Positions 1-64,000 of a stretch of DNA of 64,000 nucleotides are shown here, in pieces; the stretch's first letter is position 1, and every line of letters begins with the position of its first letter. The stretch comes from Clostridiales bacterium. Its GTDB lineage: Bacteria; Bacillota; Clostridia; Lachnospirales; Lachnospiraceae. Position numbers and translations under genes: made by a program. Location: positions 141,803-205,802 of the forward strand of contig JAMPHY010000004.1 of the NCBI GenBank assembly GCA_023663185.1, given 5' to 3'. Under the pieces are notes generated by a model. That model was not told the DNA's origin. It did not search any database and worked only from the letters and a program-made list of their open reading frames with translations.

Positions 1-281
1 GAAAGACCGCATGGAAGGTTTCTGAAAAAATGGGTATTCTTGCCGCGAAACACCAGATTATATGTATCACACATCTGCCACAGATTGCAGCGATGGCGGA
101 CACGCATTTCCAGATTGAGAAATCCGTGGAAGAAGAGCGCACTAAGACAAAGATACATAAACTTAATGAGAACGAAAGCGTGGAAGAGCTTGCCAGAATG
201 CTCGGAGGCGCCTCAATTACAGAAAATGTGTTGAATAATGCCAAAGAAATGAAAGATTTGGCAAGAAAAACAAAACAATAA
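1..281 (+). CDS. recN: DNA repair protein RecN, C-terminal end (partial at window edge)
   Basis: RecN is an SMC-like ATPase that acts early in double-strand break repair. Only the last 92 or so residues are in the window. The reading frame is open from base 3, so no start codon should be sought here. What is visible matches the family's C-terminal ATPase lobe: a TAWKVSEKM stretch, then ICITHLPQIAAMAD with the conserved His-Leu-Pro-Gln, and the closing ELARMLGG helix shared by RecN proteins. spoIVB follows after 87 bases, the usual recN-spoIVB order in Clostridia and Bacilli. Confidence 0.95.
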   Translation, partial: KTAWKVSEKMGILAAKHQIICITHLPQIAAMADTHFQIEKSVEEERTKTKIHKLNENESVEELARMLGGASITENVLNNAKEMKDLARKTKQ

Positions 282-368
282 ATAATTAAAATTAAAGTTT
301 TCTCACATACTAAAAAGGACATACTTATGTATGTTCTTTTTTATTATGGAAAGGAATGCGGTACAGAT

Positions 369-1640
369 ATGACTGATTATAAATTGAAAAACTATCGCAG
401 ATTTTTATATATACTATTCGTGACCGGATTATTGGCTCTGGCTGCGGCAGTGTACATGAATTATTGGAAAAAGGTGCCGTCCACGATTATGATTCGTGCC
501 GGAGTTGAACAGGAGCTTGATTTTAAAGTTCCTGCTTCCGGTGAAATATATCAGCAGGAATCGGTAGAAAGCGTCTCGACGAGCGTAGAGAGCCTGCATG
601 TCAATTTCAGCAAGGGAGTGACGCTTAAAGCCAACCGAATAGATAACTATAAAATGAATTTGAAGCTGTTCGGAATACTTCCTTATAAAGATGTGGATAT
701 TCAGGTTATTCAGGATAAAACCCTGATACCGTCGGGCATTCCCATAGGCATATATGTAAAGACGCAGGGAGTTTTGGTCGTAGGCATAGGCGAGTTTAAA
801 AATCCGGCGGGAGAGATAATCTCACCGGCAAAATATATTCTCCAGCCGGGCGACTATATTCTGGAAGTGAATGGAGAAAAAATAGAAAATAAGAAACAGT
901 TTGTTTCAATTATAGAAAAATCGGCAGGAAATGAACTTATATTGACGCTTCTTAGAAACGAAGAGACTACGGAAGTGAAAATTTCACCGCAGAGCAACCA
1001 GAACGACGAATGGAAGCTCGGTATCTGGGTAAGGGATAATGCGCAGGGTATCGGCACACTGACTTATGTAGATTACGATGATACATTCGGAGCGCTGGGG
1101 CATGGAATTAACGACGTGGATACTTCTACACTGATGCTGCTTGGCGAAGGAACCTTATATAAAACCGAAATCATAGGGATTACAAGAGGGGAGAACGGTT
1201 CGCCCGGAGAGCTGACCGGATATATAGAGTATAATAACAATAATATAATTGGTGAGATTACACAGAATACGGCGGAAGGAATTTTCGGGGTATGCAAGGA
1301 CGAAGTCGTGCAGCAGACGGCGTATGAGGCGATTCCGATTGCCTTAAAGCAGGAAGTGCAGACAGGACCGGCACAGATTATATGTTCAGTCACCGGAGAA
1401 CCCAAGCTTTATAATATTGAGATTACGGAGCTTCATCTGGAAAACGACAATGTTAATCGGGGAATGGTGCTAAAAATCACAGACAATGAGCTGCTTGCGC
1501 TTACAGGCGGTATTATTCAGGGCATGAGCGGCAGCCCCATCATACAGAACGGTAAGTTTGTAGGCGCGGTTACGCATGTTCTGGTAAACGACGCCGCCAG
1601 CGGCTACGGGATTTTTATTGAAAATATGCTGGTGCAGTAG
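369..1640 (+). CDS. spoIVB: SpoIVB, stage IV sporulation serine peptidase (S55 family)
   Basis: SpoIVB is made in the forespore, crosses into the intermembrane space and triggers pro-sigma-K processing. Visible parts are an N-terminal membrane anchor (about residues 12-30), a PDZ domain (about 126-215) and the S55 peptidase domain. The catalytic set is intact: His245 in GALGHG, Asp372 and Ser387 in MSGSP. These keep the same mutual spacing as the published Bacillus subtilis residues His236, Asp363 and Ser378. I chose the ATG at 369, which gives 423 residues, close to the 425 of B. subtilis, with GGAAAGGAA at 348-356. An in-frame ATG at 327 with AAAAAGG upstream would add 14 residues and cannot be excluded. 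The usual neighbour spo0A does not follow directly (see 24335). Confidence 0.93.
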   Translation: MTDYKLKNYRRFLYILFVTGLLALAAAVYMNYWKKVPSTIMIRAGVEQELDFKVPASGEIYQQESVESVSTSVESLHVNFSKGVTLKANRIDNYKMNLKLFGILPYKDVDIQVIQDKTLIPSGIPIGIYVKTQGVLVVGIGEFKNPAGEIISPAKYILQPGDYILEVNGEKIENKKQFVSIIEKSAGNELILTLLRNEETTEVKISPQSNQNDEWKLGIWVRDNAQGIGTLTYVDYDDTFGALGHGINDVDTSTLMLLGEGTLYKTEIIGITRGENGSPGELTGYIEYNNNNIIGEITQNTAEGIFGVCKDEVVQQTAYEAIPIALKQEVQTGPAQIICSVTGEPKLYNIEITELHLENDNVNRGMVLKITDNELLALTGGIIQGMSGSPIIQNGKFVGAVTHVLVNDAASGYGIFIENMLVQ

Positions 1641-1677
1641 GCAGGAGCTTTATCCTGCCTCAAGCTATGGCGGCAGA

Positions 1678-2499
1678 TTATATTTCCTCAATCGGCAGCA
1701 CCAACTGCGAGCAATACCTGCCCGGATCAAACTCCAGCGATGTATAAGGCGCGACCAGAGCGATGCTCCGGACATATCCGGCAGGGGTAAGCCCGCGCTC
1801 TTTTACCTGCTCTCCAAGATAGAGGTAGGCGTCGTCCACCTTGTCATAATTCCCATAAAACAGCACCGAAAGGGCAGTACAGGCGGGAATGCGGACCGCA
1901 TCCTCCGGCGCCTGTTTTGGCAGGACGGGAATACAGATATAAGAATCATAGGGCGCAGAAGAAATCCGACCTTCCAGATAGTCTGTGCGTTCATTTATAA
2001 TCGAAAGCGGCTCAGAAGAAAGGACATATCCCTTTTCCACGCATTCATGGAAAAATTCGTACATGGCAACGTACTTATCCTGTATGGAGCTTCCCTGGAA
2101 ACGCTGCATACAGCAGACCGTTTTCGGAATTTTTATGATGGATACGGACTTATCCGGCACCGCATGGGAGCGCAGCCGCATTTCCTCAACCTGCTGCTGT
2201 AACAGGGAAAGTTTCTGCTCCAAAACAGCAAGGAGGTCGTGTGCCATTCCGCCGCTTGCATAATAGGCGCCAATTTCTTCCGTGCTGAATCCCATGTACT
2301 GAAATTTCTGAATCTGTAAAATCCGTGTGATGTTATTATTGTCGTAATAGCGGTATCTGCTTTCCGGATTTGTCCGGGCAGGCACAAGCAGCCCCTTTTC
2401 CTCCAAGCGTATCAGGCTGGAACGGGAAATGCCGCAGGCATGGGCAGCCTGATTGATAGTAAAAAAGCTGTAGTCAGTTTCGTTAATTGGTTTATCCAT
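1678..2499 (-). CDS. MerR-family transcriptional regulator with GyrI-like ligand-binding domain
   Basis: A 273-residue regulator. Residues about 11-80 form a MerR winged helix (FTINQAAHACGIS, then SRYRYYDNNN). A linking coiled coil covers about 85-115. The rest resembles the GyrI/BmrR effector-binding fold, with the tail YCSQLVLPIEEI typical of that family. Such proteins activate promoters with an overlong spacer when they bind a hydrophobic ligand. The gene is divergent from the 15-kb surface-protein gene, with 193 bases between them that carry a promoter with a 19-base spacer, so that gene is its most likely target (inference). Its stop lies 37 bases beyond the spoIVB stop, in opposite orientation. 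Confidence 0.88.
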   Translation of the reverse strand: MDKPINETDYSFFTINQAAHACGISRSSLIRLEEKGLLVPARTNPESRYRYYDNNNITRILQIQKFQYMGFSTEEIGAYYASGGMAHDLLAVLEQKLSLLQQQVEEMRLRSHAVPDKSVSIIKIPKTVCCMQRFQGSSIQDKYVAMYEFFHECVEKGYVLSSEPLSIINERTDYLEGRISSAPYDSYICIPVLPKQAPEDAVRIPACTALSVLFYGNYDKVDDAYLYLGEQVKERGLTPAGYVRSIALVAPYTSLEFDPGRYCSQLVLPIEEI

Positions 2500-2558
2500 G
2501 ATGTAAACTCCTTATAAAAATTTTGTGGAAAAATTAAAAAAATAGCAAAAAAATGAAA

Positions 2559-2595
2559 AACCACTTGAGATGTTCAGGGGTGGTTATGTTATTAT
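2559..2595 (+). promoter_or_regulatory. Candidate MerR-controlled promoter of the giant surface-protein gene
   Basis: TTGAGA (2565-2570) and TATTAT (2590-2595) are separated by exactly 19 bases, the overlong spacing typical of promoters remodelled by MerR-family activators. An inverted repeat, AACCAC (2559-2564) and GTGGTT (2580-2585), overlaps the -35 box and the start of the spacer. The site lies between the divergent merR-type gene and the giant gene. Assigning it to this regulator is inference. Confidence 0.42.
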
Positions 2596-2692
2596 AACTC
2601 TGAATAGTATATCCTGCAAAATAAAATCTGTCAAGTACAGATAATGTCTGCGGGATATGGCTGAAAAAACGAGTTGACAGGAGACCACAAAA

Positions 2693-5600
2693 ATGGATGA
2701 ACAACGCGCATGGTTAAAATCAAGAAGGAAGAAAAGACTACGGATCACGGCGGTCATACTCAGCGTATGCCTGCTGGTGACGACATACCCCGATATACTG
2801 ACGACAATCTCGGCGCTGGCGGCGGACATTCGCAGCGTAGAGGGGACGGTGACGGTCACGGGCTTTGCCAAGCTTGACGAAGAGACCGCCATGCAGGAGG
2901 TGGAGACCGGGACGGACATTTCCGAGCTGGACCTGCCGGACACCTTAAAGGCTTATGCGGAAGCGGCGGACCGGGAGGACGAGAAGCCTGCGGAGGATGA
3001 AGAGAAACCGGAGGAGGAGAATCCCGGCGCGGACGATGAAGAGAAGCCAGAGGAGGAGAATTCCGGTGCAGACGACGGCACAGGGGAAGAAAATCCCGGT
3101 GCAGACGACGGCACAGGGGAAGAAAATCCCGGCGCGGACGACGGCACAGGTGAGGAAGAACCCGGCGCGGACGACGGCACAGGTGAGGAAGAACCCGGCG
3201 CGGACGATGTTTCGCCCCTCACTATCGAGAGCGGCTCTTTTACGCTGCCACAATACCAGTCGGAAAACCCGACGGGCAGCATTGCGGTGCAGACCTTATC
3301 AACAGAGACCATAGAAATCAAGAACGTTACATGGCAGGCGTCCCCCGCCTACGACAGCGAGACGGAAGGGGTTTATGTCTTCACGCCCATCTTACCGGAA
3401 GAAGAACTGCGGGAAAAAGGCATACTGCTCTCAGATGATATCAAGCTGCCCGAAATCACCGTGGAAGTATATTCTGCATTTGTGGGCGATCAGGAGCTGA
3501 CGCCGGAGCAGTACGCGCACATGATGGCGGGCATACAGGATAATCCCGTACTGCTGACGGAGGAGGACATTTTGGCGCAGGACCCTTCCCTTGCACCGGC
3601 GGGCGGCAAAAGAAGGGCAGCGGCGCGGGCAGCCGCAGTAATCCATCCGGGCACCTATGTGACGACAAAGGATAATGAGAACAATGCCGGCACGGGAGTG
3701 GCGGACGACGATATTGACCAGTATATACGGCAAACGGACAGTCGCATGCCGATCGAAGCCAATATTTTTATCCCGAAAGGAGAGCTGCCCACCCAGAGCT
3801 GCTATATCGCCGTGCGTACCTATGATGTGGACTGGCAGGGAGACGACCGGTTTCCTAATATTGCTGAGTATGACAAGCTGTTTGTCAATGGAGAGCGTGT
3901 AGGCACGCTGACGGGGCTTGACGAACTATGGAATACCTCTTATTACAAGGTGCCGCTATCCTGCCTGAAGGAAGGAAAGAACACCATAAGGATAGAAGTC
4001 TGGGACTGTACGGACAAAAGCAAATTTTGGGATGAGAACCCACCGCTTGTGAAGAATGAAAATTGGATGATAAGCATCGACTGGATGCAGCTTGTCTGCG
4101 ACGGCGGCTCGCGTGTTGGAATAGAGGAATTTTTCATAAGCCTGACCTCCGCGGCGGCGGAAGGCAAACAGGTGGCAATTCAGGCGGAGACGGTGATTAA
4201 GAGCACGAACGCGGGTGCGAAATATGATACGGAATATTCCATCACGGACAGCAAAGGCTATATCGTGGGCAGCTATCAGGAAGCGAACGTTTCAGGCGGC
4301 ACACATACGTTTACCATCACCATGCCGAAGAATTCCAAGAACGGCACATATACGGTACAGGGGCTGTTAAAAAGCCAGAGTGACGGCGGCATTCTGGCAG
4401 CGGACTCTATGGATTTTATATTTAAAGATGGAGTGGTGCAGCTTGGTCCGAAGATCACTCACATACTCTCCCCGGACACATTGACGAATCAAAACGTCAC
4501 GATTACGCCGAAGGTGGCGGATGCAGCGGGCTATACGAATATCAGCATTTCCCTGGCAAGTCAGACAGCGACGAAAAACGGTACCTACAATTTTACCGTG
4601 AATTATAAGGATAATGGCGTCACTAAATCCATACCATATACGGTGACGGTGGATAATATCGACAAGGTGGCGCCGGTCATTACCTACGAACCGATCACGA
4701 TCAGGGAAGGACAGTCTTTAGAAGAGGTGGAGGAACTGTTTGCGGCGGCGCTCTCGGTCACAGATGACAGGAAGCTTGCCGAGGAACCGTTTCAATATAC
4801 CGTTCCCGCGGACATAAGCGCTGCGCCGGGCACAAAGAGCATTACCGTGACGGCGACTGATTTTGCCGGCAATACAGCAACGAAAAGCTGTACCATCACG
4901 ATACTGCCTGACCCGATCAAGCTGACGATGGGAGAGCCAAAAGCAGTTGCGGGCAGTAAGGACAGCTATACCTTAAACGCGGTCTTAGAGAACACCGGCG
5001 GCGGCACGATCACGGAAACCGGCTTCGTGTGGGGCGTTATAGAAAATCCGACGTTAGACGTAAACAACGGCAGCGCGAAAACGGCAAGCGTGGTTAAGAC
5101 AAAAGGCGGCAAACTCTCCGCAAACGCCGCAGGAATAGTCTATGGCGTGGGATATTATGCGCGTGCTTACGCCAAAGTGACTGCGGATGGAAAAACAAGC
5201 GTTGCCTACAGTGACAGCAAGAGGTTCGGCAGCGGCATACCCGCCTACGGCACATTCTCCGTAAGCGGCGTTTCCGGCAGTACCTTTACCATCACACGCA
5301 CGGGCGGCACGGACGGGAAACAGACCGTCTACTACCGTACCGTCAACGGCTCCGCCATCGGCGGCACCCATTTTACCCATGCGGCAGGTTCCCTTACCTT
5401 CGCAGACGGCGAGACCAGCAAGACGGTGACAGTGACGGAGAAAGGCGTGACCACAGCCTATGGCGGCAGGACGACGACCAGCTACGCCAATGCGGACAGG
5501 ACGTATTCCTTAGAGATCTACCGGGTGGAAGGCGGCGGAGGGATTGACCAAAGTAGTCGATACCAGACACGGACGATGTCGAAGAGCAGCAGCTATACGA

Positions 5601-8600
5601 TCGACAGGACGATCTATACCACGGAGAAATCAAAGATAGAAGTCTCGGCGACATCGGGAGGGCACGTGAAGCGGATCGCGGATACGACCGGCAAGCAGGG
5701 CGGAACACAGACAAACATAAGTTTCCTGACCAACCGTTATAAAGAGAAAAACTATAATACCAGCGCCAATTTTTCGGATTATTATACAGGCGCCAACCAG
5801 AAAACCTACCTGAACGCCACGGCGGACGGCTGGTATTACCGCTATGTGCTGCTGGCGTATGAGGATATGGACGGTTATGAGTACGCCTATTTCGGGACAA
5901 AGGCGTTAAAGGATACACATTATGACCTTGATGGCGGGGAAAAAGGAGCATTGATTTCCGGGATAGCCGGACAGCTCTGGATGTGTAATTTCCAACTAGA
6001 GAAAAAGGGTGCCGCAGGAACCTACAATTTCCCGGACACCCGGACCGGCGGCGAGGAAGGTTCCGGCATGCCCTACAACAGTTCCGGCACGCCATCTAAC
6101 TATAATAACAAGACCTATGTCAAGCTGGGGCTTAACGATACCTGTTATCTTTATTTCGGGGCTACCGGAAGAGATACTGATATCTGGTACATAGACGGTC
6201 TGACCGGCTATGCCCTCGTGTATGATGAGAAAGAGCCGACCTGCATTGGCGTCGCGCCGATGGCGGGCGGTGCCTATCTGCCGGGCGACCCGATCACCGT
6301 GGCGCTTGTCTTTGACGAGATCGTGGACAAGACGAACAGCAGTCTGACCAATGTGGCAGTCAATACAAATGTAGGGACGCTTACCTATGCGGGCGGCGCG
6401 GATACGAATGTCCTGTATTTTACGGGAACGGTGTCTTCTACGGCAAGCTTAAGCGGCAGCAGCGCCCTCAAAGTGACCGGTATCACGAACAGCGGCAATA
6501 TCAAGGATATGTGCAATCTGACGGGTACGGCTTCCACTTTTACCAGCCGCAATACGAATATCGAAGTGGACGCGACCAAGCCGGCAGTGACGATTACGGC
6601 GAAGACAAGCGGTTCCCTGCCTCGTCATCAGGCACAGGTTACGGCGACAGGGGCGGCGTCTATCCAGTATGTGTGGACACAGGACACCACTATGCCCGCT
6701 TATGGCTGGCAGGATGTGAAAAGCGGCACGACGCTGACAGGAAACTGCGGCGCGGCGGGAAAGACAGAAACGTGGTATTTGCACGTGAAAGCGACCGCAT
6801 CGTCGGGCGCGTCCACCCATGAATATAAGGTGTTTACCTTTAAGCAGCCGGCGATCACAGGGGTATCCGTGCGCGCGGAAAGCTCTGCAAACTCTGCGGA
6901 TGTGTCTGATGTATGGAAGACCTCTTCTAAATATATCGTGGTGCAGTATGACGGTGCGCAGACAAACGGCACGACGCTTACCTTTGACGGACCGCAGACT
7001 TCTACGCAGGGCATTACGACCGCGTCCGGCACGAAATATCTGCAGGTCACGAAGAACGGCACTTATACGGTCACGCTGACGGACAGCTACGGCAATGTGA
7101 TCTCCAAGTCTGTGAAGGTGGAAAAAATAGATACGACCGCGCCCACGGCAACAATCACCGAGGCGCGCAGTACGGAGGCGGGGGCTGCGTCGCCCGTCTA
7201 CCATGAACTTACCATGACGGCGCAGGCGGCGGATTTAGCAGGCGCATCGGAGCCGGCTTCCGGCGTGAAGACGGTGCAGTATGCTTTCTCCACGCTTGCA
7301 AATTCATCTTCCGTGGCAGGCAGCGCATGGACGACGCTGACGGATACGGATAAACTCGCGGACGGCAGGTACAAACTGACCTATACCGCGACGCAAACGA
7401 CGCAGACGAAAATATATCTCCATATCAAAGTGACGGACAATGCGGGCAACGCGACCACAGCACGCTCCGCCGACTACACGGTCATTAAAGAGCCTGAGGC
7501 GAGCGCGAAACCACAGATTACGCTGACGCAGACAAGCCCTTCTGCGTCCGGACAGACGAACGGCGACGCGACGCTTACATGGAAGCTGACAAACGGCGGC
7601 GCGGGTAACTGCACGGTCAATGCAGGCGGCGCGAACCTGACCGACAAAGGAACAGGCGACAGCGGCACGATAACCGTATCGAAGAACGGCGTCTATATGG
7701 TGAGCGTTTACGATGAAAACGGCGATTCCGCGCAGGCAGCCCTCGTGGTAAACTGTATCGACAAAGAAGCGCCCACGCTTTCCGCGCTGACGGTCACGCA
7801 GTCAGGCTATGCGAAGACAAAGAGCGTAAGCGTGAGCGGTATCACCGATAACCTGACGACACTGTATGATGAAAAAGGCGTGACAGGCAAAGGCGGCAGC
7901 GGCGTTGCGAAAATAGAGTATCAGCGCGAGGGCGGCAGCACATGGACGACTGTAAATGCAAGCGGCGATACCGCAAGCTTTACCGTGAACAAGCAGGGAA
8001 CCTATAAGGTCAGACTTACCGACCAAGTGGGCAATGAGAGCAAAGAATATACCATAAAAGTAGAAGGGATCGACAATACCGCACCGATATTGACCGCTCA
8101 AGTCAATGCAACGCCCAAGACAAGCGGCTGGTATACCGACAGCACGGTACCCGTAACCCTTACATACGAGGACAAAGCGGGAGCGGAAGAATCTGCCAGC
8201 GGCGTGAAGTCCGTGCAGTACGCCTTTACAATGGATAAAAACACCACTCCGGCAAACCTCACAAGCCTCGGCTCCACGGCGGTGTCAAGCGGCAGCGCGG
8301 TCTGCAGCCTGACCAGCAACGGTACTTATTACCTCTACTGCAAGGTGACTGATCAGGCAGGCAATGTGACGGCGGGCTGGATGAAAGCGGACGGCAGCAT
8401 AGGAAGTGAAAGCAGTGCTGCTGTACCCATCAAGAAAGATTCCAATAAGGGAAGCGGGACGATCAGCGGACCGGCGGAAAGCCAGCCGGCATCGTCCGGG
8501 CTTAATATGAGCATTACCGTATATTACGGTCCCTCCGGCGGTGAGCTGACCGCCACAGGTCAGACCGATTCCATCGGGACGCTTGCTGCCCATGCCGGAC

Positions 8601-11600
8601 CTAGCACAAAGAGCGAGACGGTTTCCTATACCACGAAGACCATCGGCACAAACTATATCTATCTCAGCCCTATATCATGGGGGAGCCGATATTACTGGAG
8701 TTATTATGTGCGCAAGGTGAGCTTCGACAGTCAGGGCGGCAGCGCGGTGGCGGACCAGCTTGTGTGGACGAAACAGGCAAGCACGTCCACAAGCACGTCG
8801 GTGGACTGTAAGCTGACAAAGCCTAATAACCCCACCCGCACGGGCTATACATTCGGCGGCTGGTACACCGACGCGGCGTGTACGAATGAATTTGACTTTG
8901 AAAAACAGACACAGATACGCACCGACACGACGCTCTATGCGAAGTGGACGGCGATTACCTATGAGGTAGATTATGTGCTGAAAGTGCCGCAGCCGTTCAC
9001 AACCACAGTTACCTACAGCGAGGCGGATTATGAAGCGCCTACTGATAAAACAACCTACATCTACGGGGACGAAATGGAACTGCCCGTACCGACGCTGCCG
9101 ACAGATGTGTCAGGCTTTGTGTTTGACGGCTGGTATACGACAGCCGACTACAGCGGGGCGCGGTATACTTCGGTGCCAAAGACCGCAGCGAGTGATATCA
9201 CGTATTATGGACGGTTTCGGGATGTGGAGGCGCCGATTTCGTATAAGCTTGACGTGTGGAATAATGGTAAACCTTGTTATAACACAGTGGATGGTGTTAG
9301 ATGGTATAATGCAAACACAACAAGGTGCGCACTTCAATTTCGCGAGAACAAAGGGATTGAGAAATACATTGTCTTGTGGGATGGGAATGTTGTAGAATTA
9401 CCAGAGGAAGAAGGAATATTGCATACCACAAGTATGGCTATAGGTAATAAGTGGCTACAAGGTATTTATTTTGCACGAAATTTATGGGAAGGCTATGAGA
9501 TCCAGACGGGGACACATACCTATACGGTGCAGGCATGGGACGCAGAGGGTAACATGGGTGAGTTCACCACTACGTTACACTACGACCCCGACGCGCCCAC
9601 AATCGGCGACATTACCTACACGGTAACCCCGGTTATACGGTATAGGACGAAAGATACATATACCGATAGTAGTATAAGTAGTAGCAAGTTTGTAGACAAT
9701 TATGAAACTGACAGCACAGAGGTAAGGATGTTTGGCAAAAGACCGACAATCCGCATTCCTGTCAGTGACGCGACCAGCGGGTTGTGGAAGCTTACTTATA
9801 CAATGACGAGACTCAACTCTAAGGGTCAGGGGCTAACAACTGAGACGAAGGAAATTGATTTGACCGGGCAGGGCAGCGAGGGAATCGTGGAGATTGAGAT
9901 GGAGAAGGACTGGCACGGCACAATCACGGATATCATACTCTACGATAAGGCAGGCAACCAGTCAGCAGTCACGGCCATCGGCGAGATCATGGTAGATACC
10001 ACGGCGCCGACGATTAGTAATATTAAGCTGTTAGGTAAGGAACCGGAAGACAGATGGTATTCGGAAAGTGAGTTTGAAACGAATCCATATTTTGACTATA
10101 AGCTTGGGGATAATTTTTCTTTTGCGTCCTACCGTATGCTGAAAAATGGAAAGGAAATTAGAAATGGTTCCATATGGGCTGCTAGCTTAGGACTCCATAT
10201 AGCAATAGGTAAGGATGGAAAAGTAGGGGAGGAATATCTGGGTGAAAACACGTTTACATGGGAAGCGACAGATCCACTCGGAAACGTCACGACGAAAAGC
10301 GTGACCATTAAAATCCGCAAAGACGACGGAACCGTTCAGGAGCAGACTCCGCAGGCAGTCTGCGACTACCCGGCGGACGCTATCTCGCACCTTGTTGCAA
10401 ATGCGGAGTATGGGATTACCATTAACGGCAACTCCTACCCCGTAACTACGGACGAACAGGGCAGGATTCCTTTTGAAACGACGTTTGGCAGTATTACGTC
10501 TCTCTGCGGCACGACCATACAGATTGTCAAGAAAGGGATAACAGTAGACGGAACGCCATACACAACTGACTCGGAGGCGCAGAGCCTTACCATTAACGCG
10601 CGCCCGGACGCAAACGCGGTGAACAGCGCGACAGTTGTTGCGGAGCTGTTGAAAGAGGCGGGCGATGCGAAGATAACCTTGACGATGAGCGGCAGTTCGG
10701 ACGATACAAATCGGACATGGGAATATCAGACGCCGGGCAGTACGGCATGGACGACCGCGCCGACTGATGATAGCGGCAATGTCACCATCACCAACCTTCC
10801 CGCAGGAAATATCACCCTGCGCGTCAAGGCACAGGCGAACAGCTCCGATACGGTGAACGACGGCTTTCCGCATGGCGTGACAGGCACACAGACGGTCAGT
10901 GAGGGCGCCGGTACGATTACGGTACAGTATAATCTGAATGACAATGATAGTACGGTTAAAGCACAGGGGAAACCCGAAGATACGTCGTTATTAACCTACC
11001 AGAGCACACTGACCGCGCCGACCGCGCCTACAAGGACAGGCTATAAGTTCATGGGCTGGTATGTATCTGAAGACGACTATGTACCCGGCGGCAGCACCGA
11101 GCAGGCGTGGCGTTTTGCGGGTACGGCGAATGCGCAGATCGTCGGGGAGATACTCGGTGACGACCGCGATAAATATGAGGACCATTGTAAGATGGAAGAA
11201 GGCGTTTATGTCGTCACCCTCTACGCAGGCTGGCGTGAGGCTGTCGCGCCGGAACTGACTGCCACCCTTACCGATAACAGTAACGGCGCAGGCAACAGCA
11301 ACGACGGCGCAGGCGGCAGCGGCGCAGGCGCAGGCAGCAGCAGCGGCGGCACAGGCAACAGCAGCGGCGGCGCAGGCAGTAGCAGCGGCACGACGATTAC
11401 CGATGATGGCTGGCATAACAGCCTTGCGATAGACCTTAATTTCTCTGATAACGTAGGCGTGACGAAACTGTATGTGAAAAAGGACAGCGCCGCTTATGTG
11501 GAACTTAGCGGAGACGGTATCGGAGATGGGGCAAGCGCAGGAACGACATACAAATTGACTTATCCTGCTATGAAGGAAGGCGCTAGTATAGAAGAAGGCG

Positions 11601-14600
11601 TACATACCTACACCTTTATGGCGAAGGACGCCGTAGGAAATGATAAAACAGTGTCGGTAACGACGAAACTGGATACGACTAAGCCGGTATTTGGCGAAGC
11701 CTCTTTTGAAAATGGCTATAAGAACCTCTGGAACTGGATAATCCGCAAAGAGAGCCTTACGATTACCATTCCGATAACGGAAAAAGGCAGCGGTATCGGC
11801 GGTGCGGGTGCAATCGGCAGCGTGGAATATGAGCTGGTCGAGGACACAGACGGCGCGAGTGGCAGCGAATGGAAGACCGCTACAGTCTCCGGCAGTACGA
11901 CGAAAGGCTACGCGGCGAAGATTACTATCCCTGCGGACTTTAAGGGGCAGGTTGTAGTCAAAGCGACAGACAATGCGGGCAATGAGTCCGACGAAATGCA
12001 CATCGGCTCGAATGCGGACGGCGACCTGCGCGGCGTAATCGTGGAAAAAGGCGCGCCGCAGATTAGCGTCAAGGCTGACCGAAACGTAAGCGACGCGACA
12101 TCGACCGTAACAGCGACGGACGCGGCGGCAGGCGCAGCAAACGGCGTTACATTAGATAACGACAGTTATTATAATTCCGCGCCCAGACTTTTTGTGACAG
12201 TGACGGATACATGGGAGACGAAGAGCGGGGAAAGTGCGCTCACGGCTGGGCTTGCGTCAATCGAGTGGACGATTGATGGCAGCGGCGAACACAATCCAAT
12301 GAATCCAGTGCAGGCGAACTACCTCGGCACAGGCAGCTCCAGCACAGGCACAGGCAGCTCCGGCACAGGCACAGGCAGCTCCGACACAGGCACAGGCAGC
12401 TCCGACACAGGCGCAGGCAGCTCCGGCAAAGGCACAGACAGCTCCGGCACAGGCGCAGGCAGCTCCAGCACAGGCACAGGCAGCTCTGGCACAGGCGCAG
12501 ACAGCTACCAGCCGCTTACCACGCACAGCTTTACCATCGCAGGACTCGAAGGACAGACAGGCGAGGTTAAAGTGACCGTTACCGCTACAGATAACGCGGG
12601 CAACGTGACAAAAAAGACCATAACGCTCCATATCAAAGACAAGATGGCGATACCGTCGCCCGTCATTGATTACGTAAATGAGAAATTGACCGGATTAGAG
12701 GTAGGTGCAGACTATATCATCAGCAGCGGGGCAGCGGATGACGCGCAGGGCGGCACGGCGGACACGGCGGACGCGAATGGCAGCATTGCCATAAAAGAGG
12801 AGTGGTTTGGCTCCGACGTAAAAGTCCGCAGGAAGACAACGGACGAAAATACCATACTGGACAGCGACGAAGTGCAGATTACGCTCAATGCGCGCCCGGA
12901 CGCACCCGTTATCACGAAGACCGATGAGACCATCAAGAATAAGGGCGACGGTATGCTGCACCATCTTACCACGGCGATGGAATACCGCAGCAGCACGGAC
13001 GGCGGCAAGACATGGACGGAGTGGACGGCGGTTGCTGATAATAAAATAACAACCGTTACTAACATTGGCGGAGATGGCAAAAGCATGACAAGACTGCCCG
13101 CTTGCGAGATGGAAGTGCGCTTAAGGGCGGTGGCGAATACGACGGACAGCAACGACGGTGCGCCCTACGGACAGTACACTCCTGCGCAGATCGAGGAAGG
13201 GAAGCCACTGACCGTTACCTTTGACACGAACGGCGGCAGCAGCATAGAATCTGTTACGGGACTTGCATGGAATGATACCGTAAAACGCCCGAACGATCCG
13301 GTAAAAGACGGCTACGCCGTTGAAGGCTGGTATCGTGAGAACGCCTTAAGCACCAAATGGAATTTTGCGCAGGCAGACGCAGGAAACACAGCGGGAACAG
13401 GAACCGCGGCGGATCTGCTCAACGATAAAAACGGCGTGGACGTGACCGCAGACGCGCCCGGCATTACCCTCTATGCGAAATGGGTGGACGACGAGGCTCC
13501 GTCCCTTGACGCGACGCTTGTCGCAGGGGATAGCAGGGCAGCGGTGGACGAAGACGGCTGGTATCAAAATCCCGCCATCGTACTGACCTATTCCGATAAC
13601 GAGGAAGTGACAAAGCTTTTTGTAAAAATAGACGGAGAGACAGACCGCGAAGCAGCCTATAAAGAGATTACGGACTATACTACTGCGGCGGAAAACGGCA
13701 CGGACGCCGCAGGCAATAAGCGATTCCAGTATACTTATACGGAGCTTTCGGAAGGACAGCACACTTATACCTTCAAGGCGCAGGATGCGGCAGGCAAGGA
13801 GACAGAGACGACACTTACGGCAAAGCGCGACAGCACGGCGCTGGAGTTTGGCAATGCGTCCTATGAAGAGGGACATAAGAGCCTCTGGGACTGGATTATC
13901 CGCAAAGAAAGCCTTATCATCACGATACCCATCACCGAGAACGGTAGCGGCGTGGAGAGCGTGGAATATACGCTGACTCCCGCCGGCGACACGGCAGGCG
14001 GCAACGGCAGTACAGAAGGCGGTACGGGCGGCGATACAGATAGTGGTACGGGCGGCAGTACAGAAGACGGTACGGGCGGCAGTACAGAAGACGGTACGGG
14101 CGGCAGTACAGATGATACAGGGAATAGCCTGAATATCATCACGGGAACCGCGAAGATAAGCGGCAGCCAGAGCGCAGGTTACACGGCGACCATCAGCATT
14201 GAACCCGATTTCAAGGGTACAGTGAAGATCACAGGCAGCGATAAAGCCGGAAATGCGGCGGCTGAAAAGACCATCGGCACAGACGGCAGCGGTGCAGGCG
14301 GCGTAATCGTCGAGAACAACGCGCCGCAGATCACCATACTGGCGGACCGATATCCTTCGGAAAACGATGCGACACAGGCAGACGGCACACAGCTTCGCGA
14401 CGAGAGGTACAACGGCGCGCCGGGGCTTGTGGTAACAGTCGCGGACGACGGCGCGGGGGACGGCAGTGTGACCACATCGGGCATTGCTTCCGGCATCGCA
14501 AAAGTGTCCTGGGAGGTCGCAGGCACAAGTGAAAAGGGCGAGAGGACCGGCACAGGTGAAGACGGGGCGGGAACGTCCTATAACGCCCAGATGGTGAGGG

Positions 14601-17600
14601 AGGACACCTTCACAATCCCGGCAACGGCGCTGCAGGCGGCGGAGAACCAGGGGAAGACTCGGATCACCGTGACCGTGACCGCTGCAGACCAGGCGGGCAA
14701 CACCGCCGTAAAGATGGTGAACATCGACTTAAAGAGCAAAGAGAATACCCCGAATGCGAAGATCGGCTATGTGGCGGAGACGATCACAGGCTTAAAAGCA
14801 AATACGGCATATGTCATAAACGAAACGGGCGTCCTAAGCAGCGCAGGAGGCGCGGCGGAGATCACGGAAAGCTGGTTCGGTACGCAGGACAATACCATCG
14901 TACTGTCCGGTGACGGGGAACGGACGATGGACAGCCTGCCGCAGAAACTGGATATCCCGGCGCGCCCGGCTGCGCCTTCTGTAACAGCGGGGAATGCAAG
15001 CTACCCCGGCGCAGCGGACGGAACGATTACAGTGACCGATACGGTCAATGGAGCGGCTTATGAGTTTTCGGCGGACGGCGGCGATACATGGAAAGTCGTG
15101 AGCGGCGCGCAGATAACAGGGCTGGCGGCTGGCACATACCAGATACGGCAGAAAGCGCTCGAAGAGAAGAATTTCAAGAGCCTTCCCGCAGAAGTGAGCG
15201 TGGAGGAGACGCCTGCCAAACCTTACGATATGCCGGCGGCAGAGATCGACTATGAAAAAGAACTGCTGACAGGCATTGCGGCGGGCGCGGTATATGAAAT
15301 CTCCTACGACGTCCCGGAGAATGACGGAAACGACAGTGAGGGCGGCGAAGGAGACGGCGGCGGTGAAGAGAACGGCGGAGACGACAGCGGAGACGGCGGT
15401 GAAGAGAACGGCGGAGATGATGATGAGGCTGATTATGAAGGAATCACCGAGACCTTTACTGCGGCGGAGGGCGGCACGCTCCCTGTGAAAGATGAGTGGC
15501 TTAAACAGAAGCTCCACATCATCAGGATGGGCAACAGCAGGGAATGGTGCGCCAGCGACACGCAGCAGCTCGATATTCCGGCAAGGCCCGCCGCGCCGGA
15601 GAACCTTACGGGTATAAGCATCACAAGGGAAAACGCGAACCCGGATAAACTGGCGCAGATAAAAGGTCTGACGGCTGGCACGACCTACGAAGTCTCCACA
15701 GACGGCGGCAAGACTTGGCTGGCAGAGAAAAAGACGGCGGACGCAAGCGGCACAATCAGCGGGCTTGACGCGCCGCAGAGCTACACCGTGCGCGTCGCCG
15801 CAAGCAATGCGAAGAAAAACTTTGCCGGATATCCCAGCGAAACAGCCGTGGAGGTGGATAACTTTACCCTCGCCGTGACCTTTATGGAGGAGGATGAGAC
15901 GGCGGACGGCACAACAGATACAGACCGCTATAAAGTATATCAGACGGCGGACGTCTACTATGGGCGGCTGCTCGATACGGTCCCGGCTGTGCCGACAAAG
16001 AAGGCGGCGGACGGAAGCCTGCTGGTAGGCGAGTGGTGTAAAGATAAAGAAGGGAATACGCCCGTAGATTTTTACACGGAAAAAATAACAGAGGATACGA
16101 CCGTGTATGCGGCGGGCTATGCCGCAGGATATACCGTGACGCTTGCGGGCGGCACGGGCTACAGCCTGACCGCGCAGCGCGGCAGCGTAAGCCCGGTAAA
16201 GAGCGGCGGTAGCTTTACCTTTGTCTTTAAGCTGAGCGAAGGGTATGAGAAGACGGAAAACTTTGCCGTCAAAGTAAACGGCGTGGTGGTAACGCTTTCT
16301 GCGGACGGAACCTATACCATTGAAAACATTACGGCGGCTAAGACTGTGACCGTGGAGGGCGTGAAGAAGACAGCCGCCCCGACACCGCCGGGACCCGATG
16401 AACCGGACAACCCGGATAACCCGGACAAGCCCGATAAGCCGGGCGGCGGCAGCGGCGATGAACCGGGCGGTAACAGCGGCGATGATTCGGGCGGTGACGA
16501 TGACACGCCGGGCGATAACCCCGGAAATAACCCGCCCACCGACAACATACCGCCTACGGACACCACATCGCCTACGGACACCACACCGCCTACGGACAAC
16601 ACACCACCCGCCGATGATACATCGCCTGCGGACGAACGGGAACCGGGCGATGGCGGCAGGAAGCAGAATGATGGCGATGATAAAACGCTAGACGACGGCG
16701 GCGACAGGAAACTGGGCGATGACGACGATAAAACGCTGGACGACGGCAGCGGTAAGACACCGGATGGTGAAAATGATAAAGAGCCGGGCGTGACAGAAAC
16801 GGTCGTGCCTGCCATCATCGAGGACGGAAAGATCGTCATTCCGAGCGGCACACCGGGCGGATCATCAGAGGACGGCACAGGCGGACAGACGGAAGGCATA
16901 GGCGGACAGACGGACGGCACAGACGGACAGACGGAAGGCACGGCGGGAGACTATGCCATTATGACGGATGCTGCAAACGGCGTTACGACGGCGCGAACCA
17001 TCTTCCAGATCCATGACGAAAACGGCAATCCCGCAGGCACAGTCATAGTAACTGTTGTCTGCAAAGAGCAGAAGTGGACGGCAGGCGTGAAGGACGTCAT
17101 CGCCGTGGCGAACGCAGTATTGACAAAAGAACAGATGCAGCTTGTACAGAGCGGCGAGACCATCGAGATCCGCATTGACGTGAAGGATATTTCGGGGAGC
17201 GTGCCGCAGGCAGACAAAGAGACTATCGAGAACTGCATCGAAGCGTACAAAGACGAGATTCCCGGTCTGGTACTCGGTATGTACATAGACATTTCGATGT
17301 ACATCAGGATCGGTGACGGCGACTGGAATGCCATCACAAAGGCGGGCGAACCGGTAGACGTCGTGGTTGGCATACCGGAAGAATTGCAGGCGGACGGCAG
17401 GGCGTACTACATCATCCGCGCCCATGAAGGAGCGTATACCCTTATGGAAGATGCGGACGCTGCGCAAGAGACCATCACCATCAGTACCGATCTGTTTTCC
17501 AGCTACGCGATCGCTTACCAGCAGACCGATGGAGCGGATACAGACGGTAATGGAAAGTGCAGACTTTGTCACATCTGTCCGACATTCCTCGGTATATGCT

Positions 17601-17701
17601 GCTTTATCTGGCTAGCAGTCATTATTGTAACGATTTTGATAATCTGGCTTGTCATTCGCCGGAGGCGCAAGGAGCAGGAAGAACCGGAACAACAGGCGTA
17701 A
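2693..17701 (+). CDS. Giant (5002-residue) multidomain surface protein with InlB-type repeats and C-terminal membrane anchor
   Basis: Probably a cell-surface adhesin-like protein; its ligand cannot be read from the sequence. A basic N-terminus and hydrophobic segment (about residues 15-44, ending ISALAA) form a signal peptide. Then come an acidic repeat linker (about 110-172), many Ig-like/bacterial-invasin-like beta modules with ATDxAGN-type ends, a Calx-beta-like module (about 850-920), and at least three InlB/Listeria-Bacteroides repeats (GYTFGGWYTD to LYAKW, about residues 2010-2090, 2745-2850 and 3505-3600). Ser/Gly/Thr and Pro/Asp linkers separate blocks. The C-terminus has a Cys-rich patch, CRLCHICPTFLGICCFIW, a transmembrane helix and RRRRKEQEE; no LPXTG is present. 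The gene has its own candidate MerR-type promoter and a strong terminator. Base composition is visibly GC-richer than the neighbours, with AT-rich patches inside. RBS: CAGGAG at 2677-2682. Confidence 0.9.
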   Translation: MDEQRAWLKSRRKKRLRITAVILSVCLLVTTYPDILTTISALAADIRSVEGTVTVTGFAKLDEETAMQEVETGTDISELDLPDTLKAYAEAADREDEKPAEDEEKPEEENPGADDEEKPEEENSGADDGTGEENPGADDGTGEENPGADDGTGEEEPGADDGTGEEEPGADDVSPLTIESGSFTLPQYQSENPTGSIAVQTLSTETIEIKNVTWQASPAYDSETEGVYVFTPILPEEELREKGILLSDDIKLPEITVEVYSAFVGDQELTPEQYAHMMAGIQDNPVLLTEEDILAQDPSLAPAGGKRRAAARAAAVIHPGTYVTTKDNENNAGTGVADDDIDQYIRQTDSRMPIEANIFIPKGELPTQSCYIAVRTYDVDWQGDDRFPNIAEYDKLFVNGERVGTLTGLDELWNTSYYKVPLSCLKEGKNTIRIEVWDCTDKSKFWDENPPLVKNENWMISIDWMQLVCDGGSRVGIEEFFISLTSAAAEGKQVAIQAETVIKSTNAGAKYDTEYSITDSKGYIVGSYQEANVSGGTHTFTITMPKNSKNGTYTVQGLLKSQSDGGILAADSMDFIFKDGVVQLGPKITHILSPDTLTNQNVTITPKVADAAGYTNISISLASQTATKNGTYNFTVNYKDNGVTKSIPYTVTVDNIDKVAPVITYEPITIREGQSLEEVEELFAAALSVTDDRKLAEEPFQYTVPADISAAPGTKSITVTATDFAGNTATKSCTITILPDPIKLTMGEPKAVAGSKDSYTLNAVLENTGGGTITETGFVWGVIENPTLDVNNGSAKTASVVKTKGGKLSANAAGIVYGVGYYARAYAKVTADGKTSVAYSDSKRFGSGIPAYGTFSVSGVSGSTFTITRTGGTDGKQTVYYRTVNGSAIGGTHFTHAAGSLTFADGETSKTVTVTEKGVTTAYGGRTTTSYANADRTYSLEIYRVEGGGGIDQSSRYQTRTMSKSSSYTIDRTIYTTEKSKIEVSATSGGHVKRIADTTGKQGGTQTNISFLTNRYKEKNYNTSANFSDYYTGANQKTYLNATADGWYYRYVLLAYEDMDGYEYAYFGTKALKDTHYDLDGGEKGALISGIAGQLWMCNFQLEKKGAAGTYNFPDTRTGGEEGSGMPYNSSGTPSNYNNKTYVKLGLNDTCYLYFGATGRDTDIWYIDGLTGYALVYDEKEPTCIGVAPMAGGAYLPGDPITVALVFDEIVDKTNSSLTNVAVNTNVGTLTYAGGADTNVLYFTGTVSSTASLSGSSALKVTGITNSGNIKDMCNLTGTASTFTSRNTNIEVDATKPAVTITAKTSGSLPRHQAQVTATGAASIQYVWTQDTTMPAYGWQDVKSGTTLTGNCGAAGKTETWYLHVKATASSGASTHEYKVFTFKQPAITGVSVRAESSANSADVSDVWKTSSKYIVVQYDGAQTNGTTLTFDGPQTSTQGITTASGTKYLQVTKNGTYTVTLTDSYGNVISKSVKVEKIDTTAPTATITEARSTEAGAASPVYHELTMTAQAADLAGASEPASGVKTVQYAFSTLANSSSVAGSAWTTLTDTDKLADGRYKLTYTATQTTQTKIYLHIKVTDNAGNATTARSADYTVIKEPEASAKPQITLTQTSPSASGQTNGDATLTWKLTNGGAGNCTVNAGGANLTDKGTGDSGTITVSKNGVYMVSVYDENGDSAQAALVVNCIDKEAPTLSALTVTQSGYAKTKSVSVSGITDNLTTLYDEKGVTGKGGSGVAKIEYQREGGSTWTTVNASGDTASFTVNKQGTYKVRLTDQVGNESKEYTIKVEGIDNTAPILTAQVNATPKTSGWYTDSTVPVTLTYEDKAGAEESASGVKSVQYAFTMDKNTTPANLTSLGSTAVSSGSAVCSLTSNGTYYLYCKVTDQAGNVTAGWMKADGSIGSESSAAVPIKKDSNKGSGTISGPAESQPASSGLNMSITVYYGPSGGELTATGQTDSIGTLAAHAGPSTKSETVSYTTKTIGTNYIYLSPISWGSRYYWSYYVRKVSFDSQGGSAVADQLVWTKQASTSTSTSVDCKLTKPNNPTRTGYTFGGWYTDAACTNEFDFEKQTQIRTDTTLYAKWTAITYEVDYVLKVPQPFTTTVTYSEADYEAPTDKTTYIYGDEMELPVPTLPTDVSGFVFDGWYTTADYSGARYTSVPKTAASDITYYGRFRDVEAPISYKLDVWNNGKPCYNTVDGVRWYNANTTRCALQFRENKGIEKYIVLWDGNVVELPEEEGILHTTSMAIGNKWLQGIYFARNLWEGYEIQTGTHTYTVQAWDAEGNMGEFTTTLHYDPDAPTIGDITYTVTPVIRYRTKDTYTDSSISSSKFVDNYETDSTEVRMFGKRPTIRIPVSDATSGLWKLTYTMTRLNSKGQGLTTETKEIDLTGQGSEGIVEIEMEKDWHGTITDIILYDKAGNQSAVTAIGEIMVDTTAPTISNIKLLGKEPEDRWYSESEFETNPYFDYKLGDNFSFASYRMLKNGKEIRNGSIWAASLGLHIAIGKDGKVGEEYLGENTFTWEATDPLGNVTTKSVTIKIRKDDGTVQEQTPQAVCDYPADAISHLVANAEYGITINGNSYPVTTDEQGRIPFETTFGSITSLCGTTIQIVKKGITVDGTPYTTDSEAQSLTINARPDANAVNSATVVAELLKEAGDAKITLTMSGSSDDTNRTWEYQTPGSTAWTTAPTDDSGNVTITNLPAGNITLRVKAQANSSDTVNDGFPHGVTGTQTVSEGAGTITVQYNLNDNDSTVKAQGKPEDTSLLTYQSTLTAPTAPTRTGYKFMGWYVSEDDYVPGGSTEQAWRFAGTANAQIVGEILGDDRDKYEDHCKMEEGVYVVTLYAGWREAVAPELTATLTDNSNGAGNSNDGAGGSGAGAGSSSGGTGNSSGGAGSSSGTTITDDGWHNSLAIDLNFSDNVGVTKLYVKKDSAAYVELSGDGIGDGASAGTTYKLTYPAMKEGASIEEGVHTYTFMAKDAVGNDKTVSVTTKLDTTKPVFGEASFENGYKNLWNWIIRKESLTITIPITEKGSGIGGAGAIGSVEYELVEDTDGASGSEWKTATVSGSTTKGYAAKITIPADFKGQVVVKATDNAGNESDEMHIGSNADGDLRGVIVEKGAPQISVKADRNVSDATSTVTATDAAAGAANGVTLDNDSYYNSAPRLFVTVTDTWETKSGESALTAGLASIEWTIDGSGEHNPMNPVQANYLGTGSSSTGTGSSGTGTGSSDTGTGSSDTGAGSSGKGTDSSGTGAGSSSTGTGSSGTGADSYQPLTTHSFTIAGLEGQTGEVKVTVTATDNAGNVTKKTITLHIKDKMAIPSPVIDYVNEKLTGLEVGADYIISSGAADDAQGGTADTADANGSIAIKEEWFGSDVKVRRKTTDENTILDSDEVQITLNARPDAPVITKTDETIKNKGDGMLHHLTTAMEYRSSTDGGKTWTEWTAVADNKITTVTNIGGDGKSMTRLPACEMEVRLRAVANTTDSNDGAPYGQYTPAQIEEGKPLTVTFDTNGGSSIESVTGLAWNDTVKRPNDPVKDGYAVEGWYRENALSTKWNFAQADAGNTAGTGTAADLLNDKNGVDVTADAPGITLYAKWVDDEAPSLDATLVAGDSRAAVDEDGWYQNPAIVLTYSDNEEVTKLFVKIDGETDREAAYKEITDYTTAAENGTDAAGNKRFQYTYTELSEGQHTYTFKAQDAAGKETETTLTAKRDSTALEFGNASYEEGHKSLWDWIIRKESLIITIPITENGSGVESVEYTLTPAGDTAGGNGSTEGGTGGDTDSGTGGSTEDGTGGSTEDGTGGSTDDTGNSLNIITGTAKISGSQSAGYTATISIEPDFKGTVKITGSDKAGNAAAEKTIGTDGSGAGGVIVENNAPQITILADRYPSENDATQADGTQLRDERYNGAPGLVVTVADDGAGDGSVTTSGIASGIAKVSWEVAGTSEKGERTGTGEDGAGTSYNAQMVREDTFTIPATALQAAENQGKTRITVTVTAADQAGNTAVKMVNIDLKSKENTPNAKIGYVAETITGLKANTAYVINETGVLSSAGGAAEITESWFGTQDNTIVLSGDGERTMDSLPQKLDIPARPAAPSVTAGNASYPGAADGTITVTDTVNGAAYEFSADGGDTWKVVSGAQITGLAAGTYQIRQKALEEKNFKSLPAEVSVEETPAKPYDMPAAEIDYEKELLTGIAAGAVYEISYDVPENDGNDSEGGEGDGGGEENGGDDSGDGGEENGGDDDEADYEGITETFTAAEGGTLPVKDEWLKQKLHIIRMGNSREWCASDTQQLDIPARPAAPENLTGISITRENANPDKLAQIKGLTAGTTYEVSTDGGKTWLAEKKTADASGTISGLDAPQSYTVRVAASNAKKNFAGYPSETAVEVDNFTLAVTFMEEDETADGTTDTDRYKVYQTADVYYGRLLDTVPAVPTKKAADGSLLVGEWCKDKEGNTPVDFYTEKITEDTTVYAAGYAAGYTVTLAGGTGYSLTAQRGSVSPVKSGGSFTFVFKLSEGYEKTENFAVKVNGVVVTLSADGTYTIENITAAKTVTVEGVKKTAAPTPPGPDEPDNPDNPDKPDKPGGGSGDEPGGNSGDDSGGDDDTPGDNPGNNPPTDNIPPTDTTSPTDTTPPTDNTPPADDTSPADEREPGDGGRKQNDGDDKTLDDGGDRKLGDDDDKTLDDGSGKTPDGENDKEPGVTETVVPAIIEDGKIVIPSGTPGGSSEDGTGGQTEGIGGQTDGTDGQTEGTAGDYAIMTDAANGVTTARTIFQIHDENGNPAGTVIVTVVCKEQKWTAGVKDVIAVANAVLTKEQMQLVQSGETIEIRIDVKDISGSVPQADKETIENCIEAYKDEIPGLVLGMYIDISMYIRIGDGDWNAITKAGEPVDVVVGIPEELQADGRAYYIIRAHEGAYTLMEDADAAQETITISTDLFSSYAIAYQQTDGADTDGNGKCRLCHICPTFLGICCFIWLAVIIVTILIIWLVIRRRRKEQEEPEQQA
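3017..3206 (+). repeat. In-frame tandem repeat coding an acidic Gly-Ala-Asp-Asp linker
   Basis: About five copies of a 33-base unit encode 11-residue repeats of the type GADDGTGEENP. The first units carry variant endings (EEKPEEEN). Neighbouring units are nearly identical at DNA level, so copy number is likely to vary between strains. Confidence 0.8.
11275..11397 (+). repeat. Gly/Ser/Asn-rich low-complexity linker repeat inside the giant gene
   Basis: Short GGC-GGC-GCA-GGC-type units encode alternating Gly, Ser, Asn and Ala (for example GGTGNSSGGAGSSSG). The stretch separates an InlB-type repeat from the next Ig-like block and looks like a flexible spacer. Confidence 0.7.
12328..12513 (+). 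repeat. Tandem repeat coding Gly-Thr-Gly-Ser-Ser linker
   Basis: About ten copies of an 18-base unit reading roughly ggcacaggcagctccagc encode GTGSSx hexads, with Asp, Ser, Lys or Gly in the variable place. It is a slippage-prone flexible linker within the giant gene. Confidence 0.78.
13985..14125 (+). repeat. Tandem repeat coding Gly-Gly-Ser-Thr-Glu-Asp linker
   Basis: Units of 21 bases encode GGSTEDGT heptad-like repeats, two adjacent units being identical at DNA level. They interrupt an Ig-like module in the same place as the linker near 11.8 kb of the paralogous module, which suggests repeated expansion of this loop. Confidence 0.7.
16380..16945 (+). repeat. Pro/Asp/Gly/Thr-rich stalk region of the giant protein
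   Basis: This part encodes proline-rich (PDNPDKPDKPG, PPTDTTPPTD) and acidic (GDGGRKQNDGDDK) repeats ahead of the last folded domain and the membrane anchor. Such regions commonly span the cell wall in Gram-positive surface proteins. Neighbouring short units repeat almost exactly at DNA level. Confidence 0.75.
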
Positions 17702-17723
17702 CTAAAATGAAAGTACATTTTTG

Positions 17724-17757
17724 CATGGGCTGTCTGCGCAGACAGCCCATGTTTTTT
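17724..17757 (+). terminator. Rho-independent terminator of the giant gene
   Basis: Bases 17724-17751 form a perfect 28-base palindrome (arms CATGGGCTGTCTG), followed directly by TTTTTT. It lies 23 bases after the stop codon. Confidence 0.92.
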
Positions 17758-17865
17758 ATAATCTGCAATGTTCAGAGTTTAACGGGAATTGCAGTGAAGC
17801 ACATCGGACGGAGAGGTAGAAATTTTTTGGAAGTACAAAGATGAAATGAAAATGACAGTAATGAG

Positions 17866-18276
17866 GTGGCAATTACTTGGGATATGGAAAGAGGGGACAT
17901 AGGAAAATACGGTGTTGCTTATGGAACAGAGCATGATGTGAATATATGTTCTGATACATATTCCTACCATTTGCTTCACAGTGTTGGAGATGTAATAATT
18001 GTTGTATTACACAATCATCCATCAACGAAAACTTTTTCTTTAACAGATATATATTCATTGATGAAATATCGAGCTATTCAATATATGGTAGTTGTATCTA
18101 ATCAAGGAATTATACATTATCTCAAAAAAGAAAAGAATTATGATGAAAATAAGGCTGGAATACTGTATAATGAGTGTAACAAGAGAAGTAGAGAAAGTAA
18201 AAATGTTGAGGAAATGTATGAAGCTGTATTAGGTTTTCTGAGAAGATGCCATGAGGTTGGATTATATTATAAATAA
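17866..18276 (+). CDS. JAMM/MPN (JAB-like) domain protein, probably N-terminally truncated
   Basis: A 136-residue protein whose centre carries VVLHNHPST followed by FSLTD. This is the His-x-His plus Ser/Asp zinc pattern of JAMM/MPN metallo-isopeptidases, also seen in RadC and in phage- and toxin-associated relatives. The set His-x-His-x6-Ser-x2-Asp is complete, and an upstream Glu (MERGD or GTEHD) could be the catalytic acid. It begins at a weak GTG; an ATG at 17884 is an alternative. Family members I recall are longer, so the N-terminal part may be missing (inference). The gene is strongly AT-rich, unlike the adjacent giant gene. It is followed after 11 bases by a small gene with a strong ribosome binding site. 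A role as a toxin-associated or phage-derived protein is possible but unproven. Confidence 0.6.
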   Translation: MAITWDMERGDIGKYGVAYGTEHDVNICSDTYSYHLLHSVGDVIIVVLHNHPSTKTFSLTDIYSLMKYRAIQYMVVVSNQGIIHYLKKEKNYDENKAGILYNECNKRSRESKNVEEMYEAVLGFLRRCHEVGLYYK

Positions 18277-18287
18277 GGAGGTGCAGT

Positions 18288-18485
18288 ATGAGTAAAATAG
18301 ATGATAAAGAATGTATTACAATGGACGATCTTGCAATTCCGCCCTATTTTACTGGTTCACTTGATACAAGCAAGTATGTGACGGATTGGGATGCAATCAA
18401 TGAAAGTATAGAGAAGAATCGTGCGATTATTGCTTCTCTGGGTGGAGAGTTTGCCGAACTTGTAAGACCAAAGCAGAAAGTATGA
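18288..18485 (+). CDS. Small protein (65 residues) of unknown function, partner of the JAMM gene
   Basis: I do not recognise this protein. It starts at ATG 18288 behind a strong AAGGAGGTG (18276-18284), 11 bases after the JAMM-domain gene, so the two are probably one transcript. It is mildly acidic in its first half, with ITMDDLAIPPYFTGS as its most distinctive stretch, and ends in a basic tail (RPKQKV). It has no signal peptide or membrane segment. The tight pairing with a possibly toxin-associated JAMM protein makes an accessory or protective role possible (inference only). Confidence 0.6.
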   Translation: MSKIDDKECITMDDLAIPPYFTGSLDTSKYVTDWDAINESIEKNRAIIASLGGEFAELVRPKQKV

Positions 18486-18500
18486 TGAAACAAGATTGTG

Positions 18501-18550
18501 AATAAGGTACAAAAGAGGAGCTTTTGACAGATATATTGAAGGCTTCTTTT
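18501..18550 (+). repeat. Direct repeat copy 1 (50 bp), terminator-like
   Basis: This 50-base stretch matches 19564-19613 at all but about six positions. It contains AGGAGC and GGCTTCTTTT able to form a short hairpin before a T run. In copy 2 the same sequence follows an Rpn gene as its likely terminator, so copy 1 may be the 3' scar of a lost Rpn gene. Confidence 0.7.
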
Positions 18551-18563
18551 GAAGTGAAAGCTG

Positions 18564-18650
18564 GCGGACGCAGTCACCCATGTGCTGGTAAACGATTACA
18601 CAAAGGGGTATGGGATTTTTATTGAGGAGATGTTTTTACAAATGAATTGA
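18564..18650 (+). pseudogene. Decayed second copy of the spoIVB 3' end
   Basis: From 18570 the frame reads AVTHVLVND, three changed residues, GYGIFIE, then EMFLQMN and stop. The intact spoIVB ends AVTHVLVND, AAS, GYGIFIENMLVQ. By hand count 51 of 72 bases and 18 of 24 residues agree. Upstream of 18564 the similarity stops, and no start or reading frame is present. It marks the far side of the DNA inserted behind spoIVB. Confidence 0.82.
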
Positions 18651-18706
18651 AATGAGTGACCGAAAAATGTATAATATTATTGAAGGACAGGAGGGTGTAA
18701 TTACCA

Positions 18707-19534
18707 ATGAATGATATTTATGGTTCTTCCGATGAACGACAGGCAGCGCTGCATGAACAGGATTTACAGAGACTGCGTGGTTTCCGGCTTATGGACGATG
18801 ATTTTTTATCTGCTTTCTTTAGGGATAATATAGAGGATACGGAGTTTATTTTACGCATCATACTGAATAAACCAACTTTGCAAGTGAAAAGTGTCCATGC
18901 ACAGCATGAGCTTAAAAATTTGAATGGTCGTTCGGTAAGGTTAGATGTCCATGCCGTAGAAGATAATGGGACAGAAATAGACATTGAAGTACAGCGGGAT
19001 GACCGAGGCGCTGGATTTAAGAGAGCAAGGCATAATAGTAGCCTTTTAGATGCCTCAATCTTAAAACCGGGACAGAAACCGGAGGAATTGCCGGAAACAT
19101 ATGTTATTTTTATTACAGAAAGTGATGTAATCGGGCTTGATGAGCCGATATATCCAATAGAGAGGTATATTTTTGTACAAGGAAAGTACATTCCGGTGGA
19201 CGATGGAGCGCATACTATATATGTAAATGGAGCAAAACAGGGGAATGAAACAGAGCTGGAGAAACTCATGCATGACTTTTCCTGTATTAAGGCGGAAGAT
19301 ATGTATTATTCGCAACTTGCGAAGAAAATGCGGTATTTGAAGGAAGATGAGAAAGGAGTGGAAGCTATGTGCCGTGTAATGGAAGAAATGAGAGACGAGA
19401 CCGAGTTGGCTACAAGAATTGAAAATGCACTTGAGATGATTAGTGACGGACAGCTTTCTCTTGAGAAGATTGCGCAATACGCAGGTCTGCCTTTGGATAA
19501 GGTCAGGGAGCTTGCTGAGAATAAGAGTGCATAA
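18707..19534 (+). CDS. Rpn-family PD-(D/E)XK nuclease-like protein
   Basis: Resembles the Rpn/PDDEXK_2 family, often annotated as putative transposase and, in studied cases, linked to recombination-promoting nuclease activity or phage defence. Around residues 80-105 the pattern RLDVHAVEDNGTEIDIEVQ supplies the Asp and Glu-x-Gln of the PD-(D/E)XK core. The N-terminal DDDFLSAFFRDN and the closing DGQLSLEKIAQYAGLPLDKVRELA helix are typical of the clostridial branch. It starts at ATG 18707 with GGAGGG upstream (18691-18696). It lies between the spoIVB 3' scar and a second Rpn-type gene, and is flanked by the two 50-bp direct repeats. Activity and target are not deducible. Confidence 0.85.
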   Translation: MNDIYGSSDERQAALHEQDLQRLRGFRLMDDDFLSAFFRDNIEDTEFILRIILNKPTLQVKSVHAQHELKNLNGRSVRLDVHAVEDNGTEIDIEVQRDDRGAGFKRARHNSSLLDASILKPGQKPEELPETYVIFITESDVIGLDEPIYPIERYIFVQGKYIPVDDGAHTIYVNGAKQGNETELEKLMHDFSCIKAEDMYYSQLAKKMRYLKEDEKGVEAMCRVMEEMRDETELATRIENALEMISDGQLSLEKIAQYAGLPLDKVRELAENKSA

Positions 19535-19563
19535 CCAGAGAGCATTGTTAAACAAACCACATA

Positions 19564-19613
19564 AATAAGATACAAAAGAGAAGCTTTTGACAGAGATGTT
19601 GAAGGCTTCTTAT
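19564..19613 (+). repeat. Direct repeat copy 2 (50 bp), probable terminator of the Rpn gene
   Basis: Matches 18501-18550. AGAAGC (19579-19584) can pair with GCTTCT (19605-19610), giving a hairpin followed by an AT-rich tail, 29 bases after the Rpn stop codon. Duplication of this block on both sides of the Rpn gene suggests an earlier tandem Rpn copy or a duplication on insertion. Confidence 0.65.
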
Positions 19614-19643
19614 TATTTGGATTAGTGATAAATATTCTGTTTT

Positions 19644-19684
19644 GGGCTACCGCTTCACGATTTCAATCGTTAAAGCGATAGCCC
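19644..19684. terminator. Long hairpin between convergent Rpn genes (possible bidirectional terminator)
   Basis: GGGCTACCGCTT (19644-19655) pairs with AAGCGATAGCCC (19673-19684) with one mismatch, and inside it ACGATT pairs with AATCGT. The T run is weak on both sides, so it may act as a terminator for convergent transcripts or be a palindromic intergenic repeat. Confidence 0.5.
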
Positions 19685-19691
19685 CTTAAGT

Positions 19692-20657
19692 TTAATTAAT
19701 TCCTGCCAGTTGAAGCTGCTTCTGTAAACGCTGGATTTCTGTCATCAACTTGGCGTTTTCTGTTTCTTGCTTGCTTATCTTCGCCTCATATTCCGCTTCG
19801 TATTCCGCTCTAAGTTTTGCCTCAAGTTTTTCCTGCCATTCCCTGAACTCATCACTAGGCAGCCTAATCAACCGTTCTGTCACATTATCGACCTCCCTTT
19901 GCAATTCACTTTGTTCCACGAATAGCCTTTTCGCTGCATGCCGTAACAATCTTGTATAGTCGCGGCATTGTAACTGTGTAAGATTGCCTGCTGATACTTC
20001 TTCCTCTAAAATTAATATAACCTCCCTCAAGTGCTCTGTCAATTCTTTTTTGGTAAATTTCTTGCGGTTTTTTTGTATACGGAAACGAAGTATTGTGTAA
20101 GGCAGGAACAAAGTCAAATGCTTATCCCTGATTTCTTCCAAAGAATAACTCTGGATTTTGACAGTCGGAATCTGATAGATATGCTCGCTGTTATCCTGAA
20201 ACAATATGCGGCACTTAAGATGGTCGGGAATCCTGCTGTTTTTATCGGGATAAATCACCACTGAATGAGGAAACTTAAGCGTTATTTCTCCGGCATCACC
20301 ATCTATGTTTTTCGTATAGGTGATTGCAAAATGCACGTCATAGGCAAACATACGGATTACCATTTCGTGATCGTTCTCCATCTGGCATTCCAAATGATAA
20401 TAATCTGTACCGTCTACCAGAAGCGCGATATCCATAAAGGTAGAACATGGCGGTTCTTCCGCGCTTTCCCAAAAGGTAGAAGTCTCTGTTTTTAACAGCA
20501 CAATAGAAGTTCCCTTCGGGTAATCTTTTCCGTAAACCTCTTTAAATAGCGGAAATAACTGCTCTGGCATAGTATCAACAATGGCCTTTAAAATCTCATC
20601 CCACAGTTTACGGCCATCATAAGCTGTGTTCTCTTTCTTAAGTGTTTTTTCTGACAT
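19692..20657 (-). CDS. Rpn-type / PD-(D/E)XK nuclease-like protein with C-terminal coiled coil
   Basis: A 321-residue protein. Residues about 65-90 read STFMDIALLVDG then YYHLECQ, which fits the Asp and Glu-x-Gln of the Rpn-like PD-(D/E)XK core. The C-terminal 70 residues (EKLEAKLRAEYEAEYEAKISKQE onward) form a charged coiled coil, as is common in this group. I start it at ATG 20657 because AAAGGAA lies just upstream; an ATG at 20684 would add nine residues that overlap that site. It points towards the 18707 gene and shares little sequence with it, so it is not a recent duplicate. Function is inferred from fold motifs only. Confidence 0.8.
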   Translation of the reverse strand: MSEKTLKKENTAYDGRKLWDEILKAIVDTMPEQLFPLFKEVYGKDYPKGTSIVLLKTETSTFWESAEEPPCSTFMDIALLVDGTDYYHLECQMENDHEMVIRMFAYDVHFAITYTKNIDGDAGEITLKFPHSVVIYPDKNSRIPDHLKCRILFQDNSEHIYQIPTVKIQSYSLEEIRDKHLTLFLPYTILRFRIQKNRKKFTKKELTEHLREVILILEEEVSAGNLTQLQCRDYTRLLRHAAKRLFVEQSELQREVDNVTERLIRLPSDEFREWQEKLEAKLRAEYEAEYEAKISKQETENAKLMTEIQRLQKQLQLAGIN

Positions 20658-20678
20658 AAAATTCCTTTCTTTTTTCTG

Positions 20679-20702
20679 TTGCAATGGTTAAAAGCATTGC
20701 AA
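20679..20702. repeat. Inverted repeat upstream of the minus-strand Rpn gene
   Basis: TTGCAATG (20679-20686) and CATTGCAA (20695-20702) are perfect inverted repeats with an 8-base loop, 22-45 bases upstream of the chosen start codon. A second, overlapping pair (AGCATT, AATGCT) follows. This may be an operator or an mRNA leader hairpin. Confidence 0.5.
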
Positions 20703-20870
20703 ATGCTAACAAGTTACTTTAAGTTACCATAAAACTGTGAAATGTGGCGAAACGCCGGAATGTCATGACTGCCATGAAAGCAGCCACAAATGTTTTTCAC
20801 TTAAATTTAATATATCAGCTATAAGAGATTTTGTAAATAGTTTTTTAAGATAATTTTTCACGATGATTTT

Positions 20871-22799
20871 TCACGGAACCTCAAACGCCACGTCCAGCAC
20901 AAAATAACCGTTTTGGACACGATACTCCATATAGCCGTTTCTGCGCTCGGCGGCTTGCATGATATTGGAAAGACCATAGCCGTGCCCTTCTTCTTCCTTT
21001 ATCGAAACAGGCAGACCGTTTGACACAGTCAGTTGCCCGTCAAAGCGGTTACTTACACGCAGTAAAAATAAATTCTGTTGAATACTCGCCTGTACTATAA
21101 TTTCTCTTTCTTTTTCAGGCATTGTTAAGGAGCCTTCCACGGCGTTTTCTAAAGCATTATTTAAGATTAAACATAGCTCCGTGGCGGGAAGTTCACATTC
21201 TCCGATGCCAATATTGCAGATTAATTCAATATGCTGCGCGCTGCATTTTGCCGCATAATTTTGCAGTACCGCATTCATATATGGATTATTGCTGAAAATT
21301 TTCACGTTCTGTTCCCTATGGTATTTAGTGACGCCGTCCAAGTATTTCTTTGCCTCTGCGGGCTTATTATCATCAAGCAGCGCAGCTAAGGTATTTAGGT
21401 GTCCGGATATGTCATGGCGTAAGGCGCGGAGCGCATTTTCATGGGAAAGCCTTGCTTCATAAAAATCCTTCTGCGATATAAGCTGTTTATCAAGCTGCCT
21501 TGCACGTTCTGTCTGCAAGGCTAAATCTGTACGCAGCCCTGCAATATGCCTTATAATCTGGTACAGGGCAAGGATTGATGAGAGTACGAATAATATCACG
21601 GCACACCAGTAGAAAAACAGAGTAATGGCAGGATAACTCATTTCCCTGAAAACATTGGCAATCTGAGCGGCATAGTATCCTTGTCCGCATATAGATATAA
21701 GATACAGGCTGGCAATCAGGCAGAGCGTGATACCAAGTCCGTATAATAACAGGATAAAGATACGGTTCTTTTGCCGCAAGGCTTCCCGAATGGCGAAAAC
21801 AAACAGCGCGGCAAGCGGGAAAAACAACGCCGCTCTTTTTTCCAAAAAAGGACTGTAAAAAGAAAGAGAGCTAAACAGATTCCCAATAGGAGAAATTAGT
21901 GAAACCAAAGTCGAGACTGCGAGAATACAGCCGAATATACGGCGGTCTTTACGGTTCTTCATCTGTAAAAGCAGCCAGATAAGAGGGAGCATAACTTCGA
22001 TTACGGGGATAAATACGGCAAGCGGACTGTCCATAGCGTAGGCTATGGGAGAGATAAAGCTAAACTGTCGCAAATGGGAAAGCATCTGAATCAAGGACGC
22101 CAGAATAAGCAACAGAGACGGATAATCATGGATTCCCTGAAAAAATGCAAAAATCCAGATACCGAAAAGTAAAATTGCGAGTATGCCGAATCCGGCGGCA
22201 GGCATCAGTTCCCTGCTTATGCCGGTTATCAGGGAGTCAGCTTCCGCCGCTGCTGAGGACAGACTGATGGCGGGCATGAAACCATACGCCGAATCTGTAT
22301 GCGCGGTGGCAATCGTGAGTTTTTTGCCAGCAAAATGCGCAGGCAGAGAGCAGCGTACCCATTCTCCCGGCAAGGAAGGCGTAGCGGTATAATTGTCCGG
22401 AAAAGTTATTCTGTCAATACGCATATCGTCTGTTGGGCAGTTGGTGTAGAGCAGCTCATCGTTTATAAATACTGCGCAGGGACGCAAAATATCTAACATT
22501 AGAAAGGTAAATCCTGCATTTTCCTGATTTATAGTCAGGGTGCGCGAGAGATAAAAAACCTTATTTGTTTCCAGATTTATAATGTCCTCTGAGATAAGCT
22601 CTTTACGGCTGCCATCTTCTATCGTATAAATATCCCAGCCGTTAGAATCGGCAATTAACGGCGTAAGGTAAAGCGCTTCCGTTTTTGTCCGAGTAAAAGA
22701 AGTAAGCAGTCCCATAATCCAGACGGTGAGCAGGACGAACATAAGAAGCAGCGCACATTTTGATATATAATGTTTCTTTAAAATAATGTTTTTCTTCAT
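20871..22799 (-). CDS. Membrane sensor histidine kinase, GHKL (AgrC/HPK10-like) type, orphan
   Basis: A 642-residue sensor. After one N-terminal transmembrane helix (about 14-34) comes an extracellular beta-rich sensing region (about 40-190). About seven further helices (195-415), in a 7TM sensor-like layout, lead to a coiled linker. The kinase core shows the H-box RALRHDISGHLNTL (phospho-acceptor His in RHD, near residue 468), the N-box LILNNALENAVEGS and the G-box GHGYGLSNI. This is the short GHKL ATPase form used by quorum-type and peptide sensors. No response regulator gene lies nearby, so its partner is unknown. It sits within the Rpn cluster behind spoIVB. A perfect palindrome lies just upstream of its start. 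Confidence 0.88.
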   Translation of the reverse strand: MKKNIILKKHYISKCALLLMFVLLTVWIMGLLTSFTRTKTEALYLTPLIADSNGWDIYTIEDGSRKELISEDIINLETNKVFYLSRTLTINQENAGFTFLMLDILRPCAVFINDELLYTNCPTDDMRIDRITFPDNYTATPSLPGEWVRCSLPAHFAGKKLTIATAHTDSAYGFMPAISLSSAAAEADSLITGISRELMPAAGFGILAILLFGIWIFAFFQGIHDYPSLLLILASLIQMLSHLRQFSFISPIAYAMDSPLAVFIPVIEVMLPLIWLLLQMKNRKDRRIFGCILAVSTLVSLISPIGNLFSSLSFYSPFLEKRAALFFPLAALFVFAIREALRQKNRIFILLLYGLGITLCLIASLYLISICGQGYYAAQIANVFREMSYPAITLFFYWCAVILFVLSSILALYQIIRHIAGLRTDLALQTERARQLDKQLISQKDFYEARLSHENALRALRHDISGHLNTLAALLDDNKPAEAKKYLDGVTKYHREQNVKIFSNNPYMNAVLQNYAAKCSAQHIELICNIGIGECELPATELCLILNNALENAVEGSLTMPEKEREIIVQASIQQNLFLLRVSNRFDGQLTVSNGLPVSIKEEEGHGYGLSNIMQAAERRNGYMEYRVQNGYFVLDVAFEVP

Positions 22800-22813
22800 A
22801 GATAATCCCCTTT

Positions 22814-22831
22814 TTCATATTGCAATATGAA
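22814..22831. promoter_or_regulatory. Perfect palindrome upstream of the sensor kinase gene
   Basis: TTCATATTGCAATATGAA is an 18-base perfect palindrome, 15-32 bases before the kinase start codon. The position suits an operator or a leader hairpin near the ribosome binding site (AAAGGGG). Confidence 0.5.
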
Positions 22832-23180
22832 GCATAAAAATTGTGTCCATTGTTCAGTCTGCTGAGACTGAGTTTATTATAGCATAGATATGCAAGAATA
22901 CTTTAATAAAATTATCTGAATGTATGAAATAAATATAAAAGGGGTATTGTATTTAGAATAAAAGTATGTTATTCTACGTTTAGCATATATTTTCTATATA
23001 CAAAACAGCATTAACGCTGCTTTGTGTTCTAAACGAATTCTTTTGCTGTAACGGCAATATAACTGGCGGCTGGCATATCGAGACGATATCAGCCACAGAT
23101 TCGGAAAATCCATGCTTACAACCAAACATAACAAAAAGCAGGGGTTTTCGAGACACTCCTGCGGAACACAGGAGGTAAAA
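22832..23180. other. Intergenic region with stacked hairpins, no gene seen
   Basis: About 350 bases between the divergent kinase and Rpn genes. I see several inverted repeats: CAGTCT/AGACTG (22855-22870), TAGAATA/TATTCTA (22954-22976), ACAAAACAGC with GCTGCTTTGT (23000-23025) and GGCTG-gc-ATATC with GATAT-CAGCC (about 23072-23097). The last would lie in the leader of the downstream Rpn mRNA. None has a T run typical of a terminator. Confidence 0.5.
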
Positions 23181-24134
23181 TTGAACAAAGACATTGGCTG
23201 GAAGGGATACCTTGCGGATAACGATAGGTATGCCGACATTATTAACGGAGTCTGCTGCAAAGGACGGCAGATGGTAACAGGGGACGACCTGAAAGAATTG
23301 GACACGCAGACCGGATTTCTACAAAAACTAAACCGAGGCATAAAGATACGCGATACCCTAAGAAAAGCAGCGTTTGGAGTGAACTTTGCGATTATAGGAA
23401 TTGAAAATCAAGAGAACCTCGATTATTCCATGCCGCTAAGGAGTATGTCGTATGATACAGGCGAGTATGAGAAGCAGGCTGCAAAGATACGCAGGAAGAA
23501 CAGAAAAAAGTTAAAAGACCTTAGAGGAAGCGAATACTTATACGGCTTCGGAAAGAAAGACCGCCTGAACCCTGTAATAACGCTTATTATTTATTCCGGG
23601 GAAGAGGAATGGAACGAACCTGAGTCATTGCATGAAATGATAGATTTTACGGACATACCGGAAAATATGATAAATATGGTTCAGGACTATAAGGTAAATC
23701 TAATTGAAATCAGGAAACTAACGGACACAAGCATATTTAAAACAGATGTGAGGCAAGTGTTTGATTTCATACGGTGTTCAAAAGATAAGGCTGCGCTTAA
23801 GAACCTTGTGGAAGGTGACGAGGCGTATAAAAGCATGGAAGAAGACGCTTACGAGGTAGTGGCGCAGTATACCAATGCGACAGAGCTGATAGAAGCGAAA
23901 GAAGACTATTATGGAAAGGACGGTAAAGTGGATATGTGCAAAGCGCTTAAAGAACTTATTGAGGACGGCAGGGCAGAAGGCAGAGAAGAGGGTTTACGTG
24001 CGCTCGTATTCTCGCTGAGCCTACTGTTGCCGAGCATTGATGCGGTGCATCAGGCAATTATAAGGAACGAAGATTATAAGAATGTGTCAAAAGAACAAGT
24101 AATGAAATATTATAAGTTGAAAACCACATTTTAG
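23181..24134 (+). CDS. Rpn-family PD-(D/E)XK nuclease-like protein (clostridial branch)
   Basis: Start chosen at TTG 23181, because a perfect AGGAGG (23170-23175) lies five bases before it and the protein then begins LNKDIGWKGYLADNDRYAD, as relatives do. An ATG at 23112 is open but lacks such a site. The 317-residue product has the family stretch FGVNFAIIGIENQ (Glu-Asn-Gln as the ExQ element) and SMPLRSMSYDTGEYEKQ. Next is a lid rich in basic residues, and the C-terminal sequence ends SKEQVMKYYK. A decayed relative of that C-terminus occurs at 58.2 kb, so this family has been mobile or duplicated within this genome. It lies directly upstream of the altered spo0A gene. Confidence 0.83.
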   Translation: MNKDIGWKGYLADNDRYADIINGVCCKGRQMVTGDDLKELDTQTGFLQKLNRGIKIRDTLRKAAFGVNFAIIGIENQENLDYSMPLRSMSYDTGEYEKQAAKIRRKNRKKLKDLRGSEYLYGFGKKDRLNPVITLIIYSGEEEWNEPESLHEMIDFTDIPENMINMVQDYKVNLIEIRKLTDTSIFKTDVRQVFDFIRCSKDKAALKNLVEGDEAYKSMEEDAYEVVAQYTNATELIEAKEDYYGKDGKVDMCKALKELIEDGRAEGREEGLRALVFSLSLLLPSIDAVHQAIIRNEDYKNVSKEQVMKYYKLKTTF

Positions 24135-24334
24135 AATTGAATATATTAAAGAATAATGCAGGAAACTGAATAATAGTTGTACGATAGGCAGGAGAGAAAT
24201 CCCCGCGATGACTGAATATTCCAAAAATCCCCATAGTTGTTTATAATAATGGTAGCACGAAAATAGAAATTATTGGACAATATGTAATTTCTAAATCGTA
24301 ATGCCGGAAAATTGTAATAAAATGGAGGTTTTCT

Positions 24335-24862
24335 ATGGAACAATTAAACTTAACTGTTACAAGAGACAATGAAAAAGTGCAGCAGATTCTTGATAACCTA
24401 ATGAGTACAGATAAAGCGTTTCAGATTATGATAACGGTGCCGTCTAAAATACAAGAAGCCGCAGCCGTGGAAATAAAGGCTTCGGAAAATGTAAACGTCG
24501 TACATGATTTAGAGAGGGACGTCACTAATATGATACATGAAATCGGCGTGCCGGCACATATTAAAGGCTATCAATATCTGCGCGAGGCAATCATGATGTC
24601 CGTCGAGGACGTGGAAATGCTTGGTTCAATTACGAAAATTCTATATCCGACTATAGCGGCTAAATATCAGACGACGCCGAGCAGGGTGGAGCGCGCGATA
24701 CGGCATGCAATCGAGGTGGCGTGGTCGAGAGGGAGAATGGAGACGTTGGACGCATTGTTCGGTTATACCATTAATACCGGCAAAGGAAAACCCACAAATT
24801 CTGAGTTTATCGCGCTCATTGCCGATAAAATCCGTCTGCAGTATCGTAATTATCATAATTAA
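24335..24862 (+). CDS. spo0A: Spo0A-like DNA-binding protein lacking most of the receiver domain
   Basis: Residues about 57-175 are a complete Spo0A effector domain: [46 protein letters not shown] and KPTNSEFIA. These match the region that contacts 0A boxes and RNA polymerase. Normal Spo0A has about 265 residues; this one has 175. The first 30 residues still look like the start of a receiver ([15 protein letters not shown] in place of the usual ADDN type). About 90 residues are then missing, including the phospho-acceptor Asp, the switch Ser/Thr and the Lys. The frame is open and a good GGAGG (24324-24328) precedes the ATG, so it is probably expressed. It lies where spo0A is expected, downstream of spoIVB but 22.7 kb away. 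Known biology predicts loss of phosphorelay control; constitutive or altered DNA binding is inference. Confidence 0.88.
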
Positions 24863-24908
24863 TCTAAAATTATCCTTTTATTAACGGAAAATATGATGTA
24901 TAATAACA

Positions 24909-24934
24909 GAAGCGGCTATATAGGAAGCCGCTTC
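24909..24934 (+). terminator. Hairpin behind the spo0A-like gene
   Basis: GAAGCGGCT (24909-24917) and AGCCGCTTC (24926-24934) form a perfect 9-bp stem with an 8-base loop, 46 bases after the stop. No T run follows, so termination is plausible but not certain. Confidence 0.5.
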
Positions 24935-25004
24935 TGTAGAAATAGCGTCGCGGAAGCTGTTTCATGGAAAGTGATTCTATTAAAGAATATTGGAGGGTTA
25001 TTTC

Positions 25005-26450
25005 ATGAAGAAGATTCTATTTGTTGCGTCAGAAGGAGTTCCGTTTATTAAAACAGGGGGCTTGGCAGATGTTGTGGGTTCTCTGCCTAAATGTATTGAT
25101 AAAGAGTATTTTGATGTAAGAGTAATTCTTCCCAAATACACCTGTATGTCTCAGAAGATGAAAGATATGCTGCAATACAAGACACATTTTTATATGGATT
25201 TCCATTGGAAAAACGAGTATGTCGGCATTCTCGAAGCTGAGGTTGACGGCGTTAAATATTATTTTATTGATAATGAGTCATTTTTCAACGGATTCAAGCC
25301 ATATAGCGACAATGCTTTATTTGAAATAGAAAAATATGCTTATTTCTGTAAGGCAGCGTTGTCAATCTTGCCGGTAATTGATTTCAGACCTGACCTTATC
25401 CATTGCCATGACTGGCAGACGGGACTTATTCCGGTTTATCTTAAGGAAAGATTTCAGGGCGGTGAATTTTACCGCGGCATAAAGACGGTTATGACAATCC
25501 ATAATCTGAAATTTCAAGGCAAGTGGAGCGTTAAGGAAGTCAGGGAGATTACAGGACTTCCGCAGTATTTCTTCTCACCCGATAAACTGGAAGCTTATAA
25601 GGATGCCAATCTTTTAAAAGGCGGGCTGGTTTATGCGGACGCTATTACTACGGTAAGCGATACTTATGCGGAAGAAATCAAGACGGCGTTCTACGGCGAA
25701 GGACTAAACGGTCTATTATGTGCAAGGGCGCATGATTTACGCGGTATTGTCAACGGTATTGATTACGAGGAGTTTAATCCGGAGACGGATAAAAATATTG
25801 CGTTTGCATATAATGCAGCGAATTTCCGCAAGGAGAAAATTAAGAATAAGCGTGCGCTGCAGGCTGAGCTCGGACTTAATCAGGACGACAAGACGATGAT
25901 GATAGGCATTGTTTCCAGACTGACCGGACAGAAGGGCTTTGATTTAATAGCATATGTTATGGACGAATTATGTCAGGATAATGTGCAGATTGTCGTGCTG
26001 GGAACCGGCGAGGAGCAGTATGAGAATATGTTCAGGCATTTTGACTGGAAATATCATGGAAAGGTGTCGGCAAACATTTACTACTCCGATGCGTTATCGC
26101 ATAAAATATATGCAGCAAGCGATGCGTTCTTAATGCCTTCGTTATTTGAGCCCTGCGGCTTAAGTCAGCTTATGTCGCTTAGATACGGCACGATACCGAT
26201 TGTACGCGAGACGGGCGGACTTAAGGATACGGTAGAGCCTTATAATGAATATGAAAGCACGGGTACGGGCTTTAGCTTCACTAATTATAATGCTCATGAA
26301 ATGTTATCCTCCATACGTTATGCTGAGCGCATTTATTATGATAAGAAAAGGGAATGGAACAAGATGGTGGACAGAGCAATGTCGGCAGATTTTTCATGGC
26401 AGGTGTCCGCTAAGAAATATCAGGAAATGTATGATTGGCTGATTGGCTGA
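25005..26450 (+). CDS. glgA: Glycogen synthase (ADP-glucose type)
   Basis: GlgA transfers glucose from ADP-glucose to growing alpha-1,4-glucan in the cytoplasm. The 481-residue protein starts MKKILFVASEGVPFIKTGGLADVVG, here given as the KTGGL substrate loop at residues 16-20, and has IHCHDWQT, the linker VNGIDYEEFNP, and the GT5 C-terminal ADP-glucose site with SLFEPCGLSQL. Start ATG 25005 is fixed by TGGAGGG at 24991-24997; an upstream TTG overlaps that site. No other glg genes lie nearby. The next gene starts within 30 bases and probably shares the transcript, although its function is unrelated. Confidence 0.95.
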   Translation: MKKILFVASEGVPFIKTGGLADVVGSLPKCIDKEYFDVRVILPKYTCMSQKMKDMLQYKTHFYMDFHWKNEYVGILEAEVDGVKYYFIDNESFFNGFKPYSDNALFEIEKYAYFCKAALSILPVIDFRPDLIHCHDWQTGLIPVYLKERFQGGEFYRGIKTVMTIHNLKFQGKWSVKEVREITGLPQYFFSPDKLEAYKDANLLKGGLVYADAITTVSDTYAEEIKTAFYGEGLNGLLCARAHDLRGIVNGIDYEEFNPETDKNIAFAYNAANFRKEKIKNKRALQAELGLNQDDKTMMIGIVSRLTGQKGFDLIAYVMDELCQDNVQIVVLGTGEEQYENMFRHFDWKYHGKVSANIYYSDALSHKIYAASDAFLMPSLFEPCGLSQLMSLRYGTIPIVRETGGLKDTVEPYNEYESTGTGFSFTNYNAHEMLSSIRYAERIYYDKKREWNKMVDRAMSADFSWQVSAKKYQEMYDWLIG

Positions 26451-26478
26451 TACATTTTCAAAGAAGATGGAGAAAGAT

Positions 26479-28110
26479 ATGGCACAACAGAAGAAGGACA
26501 GCTTTGTGCTTCAAGCAGGTATTCTGGCGGCGGCAGGCATAATTGTAAGAATCATAGGTCTGTTATACCGCAGTCCGCTGACCAGCATTATCGGTTTGGA
26601 AGGAAACGGTTATTACACCAATGCCATCAATATCTACACTATAATTTTATTGATTTCATCGTATAGTATACCCTCTGCCATTTCAAAAGTCATTGCGCAG
26701 CGATTGGCTTATAAGGAATATCGAAATGCCCAGAGGGTATTTCAGTGTGCCTTGATTTATGTAGTAGTAGTGGGGGGAGTTTTTTCTATTTTTACGTTCT
26801 TGGGCGCGTCGTTTCTAGTTAAAGTGGACGGGGCGGTTCCGGTGCTGCGTGTTTTTGCGCCGACGATTTTCTTCTCAGGCTTACTCGGCGTGTTCCGTGG
26901 ATATTTTCAGGCGCACGGCTCAATGCTCCATACTTCACTTTCACAGATTTTAGAGCAGATTTTAAATGCGGTCGTCAGTATTCTTGCCGCATATCTGTTA
27001 ATCGGTACGGTTTCTGGTGAAAGCGAGACTACTCAGGCGATATACGGAGCTTCGGGAAGCGCAATCGGTACGGGCGCGGGAGTTCTTATCGCACTTTTAT
27101 TCATGTTCGGCATGTACAGACTGAATGGCAGCATTATCAAAAAGAGAATAAAGCGCGACCATACGCCGATACTTGAAAGTTATAGCGAGATTTTTAAGGT
27201 TATAATAACAACTGTTACTCCATTTATTTTAAGCACATTTATCTATAACTGTTCTACGGTAGTGAATATGTATATTTATCAGGGTATCATGATAGATATG
27301 ATGGGCGTGGATAAGCCGACGACCGCGATTAGCTACGGGATTTTTTCTACGCAGGCGATTACCATTATAAATATCCCCATAGCGATTGCATCCGCAATGT
27401 CTTCTGCGTCGATACCGGGGATTTCAGCGACTTATGCGACGCATAAAGAGAATGAGACAAGGGATAAGGTAAGACAGGCAATTCATATGACTATGCTGAT
27501 TGCCATTCCCGCCGCAGTCGGTTTATTCGTACTTTCAAGACCGATTGTGCAGTTTATATATCCGCAAAAAGAAGCGCTTGACACCGCAGGGGCACTGGTG
27601 CGCGTGCTTGCAATAACTGTTGTTTTATACGGACTTTCCACCCTTACCAACGCCGTACTGCAAGGAATCGGCAAAGTCAATATCCCAGTAATTCATTCAG
27701 CGGTATCTTTAGCCGTGCAGGTAGTCATTCTGGTTTTGATGCTTTTATATACAGACCTTGACCTGTATGCGCTGGCAGGTGCCAATATCGCCTATTCACT
27801 GATGATGTGCGTCCTCAATCAATTTTCCGTCATGAAATATCTAAGCTACAAGCAGGACGTTAAAAAGACCTATTTAAAACCCATTCTTGCCTCAATCATC
27901 ATGGGAGCAGTAGCATATGGGGTTTATCAGGGTATGTTCTTTTTAATTAAAGAAAACAGGATTTCTGTTGTCGTATCCATCGCTTTAGCAGCAGCAGTCT
28001 ATTTCATTCTAATTATCAAACTCGGCGTAGTTAATGAGGAAGAGCTAAAGAGCTTCCCCAAAGGCGCCTTTTTAGTCCATCTCGCTAAAAAAATCCATTT
28101 AATAAAGTAA
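26479..28110 (+). CDS. Polytopic MATE-like flippase of the MurJ/SpoVB (polysaccharide biosynthesis) superfamily
   Basis: A 543-residue membrane protein with about 14 hydrophobic helices. It shows the N-terminal pattern GILAAAGIIVRIIGLLYRSPLTSIIG and the RGYFQAHGSM loop typical of the SpoVB/YtgP branch of lipid-linked oligosaccharide flippases. Such proteins move lipid II or related precursors across the membrane. The substrate here is not readable. I use ATG 26479 because GGAGA (26469-26473) precedes it; a TTG at 26443 overlapping the glgA stop is open too. A separate SpoVB-like gene lies at 49.0 kb. Confidence 0.88.
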   Translation: MAQQKKDSFVLQAGILAAAGIIVRIIGLLYRSPLTSIIGLEGNGYYTNAINIYTIILLISSYSIPSAISKVIAQRLAYKEYRNAQRVFQCALIYVVVVGGVFSIFTFLGASFLVKVDGAVPVLRVFAPTIFFSGLLGVFRGYFQAHGSMLHTSLSQILEQILNAVVSILAAYLLIGTVSGESETTQAIYGASGSAIGTGAGVLIALLFMFGMYRLNGSIIKKRIKRDHTPILESYSEIFKVIITTVTPFILSTFIYNCSTVVNMYIYQGIMIDMMGVDKPTTAISYGIFSTQAITIINIPIAIASAMSSASIPGISATYATHKENETRDKVRQAIHMTMLIAIPAAVGLFVLSRPIVQFIYPQKEALDTAGALVRVLAITVVLYGLSTLTNAVLQGIGKVNIPVIHSAVSLAVQVVILVLMLLYTDLDLYALAGANIAYSLMMCVLNQFSVMKYLSYKQDVKKTYLKPILASIIMGAVAYGVYQGMFFLIKENRISVVVSIALAAAVYFILIIKLGVVNEEELKSFPKGAFLVHLAKKIHLIK

Positions 28111-28115
28111 AAATG

Positions 28116-28150
28116 GTAACAGTTTAGTCCACAGACGAATGGACTGTTAC
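28116..28150 (+). terminator. Hairpin after the flippase gene
   Basis: GTAACA (28116-28121) and GTCCA (28127-28131) pair with TGGAC and TGTTAC (28140-28150), with a 5-base bulge. The site starts six bases after the stop codon; the T run is poor. Confidence 0.45.
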
Positions 28151-28270
28151 TAAAAATTTGCTTTATGTACCTATATAGTCGTTCATCAACCATGAATAAA
28201 TACCTTCTAAATACGGCATAATAAGATTGACAATTTTTTAAATGTCGCAAATTCAATCAGGAGGTATACT

Positions 28271-28456
28271 ATGGCTAACTTATCAGAACTTGAATTACAG
28301 AATCTTCGTCACCTTATGGGCGGATATGACGTGACACACTGCAAAATGAAGGAATATGCGGAATGCGCAACCGATACGCAGATTAAGCAGTTCTTTGAAA
28401 AAGGCGCAAAATCCGCGATGCAGAACAAAGAACAGTTAATGCAGTTTTTAGGTTAA
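28271..28456 (+). CDS. Small protein, possible spore-coat (CotF-associated) protein
   Basis: A 61-residue soluble helical protein beginning MANLSELELQNLRHLMGGYD, with AGGAGGTA at 28259-28266. The neighbouring gene 31 bases downstream encodes a CotF-like protein. Such short and long pairs occur in Clostridia and are often annotated as spore coat related. My assignment rests on this pattern and on the LQNLRHL helix, not on an alignment. Both genes are probably one transcript. Confidence 0.6.
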   Translation: MANLSELELQNLRHLMGGYDVTHCKMKEYAECATDTQIKQFFEKGAKSAMQNKEQLMQFLG

Positions 28457-28487
28457 ATCTTAAGAAAGTGAATGGAGGTTATGTAAT

Positions 28488-28748
28488 ATGCAGATGCAGG
28501 AAAAAACAATGGTAGCAGACACACTTACGGGAATCAACGGCGAACTCGTGCGTTTCGGCGAAATGATACCGCAGACGGAAAATAAAGAGTTAAAGCAGAC
28601 TTTGAAGCAGTTTAGAAACGCCTGTGAGCAGTCGCAGGAGGAACTCTATCAGCTCGCAAGGGAGAAGTCCTATTATGTGCCTGCGGCAAAGGCTACACAG
28701 GCGGAAATCGACCATGTGAAGTCCTTATTTACCGAAAAAACTCTTTAA
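28488..28748 (+). CDS. CotF-like (coat F domain) spore coat protein
   Basis: An 86-residue helical protein with MVADTLTGINGELVRFGEMI and a C-terminal YYVPA element followed by a helix, the layout of coat-F-type proteins. These are small four-helix ferritin-like coat components. ATG 28488 has GGAGG at 28473-28477. Its last four bases overlap the stop end of the convergent rqcH gene. It forms a pair with the 61-residue gene upstream. Confidence in expression is good, confidence in the coat role moderate. Confidence 0.65.
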   Translation: MQMQEKTMVADTLTGINGELVRFGEMIPQTENKELKQTLKQFRNACEQSQEELYQLAREKSYYVPAAKATQAEIDHVKSLFTEKTL

Positions 28749-30541
28749 TCATCAAGCTGCGTTAAGTGGGATATGTCGGAGTCGATTGCCATAGAAAAGT
28801 TGGTATAGTATACGACAAATCCCGGCTTGGCGCCGTTTGGCTTTTTCACATTCTTTTTTTGCAGATAATCAATTTCTACTTTCTCCTGTTCCCTTCCTTT
28901 TGAATAATATGCCGCCAATTTCGCCGCTTCTTCAAACGTGCGGTCGGGCAGCTCTTTGCCTTCCGCCTTTACGATGACATGAGAGCCCGGAATCTTTTTG
29001 GCATGAAACCACCAGTCATTGCCGGTCGCTAATTTAAAGGTAAGCTCGTCGTTCTGGTAATTATTTTTACCTACGTAGATATGAAAGCCGTCTGAGCTTA
29101 TATAGTGGAACGGACGGCTGGTGATTTTAACCTTTTTCCCGCCGCCTTTTCTGTGTATATACCCGCTTTCAATCAACTCTTCCTTGATTTGCACCAAATC
29201 TTCCTCGTGCATGGCAATATCAAGAGCCGCCGAGATAGATTCAAGATGTTCAATCTCTTCTTTGACTTCTATAGTCAATTTAGAAAGTGCTTCATGTGTG
29301 CGCTTCAATTTGCCGTATTTATCAAAGTATTTCTTGGCATTTTCCGTAGCGGTCAAGGTATCGTCTAACGGAATCGTTATCATTTCATTTGTATAGTAGT
29401 TAAGCGCTTCCATAGACTTAGCGCCGGGGACGACATTATAGCCGTAGGTATTAAGAAGCTCTCCGTAAATACGGTATTTATCGCGTTTCTCGGTATCTTT
29501 TATCTGCTTTAGCTGTAAATCGTACTTCTTTACATTGCGCTCTAACGCCGTCTGTACGATTTTGCGCAGGTCTGTGGATTTCTGGCGGATTCTCGTAATA
29601 ATATTTTTTTCTTCATAATAGCGCTCTAAGGCTTCGCTTATCGTATTAAAATGCCGAACTTCCTTATCGGCATAGAGAGTCAGCGGGATTGCGGCAAATT
29701 CAAGTGGAGAGTTGTTTTCATATATAATATTCGGCTCAAATGCGCCGTCGCTTATTTTATTTAATAGCGAGATTAGGTTTACATAAATTTTGTCAAGTGA
29801 AGCTTCGTCCAGTGCGTTTACGGGAATATCGCCATCTATGCCCGCCCTATAGCATATTTCCTGTGCGACGATTGGCGAGAGTCCGGTATAAGCGCAGTAG
29901 AGTGCCTTATGCACAGGCATTGGCATGGTTGAAAGTTTGTCTATGAACAGCCGTTTTGCCGATGTGCCGTTTTCACGACTGGAAAGATGGTCGGAATCTA
30001 AAGCGCTGTCTTGTAAAAGCTCAAGCGGATTGAGCTTGTCCTGTGTTTTGGGAATAAAATATTCCCTGCCGGGCAGGACTTCCCTTACAGAGCTTACCAT
30101 GCCGGAAATATGTTTGATACTGTCAATTATAATGTTCTGCTCGTTACAGAAGATTATATTGCTGTGCTTCCCCATGATTTCGATAATCAGCGTTTTCTCA
30201 CAGACATCGCCCATTTCGTTAAGATGTTCTAAGCGGATTCTCACGCAGCGCTCAAGCTCAGGCTGGGTGATATCGAGAATCCTTGCATTTTGCAAATGTT
30301 TTCTTAACAGCATACAGAAGCCCGGCGCAGTCATGGGCGCCTGCTTATTTTTATCGGTCAGATAGATAAGCGGCAGCGAAGCGTCGGCGGAGAGCAAAAG
30401 CCTATACTGCGCGCCGCCTGCTTTAACCGTTATAAGAAGCTCGTCGCTCTCCGGCTGGGAGATTTTATAGATACGCCCACCTGTGAGGGTATCATTTAAT
30501 TCTTTAGTTATATTTGCAATGGTGATTCCATCGAATGCCAT
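28745..30541 (-). CDS. rqcH: Rqc2/NFACT-family ribosome quality control factor RqcH
   Basis: RqcH binds stalled 50S subunits and adds C-terminal alanine tails that mark the chain for degradation; older annotations call it fibronectin-binding protein. The 598-residue protein begins MAFDGITIANITKEL (NFACT-N), with KHSNII and a central HhH/coiled-coil part (about 270-445). It ends with the NFACT-R domain containing NDWWFHAKKIPGSHVI and a C-terminal KPGFVVY. The family's Asp-Arg pair needed for tRNA binding appears here as Glu-Arg (PELERCV). Start ATG 30541 follows AAAGG; an upstream ATG at 30571 lacks a site. The gene converges on the CotF-like gene and diverges from yicC across a palindromic element. 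Confidence 0.93.
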   Translation of the reverse strand: MAFDGITIANITKELNDTLTGGRIYKISQPESDELLITVKAGGAQYRLLLSADASLPLIYLTDKNKQAPMTAPGFCMLLRKHLQNARILDITQPELERCVRIRLEHLNEMGDVCEKTLIIEIMGKHSNIIFCNEQNIIIDSIKHISGMVSSVREVLPGREYFIPKTQDKLNPLELLQDSALDSDHLSSRENGTSAKRLFIDKLSTMPMPVHKALYCAYTGLSPIVAQEICYRAGIDGDIPVNALDEASLDKIYVNLISLLNKISDGAFEPNIIYENNSPLEFAAIPLTLYADKEVRHFNTISEALERYYEEKNIITRIRQKSTDLRKIVQTALERNVKKYDLQLKQIKDTEKRDKYRIYGELLNTYGYNVVPGAKSMEALNYYTNEMITIPLDDTLTATENAKKYFDKYGKLKRTHEALSKLTIEVKEEIEHLESISAALDIAMHEEDLVQIKEELIESGYIHRKGGGKKVKITSRPFHYISSDGFHIYVGKNNYQNDELTFKLATGNDWWFHAKKIPGSHVIVKAEGKELPDRTFEEAAKLAAYYSKGREQEKVEIDYLQKKNVKKPNGAKPGFVVYYTNFSMAIDSDISHLTQLDD

Positions 30542-30566
30542 GATTTTTGCCTTTCTATAATTAGTA

Positions 30567-30700
30567 TACAATAATAGACAGTATCAACGTAGGGCACGCT
30601 TGCGCTGCGTTGTCGCTCGTAGCGGTACTAAGCTCGAAAATACCTCGCTAAGTACCGACGGCGACATAGCACCCTACTTATGATACTGTCTATTATTGTA
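30567..30700. repeat. 134-bp palindromic element A between rqcH and yicC
   Basis: The ends are perfect 20-base inverted repeats (TACAATAATAGACAGTATCA at 30567-30586 and its complement at 30681-30700). Inner arms TGTCGC/GCGACA and GGTACTAAGC/GCTAAGTACC continue the pairing almost to the centre. The core (GTAGCGGTACTAAGCTC to CTAAGTACCGACG) recurs at about 59884-59937. As it lies between divergent genes it cannot be a plain terminator. Confidence 0.8.
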
Positions 30701-30800
30701 TAACCAGATTATGAAAATGGCAAGCTTGACTAGAGCGGAGTATTATTTTATAATGTTATAGACTGGGTGCAAAAGAACGATATGAGGAAGAGGACAGCTT

Positions 30801-31679
30801 ATGATAAAGAGTATGACGGGCTTTGGCAGGTATGAAATCGCCGAAGCGGAACGTAAAATTACAGTAGAGATTAAATCTGTCAATCACAGATATCTGGACG
30901 TATCTATTAAGATGCCTAAGAAGCTGAATTTTTTTGAAGCGGCAATCAGGAATGAACTGAAGAATTATATACAGCGGGGCAAGGTGGATATTTTTATCAC
31001 CTATGAAGATTTTACCGAGTCCAATATATGTGTAAAGTATAATAAGGAAGTGGCTGCCGAGTACATGAAGTACTTGGAGCAGATGCAGAAGGACTTCGAG
31101 CTGGATAACGACATAAGGGTATCCACGCTGTCAAGATATCCCGAAGTATTCAGCATGGAAGAGCAGACTATTGATGAAGAAGAGCTTTGGCTGCTGCTTG
31201 ATAAGGCGCTAAAAGGCGCGCTGGAAGGCTTCGTAACGTCCAGAATCAAAGAAGGTGAAAATCTGAGGGACGATTTGATTGCCAAACTTGACGGAATGCT
31301 TGAACATGTAAGTTTTATTGAAAAGCGTTCACCAGAAATCATCACGGAGTACAGGCAGAAGCTTGAAGATAAGGTTAAGGAGCTTTTGTCAGATGCGCAG
31401 ATAGACGAAAGCCGACTTCTTATGGAAGTGACTATTTATGCAGATAAGGTCTGCGTGGACGAGGAGCTTGTGCGCTTAAGAAGCCATATTGAAATGACGA
31501 GGGATAATCTGGTGCAGGGCGGAAGCATTGGGCGTAAACTGGATTTCATAGCTCAGGAAATGAACCGGGAAGCTAATACGATTCTTTCTAAGACTAATAA
31601 TCTGGAAATATCCAATCATGCAATCGACCTAAAGACCGAAATAGAAAAAGTCCGCGAACAGATTCAGAACATTGAATAA
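30801..31679 (+). CDS. yicC: YicC/YloC-family endoribonuclease
   Basis: A 292-residue protein with the hallmark start MIKSMTGFGRYE and the C-terminal DUF1732 signature (GRKLDFIAQEMNREANTILSKT). Enterobacterial YicC and Bacillus YloC are reported RNA-cleaving enzymes. Full length and intact; AGGAAGAGGA precedes the start. It heads the block yicC-remA-rpoZ that is conserved in Clostridia, where gmk usually stands between remA and rpoZ but is missing here. Confidence 0.93.
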   Translation: MIKSMTGFGRYEIAEAERKITVEIKSVNHRYLDVSIKMPKKLNFFEAAIRNELKNYIQRGKVDIFITYEDFTESNICVKYNKEVAAEYMKYLEQMQKDFELDNDIRVSTLSRYPEVFSMEEQTIDEEELWLLLDKALKGALEGFVTSRIKEGENLRDDLIAKLDGMLEHVSFIEKRSPEIITEYRQKLEDKVKELLSDAQIDESRLLMEVTIYADKVCVDEELVRLRSHIEMTRDNLVQGGSIGRKLDFIAQEMNREANTILSKTNNLEISNHAIDLKTEIEKVREQIQNIE

Positions 31680-31697
31680 GAAGGGCAGGAATAGCTG

Positions 31698-31964
31698 TTG
31701 GGAAGATTAATTCATATCGGTTTTGGCAATGTTGTAAATACGGGGAAAATCATAGCAATAGTCAGTCCCGATTCCGCGCCGATAAAGCGGCTTGTGCAGA
31801 AGGCTAAAGAAACAGGCTCAGCGATTGACGCAACACAGGGGCGAAAGACGAAGGCAGTATTGATTATGGAAAATAACCAGATTGTGTTATCCGCGCTGCT
31901 TCCGGATACAATCGCGGGCAGGGCGCGGACAGATAGCGCGCAGGCGGATACAGATACGGAATAA
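31698..31964 (+). CDS. remA: RemA/DUF370-family DNA-binding regulator
   Basis: An 88-residue RemA-like protein. In Bacillus RemA forms ring-like oligomers that bind DNA and activate biofilm matrix genes. The stretch LIHIGFGNVVNTGKIIAIVSPDSAPIKR (residues 4-31, quoted in part) and DATQGRKTKAVLIM are diagnostic. It begins with TTG 31698, preceded by GGCAGGA, 18 bases after yicC. The last 20 residues are a polar tail beyond the core domain. Confidence 0.92.
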   Translation: MGRLIHIGFGNVVNTGKIIAIVSPDSAPIKRLVQKAKETGSAIDATQGRKTKAVLIMENNQIVLSALLPDTIAGRARTDSAQADTDTE

Positions 31965-32048
31965 AAGCGTTATTATTTTGGTAATTTTCAATTAATGATA
32001 AAATAAAATTTTGGTGCGAAGCTAAGGGCTTACGCGAAAGGAGAAAAA

Positions 32049-32465
32049 ATGTTACATCCATCATATGCAGATTTAATGAAGGTAGTAAACAAAGATGTTG
32101 AAGAAGGCAACGAACCTGTGGTAAGCAGCCGTTATTCTATAGTAATGGCGACTTCTAAGAGGGCGAGACAGATTATTTCCGGCGACGATGTGCTGGTAAG
32201 TAATTATGACGGCAGGAAACCGTTATCTGCGGCAATTGAAGAGCTGAATCAGGGCAAAATAAGGATTTTAGGAGATGATGAAATCGACGATTTCAGCGAT
32301 TTGGATGAGTTGGAAGATTTGGAAGAGGATACCGAAGAGCAGGACTCTTTGGCGGATTTTGCTTCGGATAAAAATCCTGATGCTTTGACAGATTCTGCTT
32401 CGGACGAAAATCCTGACGCAGCGGCGGAAACTGTTGTAGAAGCAGTCGATAACAAAGAAGAATAA
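32049..32465 (+). CDS. rpoZ: RNA polymerase omega subunit with long acidic tail
   Basis: Omega promotes assembly of RNA polymerase around beta-prime. Residues 1-80 hold the fold, with YSIVMATSKRARQI and KPLSAAIEEL as the conserved helices. The remaining 60 residues form an acidic tail with a repeated SDKNPDA/SDENPDA motif, much longer than in most omega subunits (about 70-90 residues in total). GAAAGGAGAAA precedes the ATG. rimO follows after 10 bases. Confidence 0.92.
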   Translation: MLHPSYADLMKVVNKDVEEGNEPVVSSRYSIVMATSKRARQIISGDDVLVSNYDGRKPLSAAIEELNQGKIRILGDDEIDDFSDLDELEDLEEDTEEQDSLADFASDKNPDALTDSASDENPDAAAETVVEAVDNKEE

Positions 32466-32475
32466 AGTTAAGCAA

Positions 32476-33828
32476 ATGGGCGATAAAATATTTTTTATTT
32501 CTTTGGGTTGTGATAAAAATCTGGTAGATTCGGAAATGATGCTCGGACTTTTATCCGAAAAAGGCTACGAGTTTACCGATGATGAGACAGAATCTGACAT
32601 AGTTGTCATAAATACCTGCTGTTTTATTAATGACGCGAAGCAGGAGAGTATAGATACTATACTTGAGATGGCGGAGCTTAGAAAAAGCGGTAAGGTTAAA
32701 GCACTTGTTGTAACGGGCTGTCTCGCTCAGCGGTATAAAGAGGAGATACAGAAGGAAATTCCCGAAGTAGACGCTATTATCGGCACTACGGCGATTGATG
32801 AAATTACAGGTGTTATTGAAAGACTGCTTGTGGAAGACGCTTCTTGCAGACTGAATAAATATAACAGTCTTGACAAGGAGCCGTTTACAGATATCAAGCG
32901 TATAGTAACTACGGGTGGATATTTTGCCTACCTTAAGATAGCCGAAGGCTGCGACAAACACTGTACATATTGCATTATTCCGAAGGTGCGCGGAAAGTAC
33001 AGAAGCATTCCGATGGAAAGCCTTGTAAAAGAAGCTGAGACTCTTGCAGACGGCGGCGTTAAGGAGCTTATTCTGGTAGCGCAGGAGACGACTACATACG
33101 GAGTCGATTTGTATGGAAAAAAGATGTTATCCGAACTCCTTCGCAGACTGTGCAGGATTGAAGGGATACAATGGATTCGTCTTTTGTACTGCTATCCGGA
33201 GGAGATTGACGACGAGCTGATTAGCACTATCGAGACCGAGCCGAAAATTTGTCATTATTTGGATATTCCCATACAGCATGGCTGTGATAATATTTTAAAG
33301 AGAATGGGACGTAGGACTAACAGGCAGGAGATAGAAGAAATAATTAAGAAGCTACGAAGCCGTATACCCGATATCTGTATCAGAACTACGCTTATTACGG
33401 GATTTCCCGGAGAAACCGAGGAAGAACATAAAGAGCTTATGGCGTTTGTAGAGAATCTGAAGTTCGACCGTCTGGGCGTATTCACTTATTCGCAGGAAGA
33501 AGACACTCCGGCAGCGGATATGCCGAATCAGATTGCTGAAGAAGTTAAGGAAGAACGTCAAGCACAGCTTATGGAGTTGCAGCAGGAAATTGCTTTTAAT
33601 GCGGCAGAGTCCATGACAGGAGTCTGTGTGGACGCCATGATAGAGGGAAAAGTGGCGGAAGATGACGTCTATGTGGCGAGGACATATAAGGACGCGCCAA
33701 ACGTAGACGGACTTGTGTTTATTAATACGCAAAGGGAATTTATGAGCGGAGATTTTGTGAAGGTCAGGATTACCGGAGCTTATGAATATGATTTGATTGG
33801 AGAGTTAGAAGATGAATCTGCCAAATAA
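32476..33828 (+). CDS. rimO: Ribosomal protein S12 methylthiotransferase RimO
   Basis: A radical-SAM enzyme that methylthiolates an aspartate of ribosomal protein S12. It has the N-terminal MTTase domain with cysteines in LGCDKN, NTCCF and TGCLA, the radical-SAM cluster CDKHCTYC (Cys159, 163, 166), and a C-terminal TRAM domain (about 385-445). It has 450 residues, normal length. The end overlaps pgsA by 17 bases, so the two are translationally linked. Confidence 0.95.
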   Translation: MGDKIFFISLGCDKNLVDSEMMLGLLSEKGYEFTDDETESDIVVINTCCFINDAKQESIDTILEMAELRKSGKVKALVVTGCLAQRYKEEIQKEIPEVDAIIGTTAIDEITGVIERLLVEDASCRLNKYNSLDKEPFTDIKRIVTTGGYFAYLKIAEGCDKHCTYCIIPKVRGKYRSIPMESLVKEAETLADGGVKELILVAQETTTYGVDLYGKKMLSELLRRLCRIEGIQWIRLLYCYPEEIDDELISTIETEPKICHYLDIPIQHGCDNILKRMGRRTNRQEIEEIIKKLRSRIPDICIRTTLITGFPGETEEEHKELMAFVENLKFDRLGVFTYSQEEDTPAADMPNQIAEEVKEERQAQLMELQQEIAFNAAESMTGVCVDAMIEGKVAEDDVYVARTYKDAPNVDGLVFINTQREFMSGDFVKVRITGAYEYDLIGELEDESAK

Positions 33829-34345
33829 ATTGACAATGTTTCGAGTGATTTTAATTCCGTTTTTTGTATTGTTTATGTTGGTTGACATAACTACAGTTGA
33901 TAAATGGATTGCGCTGGCAATTTTTATTATTGCGAGCCTGACAGACCTGTTGGACGGCAAGATTGCCAGAAAATACAATCTGGTTACTAATTTTGGAAAG
34001 TTTATGGACCCTTTAGCAGATAAATTGCTTGTCTGCGCGGCGCTTATATGTCTGGTGGAGATGTCGGTGCTGCCTGCATGGATAGTTATCATCATTATTT
34101 CAAGAGAATTTATAATCAGCGGTTTCAGGCTGATTGCTTCCGATAACGGAGTAGTAATTGCTGCAAGCTATTTTGGAAAATTCAAAACTACGTTTCAAAT
34201 GATTATGATTTGCCTGATGATTGCAGACATAGAAGCGTTGCAGATTTTAACCGATATCGTTATGTGGGTGGCGCTTGCGCTTACGGTTATCTCATTAATT
34301 GATTATCTGGTTAAAAATAAAGATGTTATGAAGGAAACCCAATAA
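33812..34345 (+). CDS. pgsA: CDP-diacylglycerol-glycerol-3-phosphate 3-phosphatidyltransferase
   Basis: Makes phosphatidylglycerol phosphate at the membrane. The CDP-alcohol phosphotransferase signature D-x2-D-G-x2-A-R-x8-G-x3-D-x3-D is complete (DLLDGKIAR to GKFMDPLAD, about residues 44-69). Several hydrophobic helices follow; length 177 residues is typical. It starts inside the end of rimO with GGAGAG upstream, and cinA follows after 37 bases, the usual clostridial order. Confidence 0.95.
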   Translation: MNLPNKLTMFRVILIPFFVLFMLVDITTVDKWIALAIFIIASLTDLLDGKIARKYNLVTNFGKFMDPLADKLLVCAALICLVEMSVLPAWIVIIIISREFIISGFRLIASDNGVVIAASYFGKFKTTFQMIMICLMIADIEALQILTDIVMWVALALTVISLIDYLVKNKDVMKETQ

Positions 34346-34382
34346 TAAGGCACCGTGTTTTTATGGAAAGGAATAAGACATA

Positions 34383-35651
34383 ATGATAGTGGAAATTATT
34401 TCGGTAGGAACCGAAATTTTACTTGGCAACATTGTAAATACTAATGCGGCTTATCTTGCGGAGAAATGCGCGGGACTCGGATTGTCGTGTTATTATCAGG
34501 ACGTGGTGGGCGATAACGAGGAACGCCTGCTGGGAGTGATTCAGACGGCGCTCTCAAGAGCCGATATAATTCTTTTATCGGGCGGGCTTGGTCCTACACA
34601 GGACGATTTGACTAAGGAGACGGCGGCTAAGGCGCTGGGGAAAAATCTTTATCTGCATGAACCAAGTAAAGAAGCCATTACAGAATTTTTCCAAAGTAGA
34701 GGCATTGAGATAACGGAGAATAATTGGAAGCAGGCGATGGTGCCGGAGGGCTGTATAGTAATTGATAACCCGAACGGTACGGCGCCGGGAATCATCATGA
34801 ATGAAAACGGTAAACGTGTTATTCTGATGCCGGGACCGCCAAATGAGCTGATACCTATGTTTGATAATTCCATCATACCGTATTTAAGCGCATTAGAGCC
34901 GGGGATTATATATTCACAGACCGTTAAAATCTGTGGTGTAGGCGAGAGTAAAGCGGAGTCGATGGTAGAAGATTTGATAAATGAGCAGAGCAACCCGACG
35001 ATTGCAACATATGCAAAGACCGGCGAGGTGCATCTGAGAGTAACCGCAAGGGCGGAGGACGAAAAAGAAGCCAAAAAGCTGGTGAAGCCGATAGTTAAGG
35101 AGCTTAAGGGACGTTTCGGCAACAGCATTTATACGACGCAGGAAGATATTACTTTGGAAAAAGCGGTGGTTGATTTGTTGGTGGCAAATAACCTTACAAT
35201 TACCACGGTGGAATCCTGTACGGGAGGAATGCTTGCGGCAAGGCTGATTAATGTGCCGGGAGTTTCTGAAGTGTTTAAGACCGGATATATCACATATTCC
35301 AATAAGTCTAAGCGCAAGGTGCTGGGAATTAAGAAGTCCTTGCTTGAGAATTATGGAGCGGTCAGCTATGAAACCGCAAGGGAGATGGCAAAGAAGGCGG
35401 CTATTTTCACTAAGACTGACGTAGCGGTAAGTATAACGGGGATTGCAGGTCCTGATGGCGCCACCGATGAAAAGCCGATAGGACTAGTATATATTGCATG
35501 TAACGTTTGTGGACGCATAGAAGTGAAAGAGTGCCATTTCAGCGGCAATCGTATGAAAATCCGTGAGAATACTGTTTCGGCGGCGTTATCGATGTTACGC
35601 GAGTCGATTTTAGCATACTATAGCGAAGTGACTTTCGGAGAGCAAAAATAG
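34383..35651 (+). CDS. cinA: CinA family protein (nicotinamide-nucleotide amidohydrolase / competence-damage protein)
   Basis: A 422-residue two-domain protein. The N-terminal molybdopterin-binding-like domain shows SVGTEILLGNIVNTNA and LSGGLGPTQDD. The C-terminal PncC-type domain (about 255-415) shows VESCTGGMLAARL and SITGIAGPDGATDEKPIG, the amidohydrolase active-site region that recycles nicotinamide mononucleotide. Normally recA is next; here a 4.8-kb accessory segment separates them. ATG 34383 has GGAAAGGAA upstream. Confidence 0.94.
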   Translation: MIVEIISVGTEILLGNIVNTNAAYLAEKCAGLGLSCYYQDVVGDNEERLLGVIQTALSRADIILLSGGLGPTQDDLTKETAAKALGKNLYLHEPSKEAITEFFQSRGIEITENNWKQAMVPEGCIVIDNPNGTAPGIIMNENGKRVILMPGPPNELIPMFDNSIIPYLSALEPGIIYSQTVKICGVGESKAESMVEDLINEQSNPTIATYAKTGEVHLRVTARAEDEKEAKKLVKPIVKELKGRFGNSIYTTQEDITLEKAVVDLLVANNLTITTVESCTGGMLAARLINVPGVSEVFKTGYITYSNKSKRKVLGIKKSLLENYGAVSYETAREMAKKAAIFTKTDVAVSITGIAGPDGATDEKPIGLVYIACNVCGRIEVKECHFSGNRMKIRENTVSAALSMLRESILAYYSEVTFGEQK

Positions 35652-35725
35652 TATTGCGGATTGTGTTGAATAACTGTTGAATAAGAATGAGAAAAACGGA
35701 CTAAGGAAGGAGCATAGTTATTAGA

Positions 35726-37597
35726 ATGGAAGAACAAAACAAAGATATTATACCGGAAGGACAGACTCAGAATGAAACGCCGCAGGAAGACCAACCCGTA
35801 GTTGAAAATTCGATTTACACTACGCCGGACGTCTATCAGTCACAGACGTCGCAGGACGTTTATAAAGCCTCTGCCACGGAAGAGGACTATCAAAGTATGC
35901 TTGGGGTATTTTCCGGCGGACAGTTAGGAAACGCCGCAGAAGAACAAACCGCGCCGCAGGCTGATAATGTAGTGTATGATAATAACCAGTACCAGTACGG
36001 GAATAATACATACGGAAATAATGCTGATGGAGTGAACCAGTACCAGTATGGAAGTAATCAGTACGGAAGTAATCAGTACGGGAATAATCAGTATGTAAAC
36101 AGTGCTGACGGAACAAATCAATATCAATACGGAAATAATCAGGCTGGAAGCAATACTGACGAAGCAAATCAATATCAATACGGAAATAATCAGGCTGGAA
36201 GCAATACTGACGAAGCAAATCAATATCAATACGGAAATAATCAATATGTAAACAATGCTGATGGAACAAATCAGTACCAATACGGAAGTAGCCAGTACGG
36301 GAATAATCAGTATGTAAACAGTGCTGATGGAACAAATCAATATCAGTATGGAAGTAATCAATATGTGAATAATCAGGCTGGAAATAATGCTGATGGAACA
36401 AATCAGTACCAATGCGGAAGTAGCCAGTACGGAAATAATCAATATGTAAATAATGCTGAGGGAGCAAATCAATATCAGTATGGAAGTAATCAGTATGTAA
36501 ACAATCAAGCTGGAAACCAATACCAGTACGGAAACAATCAGACTGGAAACCAATACCTGTATGGAAATACTCAAACTGGAAACCAGTACCAGTATGGAAA
36601 CAATCAAACTGGAAATCCATACCAATACGGTAATCAATATGGCTATAACCCCAACGGTTATAATCCGTACAGCCCATATGCGACGCCGCCGAAAAAGAAA
36701 AGTAACGGCGTGATTATCGGTGTTGTAATTGCGGGCGTGTTTATCTTTTTGATTGCACTTTTGGCAATAGTCTATAATGCCTTTAAATCAATTTATGATA
36801 CGGCATCAACTACTGCTGACGATTATAGCCTGACCTCTGGTTTTATAGGCGGTGGCGCTGATGATGACAGAAGCAGTACGAGTGGCAGAGACAGCCGCGA
36901 TGATGACGATAATGACTATAAAGATGATGATTACGATAGCGACTATGATGATGATGAATATTATGAATTTCATGACGACCTAAAGAATAATCTCTCGTAT
37001 TCTATTGAATGGGATTATTTTGAGTATGAGCTTGATGATGAAGATGTATCAATTTATGTGGATTATCCGGTTATCGTCGGGGACGACGTACCGAACCTTG
37101 ATAAGCTGAACGCCCGTATCGAAAGAGAGGCAACGAGTTTTCAGGATTATTATGAAGATATGTATTCAAAGTATATGGACGAGGACGGCAATTCTTATTT
37201 CTATGTAAATGCTACCGGTTATGTGACATATATGAGCGAGAGTGTTTTGAGTATTGCTTTTCAGGAAGAGACTCAATCCAACTACTTTGGAGCTGTATAT
37301 GTCTACTGTATCAATATTGATATGAATAGCGGTGTAATTATGGAGAATACAGATATTCTTGAAGTAGACGACGATTTTTCCGTGGATTTTAGAAAAAGAA
37401 GCGAGAAGCAGAACGGCGTTAGCGACTCATTGGACAGCATGAGCGACCAAGAAATTACGAAGCTGCTTAAATCAGAAGATAATCTTATTATCTTCTACAC
37501 GCCGCAGGGTATGGAAATCGGCGTAAATTACGGAGACGGCTACGGCTGGATAACAGTTACATACCATGATTATAAGAAGTATTTGAAGGTGTTCTAA
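35726..37597 (+). CDS. Membrane protein with Gln/Asn/Tyr repeat N-terminus and DUF3298/RsiV-like outer domain
   Basis: A 623-residue protein of unknown function. Residues 1-85 are acidic. About 90-305 are a low-complexity repeat of NNQYQYGNNQ-type units rich in Asn, Gln, Tyr and Gly, prion-like in composition. A transmembrane helix lies at about 328-352 (GVIIGVVIAGVFIFLIALLA), preceded by PPKKKS, so the repeat should lie in the cytoplasm and the rest outside. An Asp-rich spacer (about 380-420) leads to a globular outer domain that resembles the DUF3298/DUF4163 domain of RsiV and PdaC (inference from the NLDKLNARIERE and closing YHDYKKYLKVF patterns). It is the first gene after cinA and ends at a strong bidirectional terminator. 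Confidence 0.72.
   Translation: MEEQNKDIIPEGQTQNETPQEDQPVVENSIYTTPDVYQSQTSQDVYKASATEEDYQSMLGVFSGGQLGNAAEEQTAPQADNVVYDNNQYQYGNNTYGNNADGVNQYQYGSNQYGSNQYGNNQYVNSADGTNQYQYGNNQAGSNTDEANQYQYGNNQAGSNTDEANQYQYGNNQYVNNADGTNQYQYGSSQYGNNQYVNSADGTNQYQYGSNQYVNNQAGNNADGTNQYQCGSSQYGNNQYVNNAEGANQYQYGSNQYVNNQAGNQYQYGNNQTGNQYLYGNTQTGNQYQYGNNQTGNPYQYGNQYGYNPNGYNPYSPYATPPKKKSNGVIIGVVIAGVFIFLIALLAIVYNAFKSIYDTASTTADDYSLTSGFIGGGADDDRSSTSGRDSRDDDDNDYKDDDYDSDYDDDEYYEFHDDLKNNLSYSIEWDYFEYELDDEDVSIYVDYPVIVGDDVPNLDKLNARIEREATSFQDYYEDMYSKYMDEDGNSYFYVNATGYVTYMSESVLSIAFQEETQSNYFGAVYVYCINIDMNSGVIMENTDILEVDDDFSVDFRKRSEKQNGVSDSLDSMSDQEITKLLKSEDNLIIFYTPQGMEIGVNYGDGYGWITVTYHDYKKYLKVF
36010..36640 (+). repeat. Tandem DNA repeat coding Asn/Gln/Tyr-rich units
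   Basis: Repeats of about 18-60 bases built from aatcagtaccagtatgga and aataatcaggctggaa-type words. One 60-base unit (at 36121-36180) is repeated almost exactly at 36181-36240. Copy number is likely to vary between strains. Confidence 0.85.
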
Positions 37598-37645
37598 AGT
37601 GCGGAAAATATAACAGACAGCTACAAAACTTTATTAGAATAGTCA

Positions 37646-37730
37646 GAGTTTAGGTAAAATAAGCAGAAACAGGACGACTTACCGCTTTTCAGGCATGGAG
37701 TCCTGTTTTTTTAATTTTGCCTAAACTCGC
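37646..37730. terminator. Bidirectional terminator between convergent genes
   Basis: AAACAGGAC (37667-37675) and GTCCTGTTT (37700-37708) form a perfect 9-bp stem followed by a T run. An outer pair, GAGTTTAGGTAAAAT with ATTTTGCCTAAACTC, extends the dyad. It separates the repeat-protein gene from the convergent ABC permease gene. Confidence 0.88.
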
Positions 37731-37740
37731 AGCGTAACTA

Positions 37741-38532
37741 TTACGCTATATCCTTCCCCTCATACCTAACAAACGCCGCCGTAATTCCTGCCACTGTGAT
37801 AATAAGCCCTACAGCAAGATATTTCATTTCGATACTGCCGTCAGTGATAATCTTCGCGCTGTCGGTATATCCGAATGGCGTAATATATTTAAGAAATGCC
37901 GCGTTTTCGCTTAAGTTTGAGATAATATTCATAAAATAGAATGCAGCGGCAAGACCGAGTCCAAGTCCTGCCGGCGAGCCGTTGCTGCCGATAAAGGCGG
38001 ATATGCCGAAGCAGACAGCCGCAGTTTCAAGCTGCATGATGAAATATACCGCAAACATCATTGCCATTGGCTTTATCTCAGGGGATTCGCCAATAATAAC
38101 TGTGGATATAGCGGTAATACATATCGAGGCGGCATTTAAAATAAGAATTTGTACAAATACCGAAATAAGTTTCTGGCAGACGATATTTACATGGCTTATG
38201 GGGTGAGTTAGAAGAAACTCTGCGGTATGCTCCTTTTCTTCTTTTGCCAGCGCCATGATGCTTATAAGTGCCGCAAAAAACGCTCCGCCAAGCCCTAAGA
38301 CATTGCCGCATTCCACGCCGAAAAAGCCCGTAAATTCACCGAAATTAATCTTATCCATGCCAAACGCCGCCGAGAAACCGCCCATATTGGAAAAAGCGAC
38401 GCCGATTTCGCCCATCTGTCCTGACATTTCAGGGTAGATAATGATACATATGCCAAGCATAAAGGCGATAACGCCTGTCCATATGGCAAGTGAAATTCTG
38501 TTCTGTTTTATTTCATGTTTAAGAATTGTCAT
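37741..38532 (-). CDS. ABC-2 type transporter permease
   Basis: A 263-residue membrane protein with six hydrophobic helices. It starts MTILKHEIKQNRISLAIW and has an EKEEKEHTAEFLLTHPIS loop typical of ABC-2 exporters such as bacteriocin or drug efflux permeases. Its start overlaps the end of the ATPase gene by 14 bases, so the two form one exporter. The substrate is unknown. Confidence 0.88.
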   Translation of the reverse strand: MTILKHEIKQNRISLAIWTGVIAFMLGICIIIYPEMSGQMGEIGVAFSNMGGFSAAFGMDKINFGEFTGFFGVECGNVLGLGGAFFAALISIMALAKEEKEHTAEFLLTHPISHVNIVCQKLISVFVQILILNAASICITAISTVIIGESPEIKPMAMMFAVYFIMQLETAAVCFGISAFIGSNGSPAGLGLGLAAAFYFMNIISNLSENAAFLKYITPFGYTDSAKIITDGSIEMKYLAVGLIITVAGITAAFVRYEGKDIA

Positions 38533-39403
38533 CGTTTTTCTCCTTATAATAGTGCATAATGATTTCTTCCAAATCCGGCTCGCTGATAGTTACATCGGTT
38601 AAAGGCGTCAGTGCCAGCGCATTCATTAAAGTCTTAGGTTCGCCGCTGTATATGAAGCTTACGGTATCGCTGTCGATTTTGACATTGCGGATATTGTTTA
38701 AGTTAGGCGGCGTTGATACTCCCGAAATCGTAACATTTTTGGCGTTAGTGTGCGTCAGGTTTTCAATCCGCTCGCAAAGCAGCAGTTTTCCGGCTCTGAT
38801 AATGGCGGCGTGCCTGCAGTATTTCTGTATTTCTGAGAGGATATGCGAGGATAAGAAAATCGTCGCACCTTGCGCATTTATCTCAGTTAATATTGCAAAA
38901 AATTCCCGCTGTATAATGGGGTCAAGTCCGCTTGTCGGCTCATCGAGAATGCAGAGCTTCGGCTCATGCTGCAATGCGCAGACGATAGAGACTTTTTTGC
39001 GGTTGCCAAGTGAAAGCTCGGATATTTTTTTATTTGTATCAAGCTCCAATCTGTCGCAGAGGGCGGCGGCTTTAGCCGCACAGTCGCGTTTTCTTAATTC
39101 GGCTGAATACTTTATTATGTCGCGGACTTTCATATTGGCATAAAAATTTGCTTCCGAGGGCATGTATCCTATATCGGCAAGCTGTTCTTTGTGGTTCTTG
39201 CGGATATCTTTTCCGAATATGCTGGCGCTGCCGTCAGTCGGCGCAATAAGTCCAAGCAGGGTACGGATAGTTGTGCTTTTGCCGGCGCCGTTAGGTCCGA
39301 TAAAGCCGAAGAAATCGCATTCTTGAATGTTTAAGCTTAAGTCCGTAACGCCCCTTGATTTGCCGTAAAATTTAGTAAGGTGGTTTATTTCAACAGCGTT
39401 CAT
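38519..39403 (-). CDS. ABC transporter ATP-binding protein
   Basis: A 294-residue ATPase. Walker A is GPNGAGKSTT (about residues 35-44) and Walker B is LCILDEPTSGLDP. The signature is ELSLGNRKK rather than LSGGQ, as often seen in ABC-2 exporters. A His switch follows in SSHILSE. It pairs with the overlapping permease gene. A TetR-type regulator in the same direction lies 77 bases upstream, suggesting ligand-controlled efflux. Confidence 0.92.
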   Translation of the reverse strand: MNAVEINHLTKFYGKSRGVTDLSLNIQECDFFGFIGPNGAGKSTTIRTLLGLIAPTDGSASIFGKDIRKNHKEQLADIGYMPSEANFYANMKVRDIIKYSAELRKRDCAAKAAALCDRLELDTNKKISELSLGNRKKVSIVCALQHEPKLCILDEPTSGLDPIIQREFFAILTEINAQGATIFLSSHILSEIQKYCRHAAIIRAGKLLLCERIENLTHTNAKNVTISGVSTPPNLNNIRNVKIDSDTVSFIYSGEPKTLMNALALTPLTDVTISEPDLEEIIMHYYKEKNDDNS

Positions 39404-39480
39404 TAATAATTTACTCCTTTCTCAGCCGTGTAGCGACCCAATCTGTCTAAGCCTATCTACATGTTCACTAATAACTTTGT

Positions 39481-40107
39481 TCATTTCTCAGCCTGCGGAT
39501 TTATCAGATAGATTTTTTTCCAGAACTTCAACATTTCTTCAAAATCCTGTTCCAGTCTCCCGGCGTCAAGCTCGCTGCCGCGCTGGTATATCTCCCACAG
39601 ATAGCCTTCCGAGGCAAGATACATTTCCTTATACATATACCCTAAATCAAGTCCCGGCACAAAGGCGGCGGTATCGACTTTGGCAAGGGCGTCATATGCT
39701 TTTATATGGAAATAGTTCTGGTAGCTTTCCTGTATCTCGCGGTTGACTTCGGCGTCTTTTTCATAAAACGCCTTGATGACAAACGCCGTCATATCGGGCT
39801 GGTTTTTCATCAGATAAATTTTTGCCCGCATTCCGCGCTCCATCATTTCAAAAAGGTCGTCCGGCTCGTAACAGCCGTACTTTGTAAGATATTCCATAGT
39901 AATCTTACAAGCCCTGTCCCATAGAAAAAGATACAGTTCCTTTTTATTGTGAAAATAGTGGAACAACAGCGACTTGCTTATGCCTGCGCAGGAGGCTATT
40001 TCGTTCATCGGACTCTTTTTATAGGAATTTTGCGAAAATACTCTGTATCCTGCGTTTATAATTTTCTGCTGTTTCTCTTTCGGCAGAGAATAGAATTTTT
40101 CGTTCAT
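39481..40107 (-). CDS. TetR/AcrR-family transcriptional regulator
   Basis: A 208-residue regulator. The N-terminal helix-turn-helix is clear (PMNEIASCAGISKSLLFHYFHNKKELYLFLWD, residues about 33-64, quoted in parts as MNEIASCAGIS and LFHYFHNKKEL). The helical C-terminal part should bind an inducer. It is the first gene of a probable tetR-ATPase-permease operon on the minus strand, with GGAGAA upstream of its start, and probably represses that operon. Confidence 0.9.
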   Translation of the reverse strand: MNEKFYSLPKEKQQKIINAGYRVFSQNSYKKSPMNEIASCAGISKSLLFHYFHNKKELYLFLWDRACKITMEYLTKYGCYEPDDLFEMMERGMRAKIYLMKNQPDMTAFVIKAFYEKDAEVNREIQESYQNYFHIKAYDALAKVDTAAFVPGLDLGYMYKEMYLASEGYLWEIYQRGSELDAGRLEQDFEEMLKFWKKIYLINPQAEK

Positions 40108-40187
40108 TACTTCTCCTTTGTCGGTTAATTTATTCTATTATAAATCCGTTGACCGTTTTTGAGAAGGGGGTTGCGGGCTGAATTGTT

Positions 40188-40361
40188 ATGAGAGATTTTC
40201 AGATTTTCGGGAAAGTAAAAATTGTTATTGCTTTTTTGCTCGCACCTGTGATAGGATATATGGGAGTAATAATATCGGAGCCGGTCGTGTGGGTGGTGAT
40301 GGTGCTGCCTCTGCTTGTGAATATGCTTAAGAACCCCATTTTCAAGCAGACACGCGAGTAG
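40188..40361 (+). CDS. Small hydrophobic protein (57 residues), hypothetical
   Basis: An open frame from ATG 40188, reading MRDFQIFGKVKIVIAFLLAP and then a second hydrophobic stretch around EPVVWVVMVLPLLV, ending KQTRE. It would be a small membrane protein with one or two helices. The only purine-rich site (AAGGGGG, 40164-40170) lies about 18 bases upstream, which is too far for efficient initiation. I do not recognise the protein. It lies in the divergent gap between tetR and recA. Confidence 0.4.
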   Translation: MRDFQIFGKVKIVIAFLLAPVIGYMGVIISEPVVWVVMVLPLLVNMLKNPIFKQTRE

Positions 40362-40500
40362 GTTTACATAACTCATTCTGCTTTGCATATCCGGCGTTTC
40401 GCCAAAAATTCAAAGCAAAAGTTAAAATTATATGGGAAAGGAGGTATAAAGGGTTGTTTATTGGACTTTAAAAGATGTAAAATAAATAAAAAAGTAAATG

Positions 40501-40555
40501 TTGACAAAATCGAACATTTGTTTTATTCTATATAATAAGCAAGAACAAATGTTCT
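40501..40555 (+). promoter_or_regulatory. recA promoter with two LexA (SOS) boxes
   Basis: TTGACA (40501-40506) and TATTCT (40524-40529) are 17 bases apart. CGAACATTTGTTTT (40511-40524), fitting the Gram-positive LexA box CGAACRNRYGTTYC, fills the spacer. A second, perfectly palindromic box, AGAACAAATGTTCT (40542-40555), lies just downstream. Double occupancy by LexA would block RNA polymerase until DNA damage. Confidence 0.88.
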
Positions 40556-40576
40556 ACCACAAAAGGAGATTGAACG

Positions 40577-41662
40577 ATGGAAAAAGAAGAAAAATTAAAA
40601 GCATTGGACGCGGCAATAGGGCAGATAGAGAGACAGTTTGGTAAGGGCGCAATTATGAAGTTGGGCGATCCTTCGGTACAGATGAATGTCGAGACGATTC
40701 CCACAGGCTCGTTAAGTCTGGATATTGCGCTGGGTTTGGGCGGAATCCCGAAGGGAAGAATTGTAGAGATATACGGTCCTGAATCCAGTGGTAAGACTAC
40801 TGTAACCCTGCATATGATTGCGGAAGTACAGAAGAGAGGCGGAATAGCGGGCTTCATTGACGCAGAGCATGCGCTGGATCCTGTATATGCCAAGAACATA
40901 GGCGTTGACGTAGATAACTTATATATTTCGCAGCCGGATAACGGAGAACAGGCATTGGAAATCACAGAGACGATGGTGCGCTCAGGCGCAATAGACATAG
41001 TAGTTGTAGACTCCGTAGCCGCACTTGTACCGAAGGCGGAAATAGACGGAGATATGGGAGATGCGCATGTAGGTCTTCAGGCAAGGCTGATGTCGCAGGC
41101 GCTTCGTAAGCTGACGGGCGTAATAAGTAAGTCCAACTGCACCGTGGTATTTATCAACCAGCTTCGTGAAAAAGTCGGTATTATGTTCGGCAATCCTGAA
41201 ACTACTACAGGCGGACGCGCGCTTAAGTTCTATTCGTCCGTCAGACTGGACGTAAGAAGAATCGAGTCCATCAAGCAGGGCGGAGAAGTAATAGGCAACA
41301 GGACGAGGGTAAAAGTAGTTAAGAATAAAATAGCGCCGCCGTTTAAGGAAGCGGAGTTTGATATTATGTTCGGCGAGGGTATTTCCACGATAGGAGATAT
41401 TCTGGATTTAGCTGCCGATAACGGAATTATTAATAAGAGTGGCGCATGGTACGCTTACGAAGGTAATAAAATCGGACAGGGCAGGGAGAATGCGAAGCAG
41501 TATCTTAAAGATAATCCCGCAGTCTGCAGTGAAGTGGAGCAAAAGGTAAGGGAATTATTCAACCTTGATGTTGCTATTAAGGATAATAATGATAAAGCGT
41601 CAAGCGAAAAGGCGCCTAAAGAGAAGCCGTCTAAAGAAAAGGCAGCGGAAGAAAACATCTAA
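40577..41662 (+). CDS. recA: Recombinase RecA
   Basis: RecA forms filaments on single-stranded DNA for strand exchange and triggers LexA self-cleavage. The 361-residue protein shows Walker [10 protein letters not shown] (about 66-74), the IDAEHALDP and VVVDSVAAL strands, loop L1/L2 residues around [15 protein letters not shown] and the KNKIAPPFK block. The C-terminal 25 residues are a Lys/Glu repeat tail ([19 protein letters not shown]). ATG has AAAGGAG at 40562-40568. recX follows 61 bases downstream. Confidence 0.97.
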
Positions 41663-41723
41663 AGAAAAGATGGCAGAATAAAGCATGACAGAATAAAATA
41701 TTTAACGGAGAAATTCTCAAAAT

Positions 41724-42341
41724 ATGACAGTAACGGATATAACGCCTATTACAAAATCAAGATATAAGGTTGTTTTAGACGAAGGACCTGCTTTTGTATT
41801 ATATAAGGGTGAATTAAGCCGCCTTCATATACGGAAGGACGAGGAAATTACACAAGACGCTTATACAAGTATATTTAATGAAATTCTGCCTAAGCGGGCT
41901 AAATTAAGAAGCATGAATCTGCTTCAATCCAAAAATTATACCCGCAAACAGCTTGAGGATAAGCTTAAGCAGGGCGGATATCCGGAAGATATCGTTGCAG
42001 AAGCGCTTGCCTATGTGGAATCCTACGGCTATATCGATGATGAAAGATATGTGAGGGATTTTATTGAATATAATATGAGCAGCAAAAGCAGAATGAGGAT
42101 AGAAAACGACCTTATGCGTAAGGGGATAGGCAAGGAGTTGATTGCTAAAATATTTGCCAAGTTAAAAGAAGACGGAGAAGAGATTGATGAAATTGGCATG
42201 ATACATAAGCTTCTTATTAAAAAAAATTATCATGTGGATTCGGCTACTATTGAAGAAAAACGTAAGATGTACGCCTTTTTGCTGCGCAGGGGATTTCGTT
42301 CCGATGTAATCGGCAGAGCACTTCTGCTTGACATAACATAA
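41724..42341 (+). CDS. recX: Regulatory protein RecX
   Basis: RecX modulates RecA filaments. The 205-residue protein contains three RecX helix repeats, with SYGYIDDERYVRDFIEYN as the family signature and KGIGKELI following. Its position directly behind recA supports the call and implies SOS co-regulation. AACGGAGAAA lies upstream of the ATG. Confidence 0.92.
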   Translation: MTVTDITPITKSRYKVVLDEGPAFVLYKGELSRLHIRKDEEITQDAYTSIFNEILPKRAKLRSMNLLQSKNYTRKQLEDKLKQGGYPEDIVAEALAYVESYGYIDDERYVRDFIEYNMSSKSRMRIENDLMRKGIGKELIAKIFAKLKEDGEEIDEIGMIHKLLIKKNYHVDSATIEEKRKMYAFLLRRGFRSDVIGRALLLDIT

Positions 42342-42352
42342 TTTTAGTTGTA

Positions 42353-42395
42353 GAATTAGTATGTTGTATTTTTGATTACTAATTCCACAGGAATT
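42353..42395 (+). promoter_or_regulatory. Two competing hairpins in the rny leader
   Basis: GAATTAGTA (42353-42361) pairs with TACTAATTC (42377-42385). AATTCC (42381-42386) can alternatively pair with GGAATT (42390-42395). The two stems share bases and exclude each other, a layout seen in attenuators and RNA switches. They lie 45-87 bases before the rny start. Confidence 0.45.
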
Positions 42396-42439
42396 ATTGA
42401 TATGTACAATGAAAACTAAATAAGGAGGTGCTCCTGTAA

Positions 42440-43993
42440 ATGCAATGGGTATGGATAGTAGCAGCAATAGTCATTACGCTGGTTGTATCGATTCCGGTTA
42501 CTGCAGTTATAGCGACTAACTATCATAAGAAGATAGTTGAAGCTAAATTGGGGAATGCGGACGAGAAAGCAAGAAAGATTATTGATGAAGCTCTTAAAAC
42601 CGCCGAGACCAAGAAGCATGAAGCGCTGCTTGAGGCAAAAGAAGAGACAATCCGCTCTAAGAGTGAATTGGACAAGGAAATCAAGGAACGTCGTGCAGAA
42701 GCTCAAAGATATGAGCGCAGGGTTCAGCAGAAGGAAGAGAACATTGATAAAAAAGCTGATGCTATTGAGAGAAAGGAAGCGAGTTTGATTGCAAAAGAGG
42801 AATCTCTTGCAAAGCAGCGCGAAGAAATCTCAAAACTTAATGAGCAAAGATTACAGGAACTGGAACGAATCTCAGGTCTTACCTCCGAACAAGCAAAAGA
42901 TTATTTATTGAAAATTGTTGAAGATGAAGTAAAACATGAAACTGCTGTAATGATTAAAGAAATGGAGAGCAGGGCGAAGGAAGAGGCAGATAAGAAGGCA
43001 AAGGAATATGTAGTGACGGCGATTCAGAAATGCGCCGCAGACCATGTTTCCGAGACGACGATATCTGTTGTTCAGCTCCCCAATGACGAAATGAAGGGAA
43101 GGATTATCGGTAGAGAGGGGCGTAACATTAGAACCCTCGAAACCATGACCGGCGTTGATTTGATTATTGACGATACTCCCGAAGCCGTTATTTTATCAGG
43201 TTTTGATCCTATTCGTCGTGAAGTCGCAAGAATTGCGCTTGAGAAGTTGATTGTAGACGGACGTATTCACCCGGCTAGAATCGAGGAAATGGTAGAAAAG
43301 GCGCAAAAAGAAGTTGAAGTAATGATAAAAGAAGAAGGTGAAGCCGCAACACTGGAAGTAGGCGTGCATGGCATTCACCCGGAACTTATCAGATTACTTG
43401 GAAAGATGAAGTTCAGAACCAGCTATGGTCAGAACGCATTAAAACATTCAATTGAGGTGGCACAGCTATCAGGTCTGCTTGCTGCAGAGCTTGGTTTAGA
43501 TGTGAGAATGGCGAAACGTGCCGGTCTGCTGCATGATATAGGTAAAGCGGTGGATCATGAAATGGAAGGTTCACATATTCAGTTGGGCGTTGACCTTTGT
43601 AGAAAATATAAAGAGTCACCGATTGTTATTAATGCAGTAGAGTCTCACCACGGTGACGTTGAACCTCAGACTTTGATTGCATGTCTGGTACAGGCAGCGG
43701 ATACTATTTCTGCGGCAAGACCGGGCGCAAGAAGGGAAACCTTAGAAACATATACAAGCAGGCTTAAACAATTAGAAGATATTACAAACAATTTCAAAGG
43801 CGTTGATAAATCTTTTGCTATTCAGGCTGGTAGAGAGATTCGTGTTATGGTAGTTCCGGAACAGATTACAGATTCCGATATGGTATTGCTTGCCAGAGAT
43901 ATTTCCAAGCAGATTGAAGCTGAACTGGAATATCCCGGTCAGATTAAGGTAAATGTAATCCGTGAGAGCCGAGTTATCGACTACGCTAAATAG
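42440..43993 (+). CDS. rny: Ribonuclease Y
   Basis: A membrane-anchored endoribonuclease that starts mRNA decay. The 517-residue protein has an N-terminal membrane helix (about 2-24), a long coiled coil (about 30-190), a KH domain with [15 protein letters not shown] (about 215-230), and an HD domain with [12 protein letters not shown] (about 363-374) holding the metal-binding His-Asp. AAGGAGGTG precedes the ATG. It closes the recA-recX-rny row and is followed by a clear terminator. Confidence 0.96.
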
Positions 43994-43998
43994 TATTT

Positions 43999-44030
43999 AA
44001 AACTCTGTGGAGAAATCTGCAGAGTTTTTT
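43999..44030 (+). terminator. Rho-independent terminator after rny
   Basis: AAAACTCTG (43999-44007) pairs with CAGAGTTTT (44020-44028) and the T run continues to 44030. Confidence 0.9.
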
Positions 44031-44135
44031 AATGCTTTTTTTTCTTTTTACTTGTCTTTGCAATTATTATGTAGTAGAATAGTTGGCAGTGTATGATTGT
44101 ATACAATTATGCAGTACGACATGGAGGAGATAATT

Positions 44136-45416
44136 ATGAAACCTTATAAGGAAATGAGCAAAGAAGAGCTTATATCATTGAAAAATGAACTTGAGAAGGA
44201 ATTTGAAAAGGCTAAGAGCAAAGGGCTTAAGCTGGATATGTCCAGAGGAAAGCAGTCTACGGCGCAGCTTGATATGACAATGGGGATTGTAGATGTTTTT
44301 GACACAGACTCTAATCTTAAGACGGAAGATGGAGTAGATTGTAGGAATTATGGACTTATGGACGGCATTCCGGAAGCAAAGAAGCTGCTTGGAGATATGA
44401 TGGAAGTTCCTGCGCAGAATGTAGTTGTATTTGGAAATTCAAGCTTGAGTATTATGTACGATACAATATCACATGCTATGACGCATGGTATTATGGGCAG
44501 TACGCCGTGGAGTAAGCTGGATAAGCTGAAATTTTTATGTCCGGCTCCGGGATATGACAGGCATTTTAAGATTACGGAGTATTTCGGCATTGAGATGATT
44601 ACTATACCTATGACTGCGGAAGGTCCGGATATGGATTTAGTAGAAAAATATGTAAATGAAGACGAGACTGTTAAGGGAATTTGGTGTGTGCCTAAATATT
44701 CCAATCCGAGCGGCGTTTCATATTCAGATGAAACGGTAAAAAGATTTGCCGCTTTGAAGCCTGCAGCAAAGGATTTTAGGATAATCTGGGATAACGCATA
44801 TGCGGTTCACCATCTGTATCCGGATAAACAGGATAAAATCCTTGAGATTTTAAGCGAGTGTGAAAAAGCTGGAAATCCTGATATGGTGTTTGAGTTCTGC
44901 TCCACCTCAAAGGTAAGTTTTGCAGGCGGCGGAATTGCAGGACTGGCAGCGTCAGAGGCAAATCTTAAGTATGTAAGGGAGTCCATGACGGTGCGTACCA
45001 TAGGCTATGATAAGGTTAATCAGCTTCGCCATGTAAAATATTTTAAGGATATAGACGGACTGATGGCTCATATGCAGAAACACGCCGATATAATCAGACC
45101 TAAATTCGAGGCGGTATTGAGCGTTTTGGACAAAGAGCTTAATGGTCTTGAAATAGGCGAATGGACTAAGCCCATCGGCGGATATTTTATTTCGTTTGAC
45201 GCGCTTGAAGGCTGTGCGAAAGCAATAGTGGCAAAATGTAAAGAGGCGGGCGTGACGCTTACCGGGGCGGGTGCTACCTATCCTTATGGAAAAGATCCGA
45301 AAGACAGCAATATCCGTATCGCGCCTACTTTCCCTACGCCAGAGGAGATGGCGGCGGCTACAGATTTGTTCGTGCTTTGCGTTAAGCTGGTGAGTGTGGA
45401 GAAGTTGTTAGGGTAA
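44136..45416 (+). CDS. PLP-dependent aminotransferase (aspartate aminotransferase-like, fold type I)
   Basis: A 426-residue enzyme beginning MKPYKEMSKEELI. It shows MSRGKQSTAQLDM, YGLMDGIPEAK, the aromatic-side PAPGYDRHF, IWDNAYAVHHLY (Asp for the pyridine nitrogen) and CSTSKVSFAGGGI with the PLP-binding Lys. The pattern suits the subgroup of class I/II transferases annotated as aspartate aminotransferase in Clostridia (PF12897 type). Exact substrate is uncertain. Start ATG 44136 is set by GGAGGA; an ATG at 44097 would lie before that site. The NUDIX gene follows 9 bases later. Confidence 0.88.
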   Translation: MKPYKEMSKEELISLKNELEKEFEKAKSKGLKLDMSRGKQSTAQLDMTMGIVDVFDTDSNLKTEDGVDCRNYGLMDGIPEAKKLLGDMMEVPAQNVVVFGNSSLSIMYDTISHAMTHGIMGSTPWSKLDKLKFLCPAPGYDRHFKITEYFGIEMITIPMTAEGPDMDLVEKYVNEDETVKGIWCVPKYSNPSGVSYSDETVKRFAALKPAAKDFRIIWDNAYAVHHLYPDKQDKILEILSECEKAGNPDMVFEFCSTSKVSFAGGGIAGLAASEANLKYVRESMTVRTIGYDKVNQLRHVKYFKDIDGLMAHMQKHADIIRPKFEAVLSVLDKELNGLEIGEWTKPIGGYFISFDALEGCAKAIVAKCKEAGVTLTGAGATYPYGKDPKDSNIRIAPTFPTPEEMAAATDLFVLCVKLVSVEKLLG

Positions 45417-45425
45417 GGGGAGGAT

Positions 45426-45965
45426 ATGGAGATGGAGAAATTTGAACGTCTGGGCAGGACGCTTGTACATAAGGGCGCAATTATAGACTACTATCAGGAC
45501 ACGATTAAAGTGCCTAACGGTAATGTCGTAAAATGGGACTTTATCGCGCATAAGGGTGCGGCGGCAGTCGTAGCGGTAAATGACGAGGGCAAGCTTCTTA
45601 TGGTAAGGCAGTATCGAAACGCGCTTGACAGAGAGACGCTTGAAATACCGGCAGGCGGGCTTAACAGTGTCGATGAGCCGACTGATGTAGCGGCTGCAAG
45701 GGAACTGGAAGAAGAGACCGGTTATAAAGCGGGCAGACTCAAACTGCTTATTACGATTCGCACTACCGTTGCCTTTTGTAATGAAAAAATAGACGTATAT
45801 GTTGCCACGGATTTAAAGCCAAGCGTACAAAATCTGGACGAAGACGAGTTTATAGGAATAGAGACATATTCGATTGACGAGCTTGCACAGATGGTCTATG
45901 AAGGCAAGATTGAAGACGGCAAGACGATAGCGTCATTGATGGCGTATAAAAATAAATATTGCTGA
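45426..45965 (+). CDS. NUDIX hydrolase, ADP-ribose pyrophosphatase type
   Basis: A 179-residue enzyme of the ADP-ribose/nucleotide-sugar diphosphatase group. The NUDIX box G-x5-E-x7-R-E-x2-E-E-x-G is complete (GGLNSVDEPTDVAAARELEE, continuing ETGY), at about residues 76-98. It is preceded by MVRQYRNALDRETLEIPAGG, the usual lead-in for this group. It starts nine bases after the aminotransferase stop, with GGGGAGG overlapping that stop, so it is cotranscribed. A terminator follows. Confidence 0.92.
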   Translation: MEMEKFERLGRTLVHKGAIIDYYQDTIKVPNGNVVKWDFIAHKGAAAVVAVNDEGKLLMVRQYRNALDRETLEIPAGGLNSVDEPTDVAAARELEEETGYKAGRLKLLITIRTTVAFCNEKIDVYVATDLKPSVQNLDEDEFIGIETYSIDELAQMVYEGKIEDGKTIASLMAYKNKYC

Positions 45966-45990
45966 TGCTAGGATTGATACCGTGGTTATG

Positions 45991-46025
45991 AAGGGTGCAT
46001 TTCTGTAAGGAAGTGCGCCTTTTTT
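45991..46025 (+). terminator. Rho-independent terminator after the NUDIX gene
   Basis: AAGGGTGCATTTC (45991-46003) pairs imperfectly with GAAGTGCGCCTT (46010-46021), followed by a T run. Confidence 0.8.
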
Positions 46026-46115
46026 GCGTATATGCCGGAAAACCTTAACATATATTGTATATTAGGAAAACACAACTATTTAACATATACTGAACAGTTA
46101 CAGGAAGGCGTATAC

Positions 46116-46721
46116 ATGATATCGGGACAACAGGGGAAAAGCAGCTACTATCTGCTGTATTTATTTATGATAGGGCTGTTTTTGGGAATTTTATTTGTAA
46201 ATATAAAACATGATGTATGGATTAATGACGACGGACTGCTAAATGCCGTGATGATGAAGAGGCTGCAAAACAGCGAGTTGGACGGCAGTTATTTATTCGG
46301 CTATATTGTGAAACACAGGATTTCTGTTATATTGACCGTGGGCTTGCTTGCTTCCACACTTATCGGACTTCCTATTATATATGGGTATGTATGTTATCTG
46401 GGAGTCAGCGCAGGCTGCATACTGTCCATAGCGGTTGTACGGTATGGAATAAGAGGGCTTTTTTTTATGGCGGCAAGTATTTTTCCGCAAGGGCTTGTAC
46501 TTATACCCGGTTACATACTTCTGTTTATATGGAGCATTGACTGCAATAAGCGACTATATGGAAAATATGGCGTTCCCGAAGAACGTTACTTCGCGGGGAA
46601 ACAGTTTGTATTGAAAAAGGGAATAAAACTTTTAGGAATCCTTCTTATAATTATTTTAGGCTGTGCAATCGAAAGTTATGTAAACCCGAAAATACTTCAT
46701 CTGATAATAAAAATTTTTTAA
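46116..46721 (+). CDS. spoIIM: Stage II sporulation protein M (SpoIIM)
   Basis: SpoIIM is part of the DMP septal peptidoglycan-dissolving machine needed for forespore engulfment. From ATG 46116 (AGGAAGG upstream) the 201-residue protein has about five membrane helices with the family pattern RISVILTVGLLASTLIGLP, a Gly/Ser-rich turn and FFMAASIFPQGLVLIPGY. An upstream ATG at 46032 is in frame but has no site. xerD follows, as in Bacillus (spoIIM and the xerD homologue ripX are near neighbours there). Confidence 0.88.
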   Translation: MISGQQGKSSYYLLYLFMIGLFLGILFVNIKHDVWINDDGLLNAVMMKRLQNSELDGSYLFGYIVKHRISVILTVGLLASTLIGLPIIYGYVCYLGVSAGCILSIAVVRYGIRGLFFMAASIFPQGLVLIPGYILLFIWSIDCNKRLYGKYGVPEERYFAGKQFVLKKGIKLLGILLIIILGCAIESYVNPKILHLIIKIF

Positions 46722-46822
46722 AAATTTTTCAATATATAGTAGACATAAAATTATGTAATGACGAGATATTGTGCTTTTGTAAAAATGTGATGAAAATGCC
46801 CGAAAAATAAGGAAAAATCCAT

Positions 46823-46851
46823 TTGCTTTTCTTAAAAAATCTGATTATAAT
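46823..46851 (+). promoter_or_regulatory. Predicted promoter of xerD
   Basis: TTGCTT (46823-46828) and a perfect TATAAT (46846-46851) with a 17-base spacer, 60 bases before the xerD start, in an AT-rich gap of 189 bases that holds nothing else I can identify. Confidence 0.72.
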
Positions 46852-46910
46852 ATTAGTAATACGCTGGTTTAATTAACATAAAACCATTTTAGGAAAGGCT
46901 TCTTTCATCT

Positions 46911-47795
46911 ATGGAAAAAGAAATTAACTCATTCATATCTTATTTACATAATATAAAGAAAACTTCAAACAATACAGAGTTATCTTATAAGCGTGATTTA
47001 GAGAAATTGCAGCATTTTATGTATGAAAAAGGTATAAAGGATATCAGAAAAGTAACGGCGCAGGATATGGCTTCCTATGTGCAGTATTTAGAGGACGGTA
47101 ATTTTGCCAATGCTACGATTTCAAGGAACATAGCCTCGATAAAAGCATTTTACCATTATCTGCTTGAGGAGGGGATTGTTAATGATGATGTGTCCGGGCA
47201 GCTTAAATCCCCTAAAATAGAGAAGAAGATGCCTGAGATTATGTCTCCCGACGAGGTGGTAAGGCTTTTGGAACAGCCAAGCGGAAATTCAGCGAAAGAA
47301 ATCCGCGATAAAGCGATGCTGGAGCTTCTATATGCGACCGGAATCCGTGTAACAGAGCTGATAACGCTCAGGGTGTCCGATGTGAATATGCAGTTAGACT
47401 TCGTTATATGCAGGGACGCTAATAAGGAAAGAGTGATTCCTTTTGGACAAGCGGCAAAGACCGCGCTTGGCAGATATCTTGACGGTACAAGGGAGTCGAT
47501 GATAGAAGATAAGAAGTCGAACATTTTATTTGCCAACTGTTCGGGACAACCCATGAGCAGACAGGGTTTCTGGAAACTGATTAAATATTATGCAAAGAAG
47601 GCTGATATTAAGGCGGATATAACGCCACATACGCTGCGGCATTCGTTTGCTGCGCATCTTGTAGAGAACGGTGCGGATTTAAAGAGTGTTCAGGAGATGT
47701 TAGGGCACTCGGATATCTCCACGACGCAGGTTTACGCCAATCTTAATCACAACCATTTAAGAGAAGTATATGCAAAAGCTCACCCTCGCGGATGA
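46911..47795 (+). CDS. xerD: Tyrosine recombinase XerD
   Basis: XerD resolves chromosome dimers at dif with a partner recombinase. The 294-residue protein has the SAM-like core-binding domain (1-100) and the catalytic domain, with Arg in YATGIRVTEL, Lys in DANKERVIPF, His-x2-Arg in HTLRHSFA, His in MLGHSDIST and the Tyr nucleophile in TQVYANLNH. The length and position behind spoIIM favour housekeeping XerD over a mobile-element integrase. AGGAAAGG precedes the ATG. Confidence 0.94.
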   Translation: MEKEINSFISYLHNIKKTSNNTELSYKRDLEKLQHFMYEKGIKDIRKVTAQDMASYVQYLEDGNFANATISRNIASIKAFYHYLLEEGIVNDDVSGQLKSPKIEKKMPEIMSPDEVVRLLEQPSGNSAKEIRDKAMLELLYATGIRVTELITLRVSDVNMQLDFVICRDANKERVIPFGQAAKTALGRYLDGTRESMIEDKKSNILFANCSGQPMSRQGFWKLIKYYAKKADIKADITPHTLRHSFAAHLVENGADLKSVQEMLGHSDISTTQVYANLNHNHLREVYAKAHPRG

Positions 47796-47849
47796 GCTTT
47801 AATATTGCCTTGAGTTCATATGCGGCAGTTTGTTTCACATTTAATAATT

Positions 47850-48878
47850 CTATTCATACTCCGCAATATCATAAATGAGTCTTTCTGAATCTTCCCAGCC
47901 AAGACAAGGATCCGTAATGGACTTGCCGTAGACTCCCTCACCGATTTTCTGGGCGCCTTCTTCAAGATAGCTTTCTACCATTACGCCTTTTACCAGCTTG
48001 TAAATGTCGGGGCTTAACTTTCTGCTGTGCATAACTTCCTTGACTATCCTAATCTGCTGCTTGTATTCTTTATTTGAATTGTTATGGTTAGCGTCGATTA
48101 TGCAGGCAGGATTGACAAGGTCGCGTTCATTATAAAGAGAGAGCAGGCGCATTAAATCTTCATAATGATAATTCGGAAGGCTTTGTCCGTGTTTATTCAT
48201 TGCGCCGCGCAGTACCGTGTGCGCCAGTGGATTGCCCGTGGTCTGAACCTCATATCCCCTATATGTGAAAGAGTGGGGGTGCTGCGCCGCATAAACGGAG
48301 TTCAGCATAACGGAAAGCGTGCCGCTGGTCGGATTTTTCATACCACTGGCAACGTCGAAGCCGCTTACTGTCATACGGTGCTGCTGGTCTTCAACGGAAC
48401 GTGCGCCTATTGCTACATATGAGAGTATATCTTCGACATATCCCCAATTATCAGGATAGAGCATTTCGTCCGCCGCCGTCAGTTCCGATTCTTCCATTGC
48501 GTGTATGTGCATTTTGCGCATTGCAATAAGTCCCGCGGTAAAATCGGGCTTTTTTTCGGGGTCGGGCTGGCTTGCTATTCCCTTGTAGCCTTCGCCCGTG
48601 GTTCTGGGCTTATTGGTATATATCCTCGGAATCAAAATCAACTTGTCCTTTACTTTTTCGTTGACTTTGGCAAGACGGCTGATATAGTCGCATACAGCGT
48701 CTTCGTTGTCCGCTGAACATGGTCCGATAATAACCAAAAATTTATTGCTCTTGCCGGTAATAACGTCGCTGATTTCCTTGTCGCGTTTCTTTTTTAATTC
48801 AGCAAGATGAGCAGGAACTGAAAACTGCTCTCGTATTTCGGCGGGCGTCGGTAATTGGTTGACATAAATAAAAGACAT
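47850..48878 (-). CDS. 3-deoxy-7-phosphoheptulonate (DAHP) synthase, AroFGH type
   Basis: Catalyses the first step of aromatic amino acid synthesis from PEP and erythrose 4-phosphate. The 342-residue protein shows VIIGPCSADN, PRIYTNKPRTTGEGYKG, GARSVEDQQHRMTVSG, PTSGTL and IIDANHNNSNK, all of the class I-alpha enzymes. Start ATG 48878 follows AAGGAG; a longer open frame to 49112 runs into the preceding gene and lacks a site. A promoter is predicted upstream. Feedback specificity cannot be read with confidence. Confidence 0.94.
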   Translation of the reverse strand: MSFIYVNQLPTPAEIREQFSVPAHLAELKKKRDKEISDVITGKSNKFLVIIGPCSADNEDAVCDYISRLAKVNEKVKDKLILIPRIYTNKPRTTGEGYKGIASQPDPEKKPDFTAGLIAMRKMHIHAMEESELTAADEMLYPDNWGYVEDILSYVAIGARSVEDQQHRMTVSGFDVASGMKNPTSGTLSVMLNSVYAAQHPHSFTYRGYEVQTTGNPLAHTVLRGAMNKHGQSLPNYHYEDLMRLLSLYNERDLVNPACIIDANHNNSNKEYKQQIRIVKEVMHSRKLSPDIYKLVKGVMVESYLEEGAQKIGEGVYGKSITDPCLGWEDSERLIYDIAEYE

Positions 48879-48947
48879 TTTATCTTTACTCCTTTGTCTG
48901 TGTAAATTATTCTGCATTATGTGCCTTAAAATAAAGACATATGTGTT

Positions 48948-48976
48948 ATTATAGTACATTGCCTTGATATTCGCAA
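48948..48976 (-). promoter_or_regulatory. Predicted promoter of the DAHP synthase gene
   Basis: On the minus strand TTGCGA (48976-48971) and TATAAT (48953-48948) are 17 bases apart, 70 bases before the start codon. I saw no T-box or Trp-type attenuator in the leader. Confidence 0.65.
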
Positions 48977-49030
48977 GTATTTCTGTCAAACGCGTTGCCT
49001 GCCTGCTCCGTTGCCTGCAGGACTGAACTA

Positions 49031-50389
49031 TCACCGCATTTTCACAGAAATCCGCAGCGCAGAGACGGTACACAGAAGCGTCTGAACCATCTGGCTTGCG
49101 AGCATTCCCCACAAATAGCCTTTAATGCCCCATATAGGTATGGCAAAGAATACAAATGCCAGCCTAACTAACAGGCTTACTATGCTGTATATAAAAGTAA
49201 GATGTGTTTTTCCCAGTCCGTTTAAGATACTGTTTAAGGTGCTTGCCACATACATAAAGGGACATATAAAGCTGAGAGTCAGAATAAAGCTTCCGGCAAG
49301 GCGGCTGTTATATAGAAGCATGCCCGCCATACGCCCGAATAATAAAAAGAACGTGGTGCAGCCAAAACCGAGAAGCATACAGTATTTGATGGATTTAAGA
49401 ATAGCTTTGGTTACAGTGTGTTTGTTGCCGCTTGCTTCTGCTTCGGATACTATCGGGAGCAGAAGGACGGAGATAGAGTTAGTGATAGCGGACGGAAACA
49501 GAATAAGCGGAAGGCTCATGCCGTTAAGAACTCCATAGACTCCGAGGGCGTCGGAATTGCTTAAGCCGTAGGCAATCAGCCTGTTTGGGATAAAAACCGC
49601 TTCAATACTCTGTAGGATATTGATTATAATTCTGTTAGCGGACAGCGGCATGGCAAGTTTAAGCAGATTTTCGGAGATTCTTTTATATGACATAGTCATT
49701 GAGCTAAGCGGAGTCTTGAAAATCTGCGTATGCGCATGAGGACCGAAAAGCTTAAAGGAACGGCATATAATGGCGATGGTGGAGACAAGCATGGAGGCGC
49801 TTTCCCCGATTACCAGTCCCACAACCGCGAAGCTTATCGTGGGGGTGATGTTTTGGCGGCAGCATATATAATAGATTATGTATACGGAGCCAACCCGTAC
49901 AACCTGCTCGGATAATTGTGAAAGGGCGGGGATTGAAGTTTTTTTGATACCGTAAAAATACCCGTTGATACAGGAGTGAACCGTAGCCATCGGAATTGAA
50001 AGCGATATAATGCGAAGCAGGGAGGCGGTGCGTTCTTCCATCAGGAAGGTGACTGCTATCCAATCGGAATATCTGTATATAAACGCCATGCAGACAAAAG
50101 AGAGACTCATAGCAATGACAAAGCCCGCCCATAAAGTACGGAATGATGATTTATAATCATGGGTAGAGGTTTCGCTTGCGACGTATTTAGAGATAGCGGT
50201 CTGCATACCGGCTGCTGTGAGCGAGAATGAGAGCGCAAGCACAGGCGAGGTGAGCTGATATATACCCATGCCCTCCGCTCCGAATACTTTTGAGAGAAAA
50301 ATTCTGTAAAAAAAGCCTATGAAACGGCTTAAAAGTCCGGTGACAGTAAGGATAACGGTTCCGATTAAGAGAGGATTTTTATGCTTCAT
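49031..50389 (-). CDS. SpoVB-like polysaccharide/lipid flippase
   Basis: A 452-residue MATE-like membrane protein with 12-14 helices. It opens with LIGTVILTVTGLLSRFIGFFYRI and continues with GMGIYQLTSPVLALS, the N-terminal pattern of stage V sporulation protein B, which acts in spore cortex synthesis. It contains the GYFYGIKKTSIPA loop of the group. The first gene of this superfamily in the window (26.5 kb) is a different subfamily. The spore role is inferred. It stands alone, with the DAHP synthase gene downstream on the same strand. Confidence 0.85.
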   Translation of the reverse strand: MKHKNPLLIGTVILTVTGLLSRFIGFFYRIFLSKVFGAEGMGIYQLTSPVLALSFSLTAAGMQTAISKYVASETSTHDYKSSFRTLWAGFVIAMSLSFVCMAFIYRYSDWIAVTFLMEERTASLLRIISLSIPMATVHSCINGYFYGIKKTSIPALSQLSEQVVRVGSVYIIYYICCRQNITPTISFAVVGLVIGESASMLVSTIAIICRSFKLFGPHAHTQIFKTPLSSMTMSYKRISENLLKLAMPLSANRIIINILQSIEAVFIPNRLIAYGLSNSDALGVYGVLNGMSLPLILFPSAITNSISVLLLPIVSEAEASGNKHTVTKAILKSIKYCMLLGFGCTTFFLLFGRMAGMLLYNSRLAGSFILTLSFICPFMYVASTLNSILNGLGKTHLTFIYSIVSLLVRLAFVFFAIPIWGIKGYLWGMLASQMVQTLLCTVSALRISVKMR

Positions 50390-50559
50390 ATAATACCGGC
50401 TAAGTCCTTAATTATTTCATAGTATGCGTGAAATTTTTATAAAAGAACTAAAGCGGCAGTTCATATTAAGCTCTGAACTGTTGCAATTATATCTTTTTTA
50501 TATTGAGATGATTTGTTATAATAAATTTTATCTGAACAGGTTATGAAAGGATATAATTT

Positions 50560-51663
50560 ATGAAGAAAAAAGTAGTAGTGGGAATGTCCGGCGGGGTGGA
50601 TTCCTCGGTGGCGGCATATCTGTTAATTGAACAAGGGTACGATGTAATCGGTGTTACCATGCAGATATGGCAGGACGAAGACATAGAAGTGCAGTCACAA
50701 AATGGCGGCTGTTGCGGGCTGTCGGCGGTTGATGACGCCAAGATGGTAGCCGGACAACTGAATATTCCCCATTACGTCATGAACTTCAAAAGAGAATTTA
50801 AAGAAAACGTAGTCGATTATTTCGTGGAAGCGTATCTGCAAGGTCAGACGCCCAATCCCTGTATTGCCTGCAACCGTTATGTGAAATGGGAATCTCTGCT
50901 GCAAAGGAGCTTGGAGATTGGCGCCGACTATATTGCTACTGGTCATTATGCAAGAATTTCTAAACTTCCGAATGGAAGATTTGCCGTGCAAAATTCCGTA
51001 ACGGCGCTTAAGGACCAGACCTACGCTTTATATAACCTTACCCAATATCAGCTTGCGCACACCTTAATGCCTGTCGGTGAGTATACCAAAGAAGAGATAA
51101 GAACGATTGCAAAGAAAGCAGGGCTTCCGGTTGCAAATAAACCGGATAGTCAGGAGATATGCTTTATACCGGACAATGATTACGCTTCATATATAGATAA
51201 AGCGGCGGCAGGCAGAGTGTCGGGGAAGGGCAAATTTGTTTCAAAAGACGGCGAGGTATTAGGAGAGCATCTTGGCATTACCCACTATACGATAGGGCAG
51301 AGAAAAGGACTAGGCATTGCTATGGGGAGACCTGTTTTTGTCACAGAGATACGCCCTGAGAGTAATGAGGTGGTCATTGGCGAGGCGGAAGACGTCTATG
51401 GAGATGTTTTATTTTGCAACCGGTTAAATTTCATGGGAATAGAAGATTTGCATAAGCCGCGGGAAGCTGTGGTTAAGATACGTTATGCGCATAAAGGTGA
51501 AAAGTGCATAATTGAAAAAGTCGGAGAAGATATGGTGAAGTGCAGCTTTAGTGCGCCTGTCAGGGCGATTACGCCGGGACAGGCAGCGGTATTTTATGAA
51601 GACGGTTATGTGCTCGGTGGGGGCACTATTACAGCTTATGGAAATCCGGAGTCCTGCCCTTAA
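50560..51663 (+). CDS. mnmA: tRNA-specific 2-thiouridylase MnmA
   Basis: Adds sulfur to U34 of tRNA for Lys, Glu and Gln. The 367-residue protein shows the PP-loop [13 protein letters not shown] (about 8-20) and the two catalytic cysteines in [12 protein letters not shown] and SQEICFIPD. It also has [18 protein letters not shown] and a C-terminal beta domain. AAAGGA lies upstream of the ATG. Its last 35 bases overlap the 3' end of the convergent phosphatase gene. Confidence 0.96.
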
Positions 51664-52447
51664 AGGTACAGTAATAGTCGAACCCGCATTCCTTTAAAAT
51701 ATCGGCAGCCCGCTCAAAGTGCGCAGCTATGGCATTCGGGGCATGGGCGTCGGAACCTACGGTGATAATTTCGCCGCCAAGCTCTTTATAACGGCGTATA
51801 ATGTCGCCGCACGGATTAGCCTCACGAAGCCCGCAGGAGAGTCCTTTCGTATTTATTTCGATTCCCTTACCAAGAGATATTATTCTTTTTAAAATCGCAT
51901 CTATAAAATCGCGGTACTGCGCATAAGAATATCCTTCGTCTTTGTCCGGACCATAGCGGACGACATAATCAAGATGTCCGTATACGTCAAAATTGCTGTA
52001 AGCCTTAAGATTATCAAGGATTGATTCAAAATATTCAAGATAGCCTTTTTGCTGTCCTTTTCCCTCATAAAATTCCGGAAAGGCAGGATCTTTGCCATTG
52101 CAAAGGTGTGACGAGGCGATAACGAAGTCATAATCATGCGCCTTGACAAAGGCGGCGTTTATTTTGGAAAGGTGCGGCTGCATTCCGAGTTCAACGCCGA
52201 GGCAGAGTTCTATCTGCGGCGCGTATTTTTCTTTATATTTCAGGAAATCATATATATACGAGTCCGGATTTAATTCAAAAAAACCTTCGGGAAACTCCGG
52301 GGTGGAGGGATAGTCGAAATCGTTATGCTCCGTAAAGCACATTTTAGTCAAACCAAGCTCTATCCCTTTTAAAATCATTTCTTCCATAGGGGTATCGGAA
52401 TCTCCGGAGAAAGACGAATGAAGATGGTAATCGGCGCTAATAGGCAT
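51629..52447 (-). CDS. PHP-domain histidinol-phosphatase (HisJ/HisK type)
   Basis: A 272-residue PHP-fold metal-dependent phosphoesterase. The metal ligands are visible in [39 protein letters not shown] and SDAHAP. The length and motifs agree with clostridial histidinol-phosphatases, but no his genes are nearby, so the substrate is not certain. Start ATG 52447 follows AAAGGAGA; an open frame extends to 52534 without a site. The 3' end overlaps mnmA tail to tail. Confidence 0.88.
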
Positions 52448-52605
52448 TATAATGTCTCCTTTCTTGCTGTTTATGCGCATAAGACATCGACGATGTCTGT
52501 AAAACCTGTATGTTTTCACACTAGTATAGTGCATTTTATAAAAATAAGCAAATATTTACGATTTACATCTTGAATTTTTGGGACAGATTAGGTACAATAA
52601 CTTTG

Positions 52606-52633
52606 TTGACAAAATTTTGTCATTCTGTAATAT
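52606..52633 (+). promoter_or_regulatory. gap promoter with an overlapping perfect palindrome
   Basis: TTGACA (52606-52611) and TAATAT (52628-52633) are 16 bases apart. TGACAAAATTTTGTCA (52607-52622) is a perfect 16-base palindrome that covers the -35 box and most of the spacer, a good position for a repressor such as a central glycolysis or redox regulator (identity unknown). Confidence 0.6.
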
Positions 52634-52697
52634 TCTGGAATATGCAGTCTGGCAAAAATATATAAAATCAATTCATTAATAGTAGGAGGAAACAAAA

Positions 52698-53699
52698 ATG
52701 GCAGTAAAAGTAGCAATTAATGGTTTTGGCCGTATCGGTCGTCTTGCATTCAGACAGATGTTTGGCGCAGAAGGATACGAAGTAGTAGCAATCAACGACT
52801 TAACAAGTCCTAAGATGTTAGCGCATCTGTTGAAGTATGATTCTTCACAGGGCAGATATGAGAAAGCAGAGACAGTTTCTGCTGGTGAAGATTCCATCAC
52901 TGTTGACGGAAAGACTCTTAAGATTTACAAAGAGCCCGATGCAAATAATTGCCCATGGGGAGAGCTCGGAGTAGACGTTGTTTTAGAGTGCTCAGGCTTC
53001 TACACATCTAAGGATAAAGCGCAGGCTCATATCAATGCAGGTGCAAAGAAAGTTGTTATTTCCGCTCCGGCAGGAAATGACCTTCCTACAATCGTTTACA
53101 ATGTAAACCACACAACTCTGACAAAAGACGATACAATCATTTCAGCAGCTTCATGTACAACAAACTGCTTGGCGCCTATGGCAAAAGCTCTTAATGACCT
53201 TGCAACAATCAAATCAGGTATCATGAGCACAATCCATGCTTATACAGGCGATCAGATGATTCTTGACGGACCTCAGAGAAAAGGCGATTTAAGAAGATCA
53301 CGTGCAGGCGCTGTCAACATCGTTCCTAACAGCACAGGCGCAGCTAAGGCAATCGGTCTTGTTATTCCTGAACTGAATGGCAAGCTTATCGGTTCCGCTC
53401 AGCGTGTTCCTACCCCGACAGGTTCTACAACTATTCTGGTAGCAACAGTTGAGAAGACAGTAACAAAGGAAGAAATCAATGCAGCTATGAAAGCGGCAGC
53501 TAACGAGTCCTTTGGATACAATGATGAAGAAATCGTATCTTCCGATGTTATCGGTATGAGATATGGCTCACTCTTCGATGCAACACAGACAATGGTTGGC
53601 GCAGATAATCTTGTACAGGTTGTTTCATGGTATGACAATGAGAACAGCTACACAAGCCAGATGGTAAGAACAATCAAATACTTTGCTGAATTAGGTTAA
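52698..53699 (+). CDS. gap: Glyceraldehyde-3-phosphate dehydrogenase (type I)
   Basis: The glycolytic NAD-dependent enzyme. The 333-residue protein has the Rossmann start [14 protein letters not shown], the catalytic Cys in [12 protein letters not shown] (about residue 152), the His in [10 protein letters not shown] and [13 protein letters not shown] near the end. AGGAGG precedes the ATG. It heads the gap-pgk-tpiA row, and codon use looks like that of a highly expressed gene (few rare codons). Confidence 0.97.
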
Positions 53700-53737
53700 T
53701 CCGTTCAGATGTTAAAAGCATTGGAGTTTTGAATTAT

Positions 53738-53767
53738 AAGGTCCGGCCTTTGGGCCGGACTTTATTT
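53738..53767 (+). terminator. Intercistronic hairpin/terminator between gap and pgk
   Basis: GTCCGGCC (53741-53748) and GGCCGGAC (53753-53760) form a perfect 8-bp GC-rich stem with a 4-base loop, then TTTATTT. It probably lowers read-through so that gap is expressed above pgk and tpiA, or stabilises the gap mRNA end. Confidence 0.85.
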
Positions 53768-53792
53768 CTATTATGGTAAGGAGGAAATTAAA

Positions 53793-55016
53793 ATGGGGTT
53801 GAATAAGAAATCCGTAGATGACATTAACGTAAAAGGAAAACGTGTTCTTGTAAGATGCGACTTTAACGTGCCGCTTAAGAATGGAGAAATTACAGACGAT
53901 ACCCGTATAGTTGCGGCGCTTCCTACAATTAAAAAATTGATTAACGACGGTGGCAAGGTTATACTTTGCTCCCATTTAGGAAAAGTAAAGAATGGTCCTA
54001 ACGAGGGCGAATCTTTAGCTCCTGTAGCAAAGAGACTGTCCGAGAAACTTGGCAAAGAAGTAAACTTCGTGGCAGATTACAGTGTAACAGGCGAGGCTGC
54101 TACGGTAGCTGTTGCTGCTATGAATGAAGGAGATGTGGTACTGCTTCAAAATACCCGTTTCCGCGGCGCAGAAGAGACCAAGAACGGTGAGGAATTCAGT
54201 AAAGAGCTTGCTGACCTTGCAGATGTGTACGTATGCGACGCTTTTGGTTCTTCACATAGGGCGCATGCCTCTGTAGAAGGTGTTACTAAGTTTATCACCG
54301 CAAAAGGCGGAGAGAATGCAGTCGGCTACCTCATGCAGAAAGAAATCGACTTCTTAGGCAATGCAGTTGAAAATCCTGTCAGACCTTTCGTAGCAATCTT
54401 AGGCGGCGCAAAAGTTGCCGATAAGCTGAATGTAATCAATAACCTTTTGGAAAAATGCGATACGCTCATTATCGGCGGCGGTATGGCATTTACCTTCCTG
54501 AAAGCAAAAGGAATGGAAGTCGGCAATTCACTTGTAGATAATGAAAAGCTTGATTACTGTAAAGAAATGATGGAGAAAGCAGAAAAGTTAGGCAAGAAAC
54601 TGCTTCTTCCCGTAGATACTACGATTGCAGATCATTTCCCTGATCCGATTGATGGGCCTATCGACGTTCAGGTTGTAAGCGTTGATAAGATTCCTGCTGA
54701 TAAAGAGGGATTGGATATCGGTACTGAAACAGCCAAGTTATATGCTGATGCGGTAAAATCTGCTAAGACTGTTGTATGGAACGGACCTATGGGCGTATTT
54801 GAAAATCCTACTCTTGCCGCTGGTACGATTGCAGTAGCAAAATCACTTGCAGAAACCGATGCAACCACCATTATCGGCGGCGGCGACAGTGCGGCGGCTG
54901 TTAATCAGCTTGGTTTTGCAGATAAAATGAGCCATATCTCTACAGGCGGCGGCGCATCACTCGAATTCCTTGAGGGTAAGGTGCTTCCGGGCGTAGCGGC
55001 AGCGGACGATAAATAG
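53793..55016 (+). CDS. pgk: Phosphoglycerate kinase
   Basis: Makes ATP from 1,3-bisphosphoglycerate. The 407-residue protein has [13 protein letters not shown] near the N-terminus, [23 protein letters not shown], the ADP-site GGAKVADKL and GGGDSAAAV near the end. AAGGAGG lies before the ATG. It lies 93 bases behind gap and 34 bases ahead of tpiA. Confidence 0.97.
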
Positions 55017-55050
55017 GCATAATAAATAATAGGAAACGGAGAATGGGAAA

Positions 55051-55800
55051 ATGGCAAGAAAGAAAATTGTAGCAGGCAACTGGAAGATGAATATGACTCC
55101 AACTCAGGCGGTTGCTCTGTGCGATGAATTAAAAGATTTGGTAAAATCCGATGACGTAGACGTAGTATACTGTGTACCGGCAATTGACATCGTTCCGGTT
55201 GTAGAGGCTGTAAAAGGCACAAATGTGGAGGTTGGAGCCGAGAATATGTACTTTGAAGAAAAAGGCGCATATACGGGTGAGATTTCCGCAGCAATGATTA
55301 AAGATGCAGGCGCTAAGTACGTTATCATCGGACATTCCGAGAGACGAGACTACTTCAAAGAGGACGACGCGCTTCTCAATAAAAAAGTAAAGAAGGCGTT
55401 TGAAGCAGGGCTTACGCCTATACTCTGCTGCGGAGAGTCTTTGGAGCAAAGAGAGATGGGTGTAACAATGGACTGGATCAGATTGCAGATTAAATCTGAT
55501 TTACAGGGTGTAAGCGCATCTCAGGCAGCAAGCATGGTAATCGCTTATGAGCCTATCTGGGCTATCGGTACGGGCAAGACGGCTACTACCGAGCAGGCAG
55601 AAGAGGTATGTAAGGGAATCCGTGACTGTATCGCAGAGATTTATGATGCAGCGACGGCGGAAGCAGTACGTATCCAGTACGGCGGCTCAGTAAATGCAGG
55701 AAATGCAAACGAGTTGTTCTCACAGCCTGACATCGACGGCGGACTTGTCGGCGGCGCGTCGCTTAAGGCGGACTTTGGGAAGATCGTCAATTATAAATAG
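55051..55800 (+). CDS. tpiA: Triosephosphate isomerase
   Basis: Interconverts dihydroxyacetone phosphate and glyceraldehyde 3-phosphate. The 249-residue protein has GNWKMN (catalytic Lys), GHSERRDYF (His), [15 protein letters not shown] (Glu) and the phosphate loop [13 protein letters not shown]. It is intact. gpmI or other glycolysis genes do not follow; a terminator ends the operon and accessory DNA begins. Confidence 0.97.
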
Positions 55801-55832
55801 GTTTAATTCTATAAAAACGTAGAGTATAGTTA

Positions 55833-55884
55833 AATAAAACTCACTTCAAGTTATGTAGAATTTATGACTGAAGTGAGTTTTATT
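55833..55884. terminator. Terminator at the end of the glycolytic operon
   Basis: AATAAAACTCACTTCA (55833-55848) is perfectly complementary to TGAAGTGAGTTTTATT (55869-55884), a 16-bp stem with a 20-base loop and T-rich right arm. Symmetry allows it to act in both directions. Confidence 0.88.
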
Positions 55885-55925
55885 ATAAAATATGAATAAA
55901 AAATATGAATAAAATAATCAAGATA

Positions 55926-55954
55926 TTGATAAATGAGATATTTTATTATAATAT
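55926..55954 (+). promoter_or_regulatory. Predicted promoter of the GHKL/STAS operon
   Basis: TTGATA (55926-55931) and TAATAT (55949-55954) with a 17-base spacer, in very AT-rich DNA after the tpiA terminator and about 70 bases before the operon's first start codon. Confidence 0.6.
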
Positions 55955-56024
55955 ATTAATAGGATTATTATATGTTTAGAAGTTATTTTGCCAGTGGCAT
56001 AAGGAAAGGGTACAAAAGAAATAA

Positions 56025-57281
56025 GTGAGGGAAATAGTAAGCGAAACAGTAAGTGTGCGAAAGAAGAATTTTATTTCGGATTATCGAAAAGTAATGAAAC
56101 ATTTAGAAAACGCTAATTTTGCATTATCGTTTTTAAATGATAAAAAGGGGCAGGTATCTGTACGTATTCCTAAAAGATTTTCTATTTCTGAGCAACCAGA
56201 TAGAACAATTAATTTGATAAGAAAGTTATATACTGTTTGTATGTGTGAGAATGTGGACAAAATTAAATTTGACCACTCTTTTTGTGAATTTCTGGGGCTT
56301 TCAGCAAGTACAATTATGGACATTATTTTGCTTGTAGCAATAGAGTATAGAGAGAAAATAAATAATCCCTTGATATTGGCGGGAACTTTTCCGAAGGATC
56401 CGATGGTTAGAGATATATTTTTGGCAAGCGGATTGCCGTATCATATAAATGCAAATTATTTATTGGGGTATGATGAGAATAATGTAGAAAAGTTTGAAAC
56501 GGTATCAGGTGAGTGCAGTAATGATGTAAGGCAGTCGGGAAAAATAGCAACAAAATTGACAGAATATTTTAATAAGTGCTTATTGCATCAGAATATGAAG
56601 TTGAGGAACGAAGGTATATCATTGCTGGTAACATTATTAGGCGAGGTTCTTGGTAATTGCGAAATTCATGGTGGAGAACATGCAACATGGTATACACAAG
56701 GGCACTATGAGGATAATCGTAATAAAAAATATGGAGAGATGCAACTGCTTTTTTTGAATTTGGGAAATACTATTTATCAGGGATTGAAAGATCATTCCAG
56801 TGAAGAGACAAAGGAAAGATTGAAATTTTACTTAGAAAAGCATAACCAATTTTTTTCTGAAAAATGGGATGAAGAAATGGCATGCACAGTCTTTGCTTTG
56901 CAAGAGGGAATAAGCCGTTTAAGAAATAAAGAAATAGAGGGATATACGGGCAGGGGAACCGGCACGGTAACTTTAATAGAAACATTGAATTTAATAGGAA
57001 GGTGCGACGATGGGCAGATGCCGGAAATGACCATTATATCAGGTAGTACATATATTAAATTTGATGGTCAATATAATATGAAAATGGAAAAATTTGAGAA
57101 TGATCCAGCATTTGGGAGTGGAGAAAAGCGGATTATTGCATTTAATAAAGAGAATAATATATATGAACCTGCGGATAATGCTGCTGTCAGAAAATTAAAA
57201 GAAAATTTTCCGGGAACAGTAATTTCATTAAGAATTTATTTAGATAACCGATATATTATGAAAGAAGAAGGGGAGGTATAA
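56025..57281 (+). CDS. STAS-like plus GHKL ATPase-domain protein, first gene of a three-gene operon
   Basis: A 418-residue soluble protein not assigned to a named family with certainty. Residues about 70-150 look STAS-like (KIKFDHSFCEFLGLS, then LILAGTFPKDPMVRDIFLASG). Residues about 195-330 look like a GHKL ATPase: N-box LGEVLGNCEIHGGEH with Glu and Asn, a G1-like FLNLGNTIYQGL, and a G2-like GRGTGTVTLIETL. The normal Asp of G1 (DxGxG) is replaced, so hydrolysis may be weak. Start GTG 56025 has AAGGAAAGGG 15 bases upstream, rather far. The next gene encodes a DUF4325 STAS-like protein one base later, recalling the kinase/antagonist pairs of partner-switching systems. Strongly AT-rich, unlike the glycolytic genes beside it. 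Confidence 0.72.
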   Translation: MREIVSETVSVRKKNFISDYRKVMKHLENANFALSFLNDKKGQVSVRIPKRFSISEQPDRTINLIRKLYTVCMCENVDKIKFDHSFCEFLGLSASTIMDIILLVAIEYREKINNPLILAGTFPKDPMVRDIFLASGLPYHINANYLLGYDENNVEKFETVSGECSNDVRQSGKIATKLTEYFNKCLLHQNMKLRNEGISLLVTLLGEVLGNCEIHGGEHATWYTQGHYEDNRNKKYGEMQLLFLNLGNTIYQGLKDHSSEETKERLKFYLEKHNQFFSEKWDEEMACTVFALQEGISRLRNKEIEGYTGRGTGTVTLIETLNLIGRCDDGQMPEMTIISGSTYIKFDGQYNMKMEKFENDPAFGSGEKRIIAFNKENNIYEPADNAAVRKLKENFPGTVISLRIYLDNRYIMKEEGEV

Positions 57282-57282
57282 A

Positions 57283-57603
57283 ATGAATAGTGTAAACATT
57301 GCAATATATAAAGAAGCTGGCGCAAGAATATTTACAGATAGAGATACAGGGGTGAAAGCGAGAAAAGAGCTCGAACTTGATAGATTAGAGCAAATTGGCA
57401 AAATAACAGTTTTGTTACCTATAGACACATGGGGTGTTAACCCGTCTTTTTTTGGAGGAATGTTTGAGTCCAGTATTAAGATTATGGGAGATAAATTTCT
57501 ACAGAATTATACCTTTCAATATGCTGATGGAACTGAGCTAAACAGTAGTTTAAAGGAAAATATTGATAATGATTATGATTATGTTATGCGGGGCTTAAAT
57601 TAA
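57283..57603 (+). CDS. STAS-like DUF4325 protein, second gene of the operon
   Basis: A 106-residue protein. The centre, LPIDTWGVNPSFFGGMFESSI, is the best match to DUF4325, a STAS-like family in which a Ser in xPSFFxG sits where STAS antagonists carry the phosphorylated Ser. It starts one base after the stop of the GHKL gene, behind a strong GGGGAGG, so coupled expression is likely. The pairing suggests the GHKL protein may bind or phosphorylate it (inference from SpoIIAA/SpoIIAB-type systems). Confidence 0.7.
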   Translation: MNSVNIAIYKEAGARIFTDRDTGVKARKELELDRLEQIGKITVLLPIDTWGVNPSFFGGMFESSIKIMGDKFLQNYTFQYADGTELNSSLKENIDNDYDYVMRGLN

Positions 57604-57606
57604 TAT

Positions 57607-58146
57607 ATGGAAAGATTACAAATATTACTGAGCTTTATTGGCGGTGTATCAAATGCAATAGCTGCCATTTGTGCAATGGTTGCTATAAAGGTGACTGTTA
57701 AGAACTATAATAGTGATAGAGAGGAACAAACAAAAGAGAAATTAAACATTAAATTTCGGGAATTGTACAAACAGGCCGTTATTGACGATTTTTTGGAAAC
57801 GGAAGATAAAAAGATACATCGTATCAGTGACAGATTATATGAAATGACGCAAACACGTATTAATGAAGATGATATTCAAGAACTTTATAATAATATGACG
57901 CCAATATTATATGATTGCCTTAGGAGCGCAGAAATAATAAAATTTTTTAATCGAAATCTATATGGGGAAATTAAAAAAATTATAGAAAATATTTTTGATG
58001 TATATGGTGAAATAATTAACAAAGCTATAGAACATAAATTTATTTCAATAAATTTTGAACGCCCAATCATAACTAAATTGACAGAGCTAAGAAGCGCTAT
58101 ATATAAGTGCTATATAGATGAGAATTATGATAGGATAGATAAATAG
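57607..58146 (+). CDS. Small membrane protein, third gene of the GHKL/STAS operon
   Basis: A 179-residue protein with one N-terminal transmembrane segment (about residues 5-30, ILLSFIGGVSNAIAAICAMV) and a charged, helical cytoplasmic remainder. I do not recognise the family. It starts three bases after the DUF4325 stop without its own clear ribosome binding site, so translation is probably coupled. In defence-type operons such membrane-anchored last genes often act as effectors; that is only a suggestion here. Confidence 0.65.
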   Translation: MERLQILLSFIGGVSNAIAAICAMVAIKVTVKNYNSDREEQTKEKLNIKFRELYKQAVIDDFLETEDKKIHRISDRLYEMTQTRINEDDIQELYNNMTPILYDCLRSAEIIKFFNRNLYGEIKKIIENIFDVYGEIINKAIEHKFISINFERPIITKLTELRSAIYKCYIDENYDRIDK

Positions 58147-58164
58147 AAAAGCCCGTATAATAAG

Positions 58165-58281
58165 GCTGTTATACAAAACGAAGTCTACAGCAGCGTATCA
58201 AGAGAACAAGTGAAGAAGTATTATAAGGCAATACCCCACCGCCGATTTAATAACATGCGTAATGCCAAGAAAATGATTTGA
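58165..58281 (+). pseudogene. Remnant of the C-terminus of an Rpn-family gene
   Basis: The frame reads AVIQNEVYSSVSREQVKKYYK and continues to a stop at 58281. The intact Rpn gene at 23.2 kb ends AIIRNEDYKNVSKEQVMKYYK. The rest of the gene is absent. It lies directly after the GHKL/STAS operon and shows that an Rpn gene once stood here. Confidence 0.75.
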
Positions 58282-58393
58282 TAGCGGGTGTAATCTTAAA
58301 AAATTGATTTAATATCAGTTGTAATTATGCAAAAAAGTAAAAAATCGCTGACGATTTTTGTGGAATATGACGAAAAAATGGCGGTTAAAAATC

Positions 58394-58422
58394 TTGTATC
58401 TTTGAGATAAAAGTCGTATAAT
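58394..58422 (+). promoter_or_regulatory. Predicted promoter of the pilC-type gene
   Basis: TTGTAT (58394-58399) and a perfect TATAAT (58417-58422) with a 17-base spacer. Transcription would start near 58430, leaving an untranslated leader of about 165 bases. Confidence 0.65.
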
Positions 58423-58449
58423 AATCTTAAATTATAATTCATATTTTAG

Positions 58450-58520
58450 CTGGAAATTCAGACATAAGGCAAGTAAACATAACAATTATGCAGCCGCGGT
58501 GCAACCGGCGGCATAGTGTA
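58450..58520 (+). promoter_or_regulatory. Structured leader RNA ahead of pilC, possibly c-di-GMP-II-like
   Basis: The leader contains TGGAAA (58451-58456), GGCA (58468-58471) and GTGCAACCGGC (58499-58509), embedded in a hairpin TATGC to GCATA. Similar blocks (GGAAA, GGGCA, GUGCAACCG) occur in class II cyclic di-GMP riboswitches as I remember them, and such switches control pilus genes in Clostridia. The segment between the blocks is shorter than in known examples, so this is a weak call. Confidence 0.25.
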
Positions 58521-58595
58521 TTTATAAAACATAAACAACAAGCGTAAAAATAATCACATAATAAATACCAAATAAGAGATAATGGAGGTTCGCTC

Positions 58596-59810
58596 ATGGC
58601 GGATTGGGGATACGTTGCCATTGATAAAAGCGGAAAAGAGATAAAAGGCTCAAAAGAGGGCAACAGCGAAGACCAAGTTGTAAGAGAGTTAAAAAATCAG
58701 GGCTTGATTGTACTCGAAGTGACCGAGCAGAATGTTATGACTAAGGACATCAACATCGATATCGGGGGCAAGCCGACACCTAGAGACTTGGGCGTATTCT
58801 GTAGGCAGTTTGCGAGTATTACGCGCGCGGGCGTAACGATTATCGACGCGCTAAACATGCTTGCTGAGTCAACTGAGAATAAAAAGCTGCAGGCGGCGTT
58901 ATATGCCGTTAGGGCGGACGTTGAGAAAGGCGAGACTTTTGGCGACTCGCTTGCGAAGCACCCTAAAGTATTCACAGAGCTGATGGTGCAGATGGCGAGA
59001 GCCGGTGAAGCTTCCGGTAGTTTGGAAATCTCAATGGAGCGTATGGCGGTTCAGTTTGAACGCTCGGCTAAGACTAAGGCGCTTATTAAAAAAGCGATGA
59101 TTTATCCTATCGTTGTAGCGATTGTAGCTGTGGCGGTAGTTGTTGTCATGTTGGTAGTGGTTATCCCTTCATATATGGAAATGTTTGAGCAGTTGGATAC
59201 GGAGCTGCCGGGCATTACGCTTGCGGTCGTAGCCATGAGTGATTTCATACAATCGTACTGGTACATACTCGTGCCCGTCATTATTGGGATTGTCCTTGCG
59301 GTCAAGGCTTTTGCAAAAACATACGTGGGCAAGCATCTTTTTGGTAAATTGCAGTTGAAGATACCGGCGATACAGAATCTGGTTACAAAAAGCGCGTCGG
59401 CGTTGATGGCGAGAACGTTGAGCACTCTGCTTAGCGCGGGCGTGCCGTTAATAGAGGCAGTTGATATTGTATCGGATACGATGACGAATATATGGTTTAA
59501 AGAGGCGTTAAAAAATGCGGTGCAGGAGATTATGGTCGGTGCGCCGTTGTCGCAGCCGTTACAGGCTTCGGGAATTTTTCCGCCGATGGTGTACCATATG
59601 ATACGTATCGGTGAGGAAGCGGGCTCTACGGAAGAGATGTTGGATAGGCTGGCGGATTATTACGAAGAAGAAGTGGAGTTGGCGGTGCAGTCGTTGATGG
59701 CGGCTATGGAGCCGATGATTATAATTGTGCTGGCGGGTATTGTTGGATTGCTGATTGGGGCGGTTTTGGCGCCTATGGTTACGATGTACTCAGCACTTGA
59801 TAATTTATAA
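58596..59810 (+). CDS. pilC: Type IV pilus / type II secretion inner-membrane protein PilC (GspF family)
   Basis: A 404-residue platform protein of type IV pili. It begins MADWGYVAIDKSGKEIKG and has two T2SS-F domains (about 70-190 and 270-395), with FCRQFASITRAGVTIIDAL and ARTLSTLLSAGVPLIEAVD as the repeated signatures. Three membrane helices lie at about 170-195, 215-245 and 375-400. AATGGAGG precedes the ATG. PilB, PilT and pilin genes are not adjacent; a palindromic element and TA-like genes follow, so it is isolated from the rest of a pilus cluster. Confidence 0.92.
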   Translation: MADWGYVAIDKSGKEIKGSKEGNSEDQVVRELKNQGLIVLEVTEQNVMTKDINIDIGGKPTPRDLGVFCRQFASITRAGVTIIDALNMLAESTENKKLQAALYAVRADVEKGETFGDSLAKHPKVFTELMVQMARAGEASGSLEISMERMAVQFERSAKTKALIKKAMIYPIVVAIVAVAVVVVMLVVVIPSYMEMFEQLDTELPGITLAVVAMSDFIQSYWYILVPVIIGIVLAVKAFAKTYVGKHLFGKLQLKIPAIQNLVTKSASALMARTLSTLLSAGVPLIEAVDIVSDTMTNIWFKEALKNAVQEIMVGAPLSQPLQASGIFPPMVYHMIRIGEEAGSTEEMLDRLADYYEEEVELAVQSLMAAMEPMIIIVLAGIVGLLIGAVLAPMVTMYSALDNL

Positions 59811-59814
59811 TAAC

Positions 59815-59994
59815 AGTTCAGTGGAGTGGAGCGGCATGGACTCATATGATGACACTTGAGGTACGCTCTCGCTCCATGCAAAACGTAGCGGTACTAAGCT
59901 CAAAAGCCGCTTGCGTCTTTTTCACTAAGTACCGACGTTTTACAAGGACCTCAAGAGTAATCATATGAGTTCATGCCGCCGGACGACTTGAATA
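59815..59994. repeat. About 180-bp palindromic element B downstream of pilC
   Basis: GCGGCATG-g-ACTCATATGAT (from 59831) and CTTGAGGT pair with ACCTCAAG and ATCATATGAGT-t-CATGCCGC (to 59979), with weaker pairing further out. Its centre shares GTAGCGGTACTAAGCTC and CTAAGTACCGACG with element A at 30.6 kb, while the outer arms are unrelated in sequence. Confidence 0.8.
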
Positions 59995-60018
59995 GTAAAA
60001 GTAGGAAAGATTGATTTT

Positions 60019-60198
60019 ATGGCAGTAGCATTAAGAGAAGATTACCAGAAAGCTTTAGAAGAACAGAAAAAAGAAGTCCGCGAGCTTGTAATGGCTGGCT
60101 TAGAACAGATAAAAGAAGGAAAGACAAAAGACTTTAATGCTGTATGCGACAGATTGGAGAAGAAATATAGAGAAAGTCTGGAAATAGAAAGGCAATAA
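60019..60198 (+). CDS. Small antitoxin-like protein (59 residues) paired with a broken DUF5674 gene
   Basis: A short, charged, helical protein (MAVALREDYQKALEEQKKEV onward, with DFNAVCDRLEKKYRE). It resembles antitoxin-type or ParD/RelB-like partners of small toxin genes. ATG 60019 has AGGAAAGA upstream. The next gene starts three bases after its stop and is a damaged DUF5674 gene, so the pair may be the remainder of a toxin-antitoxin-like module. The assignment is tentative. Confidence 0.6.
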   Translation: MAVALREDYQKALEEQKKEVRELVMAGLEQIKEGKTKDFNAVCDRLEKKYRESLEIERQ

Positions 60199-60201
60199 AC
60201 C

Positions 60202-60461
60202 ATGCTGATATTAACAGAAAAAATTCCGAAGGAGAAGTTGAACGCTCTGGAAGAATTAGGGGAAAGCGAAGTTTTCTTTGAAGATATGGTGAAATGCGTG
60301 GTGGATATAGAGAAAGAACTGCTTGCCATAAATGCGGAACTGCACGCTGTAATCCGCCGAGAAATCGTGAAGCGGGGTTCCCAAGAGTTAGCAGAGACGT
60401 AGCGGATCCGAAAGCACGAAGTAAAATCGTAGAGGTTGTAAATAAATGGATAGAACTTTGA
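60202..60461 (+). pseudogene. Frameshifted and internally deleted DUF5674-family gene
   Basis: The first 48 residues (MLILTEKIPKEKLNALEELG, then FFEDMVKCVVDIEKELLAINAELHA) match the start of DUF5674 proteins as I know them. The frame then continues only to a stop at 60402. In another frame the typical C-terminus follows (SRDVADPKARSKIVEVVNKW, ending at 60461). The middle part, roughly 45 residues including the usual WGIN-type region, is missing. AAAGG upstream of ATG 60202. Confidence 0.68.
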
Positions 60462-60742
60462 GATGGTTTGAAATGGGGATTGGTGAGCAGATTTCCAATA
60501 TCGGCAGCGAGGTAAACAGAGCTATCCGATATAAAAATAGAAATGATGAAGTGAAAAAAGTTAATTTCTATAAAAAAGCAAAGGAACTACTTGAGCTTAG
60601 CTGTGAAGATCCTAAGAATAAATATAGATGTGGTGAGTTGCAGGCGTGTATTGAAGAATTGACGGATTTCTTTATAGGAACAAACCAGTACAATACGACA
60701 GACGAGATATTAATGAAGTATTATGACGCATTTATTGCATAA
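60446..60742 (+). CDS. Hypothetical helical protein (98 residues)
   Basis: A 98-residue, mostly helical, charged protein starting MDRTLRWFEMGIGEQISNIG and closing TTDEILMKYYDAFIA. It overlaps the DUF5674 remnant by 16 bases, with AGAGG at 60431-60435 as its likely ribosome binding site. I remember similar small proteins in Lachnospiraceae accessory regions but cannot name a family. Its length and helix content would suit a HEPN-like or antitoxin role, which is a guess. Confidence 0.55.
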   Translation: MDRTLRWFEMGIGEQISNIGSEVNRAIRYKNRNDEVKKVNFYKKAKELLELSCEDPKNKYRCGELQACIEELTDFFIGTNQYNTTDEILMKYYDAFIA

Positions 60743-60780
60743 TTTGTCAGGTGTGTTAAAATATTTGGTGGTAAGGTTGT

Positions 60781-60797
60781 ATTATACATAATGGAGC
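60781..60797 (+). other. Possible scar of a second relB-type gene start
   Basis: The 17 bases ATTATACATAATGGAGC agree at 16 positions with 62731-62747, the operator and start region of the RelB-like gene. No reading frame follows, so this may be the leftover of a lost antitoxin gene. Confidence 0.3.
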
Positions 60798-60875
60798 CGA
60801 ATATAGTTTAAATTTTGCATAAAAGAGTGTAAAAACGAATCTGATTAAAGTAATTTTAAAATTTTCACAAAAGGA

Positions 60876-60904
60876 TTGAAAAATACACCCTTGCATTGTA
60901 AAAT
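60876..60904 (+). promoter_or_regulatory. Predicted promoter of the AbiE operon
   Basis: TTGAAA (60876-60881) and TAAAAT (60899-60904) with a 17-base spacer, 20 bases before the GTG start. This also argues against an earlier start at 60876. Confidence 0.68.
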
Positions 60905-60923
60905 TAAACTAGGAGGGGCTTCT

Positions 60924-61670
60924 GTGAAATATTATGAAAATATGCTGGATAAAAGATGTTTTTCATTCAAAGATATAGAGCAAATGGTTGGTGGAAACTG
61001 CAATACAGCGAAATCATTGCTGCGCCAGTACGTTCAAAAAGGATATGTACAGCAGGTAAAGAAAAATCTGTATGTGGCTATCAGTATGGAAAGCGGTATG
61101 CCGGCAGCAACGCGCTATCAGATTGCAAACAGTATAACGCCGACAGCTTATGTGTCGCACCGCTCTGCATTTGAGTATTATGGATATACAAATCAGGTAT
61201 CTTATGAGATGCATGTATCCAGCAATACGGCGTTTGCCGATTTTGAATATGAAGGAATCAACTATGTTTATATTGCGTCACGCCTTCAGGAAGGGATTAT
61301 CGAACAACAGGGGGTGCGTGTCACCGATCCGGAACGGACAACAGTGGATTATATAGGCGATTTTGACCGTATAGGCGGACTGGAAGAACTTCTGCGAAGT
61401 TTGGAGATGATATCTTTTTTGTCGGAGGAGAAGCTGCTTAGGTATCTGGAGCTTTCCAGCAAGGCTGTATTATACCAGAAGACAGGATATATACTGGAAC
61501 ATTTTAAGGACAGCCTTAAATTGAGCAATCGTTTCTTTGAGATTTGCAGTATGAAGAAAGGAAAGAGCAAGCGTTATTTTATAAAGCCGGAAAATCAAAA
61601 CTGTATGGTATATAACAGCAAGTGGGGGTTGATGGTTCCTGAAGATTTGCTGCATATAATAGGAGAATAA
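60924..61670 (+). CDS. abiEi: AbiEi-type antitoxin / transcriptional regulator
   Basis: First gene of a type IV toxin-antitoxin pair of the AbiE class (phage abortive infection). The 248-residue protein has an N-terminal winged helix (RCFSFKDIEQMVGGNCNTAK, then YVQKGYVQQVKKNLYVAI). The AbiEi core follows, with TPTAYVSHRSAFEYYGYTN, VRVTDPERTTVDYI and a C-terminal domain. Start GTG 60924 is set by AGGAGGGG (60911-60918). Family members repress their own promoter and counter the toxin without binding it. The toxin gene follows after 7 bases. Confidence 0.86.
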   Translation: MKYYENMLDKRCFSFKDIEQMVGGNCNTAKSLLRQYVQKGYVQQVKKNLYVAISMESGMPAATRYQIANSITPTAYVSHRSAFEYYGYTNQVSYEMHVSSNTAFADFEYEGINYVYIASRLQEGIIEQQGVRVTDPERTTVDYIGDFDRIGGLEELLRSLEMISFLSEEKLLRYLELSSKAVLYQKTGYILEHFKDSLKLSNRFFEICSMKKGKSKRYFIKPENQNCMVYNSKWGLMVPEDLLHIIGE

Positions 61671-61677
61671 ATGGCAA

Positions 61678-62613
61678 GTGTGGATTGATAAAAAATGGTT
61701 GAGCAAGACCGCAGCGCAGGAAGGGTTTGTAAGGGATACATTGGAGAAGGTATACCGTCTGGCAAGAGTATTACAGTATATTAACAGTAATCCGCTAATG
61801 CGGGATTGTCTAGCACTGAAAGGCGGAACAGCTATTAATCTGACCGTTTTTAATCTGCCCAGATTATCGGTCGATATAGACCTTGATTACAGTAAGGAAA
61901 CAGACAGGGAAGGAATGCTGGAAGACAGAAGGCTTATTGTAGAGGATATGGAAAAATACATGACTGCCGAAGGGTATCAAAAATCCGGTAAATCGAAGAC
62001 GAGTCATTCTTTGGACAGTATGATTTTTATGTATAATAATACGGCGGGAATCAATGATAATATAAAAATTGAGATAAATTATTCCATGCGCGTACATATT
62101 TATCCGTTAGTTTATAGAAAGGTTCAGACAGGAGGGGTATTGGAGGAGTTTGAGGTTCTTTCTGTTGACGGAACAGAAATTTTTGGAAGCAAGATAAAGG
62201 CGCTTCTTGACAGGGCTGCACCAAGAGATTTATATGATGTAGATAATATGGTTAAGTATGGGTTGTTTAACGGGAGCGAAGAAAGGGATATGCTCCGCAA
62301 ATGCGCAGTATTTTATATGGCGATAGGAAATAAGGAAGTACCTGAAAAAATAGATTTAAGTGCAATTGATGAGATTACATGGTATAGAATTAAAACAGAA
62401 TTGATTCCGGTGAAGCGTAAACGAGAGAAGTTTGATTTGGATGAAACAAAACAGAGGGTAAAGGAATACTTGGAAAATACTATGTGCCTGACAGATTCAG
62501 GAAGTCGTTTTTTGCAGGAGTTTTGTGTTAGAAAGTATCATCCGGAATACCTGTTTGAGAAGCAGGAAATTGTTAATAGGTTGGAGAAGCTCCTATGGCA
62601 TTATGGAAAGTGA
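61678..62613 (+). CDS. abiEii: AbiEii-type toxin, nucleotidyltransferase
   Basis: Second gene of the AbiE pair. The 311-residue protein carries the DNA polymerase beta-like core LKGGTAINL, then RLSVDIDLDY, giving the G-G-T and D-x-D motifs (about residues 47-72), and a later catalytic Asp/Glu region (IKIEINYSM). AbiEii homologues transfer nucleotides, in some cases to tRNA acceptor ends, and stop growth. It begins at GTG 61678; the AGGAG at 61661-61665 is 12 bases away, so initiation may be weak or coupled. The protein is full length, so the module looks active. Confidence 0.86.
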   Translation: MWIDKKWLSKTAAQEGFVRDTLEKVYRLARVLQYINSNPLMRDCLALKGGTAINLTVFNLPRLSVDIDLDYSKETDREGMLEDRRLIVEDMEKYMTAEGYQKSGKSKTSHSLDSMIFMYNNTAGINDNIKIEINYSMRVHIYPLVYRKVQTGGVLEEFEVLSVDGTEIFGSKIKALLDRAAPRDLYDVDNMVKYGLFNGSEERDMLRKCAVFYMAIGNKEVPEKIDLSAIDEITWYRIKTELIPVKRKREKFDLDETKQRVKEYLENTMCLTDSGSRFLQEFCVRKYHPEYLFEKQEIVNRLEKLLWHYGK

Positions 62614-62714
62614 ATGGCGCGGTTTATTCAGCAATATGATACAGTATACGCAGATTAACAGATATTACCAAGCGTACCAATATTTTTTGTAACAGAATTA
62701 TAAATATGTATCTG

Positions 62715-62737
62715 GTTATGGTATAATAGAATTATAC
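62715..62737 (+). promoter_or_regulatory. Extended -10 promoter with operator of the RelB-like gene
   Basis: TTATGGTATAAT (62716-62727) is an extended -10 box. GTATAAT (62721-62727) and ATTATAC (62731-62737) form a perfect inverted repeat with a 3-base spacer over it, a typical ribbon-helix-helix autorepression site. Confidence 0.6.
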
Positions 62738-62755
62738 AAAATGGAGCTGGGTAAT

Positions 62756-63031
62756 ATGGCGACTCAAGTAACTTTGAACATACAAGTAGATAAAGAAGTG
62801 AAAGAGGCGGCAGAGAGCATATTTGAAGACCTCGGATTAACTATGGCTATGGCGGTTAATCTGTTTTTAAGACGGATAATTCGGAAAAATGGCATACCGT
62901 TTTCTATGGAACTGGATATTCCAAATGAAGTGACGCTGGCGGCGATAGCGGAAGGAAATAGGATTGCGAGAGATCCGAATGTAAAGGCATATACGCTTGA
63001 GGAGTTCAGAAAGGTGTTAGATGAAATATAA
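62756..63031 (+). CDS. RelB/DinJ-family antitoxin without a partner toxin
   Basis: A 91-residue ribbon-helix-helix antitoxin: MATQVTLNIQVDKEVKEAA, DLGLTMAMAVNLFLRRI and a C-terminal toxin-binding tail ending EEFRKVLDEI. I use ATG 62756, since TGGAG (62742-62746) then serves as the ribosome binding site; ATG 62741 overlaps it. A RelE/YafQ-type toxin gene would be expected directly downstream, but the 127 bases to the next gene hold none. It is either orphaned or acts on a toxin elsewhere. Its operator is described separately. Confidence 0.88.
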   Translation: MATQVTLNIQVDKEVKEAAESIFEDLGLTMAMAVNLFLRRIIRKNGIPFSMELDIPNEVTLAAIAEGNRIARDPNVKAYTLEEFRKVLDEI

Positions 63032-63158
63032 AATTAAAATGTCGGCTCAGTTTAAGTGAGATTTAAAATTTGTGTAAGAGCTTTCTCCTGCTGCCTGATG
63101 AAGTTGGATAGTACGTGTAGGTGACAAACGGATACAAGAAAACAGAAGGACTTATATA

Positions 63159-64000
63159 ATGAAAAAAGAACAGTCTTTTGAGGCTTTAGCTCTATCAATA
63201 AATGATATAAGTGCAAAGACAAGCAATGCAGCCAACGGAGCTGTAAATCAGCTTATGACTATGAGAAATTGGTGTATAGGCTATTATATTGTAGAATATG
63301 AGCAGGATGGAAAAGACAGGGCTGAATATGGAAGTAATTTATTGAAAAATCTGGAAAAAAGAATTGATAAGAAAGGTATGAATTCCACTCTGTTTAAATG
63401 GTGCAGGCAGTTTTACACGATGTATCCGCAGATTGGCGCGACGGTGTCGCACTTATTTGGATTGCCGGAAATTGAAAAAAGTGCGACAATGCCGCACGAA
63501 TTTGTTACAAATCCCGAAACACTCATAAATGGGCTGTCGTTTTCTCATCTTCGGGAAATTATGGTAATAAAAGATTCTTTTGAACGCTTTTTCTATGAGA
63601 CAGAGTGCATAAAATGTGGCTGGAATGTTAGGGAACTTAGGCGTCAGATAAAAACAAATCTTTTCGTGAGAGTAGGAATCGGTAAAGATCCTGCATTGCT
63701 GTTAAGACAAACAATAAATACAGATAAACAATGTGTGCTTACCATTAAGGATCCATTTACCTTTGAATTTCTTGGATTGGATGCAAAAGAGGCGGTATCT
63801 GAATCTGAACTTGAACAGGCGCTTATGGATCACCTACAGGAATTTATATTAGAGCTTGGGGAGGGCTTTTGTTTTGAGGCACGTCAAAAAAGGATTATAA
63901 TTGATGATAAATACTATTTTGTTGACTTAATTTTTTATAATAGACTACTTCACTGCAATGTAATTATAGAATTAAAAAATGACGAGTTCAGACATGAAGA
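63159..64000 (+). CDS. DUF1016 (YhcG-type) PD-(D/E)XK nuclease-domain protein, cut by the window end
   Basis: The frame is open from ATG 63159 to the window edge (280 codons visible). The N-terminal part has NQLMTMRNWCIGYYIVEYEQ and NLLKNLEKRI, then FKWCRQFYTMYPQ, the DUF1016 N-terminal helical domain. The C-terminal part shows DLIFYNRLLHCNVIIELKN, giving the Asp and Glu-x-Lys of a PD-(D/E)XK nuclease. YhcG-type proteins are thought to be nucleases linked to mobile DNA and defence. ACAGAAGGA lies upstream of the start. The end of the gene is outside the window. Confidence 0.88.
   Translation, partial: MKKEQSFEALALSINDISAKTSNAANGAVNQLMTMRNWCIGYYIVEYEQDGKDRAEYGSNLLKNLEKRIDKKGMNSTLFKWCRQFYTMYPQIGATVSHLFGLPEIEKSATMPHEFVTNPETLINGLSFSHLREIMVIKDSFERFFYETECIKCGWNVRELRRQIKTNLFVRVGIGKDPALLLRQTINTDKQCVLTIKDPFTFEFLGLDAKEAVSESELEQALMDHLQEFILELGEGFCFEARQKRIIIDDKYYFVDLIFYNRLLHCNVIIELKNDEFRHE

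Follow-up and report, generated by a model that had tools for sequence, protein, structure and literature searches.

Locus and gene organization

The analysed window is a 64,000-nucleotide stretch of a Lachnospiraceae contig (JAMPHY010000004.1, assembly GCA_023663185.1), in which an intact open reading frame of 175 aa (186 aa from stop to stop) codes for a Spo0A with an effector domain and only the beginning of a receiver domain (Table 1).

Table 1. Features at the short spo0A locus; positions are those of the window.
Feature	Position	Strand	Evidence
spoIVB, ancestral upstream neighbour	327..1640	+	TIGR02860, 378.5 bits (cut-off 305.25); synteny
GCGATG element, preceding the candidate -10 element by 37 nt	24205..24210	+	Sequence; recurrence in short-form relatives
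Candidate -10 element TATAAT of spo0A	24242..24247	+	Sequence; TATAxT of relatives 36-38 nt after GCGATG
Ribosome binding site GGAGG, 6 nt 5' of ATG	24324..24328	+	Sequence
Receiver-less Spo0A (form A), 175 aa and stop codon	24335..24862	+	Pfam Spo0A_C, TIGR02875, congener orthologues
N-terminal stub, residues 1-37, from receiver start	24335..24445	+	hhalign 96.5; dN/dS 0.027
Variable linker, residues 38-57	24446..24505	+	Mean top-residue frequency 0.25; dN/dS 0.29
Spo0A effector (DNA-binding) domain, residues 58-172	24506..24850	+	Alignment with 1fc3/1lq1; dN/dS 0.007
glgA, conserved downstream neighbour	24990..26450	+	NCBIfam glycogen synthase GlgA, 638 bits; synteny

The genes spoIVB, spo0A and glgA recur together in relatives of both kinds, whether their Spo0A is full-length or short. 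They adjoin directly in several of these; in others spoIVB and spo0A are separated by an extra gene, or spoIVB falls outside the region viewed. This shared locus argues that the short gene is the orthologous spo0A and not a spare copy. The original prediction had placed it at the spo0A position behind spoIVB, which is the right locus, with the qualification that spoIVB stands 22.7 kb upstream here and is separated from spo0A by genes for a 5002-aa repeat protein, Rpn-family proteins and a GHKL sensor kinase. The 5002-aa product (2693-17701) is of surface type, carrying Listeria-Bacteroides repeats and, at its C-terminus, a membrane stretch. The kinase (642 aa, 20871-22799, minus strand), which lies near spo0A, gives a weak Spo0B-type helical match.

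Domain structure and conservation

The Pfam family Spo0A_C (PF08769) matches residues 63-166 over its full length (model positions 1-104 of 104, 157 bits, E = 1.5e-46), residues 58-171 of the effector align with the structures 1fc3 and 1lq1, and the recognition-helix stretch is invariant across 47 aligned short proteins. The NCBIfam Spo0A equivalog TIGR02875 matches with 205.7 bits against a cut-off of 200, over model positions 116-259 of 262 only; that the cut-off is passed despite the missing receiver supports the assignment of the short protein as a true Spo0A.

Residues 1-31 of the stub align with residues 1-31 of the Spo0A receiver (hhalign probability 96.5), and all 20 receiver starts given to a stub HMM score E <= 5.6e-6. 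A receiver with an acidic pair, Asp and Lys is not present: on consensus lines compared by eye, only residues 1-31 align with receivers, and of the acidic DD pair D11 is kept, with R10 in place of the other residue. The phospho-acceptor segment is absent after the stub, TIGR02875 matching only from position 116 and the open frame extending over 186 aa. The second strand of the stub finds its top ungapped position in the receiver profile at beta4, at a low mean of 1.4 bits.

Among 76 distinct proteins (including that of genome G348, discussed below), the mean top-residue frequency is 0.71 in the stub, 0.25 in the linker and 0.94 in the effector, with D11, L22, F29, I31, I33, V35 and P36 near-invariant in the stub. 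The same division is seen in dN/dS over eight disjoint close pairs (stub 0.027, linker 0.29, effector 0.007), the stub having 49 synonymous and six nonsynonymous changes. The effector value, a quantity that the original prediction had proposed to compute, and that of the stub indicate purifying selection. On this pattern of conservation the stub is best described as a constrained module descended from the start of the receiver, not as debris.

The prediction of a Spo0A with a lost receiver and an intact effector is therefore borne out, as are the open frame, the good ribosome binding site and the N-terminus that starts like a receiver and then lacks the phospho-acceptor. It saw the loss of the receiver and missed the conservation of the stub, a second effector-only Spo0A in the genome and the disappearance of the 0A box from the spo0A upstream region.

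Other Spo0A-type genes

The genome (3.83 Mb in 54 contigs, 94.8% complete) contains two Spo0A_C genes at E <= 0.001, both receiver-less: the short spo0A and a 125-aa gene on another contig. A second, full-length Spo0A, which was to count against the original prediction, is not found in this genome at E <= 0.001. A full-length Spo0A elsewhere in the genus was also considered and rejected: 70 of 77 genomes match TIGR02875 over the cut-off, each with a short protein among the matches listed, which reach about E = 3e-26. The matches of G014 and G017 (183-187 bits) are below the Spo0A cut-off of 200. None of the 72 genus matches starts before model position 115, and their frames are 175-227 residues long; the other five of the 77 congeners (G015, G021, G024, G033 and G052; completeness 93, 68, 93, 86 and 66) have no match above 180 bits.

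Most of the 77 congeners have, among the matches listed, a second match at 111-156 bits of the effector-only kind referred to here as paralogue B. The 26 B proteins collected are 124-132 aa long, two being of an early-branching kind, and 24 of them carry ERAIRNAIEVSW as the recognition-helix stretch, where the A sequence differs. A glycosyltransferase-like cluster occurs in 20 of 21 B loci (within about 8 kb; 3.3 kb at the own locus), and sugar-transferase-like and nucleotide-sugar-enzyme-like clusters occur in 16 of 21 each; these homology clusters were named by eye, the domain scan covering two own-genome neighbours alone, which are a family 2 glycosyltransferase and a mannose-1-phosphate guanylyltransferase-like protein. 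Paralogue B may, from this gene neighbourhood, serve exopolysaccharide genes.

All Spo0A_C genes were listed for 26 short-form genomes of the family (24 genera, G348 included), picked since their best listed frame is short. Each has a short best copy and a second, weaker and shorter one, and 11 of them have 12 further, still weaker copies. Of the 12, five, spread over four genomes, are diverged response regulators that combine a Pfam receiver with Spo0A_C, and one of these reads Ser at the acceptor position by eye; the other seven have no receiver obvious to the eye. A regulator of this diverged kind is also found in congener G047, which has a TIGR02875 match of 92.9 bits over model positions 3-257. 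Taken together, the diverged regulators of the four short-form genomes and one congener (L358-L362 and L371) have a receiver and a distant Spo0A_C domain (Pfam, 34-48 bits and 36-77 bits). A third effector-only Spo0A-like paralogue is present at L363-L367 (genomes G079, G310, G182, G376 and G393); a possible beta-alpha-beta arrangement in its N-terminus resembles the stub at an hhalign probability of 28, which is suggestive of a shared stub-like N-terminus.

The diverged regulators of four of the 26 short-form genomes and of G047 could take phosphate signals. Phosphate control might then persist in the clade, with another response regulator or a separate receiver protein acting on the short Spo0A and the kinase coupling retained, and the GHKL sensor kinase near spo0A in the window would fit such an arrangement. 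Against it, the own genome contains no diverged receiver-Spo0A_C regulator at E <= 0.001, and no separated Spo0A-like receiver above about 93 bits is found in the genus among the matches listed, where only that of G047 starts before model position 103. Persisting phosphate control is considered improbable.

Distribution and origin

The comparison with Spo0A of related genomes that the original prediction had called for shows this receiver-less form in 72 of the 77 congeneric genomes (among the matches listed) and in at least 28 genera. A profile built from 47 short proteins was run against 397 sampled family genomes; 33 of them match it from its first residue at 287 bits or more, and a hand count from the table gives 28 genera among these. 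G348 follows with 273 bits, from residue 4. Among the rows listed, full-length proteins come next, scoring 263 bits or less and matching no earlier than residue 20.

A tree of 146 effector domains sets all 42 A rows apart by a branch with support of 99/99, present in 98% of bootstrap trees; another branch (99/90) does so for the 23 B rows. The tree is built on few columns and has long branches, and the deeper placement of B is unsure. From this grouping, most of the receiver was evidently lost once, in one Lachnospiraceae clade. The shortened G348 protein pairs with the full-length protein of G326 and not with the A rows (88/87, not a starred branch), and it retains a different piece of the receiver, its residues matching CYYIMKPFDNE at 15.6 bits. 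Given its place in the tree and the different piece retained, G348 looks like a second, independent erosion of the receiver.

One of the 33 sampled short genes (G113:C88:34438-34968) contains an in-frame TAG, the sole case among them, which may reflect decay or a sequence error. This interruption would fit a view of short spo0A genes in general as decaying remnants or products of misassembly. However, the architecture occurs in 72 of the 77 congeners and in 33 of the 397 family genomes, recurs across many assemblies including one in a single contig (G455), and is under constraint with dN/dS far below 1. The presence of orthologues in so many genomes already refutes this explanation, including the assembly error that the original prediction had named as a possible refutation, and the probability left to it is negligible.

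Further erosion of the receiver is seen in a 204-aa Spo0A of an uncultured Roseburia MAG (L130, match 3853-4182), which by eye has Glu at the acceptor position. A full-length Spo0A at L113 (2155-2550) also has Glu there.

Relation to known Spo0A forms

The short form shares the orthologous locus and the effector domain with Spo0A of Bacilli and Clostridia (TIGR02875; 1fc3, 1lq1), but it is without a phosphorylatable receiver, retains a 37-residue stub alone and has mostly lost the perfect 0A box upstream of its gene. Atypical response regulators with aspartate-less receivers also have an output untied from Asp phosphorylation; they keep the receiver fold, whereas most of the receiver is deleted in the short Spo0A.

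Receiver-less truncated Spo0A proteins carried by phages have already been published (PMC10294663) and, as far as the available part of that paper describes them, consist likewise of an effector without a receiver. The phage genes align to the effector only, whereas the short form is chromosomal, at the spoIVB-glgA locus, and has a conserved stub, so that it does not belong to the phage type. Of 35 viral loci found, 32 have a readable effector frame; the stub motif occurs in none of these 32, eight of which are cut before the position of the motif. Two viral loci (L282 and L283) look full-length. No chromosomal receiver-less Spo0A was found in open-access titles and the starts of abstracts.

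Sporulation genes

Sporulation genes were searched in 15 congeners chosen by completeness (the own genome included), the 26 short-form genomes, 25 genomes with full-length Spo0A (the best-scoring rows of the family Spo0A_C search) and eight genomes without Spo0A_C, taken from 20 listed, 131 of the 397 family genomes having had no match. SASP is found in 15/15, 26/26, 25/25 and 0/8 of these groups and SpoIVA in 14/15, 25/26, 25/25 and 0/8, respectively; SpoIIGA is found in 15/15, 25/26 and 25/25 of the first three. For the receiver-less genomes together (25 genera) this gives 41/41 for SASP, 39/41 for SpoIVA and 40/41 for SpoIIGA, with SpoIIGA divided between two frames in G349 and present as fragments in G225. 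A SpoIIE-type match is present in 15/15 congeners, 25/26 short-form and 24/25 full-length genomes, and there is one weak match in the eight. SpoIIE and SpoIIAA nowhere exceed the curated cut-off in any genome searched.

In the own genome, spoIIAA, spoIIAB, a SigF-like factor, spoIIGA, sigE, spoIVA, the phosphatase part of SpoIIE, spoIVB and SASP are each represented by an open frame. Of these, spoIIAB, sigE and spoIVA exceed their curated cut-offs; spoIIAA, SpoIIGA and SpoIIE have their own family as the best family, but below its cut-off, and the sigma gene behind spoIIAB matches the SigF/SigG subfamily best and SigF next, in neither case reaching the cut-off.

The SpoIIE match starts at model position 408 or later in all 40 receiver-less genomes that have one (including G000:C7:14500-15522, L375), in frames mostly of about 390-460 aa; in 18 of 24 full-length genomes it starts no later than position 315. 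From these alignments, the phosphatase of the receiver-less clade seems to have lost both its membrane part and its central part. SASP gives exactly one match in 41/41 receiver-less genomes and two or more in 23/25 full-length ones. Spo0E, taken as a marker of the old phosphate control, is rare in both groups (0/41 receiver-less, 3/25 full-length).

Upstream regions

Of 70 full-length loci, 54 have a perfect 0A box (TGTCGAA) upstream of spo0A, versus seven of 79 short loci, with 400 nt scanned for nearly all short loci and 300 nt for full-length ones. Permuted 7-mers reach the TGTCGAA count in 0/629 cases at full-length loci and in 55/629 at short loci. Among family genomes alone the box is found in 20/26 full-length versus 3/26 short loci, and it is absent from the 400 nt upstream of the own spo0A. 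Start codons for these scans were set by rule and some are possibly wrong, and the promoter and clade contrasts compare one clade with the rest, which is essentially one evolutionary event.

Upstream of spo0A, GCGATG followed by TATAxT is found in 47 of 76 distinct short regions versus four of 69 full-length regions, and 46 of 48 such pairs in the short-form regions are spaced by 36-38 nt. The candidate -10 element in the window was not recovered as a sigma-70 type site by a consensus scan. GCGATG was considered as a new site for the short Spo0A and set aside as too weak, being present in 10/20 short and 5/20 full-length spoIIGA regions. 0A boxes show no enrichment at spoIIE or spoIIAA in either the short or the full-length group.

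Upstream of spoIIGA, TGTCGAA is found in 13/20 full-length versus 1/20 receiver-less regions. A GACA element and TATAxT 21 nt apart are present in 19 of 20 receiver-less regions as listed, the twentieth being that of the own genome, where the site is present on reading the printed sequence; in full-length regions the spacing is 21 nt in 18/20 and 22 nt in one more. In B. subtilis the Spo0A-dependent spoIIG promoter is distinguished by a spacing this long. The disappearance of the perfect box from spoIIGA was considered as a sign of lost regulation, and this was dropped, the proximal element and the 21-nt spacing being kept.

These results bear on whether the clade still sporulates. The short Spo0A might have been kept in non-sporulating organisms as a stationary-phase or metabolic regulator (of glycogen or polysaccharide) with spore genes merely lingering, as the original prediction had offered for this strain. 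The absence of a SpoIVA match from two and of SpoIIGA from one of 41 receiver-less genomes would be consistent with this, as would the disappearance of the perfect 0A box from the upstream regions of both spo0A and spoIIGA, and we know of no sporulation phenotype for a member of the clade. However, SASP and SpoIVA are retained across 25 genera (41/41 and 39/41) and both are missing from the eight genomes without Spo0A_C, the spore genes of the own genome are open frames, which disfavours a non-sporulating strain, and the long-spaced core of the spoIIG promoter is retained. A clade that has given up sporulation is considered unlikely.

Functional implications

The orthologous locus, the single origin, the constraint on the protein, the spore genes, the loss of the spo0A 0A box and the kept spoIIG promoter core are observed, and we infer, with a probability of roughly 0.6, that the short protein is a phosphorylation-independent Spo0A that is controlled by its amount or through the stub and still starts sporulation. 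Several points run against this interpretation: the distal perfect 0A box of spoIIGA is also lost (1/20 versus 13/20), SpoIIAA, SpoIIGA, SigF and SpoIIE of the own genome lie under their curated cut-offs, the diverged regulators of some short-form genomes could take phosphate signals, the clade contrast is essentially one event, and constitutive Spo0A is by itself insufficient for efficient sporulation in B. subtilis.

The laboratory allele Sad67 of B. subtilis acts independently of phosphorylation in the expression of early sporulation genes, and efficient sporulation with constitutive Spo0A in B. subtilis needs a second condition, according to the available part of PMC4689505. A phosphorylation-independent output is the mode that would be expected in common for Sad67 and the short form, the latter being a natural state of a clade. 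By analogy with Sad67, the effector would bind 0A-like sites without phosphorylation. The stub could act as a small dimerization or partner-binding module, and sporulation would be set by the amount of the protein made from the changed promoter rather than by kinase action on Spo0A. The effector-only paralogue B could have taken over the polysaccharide branch of the old regulon.

The original prediction that the strain has uncoupled or rewired its sporulation regulon is supported in substance, but the change is one of a whole clade, with at least 28 genera, rather than of a single strain. In its widest form, the proposal would be that at least 28 genera of gut Lachnospiraceae sporulate without Spo0A phosphorylation, with the stub as a new input or dimerization module, control through the 0A box replaced and the regulon split between A and B; taken as a whole, this is put forward tentatively, its chance being judged a little under even.

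In the parts of the two publications that were available, a review (PMC11210211) treats Spo0A phosphorylation as a general gate to endospore formation with a conserved site, and a paper on Epulopiscium (PMC3416734) describes the phosphorylation site as conserved. If the short Spo0A indeed starts sporulation, the clade would be a natural exception to this general gate, and it would allow testing of whether Spo0A dose alone times sporulation. A survey (PMC11170972) reports, in its available part, gut Lachnospiraceae with rather complete sporulation gene sets that have nevertheless `lost' spo0A; the receiver-less form may explain these cases, a link drawn here and not by the survey in that part. 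Predictions of spore formers by the presence or absence of spo0A alone miss the loss of the receiver.
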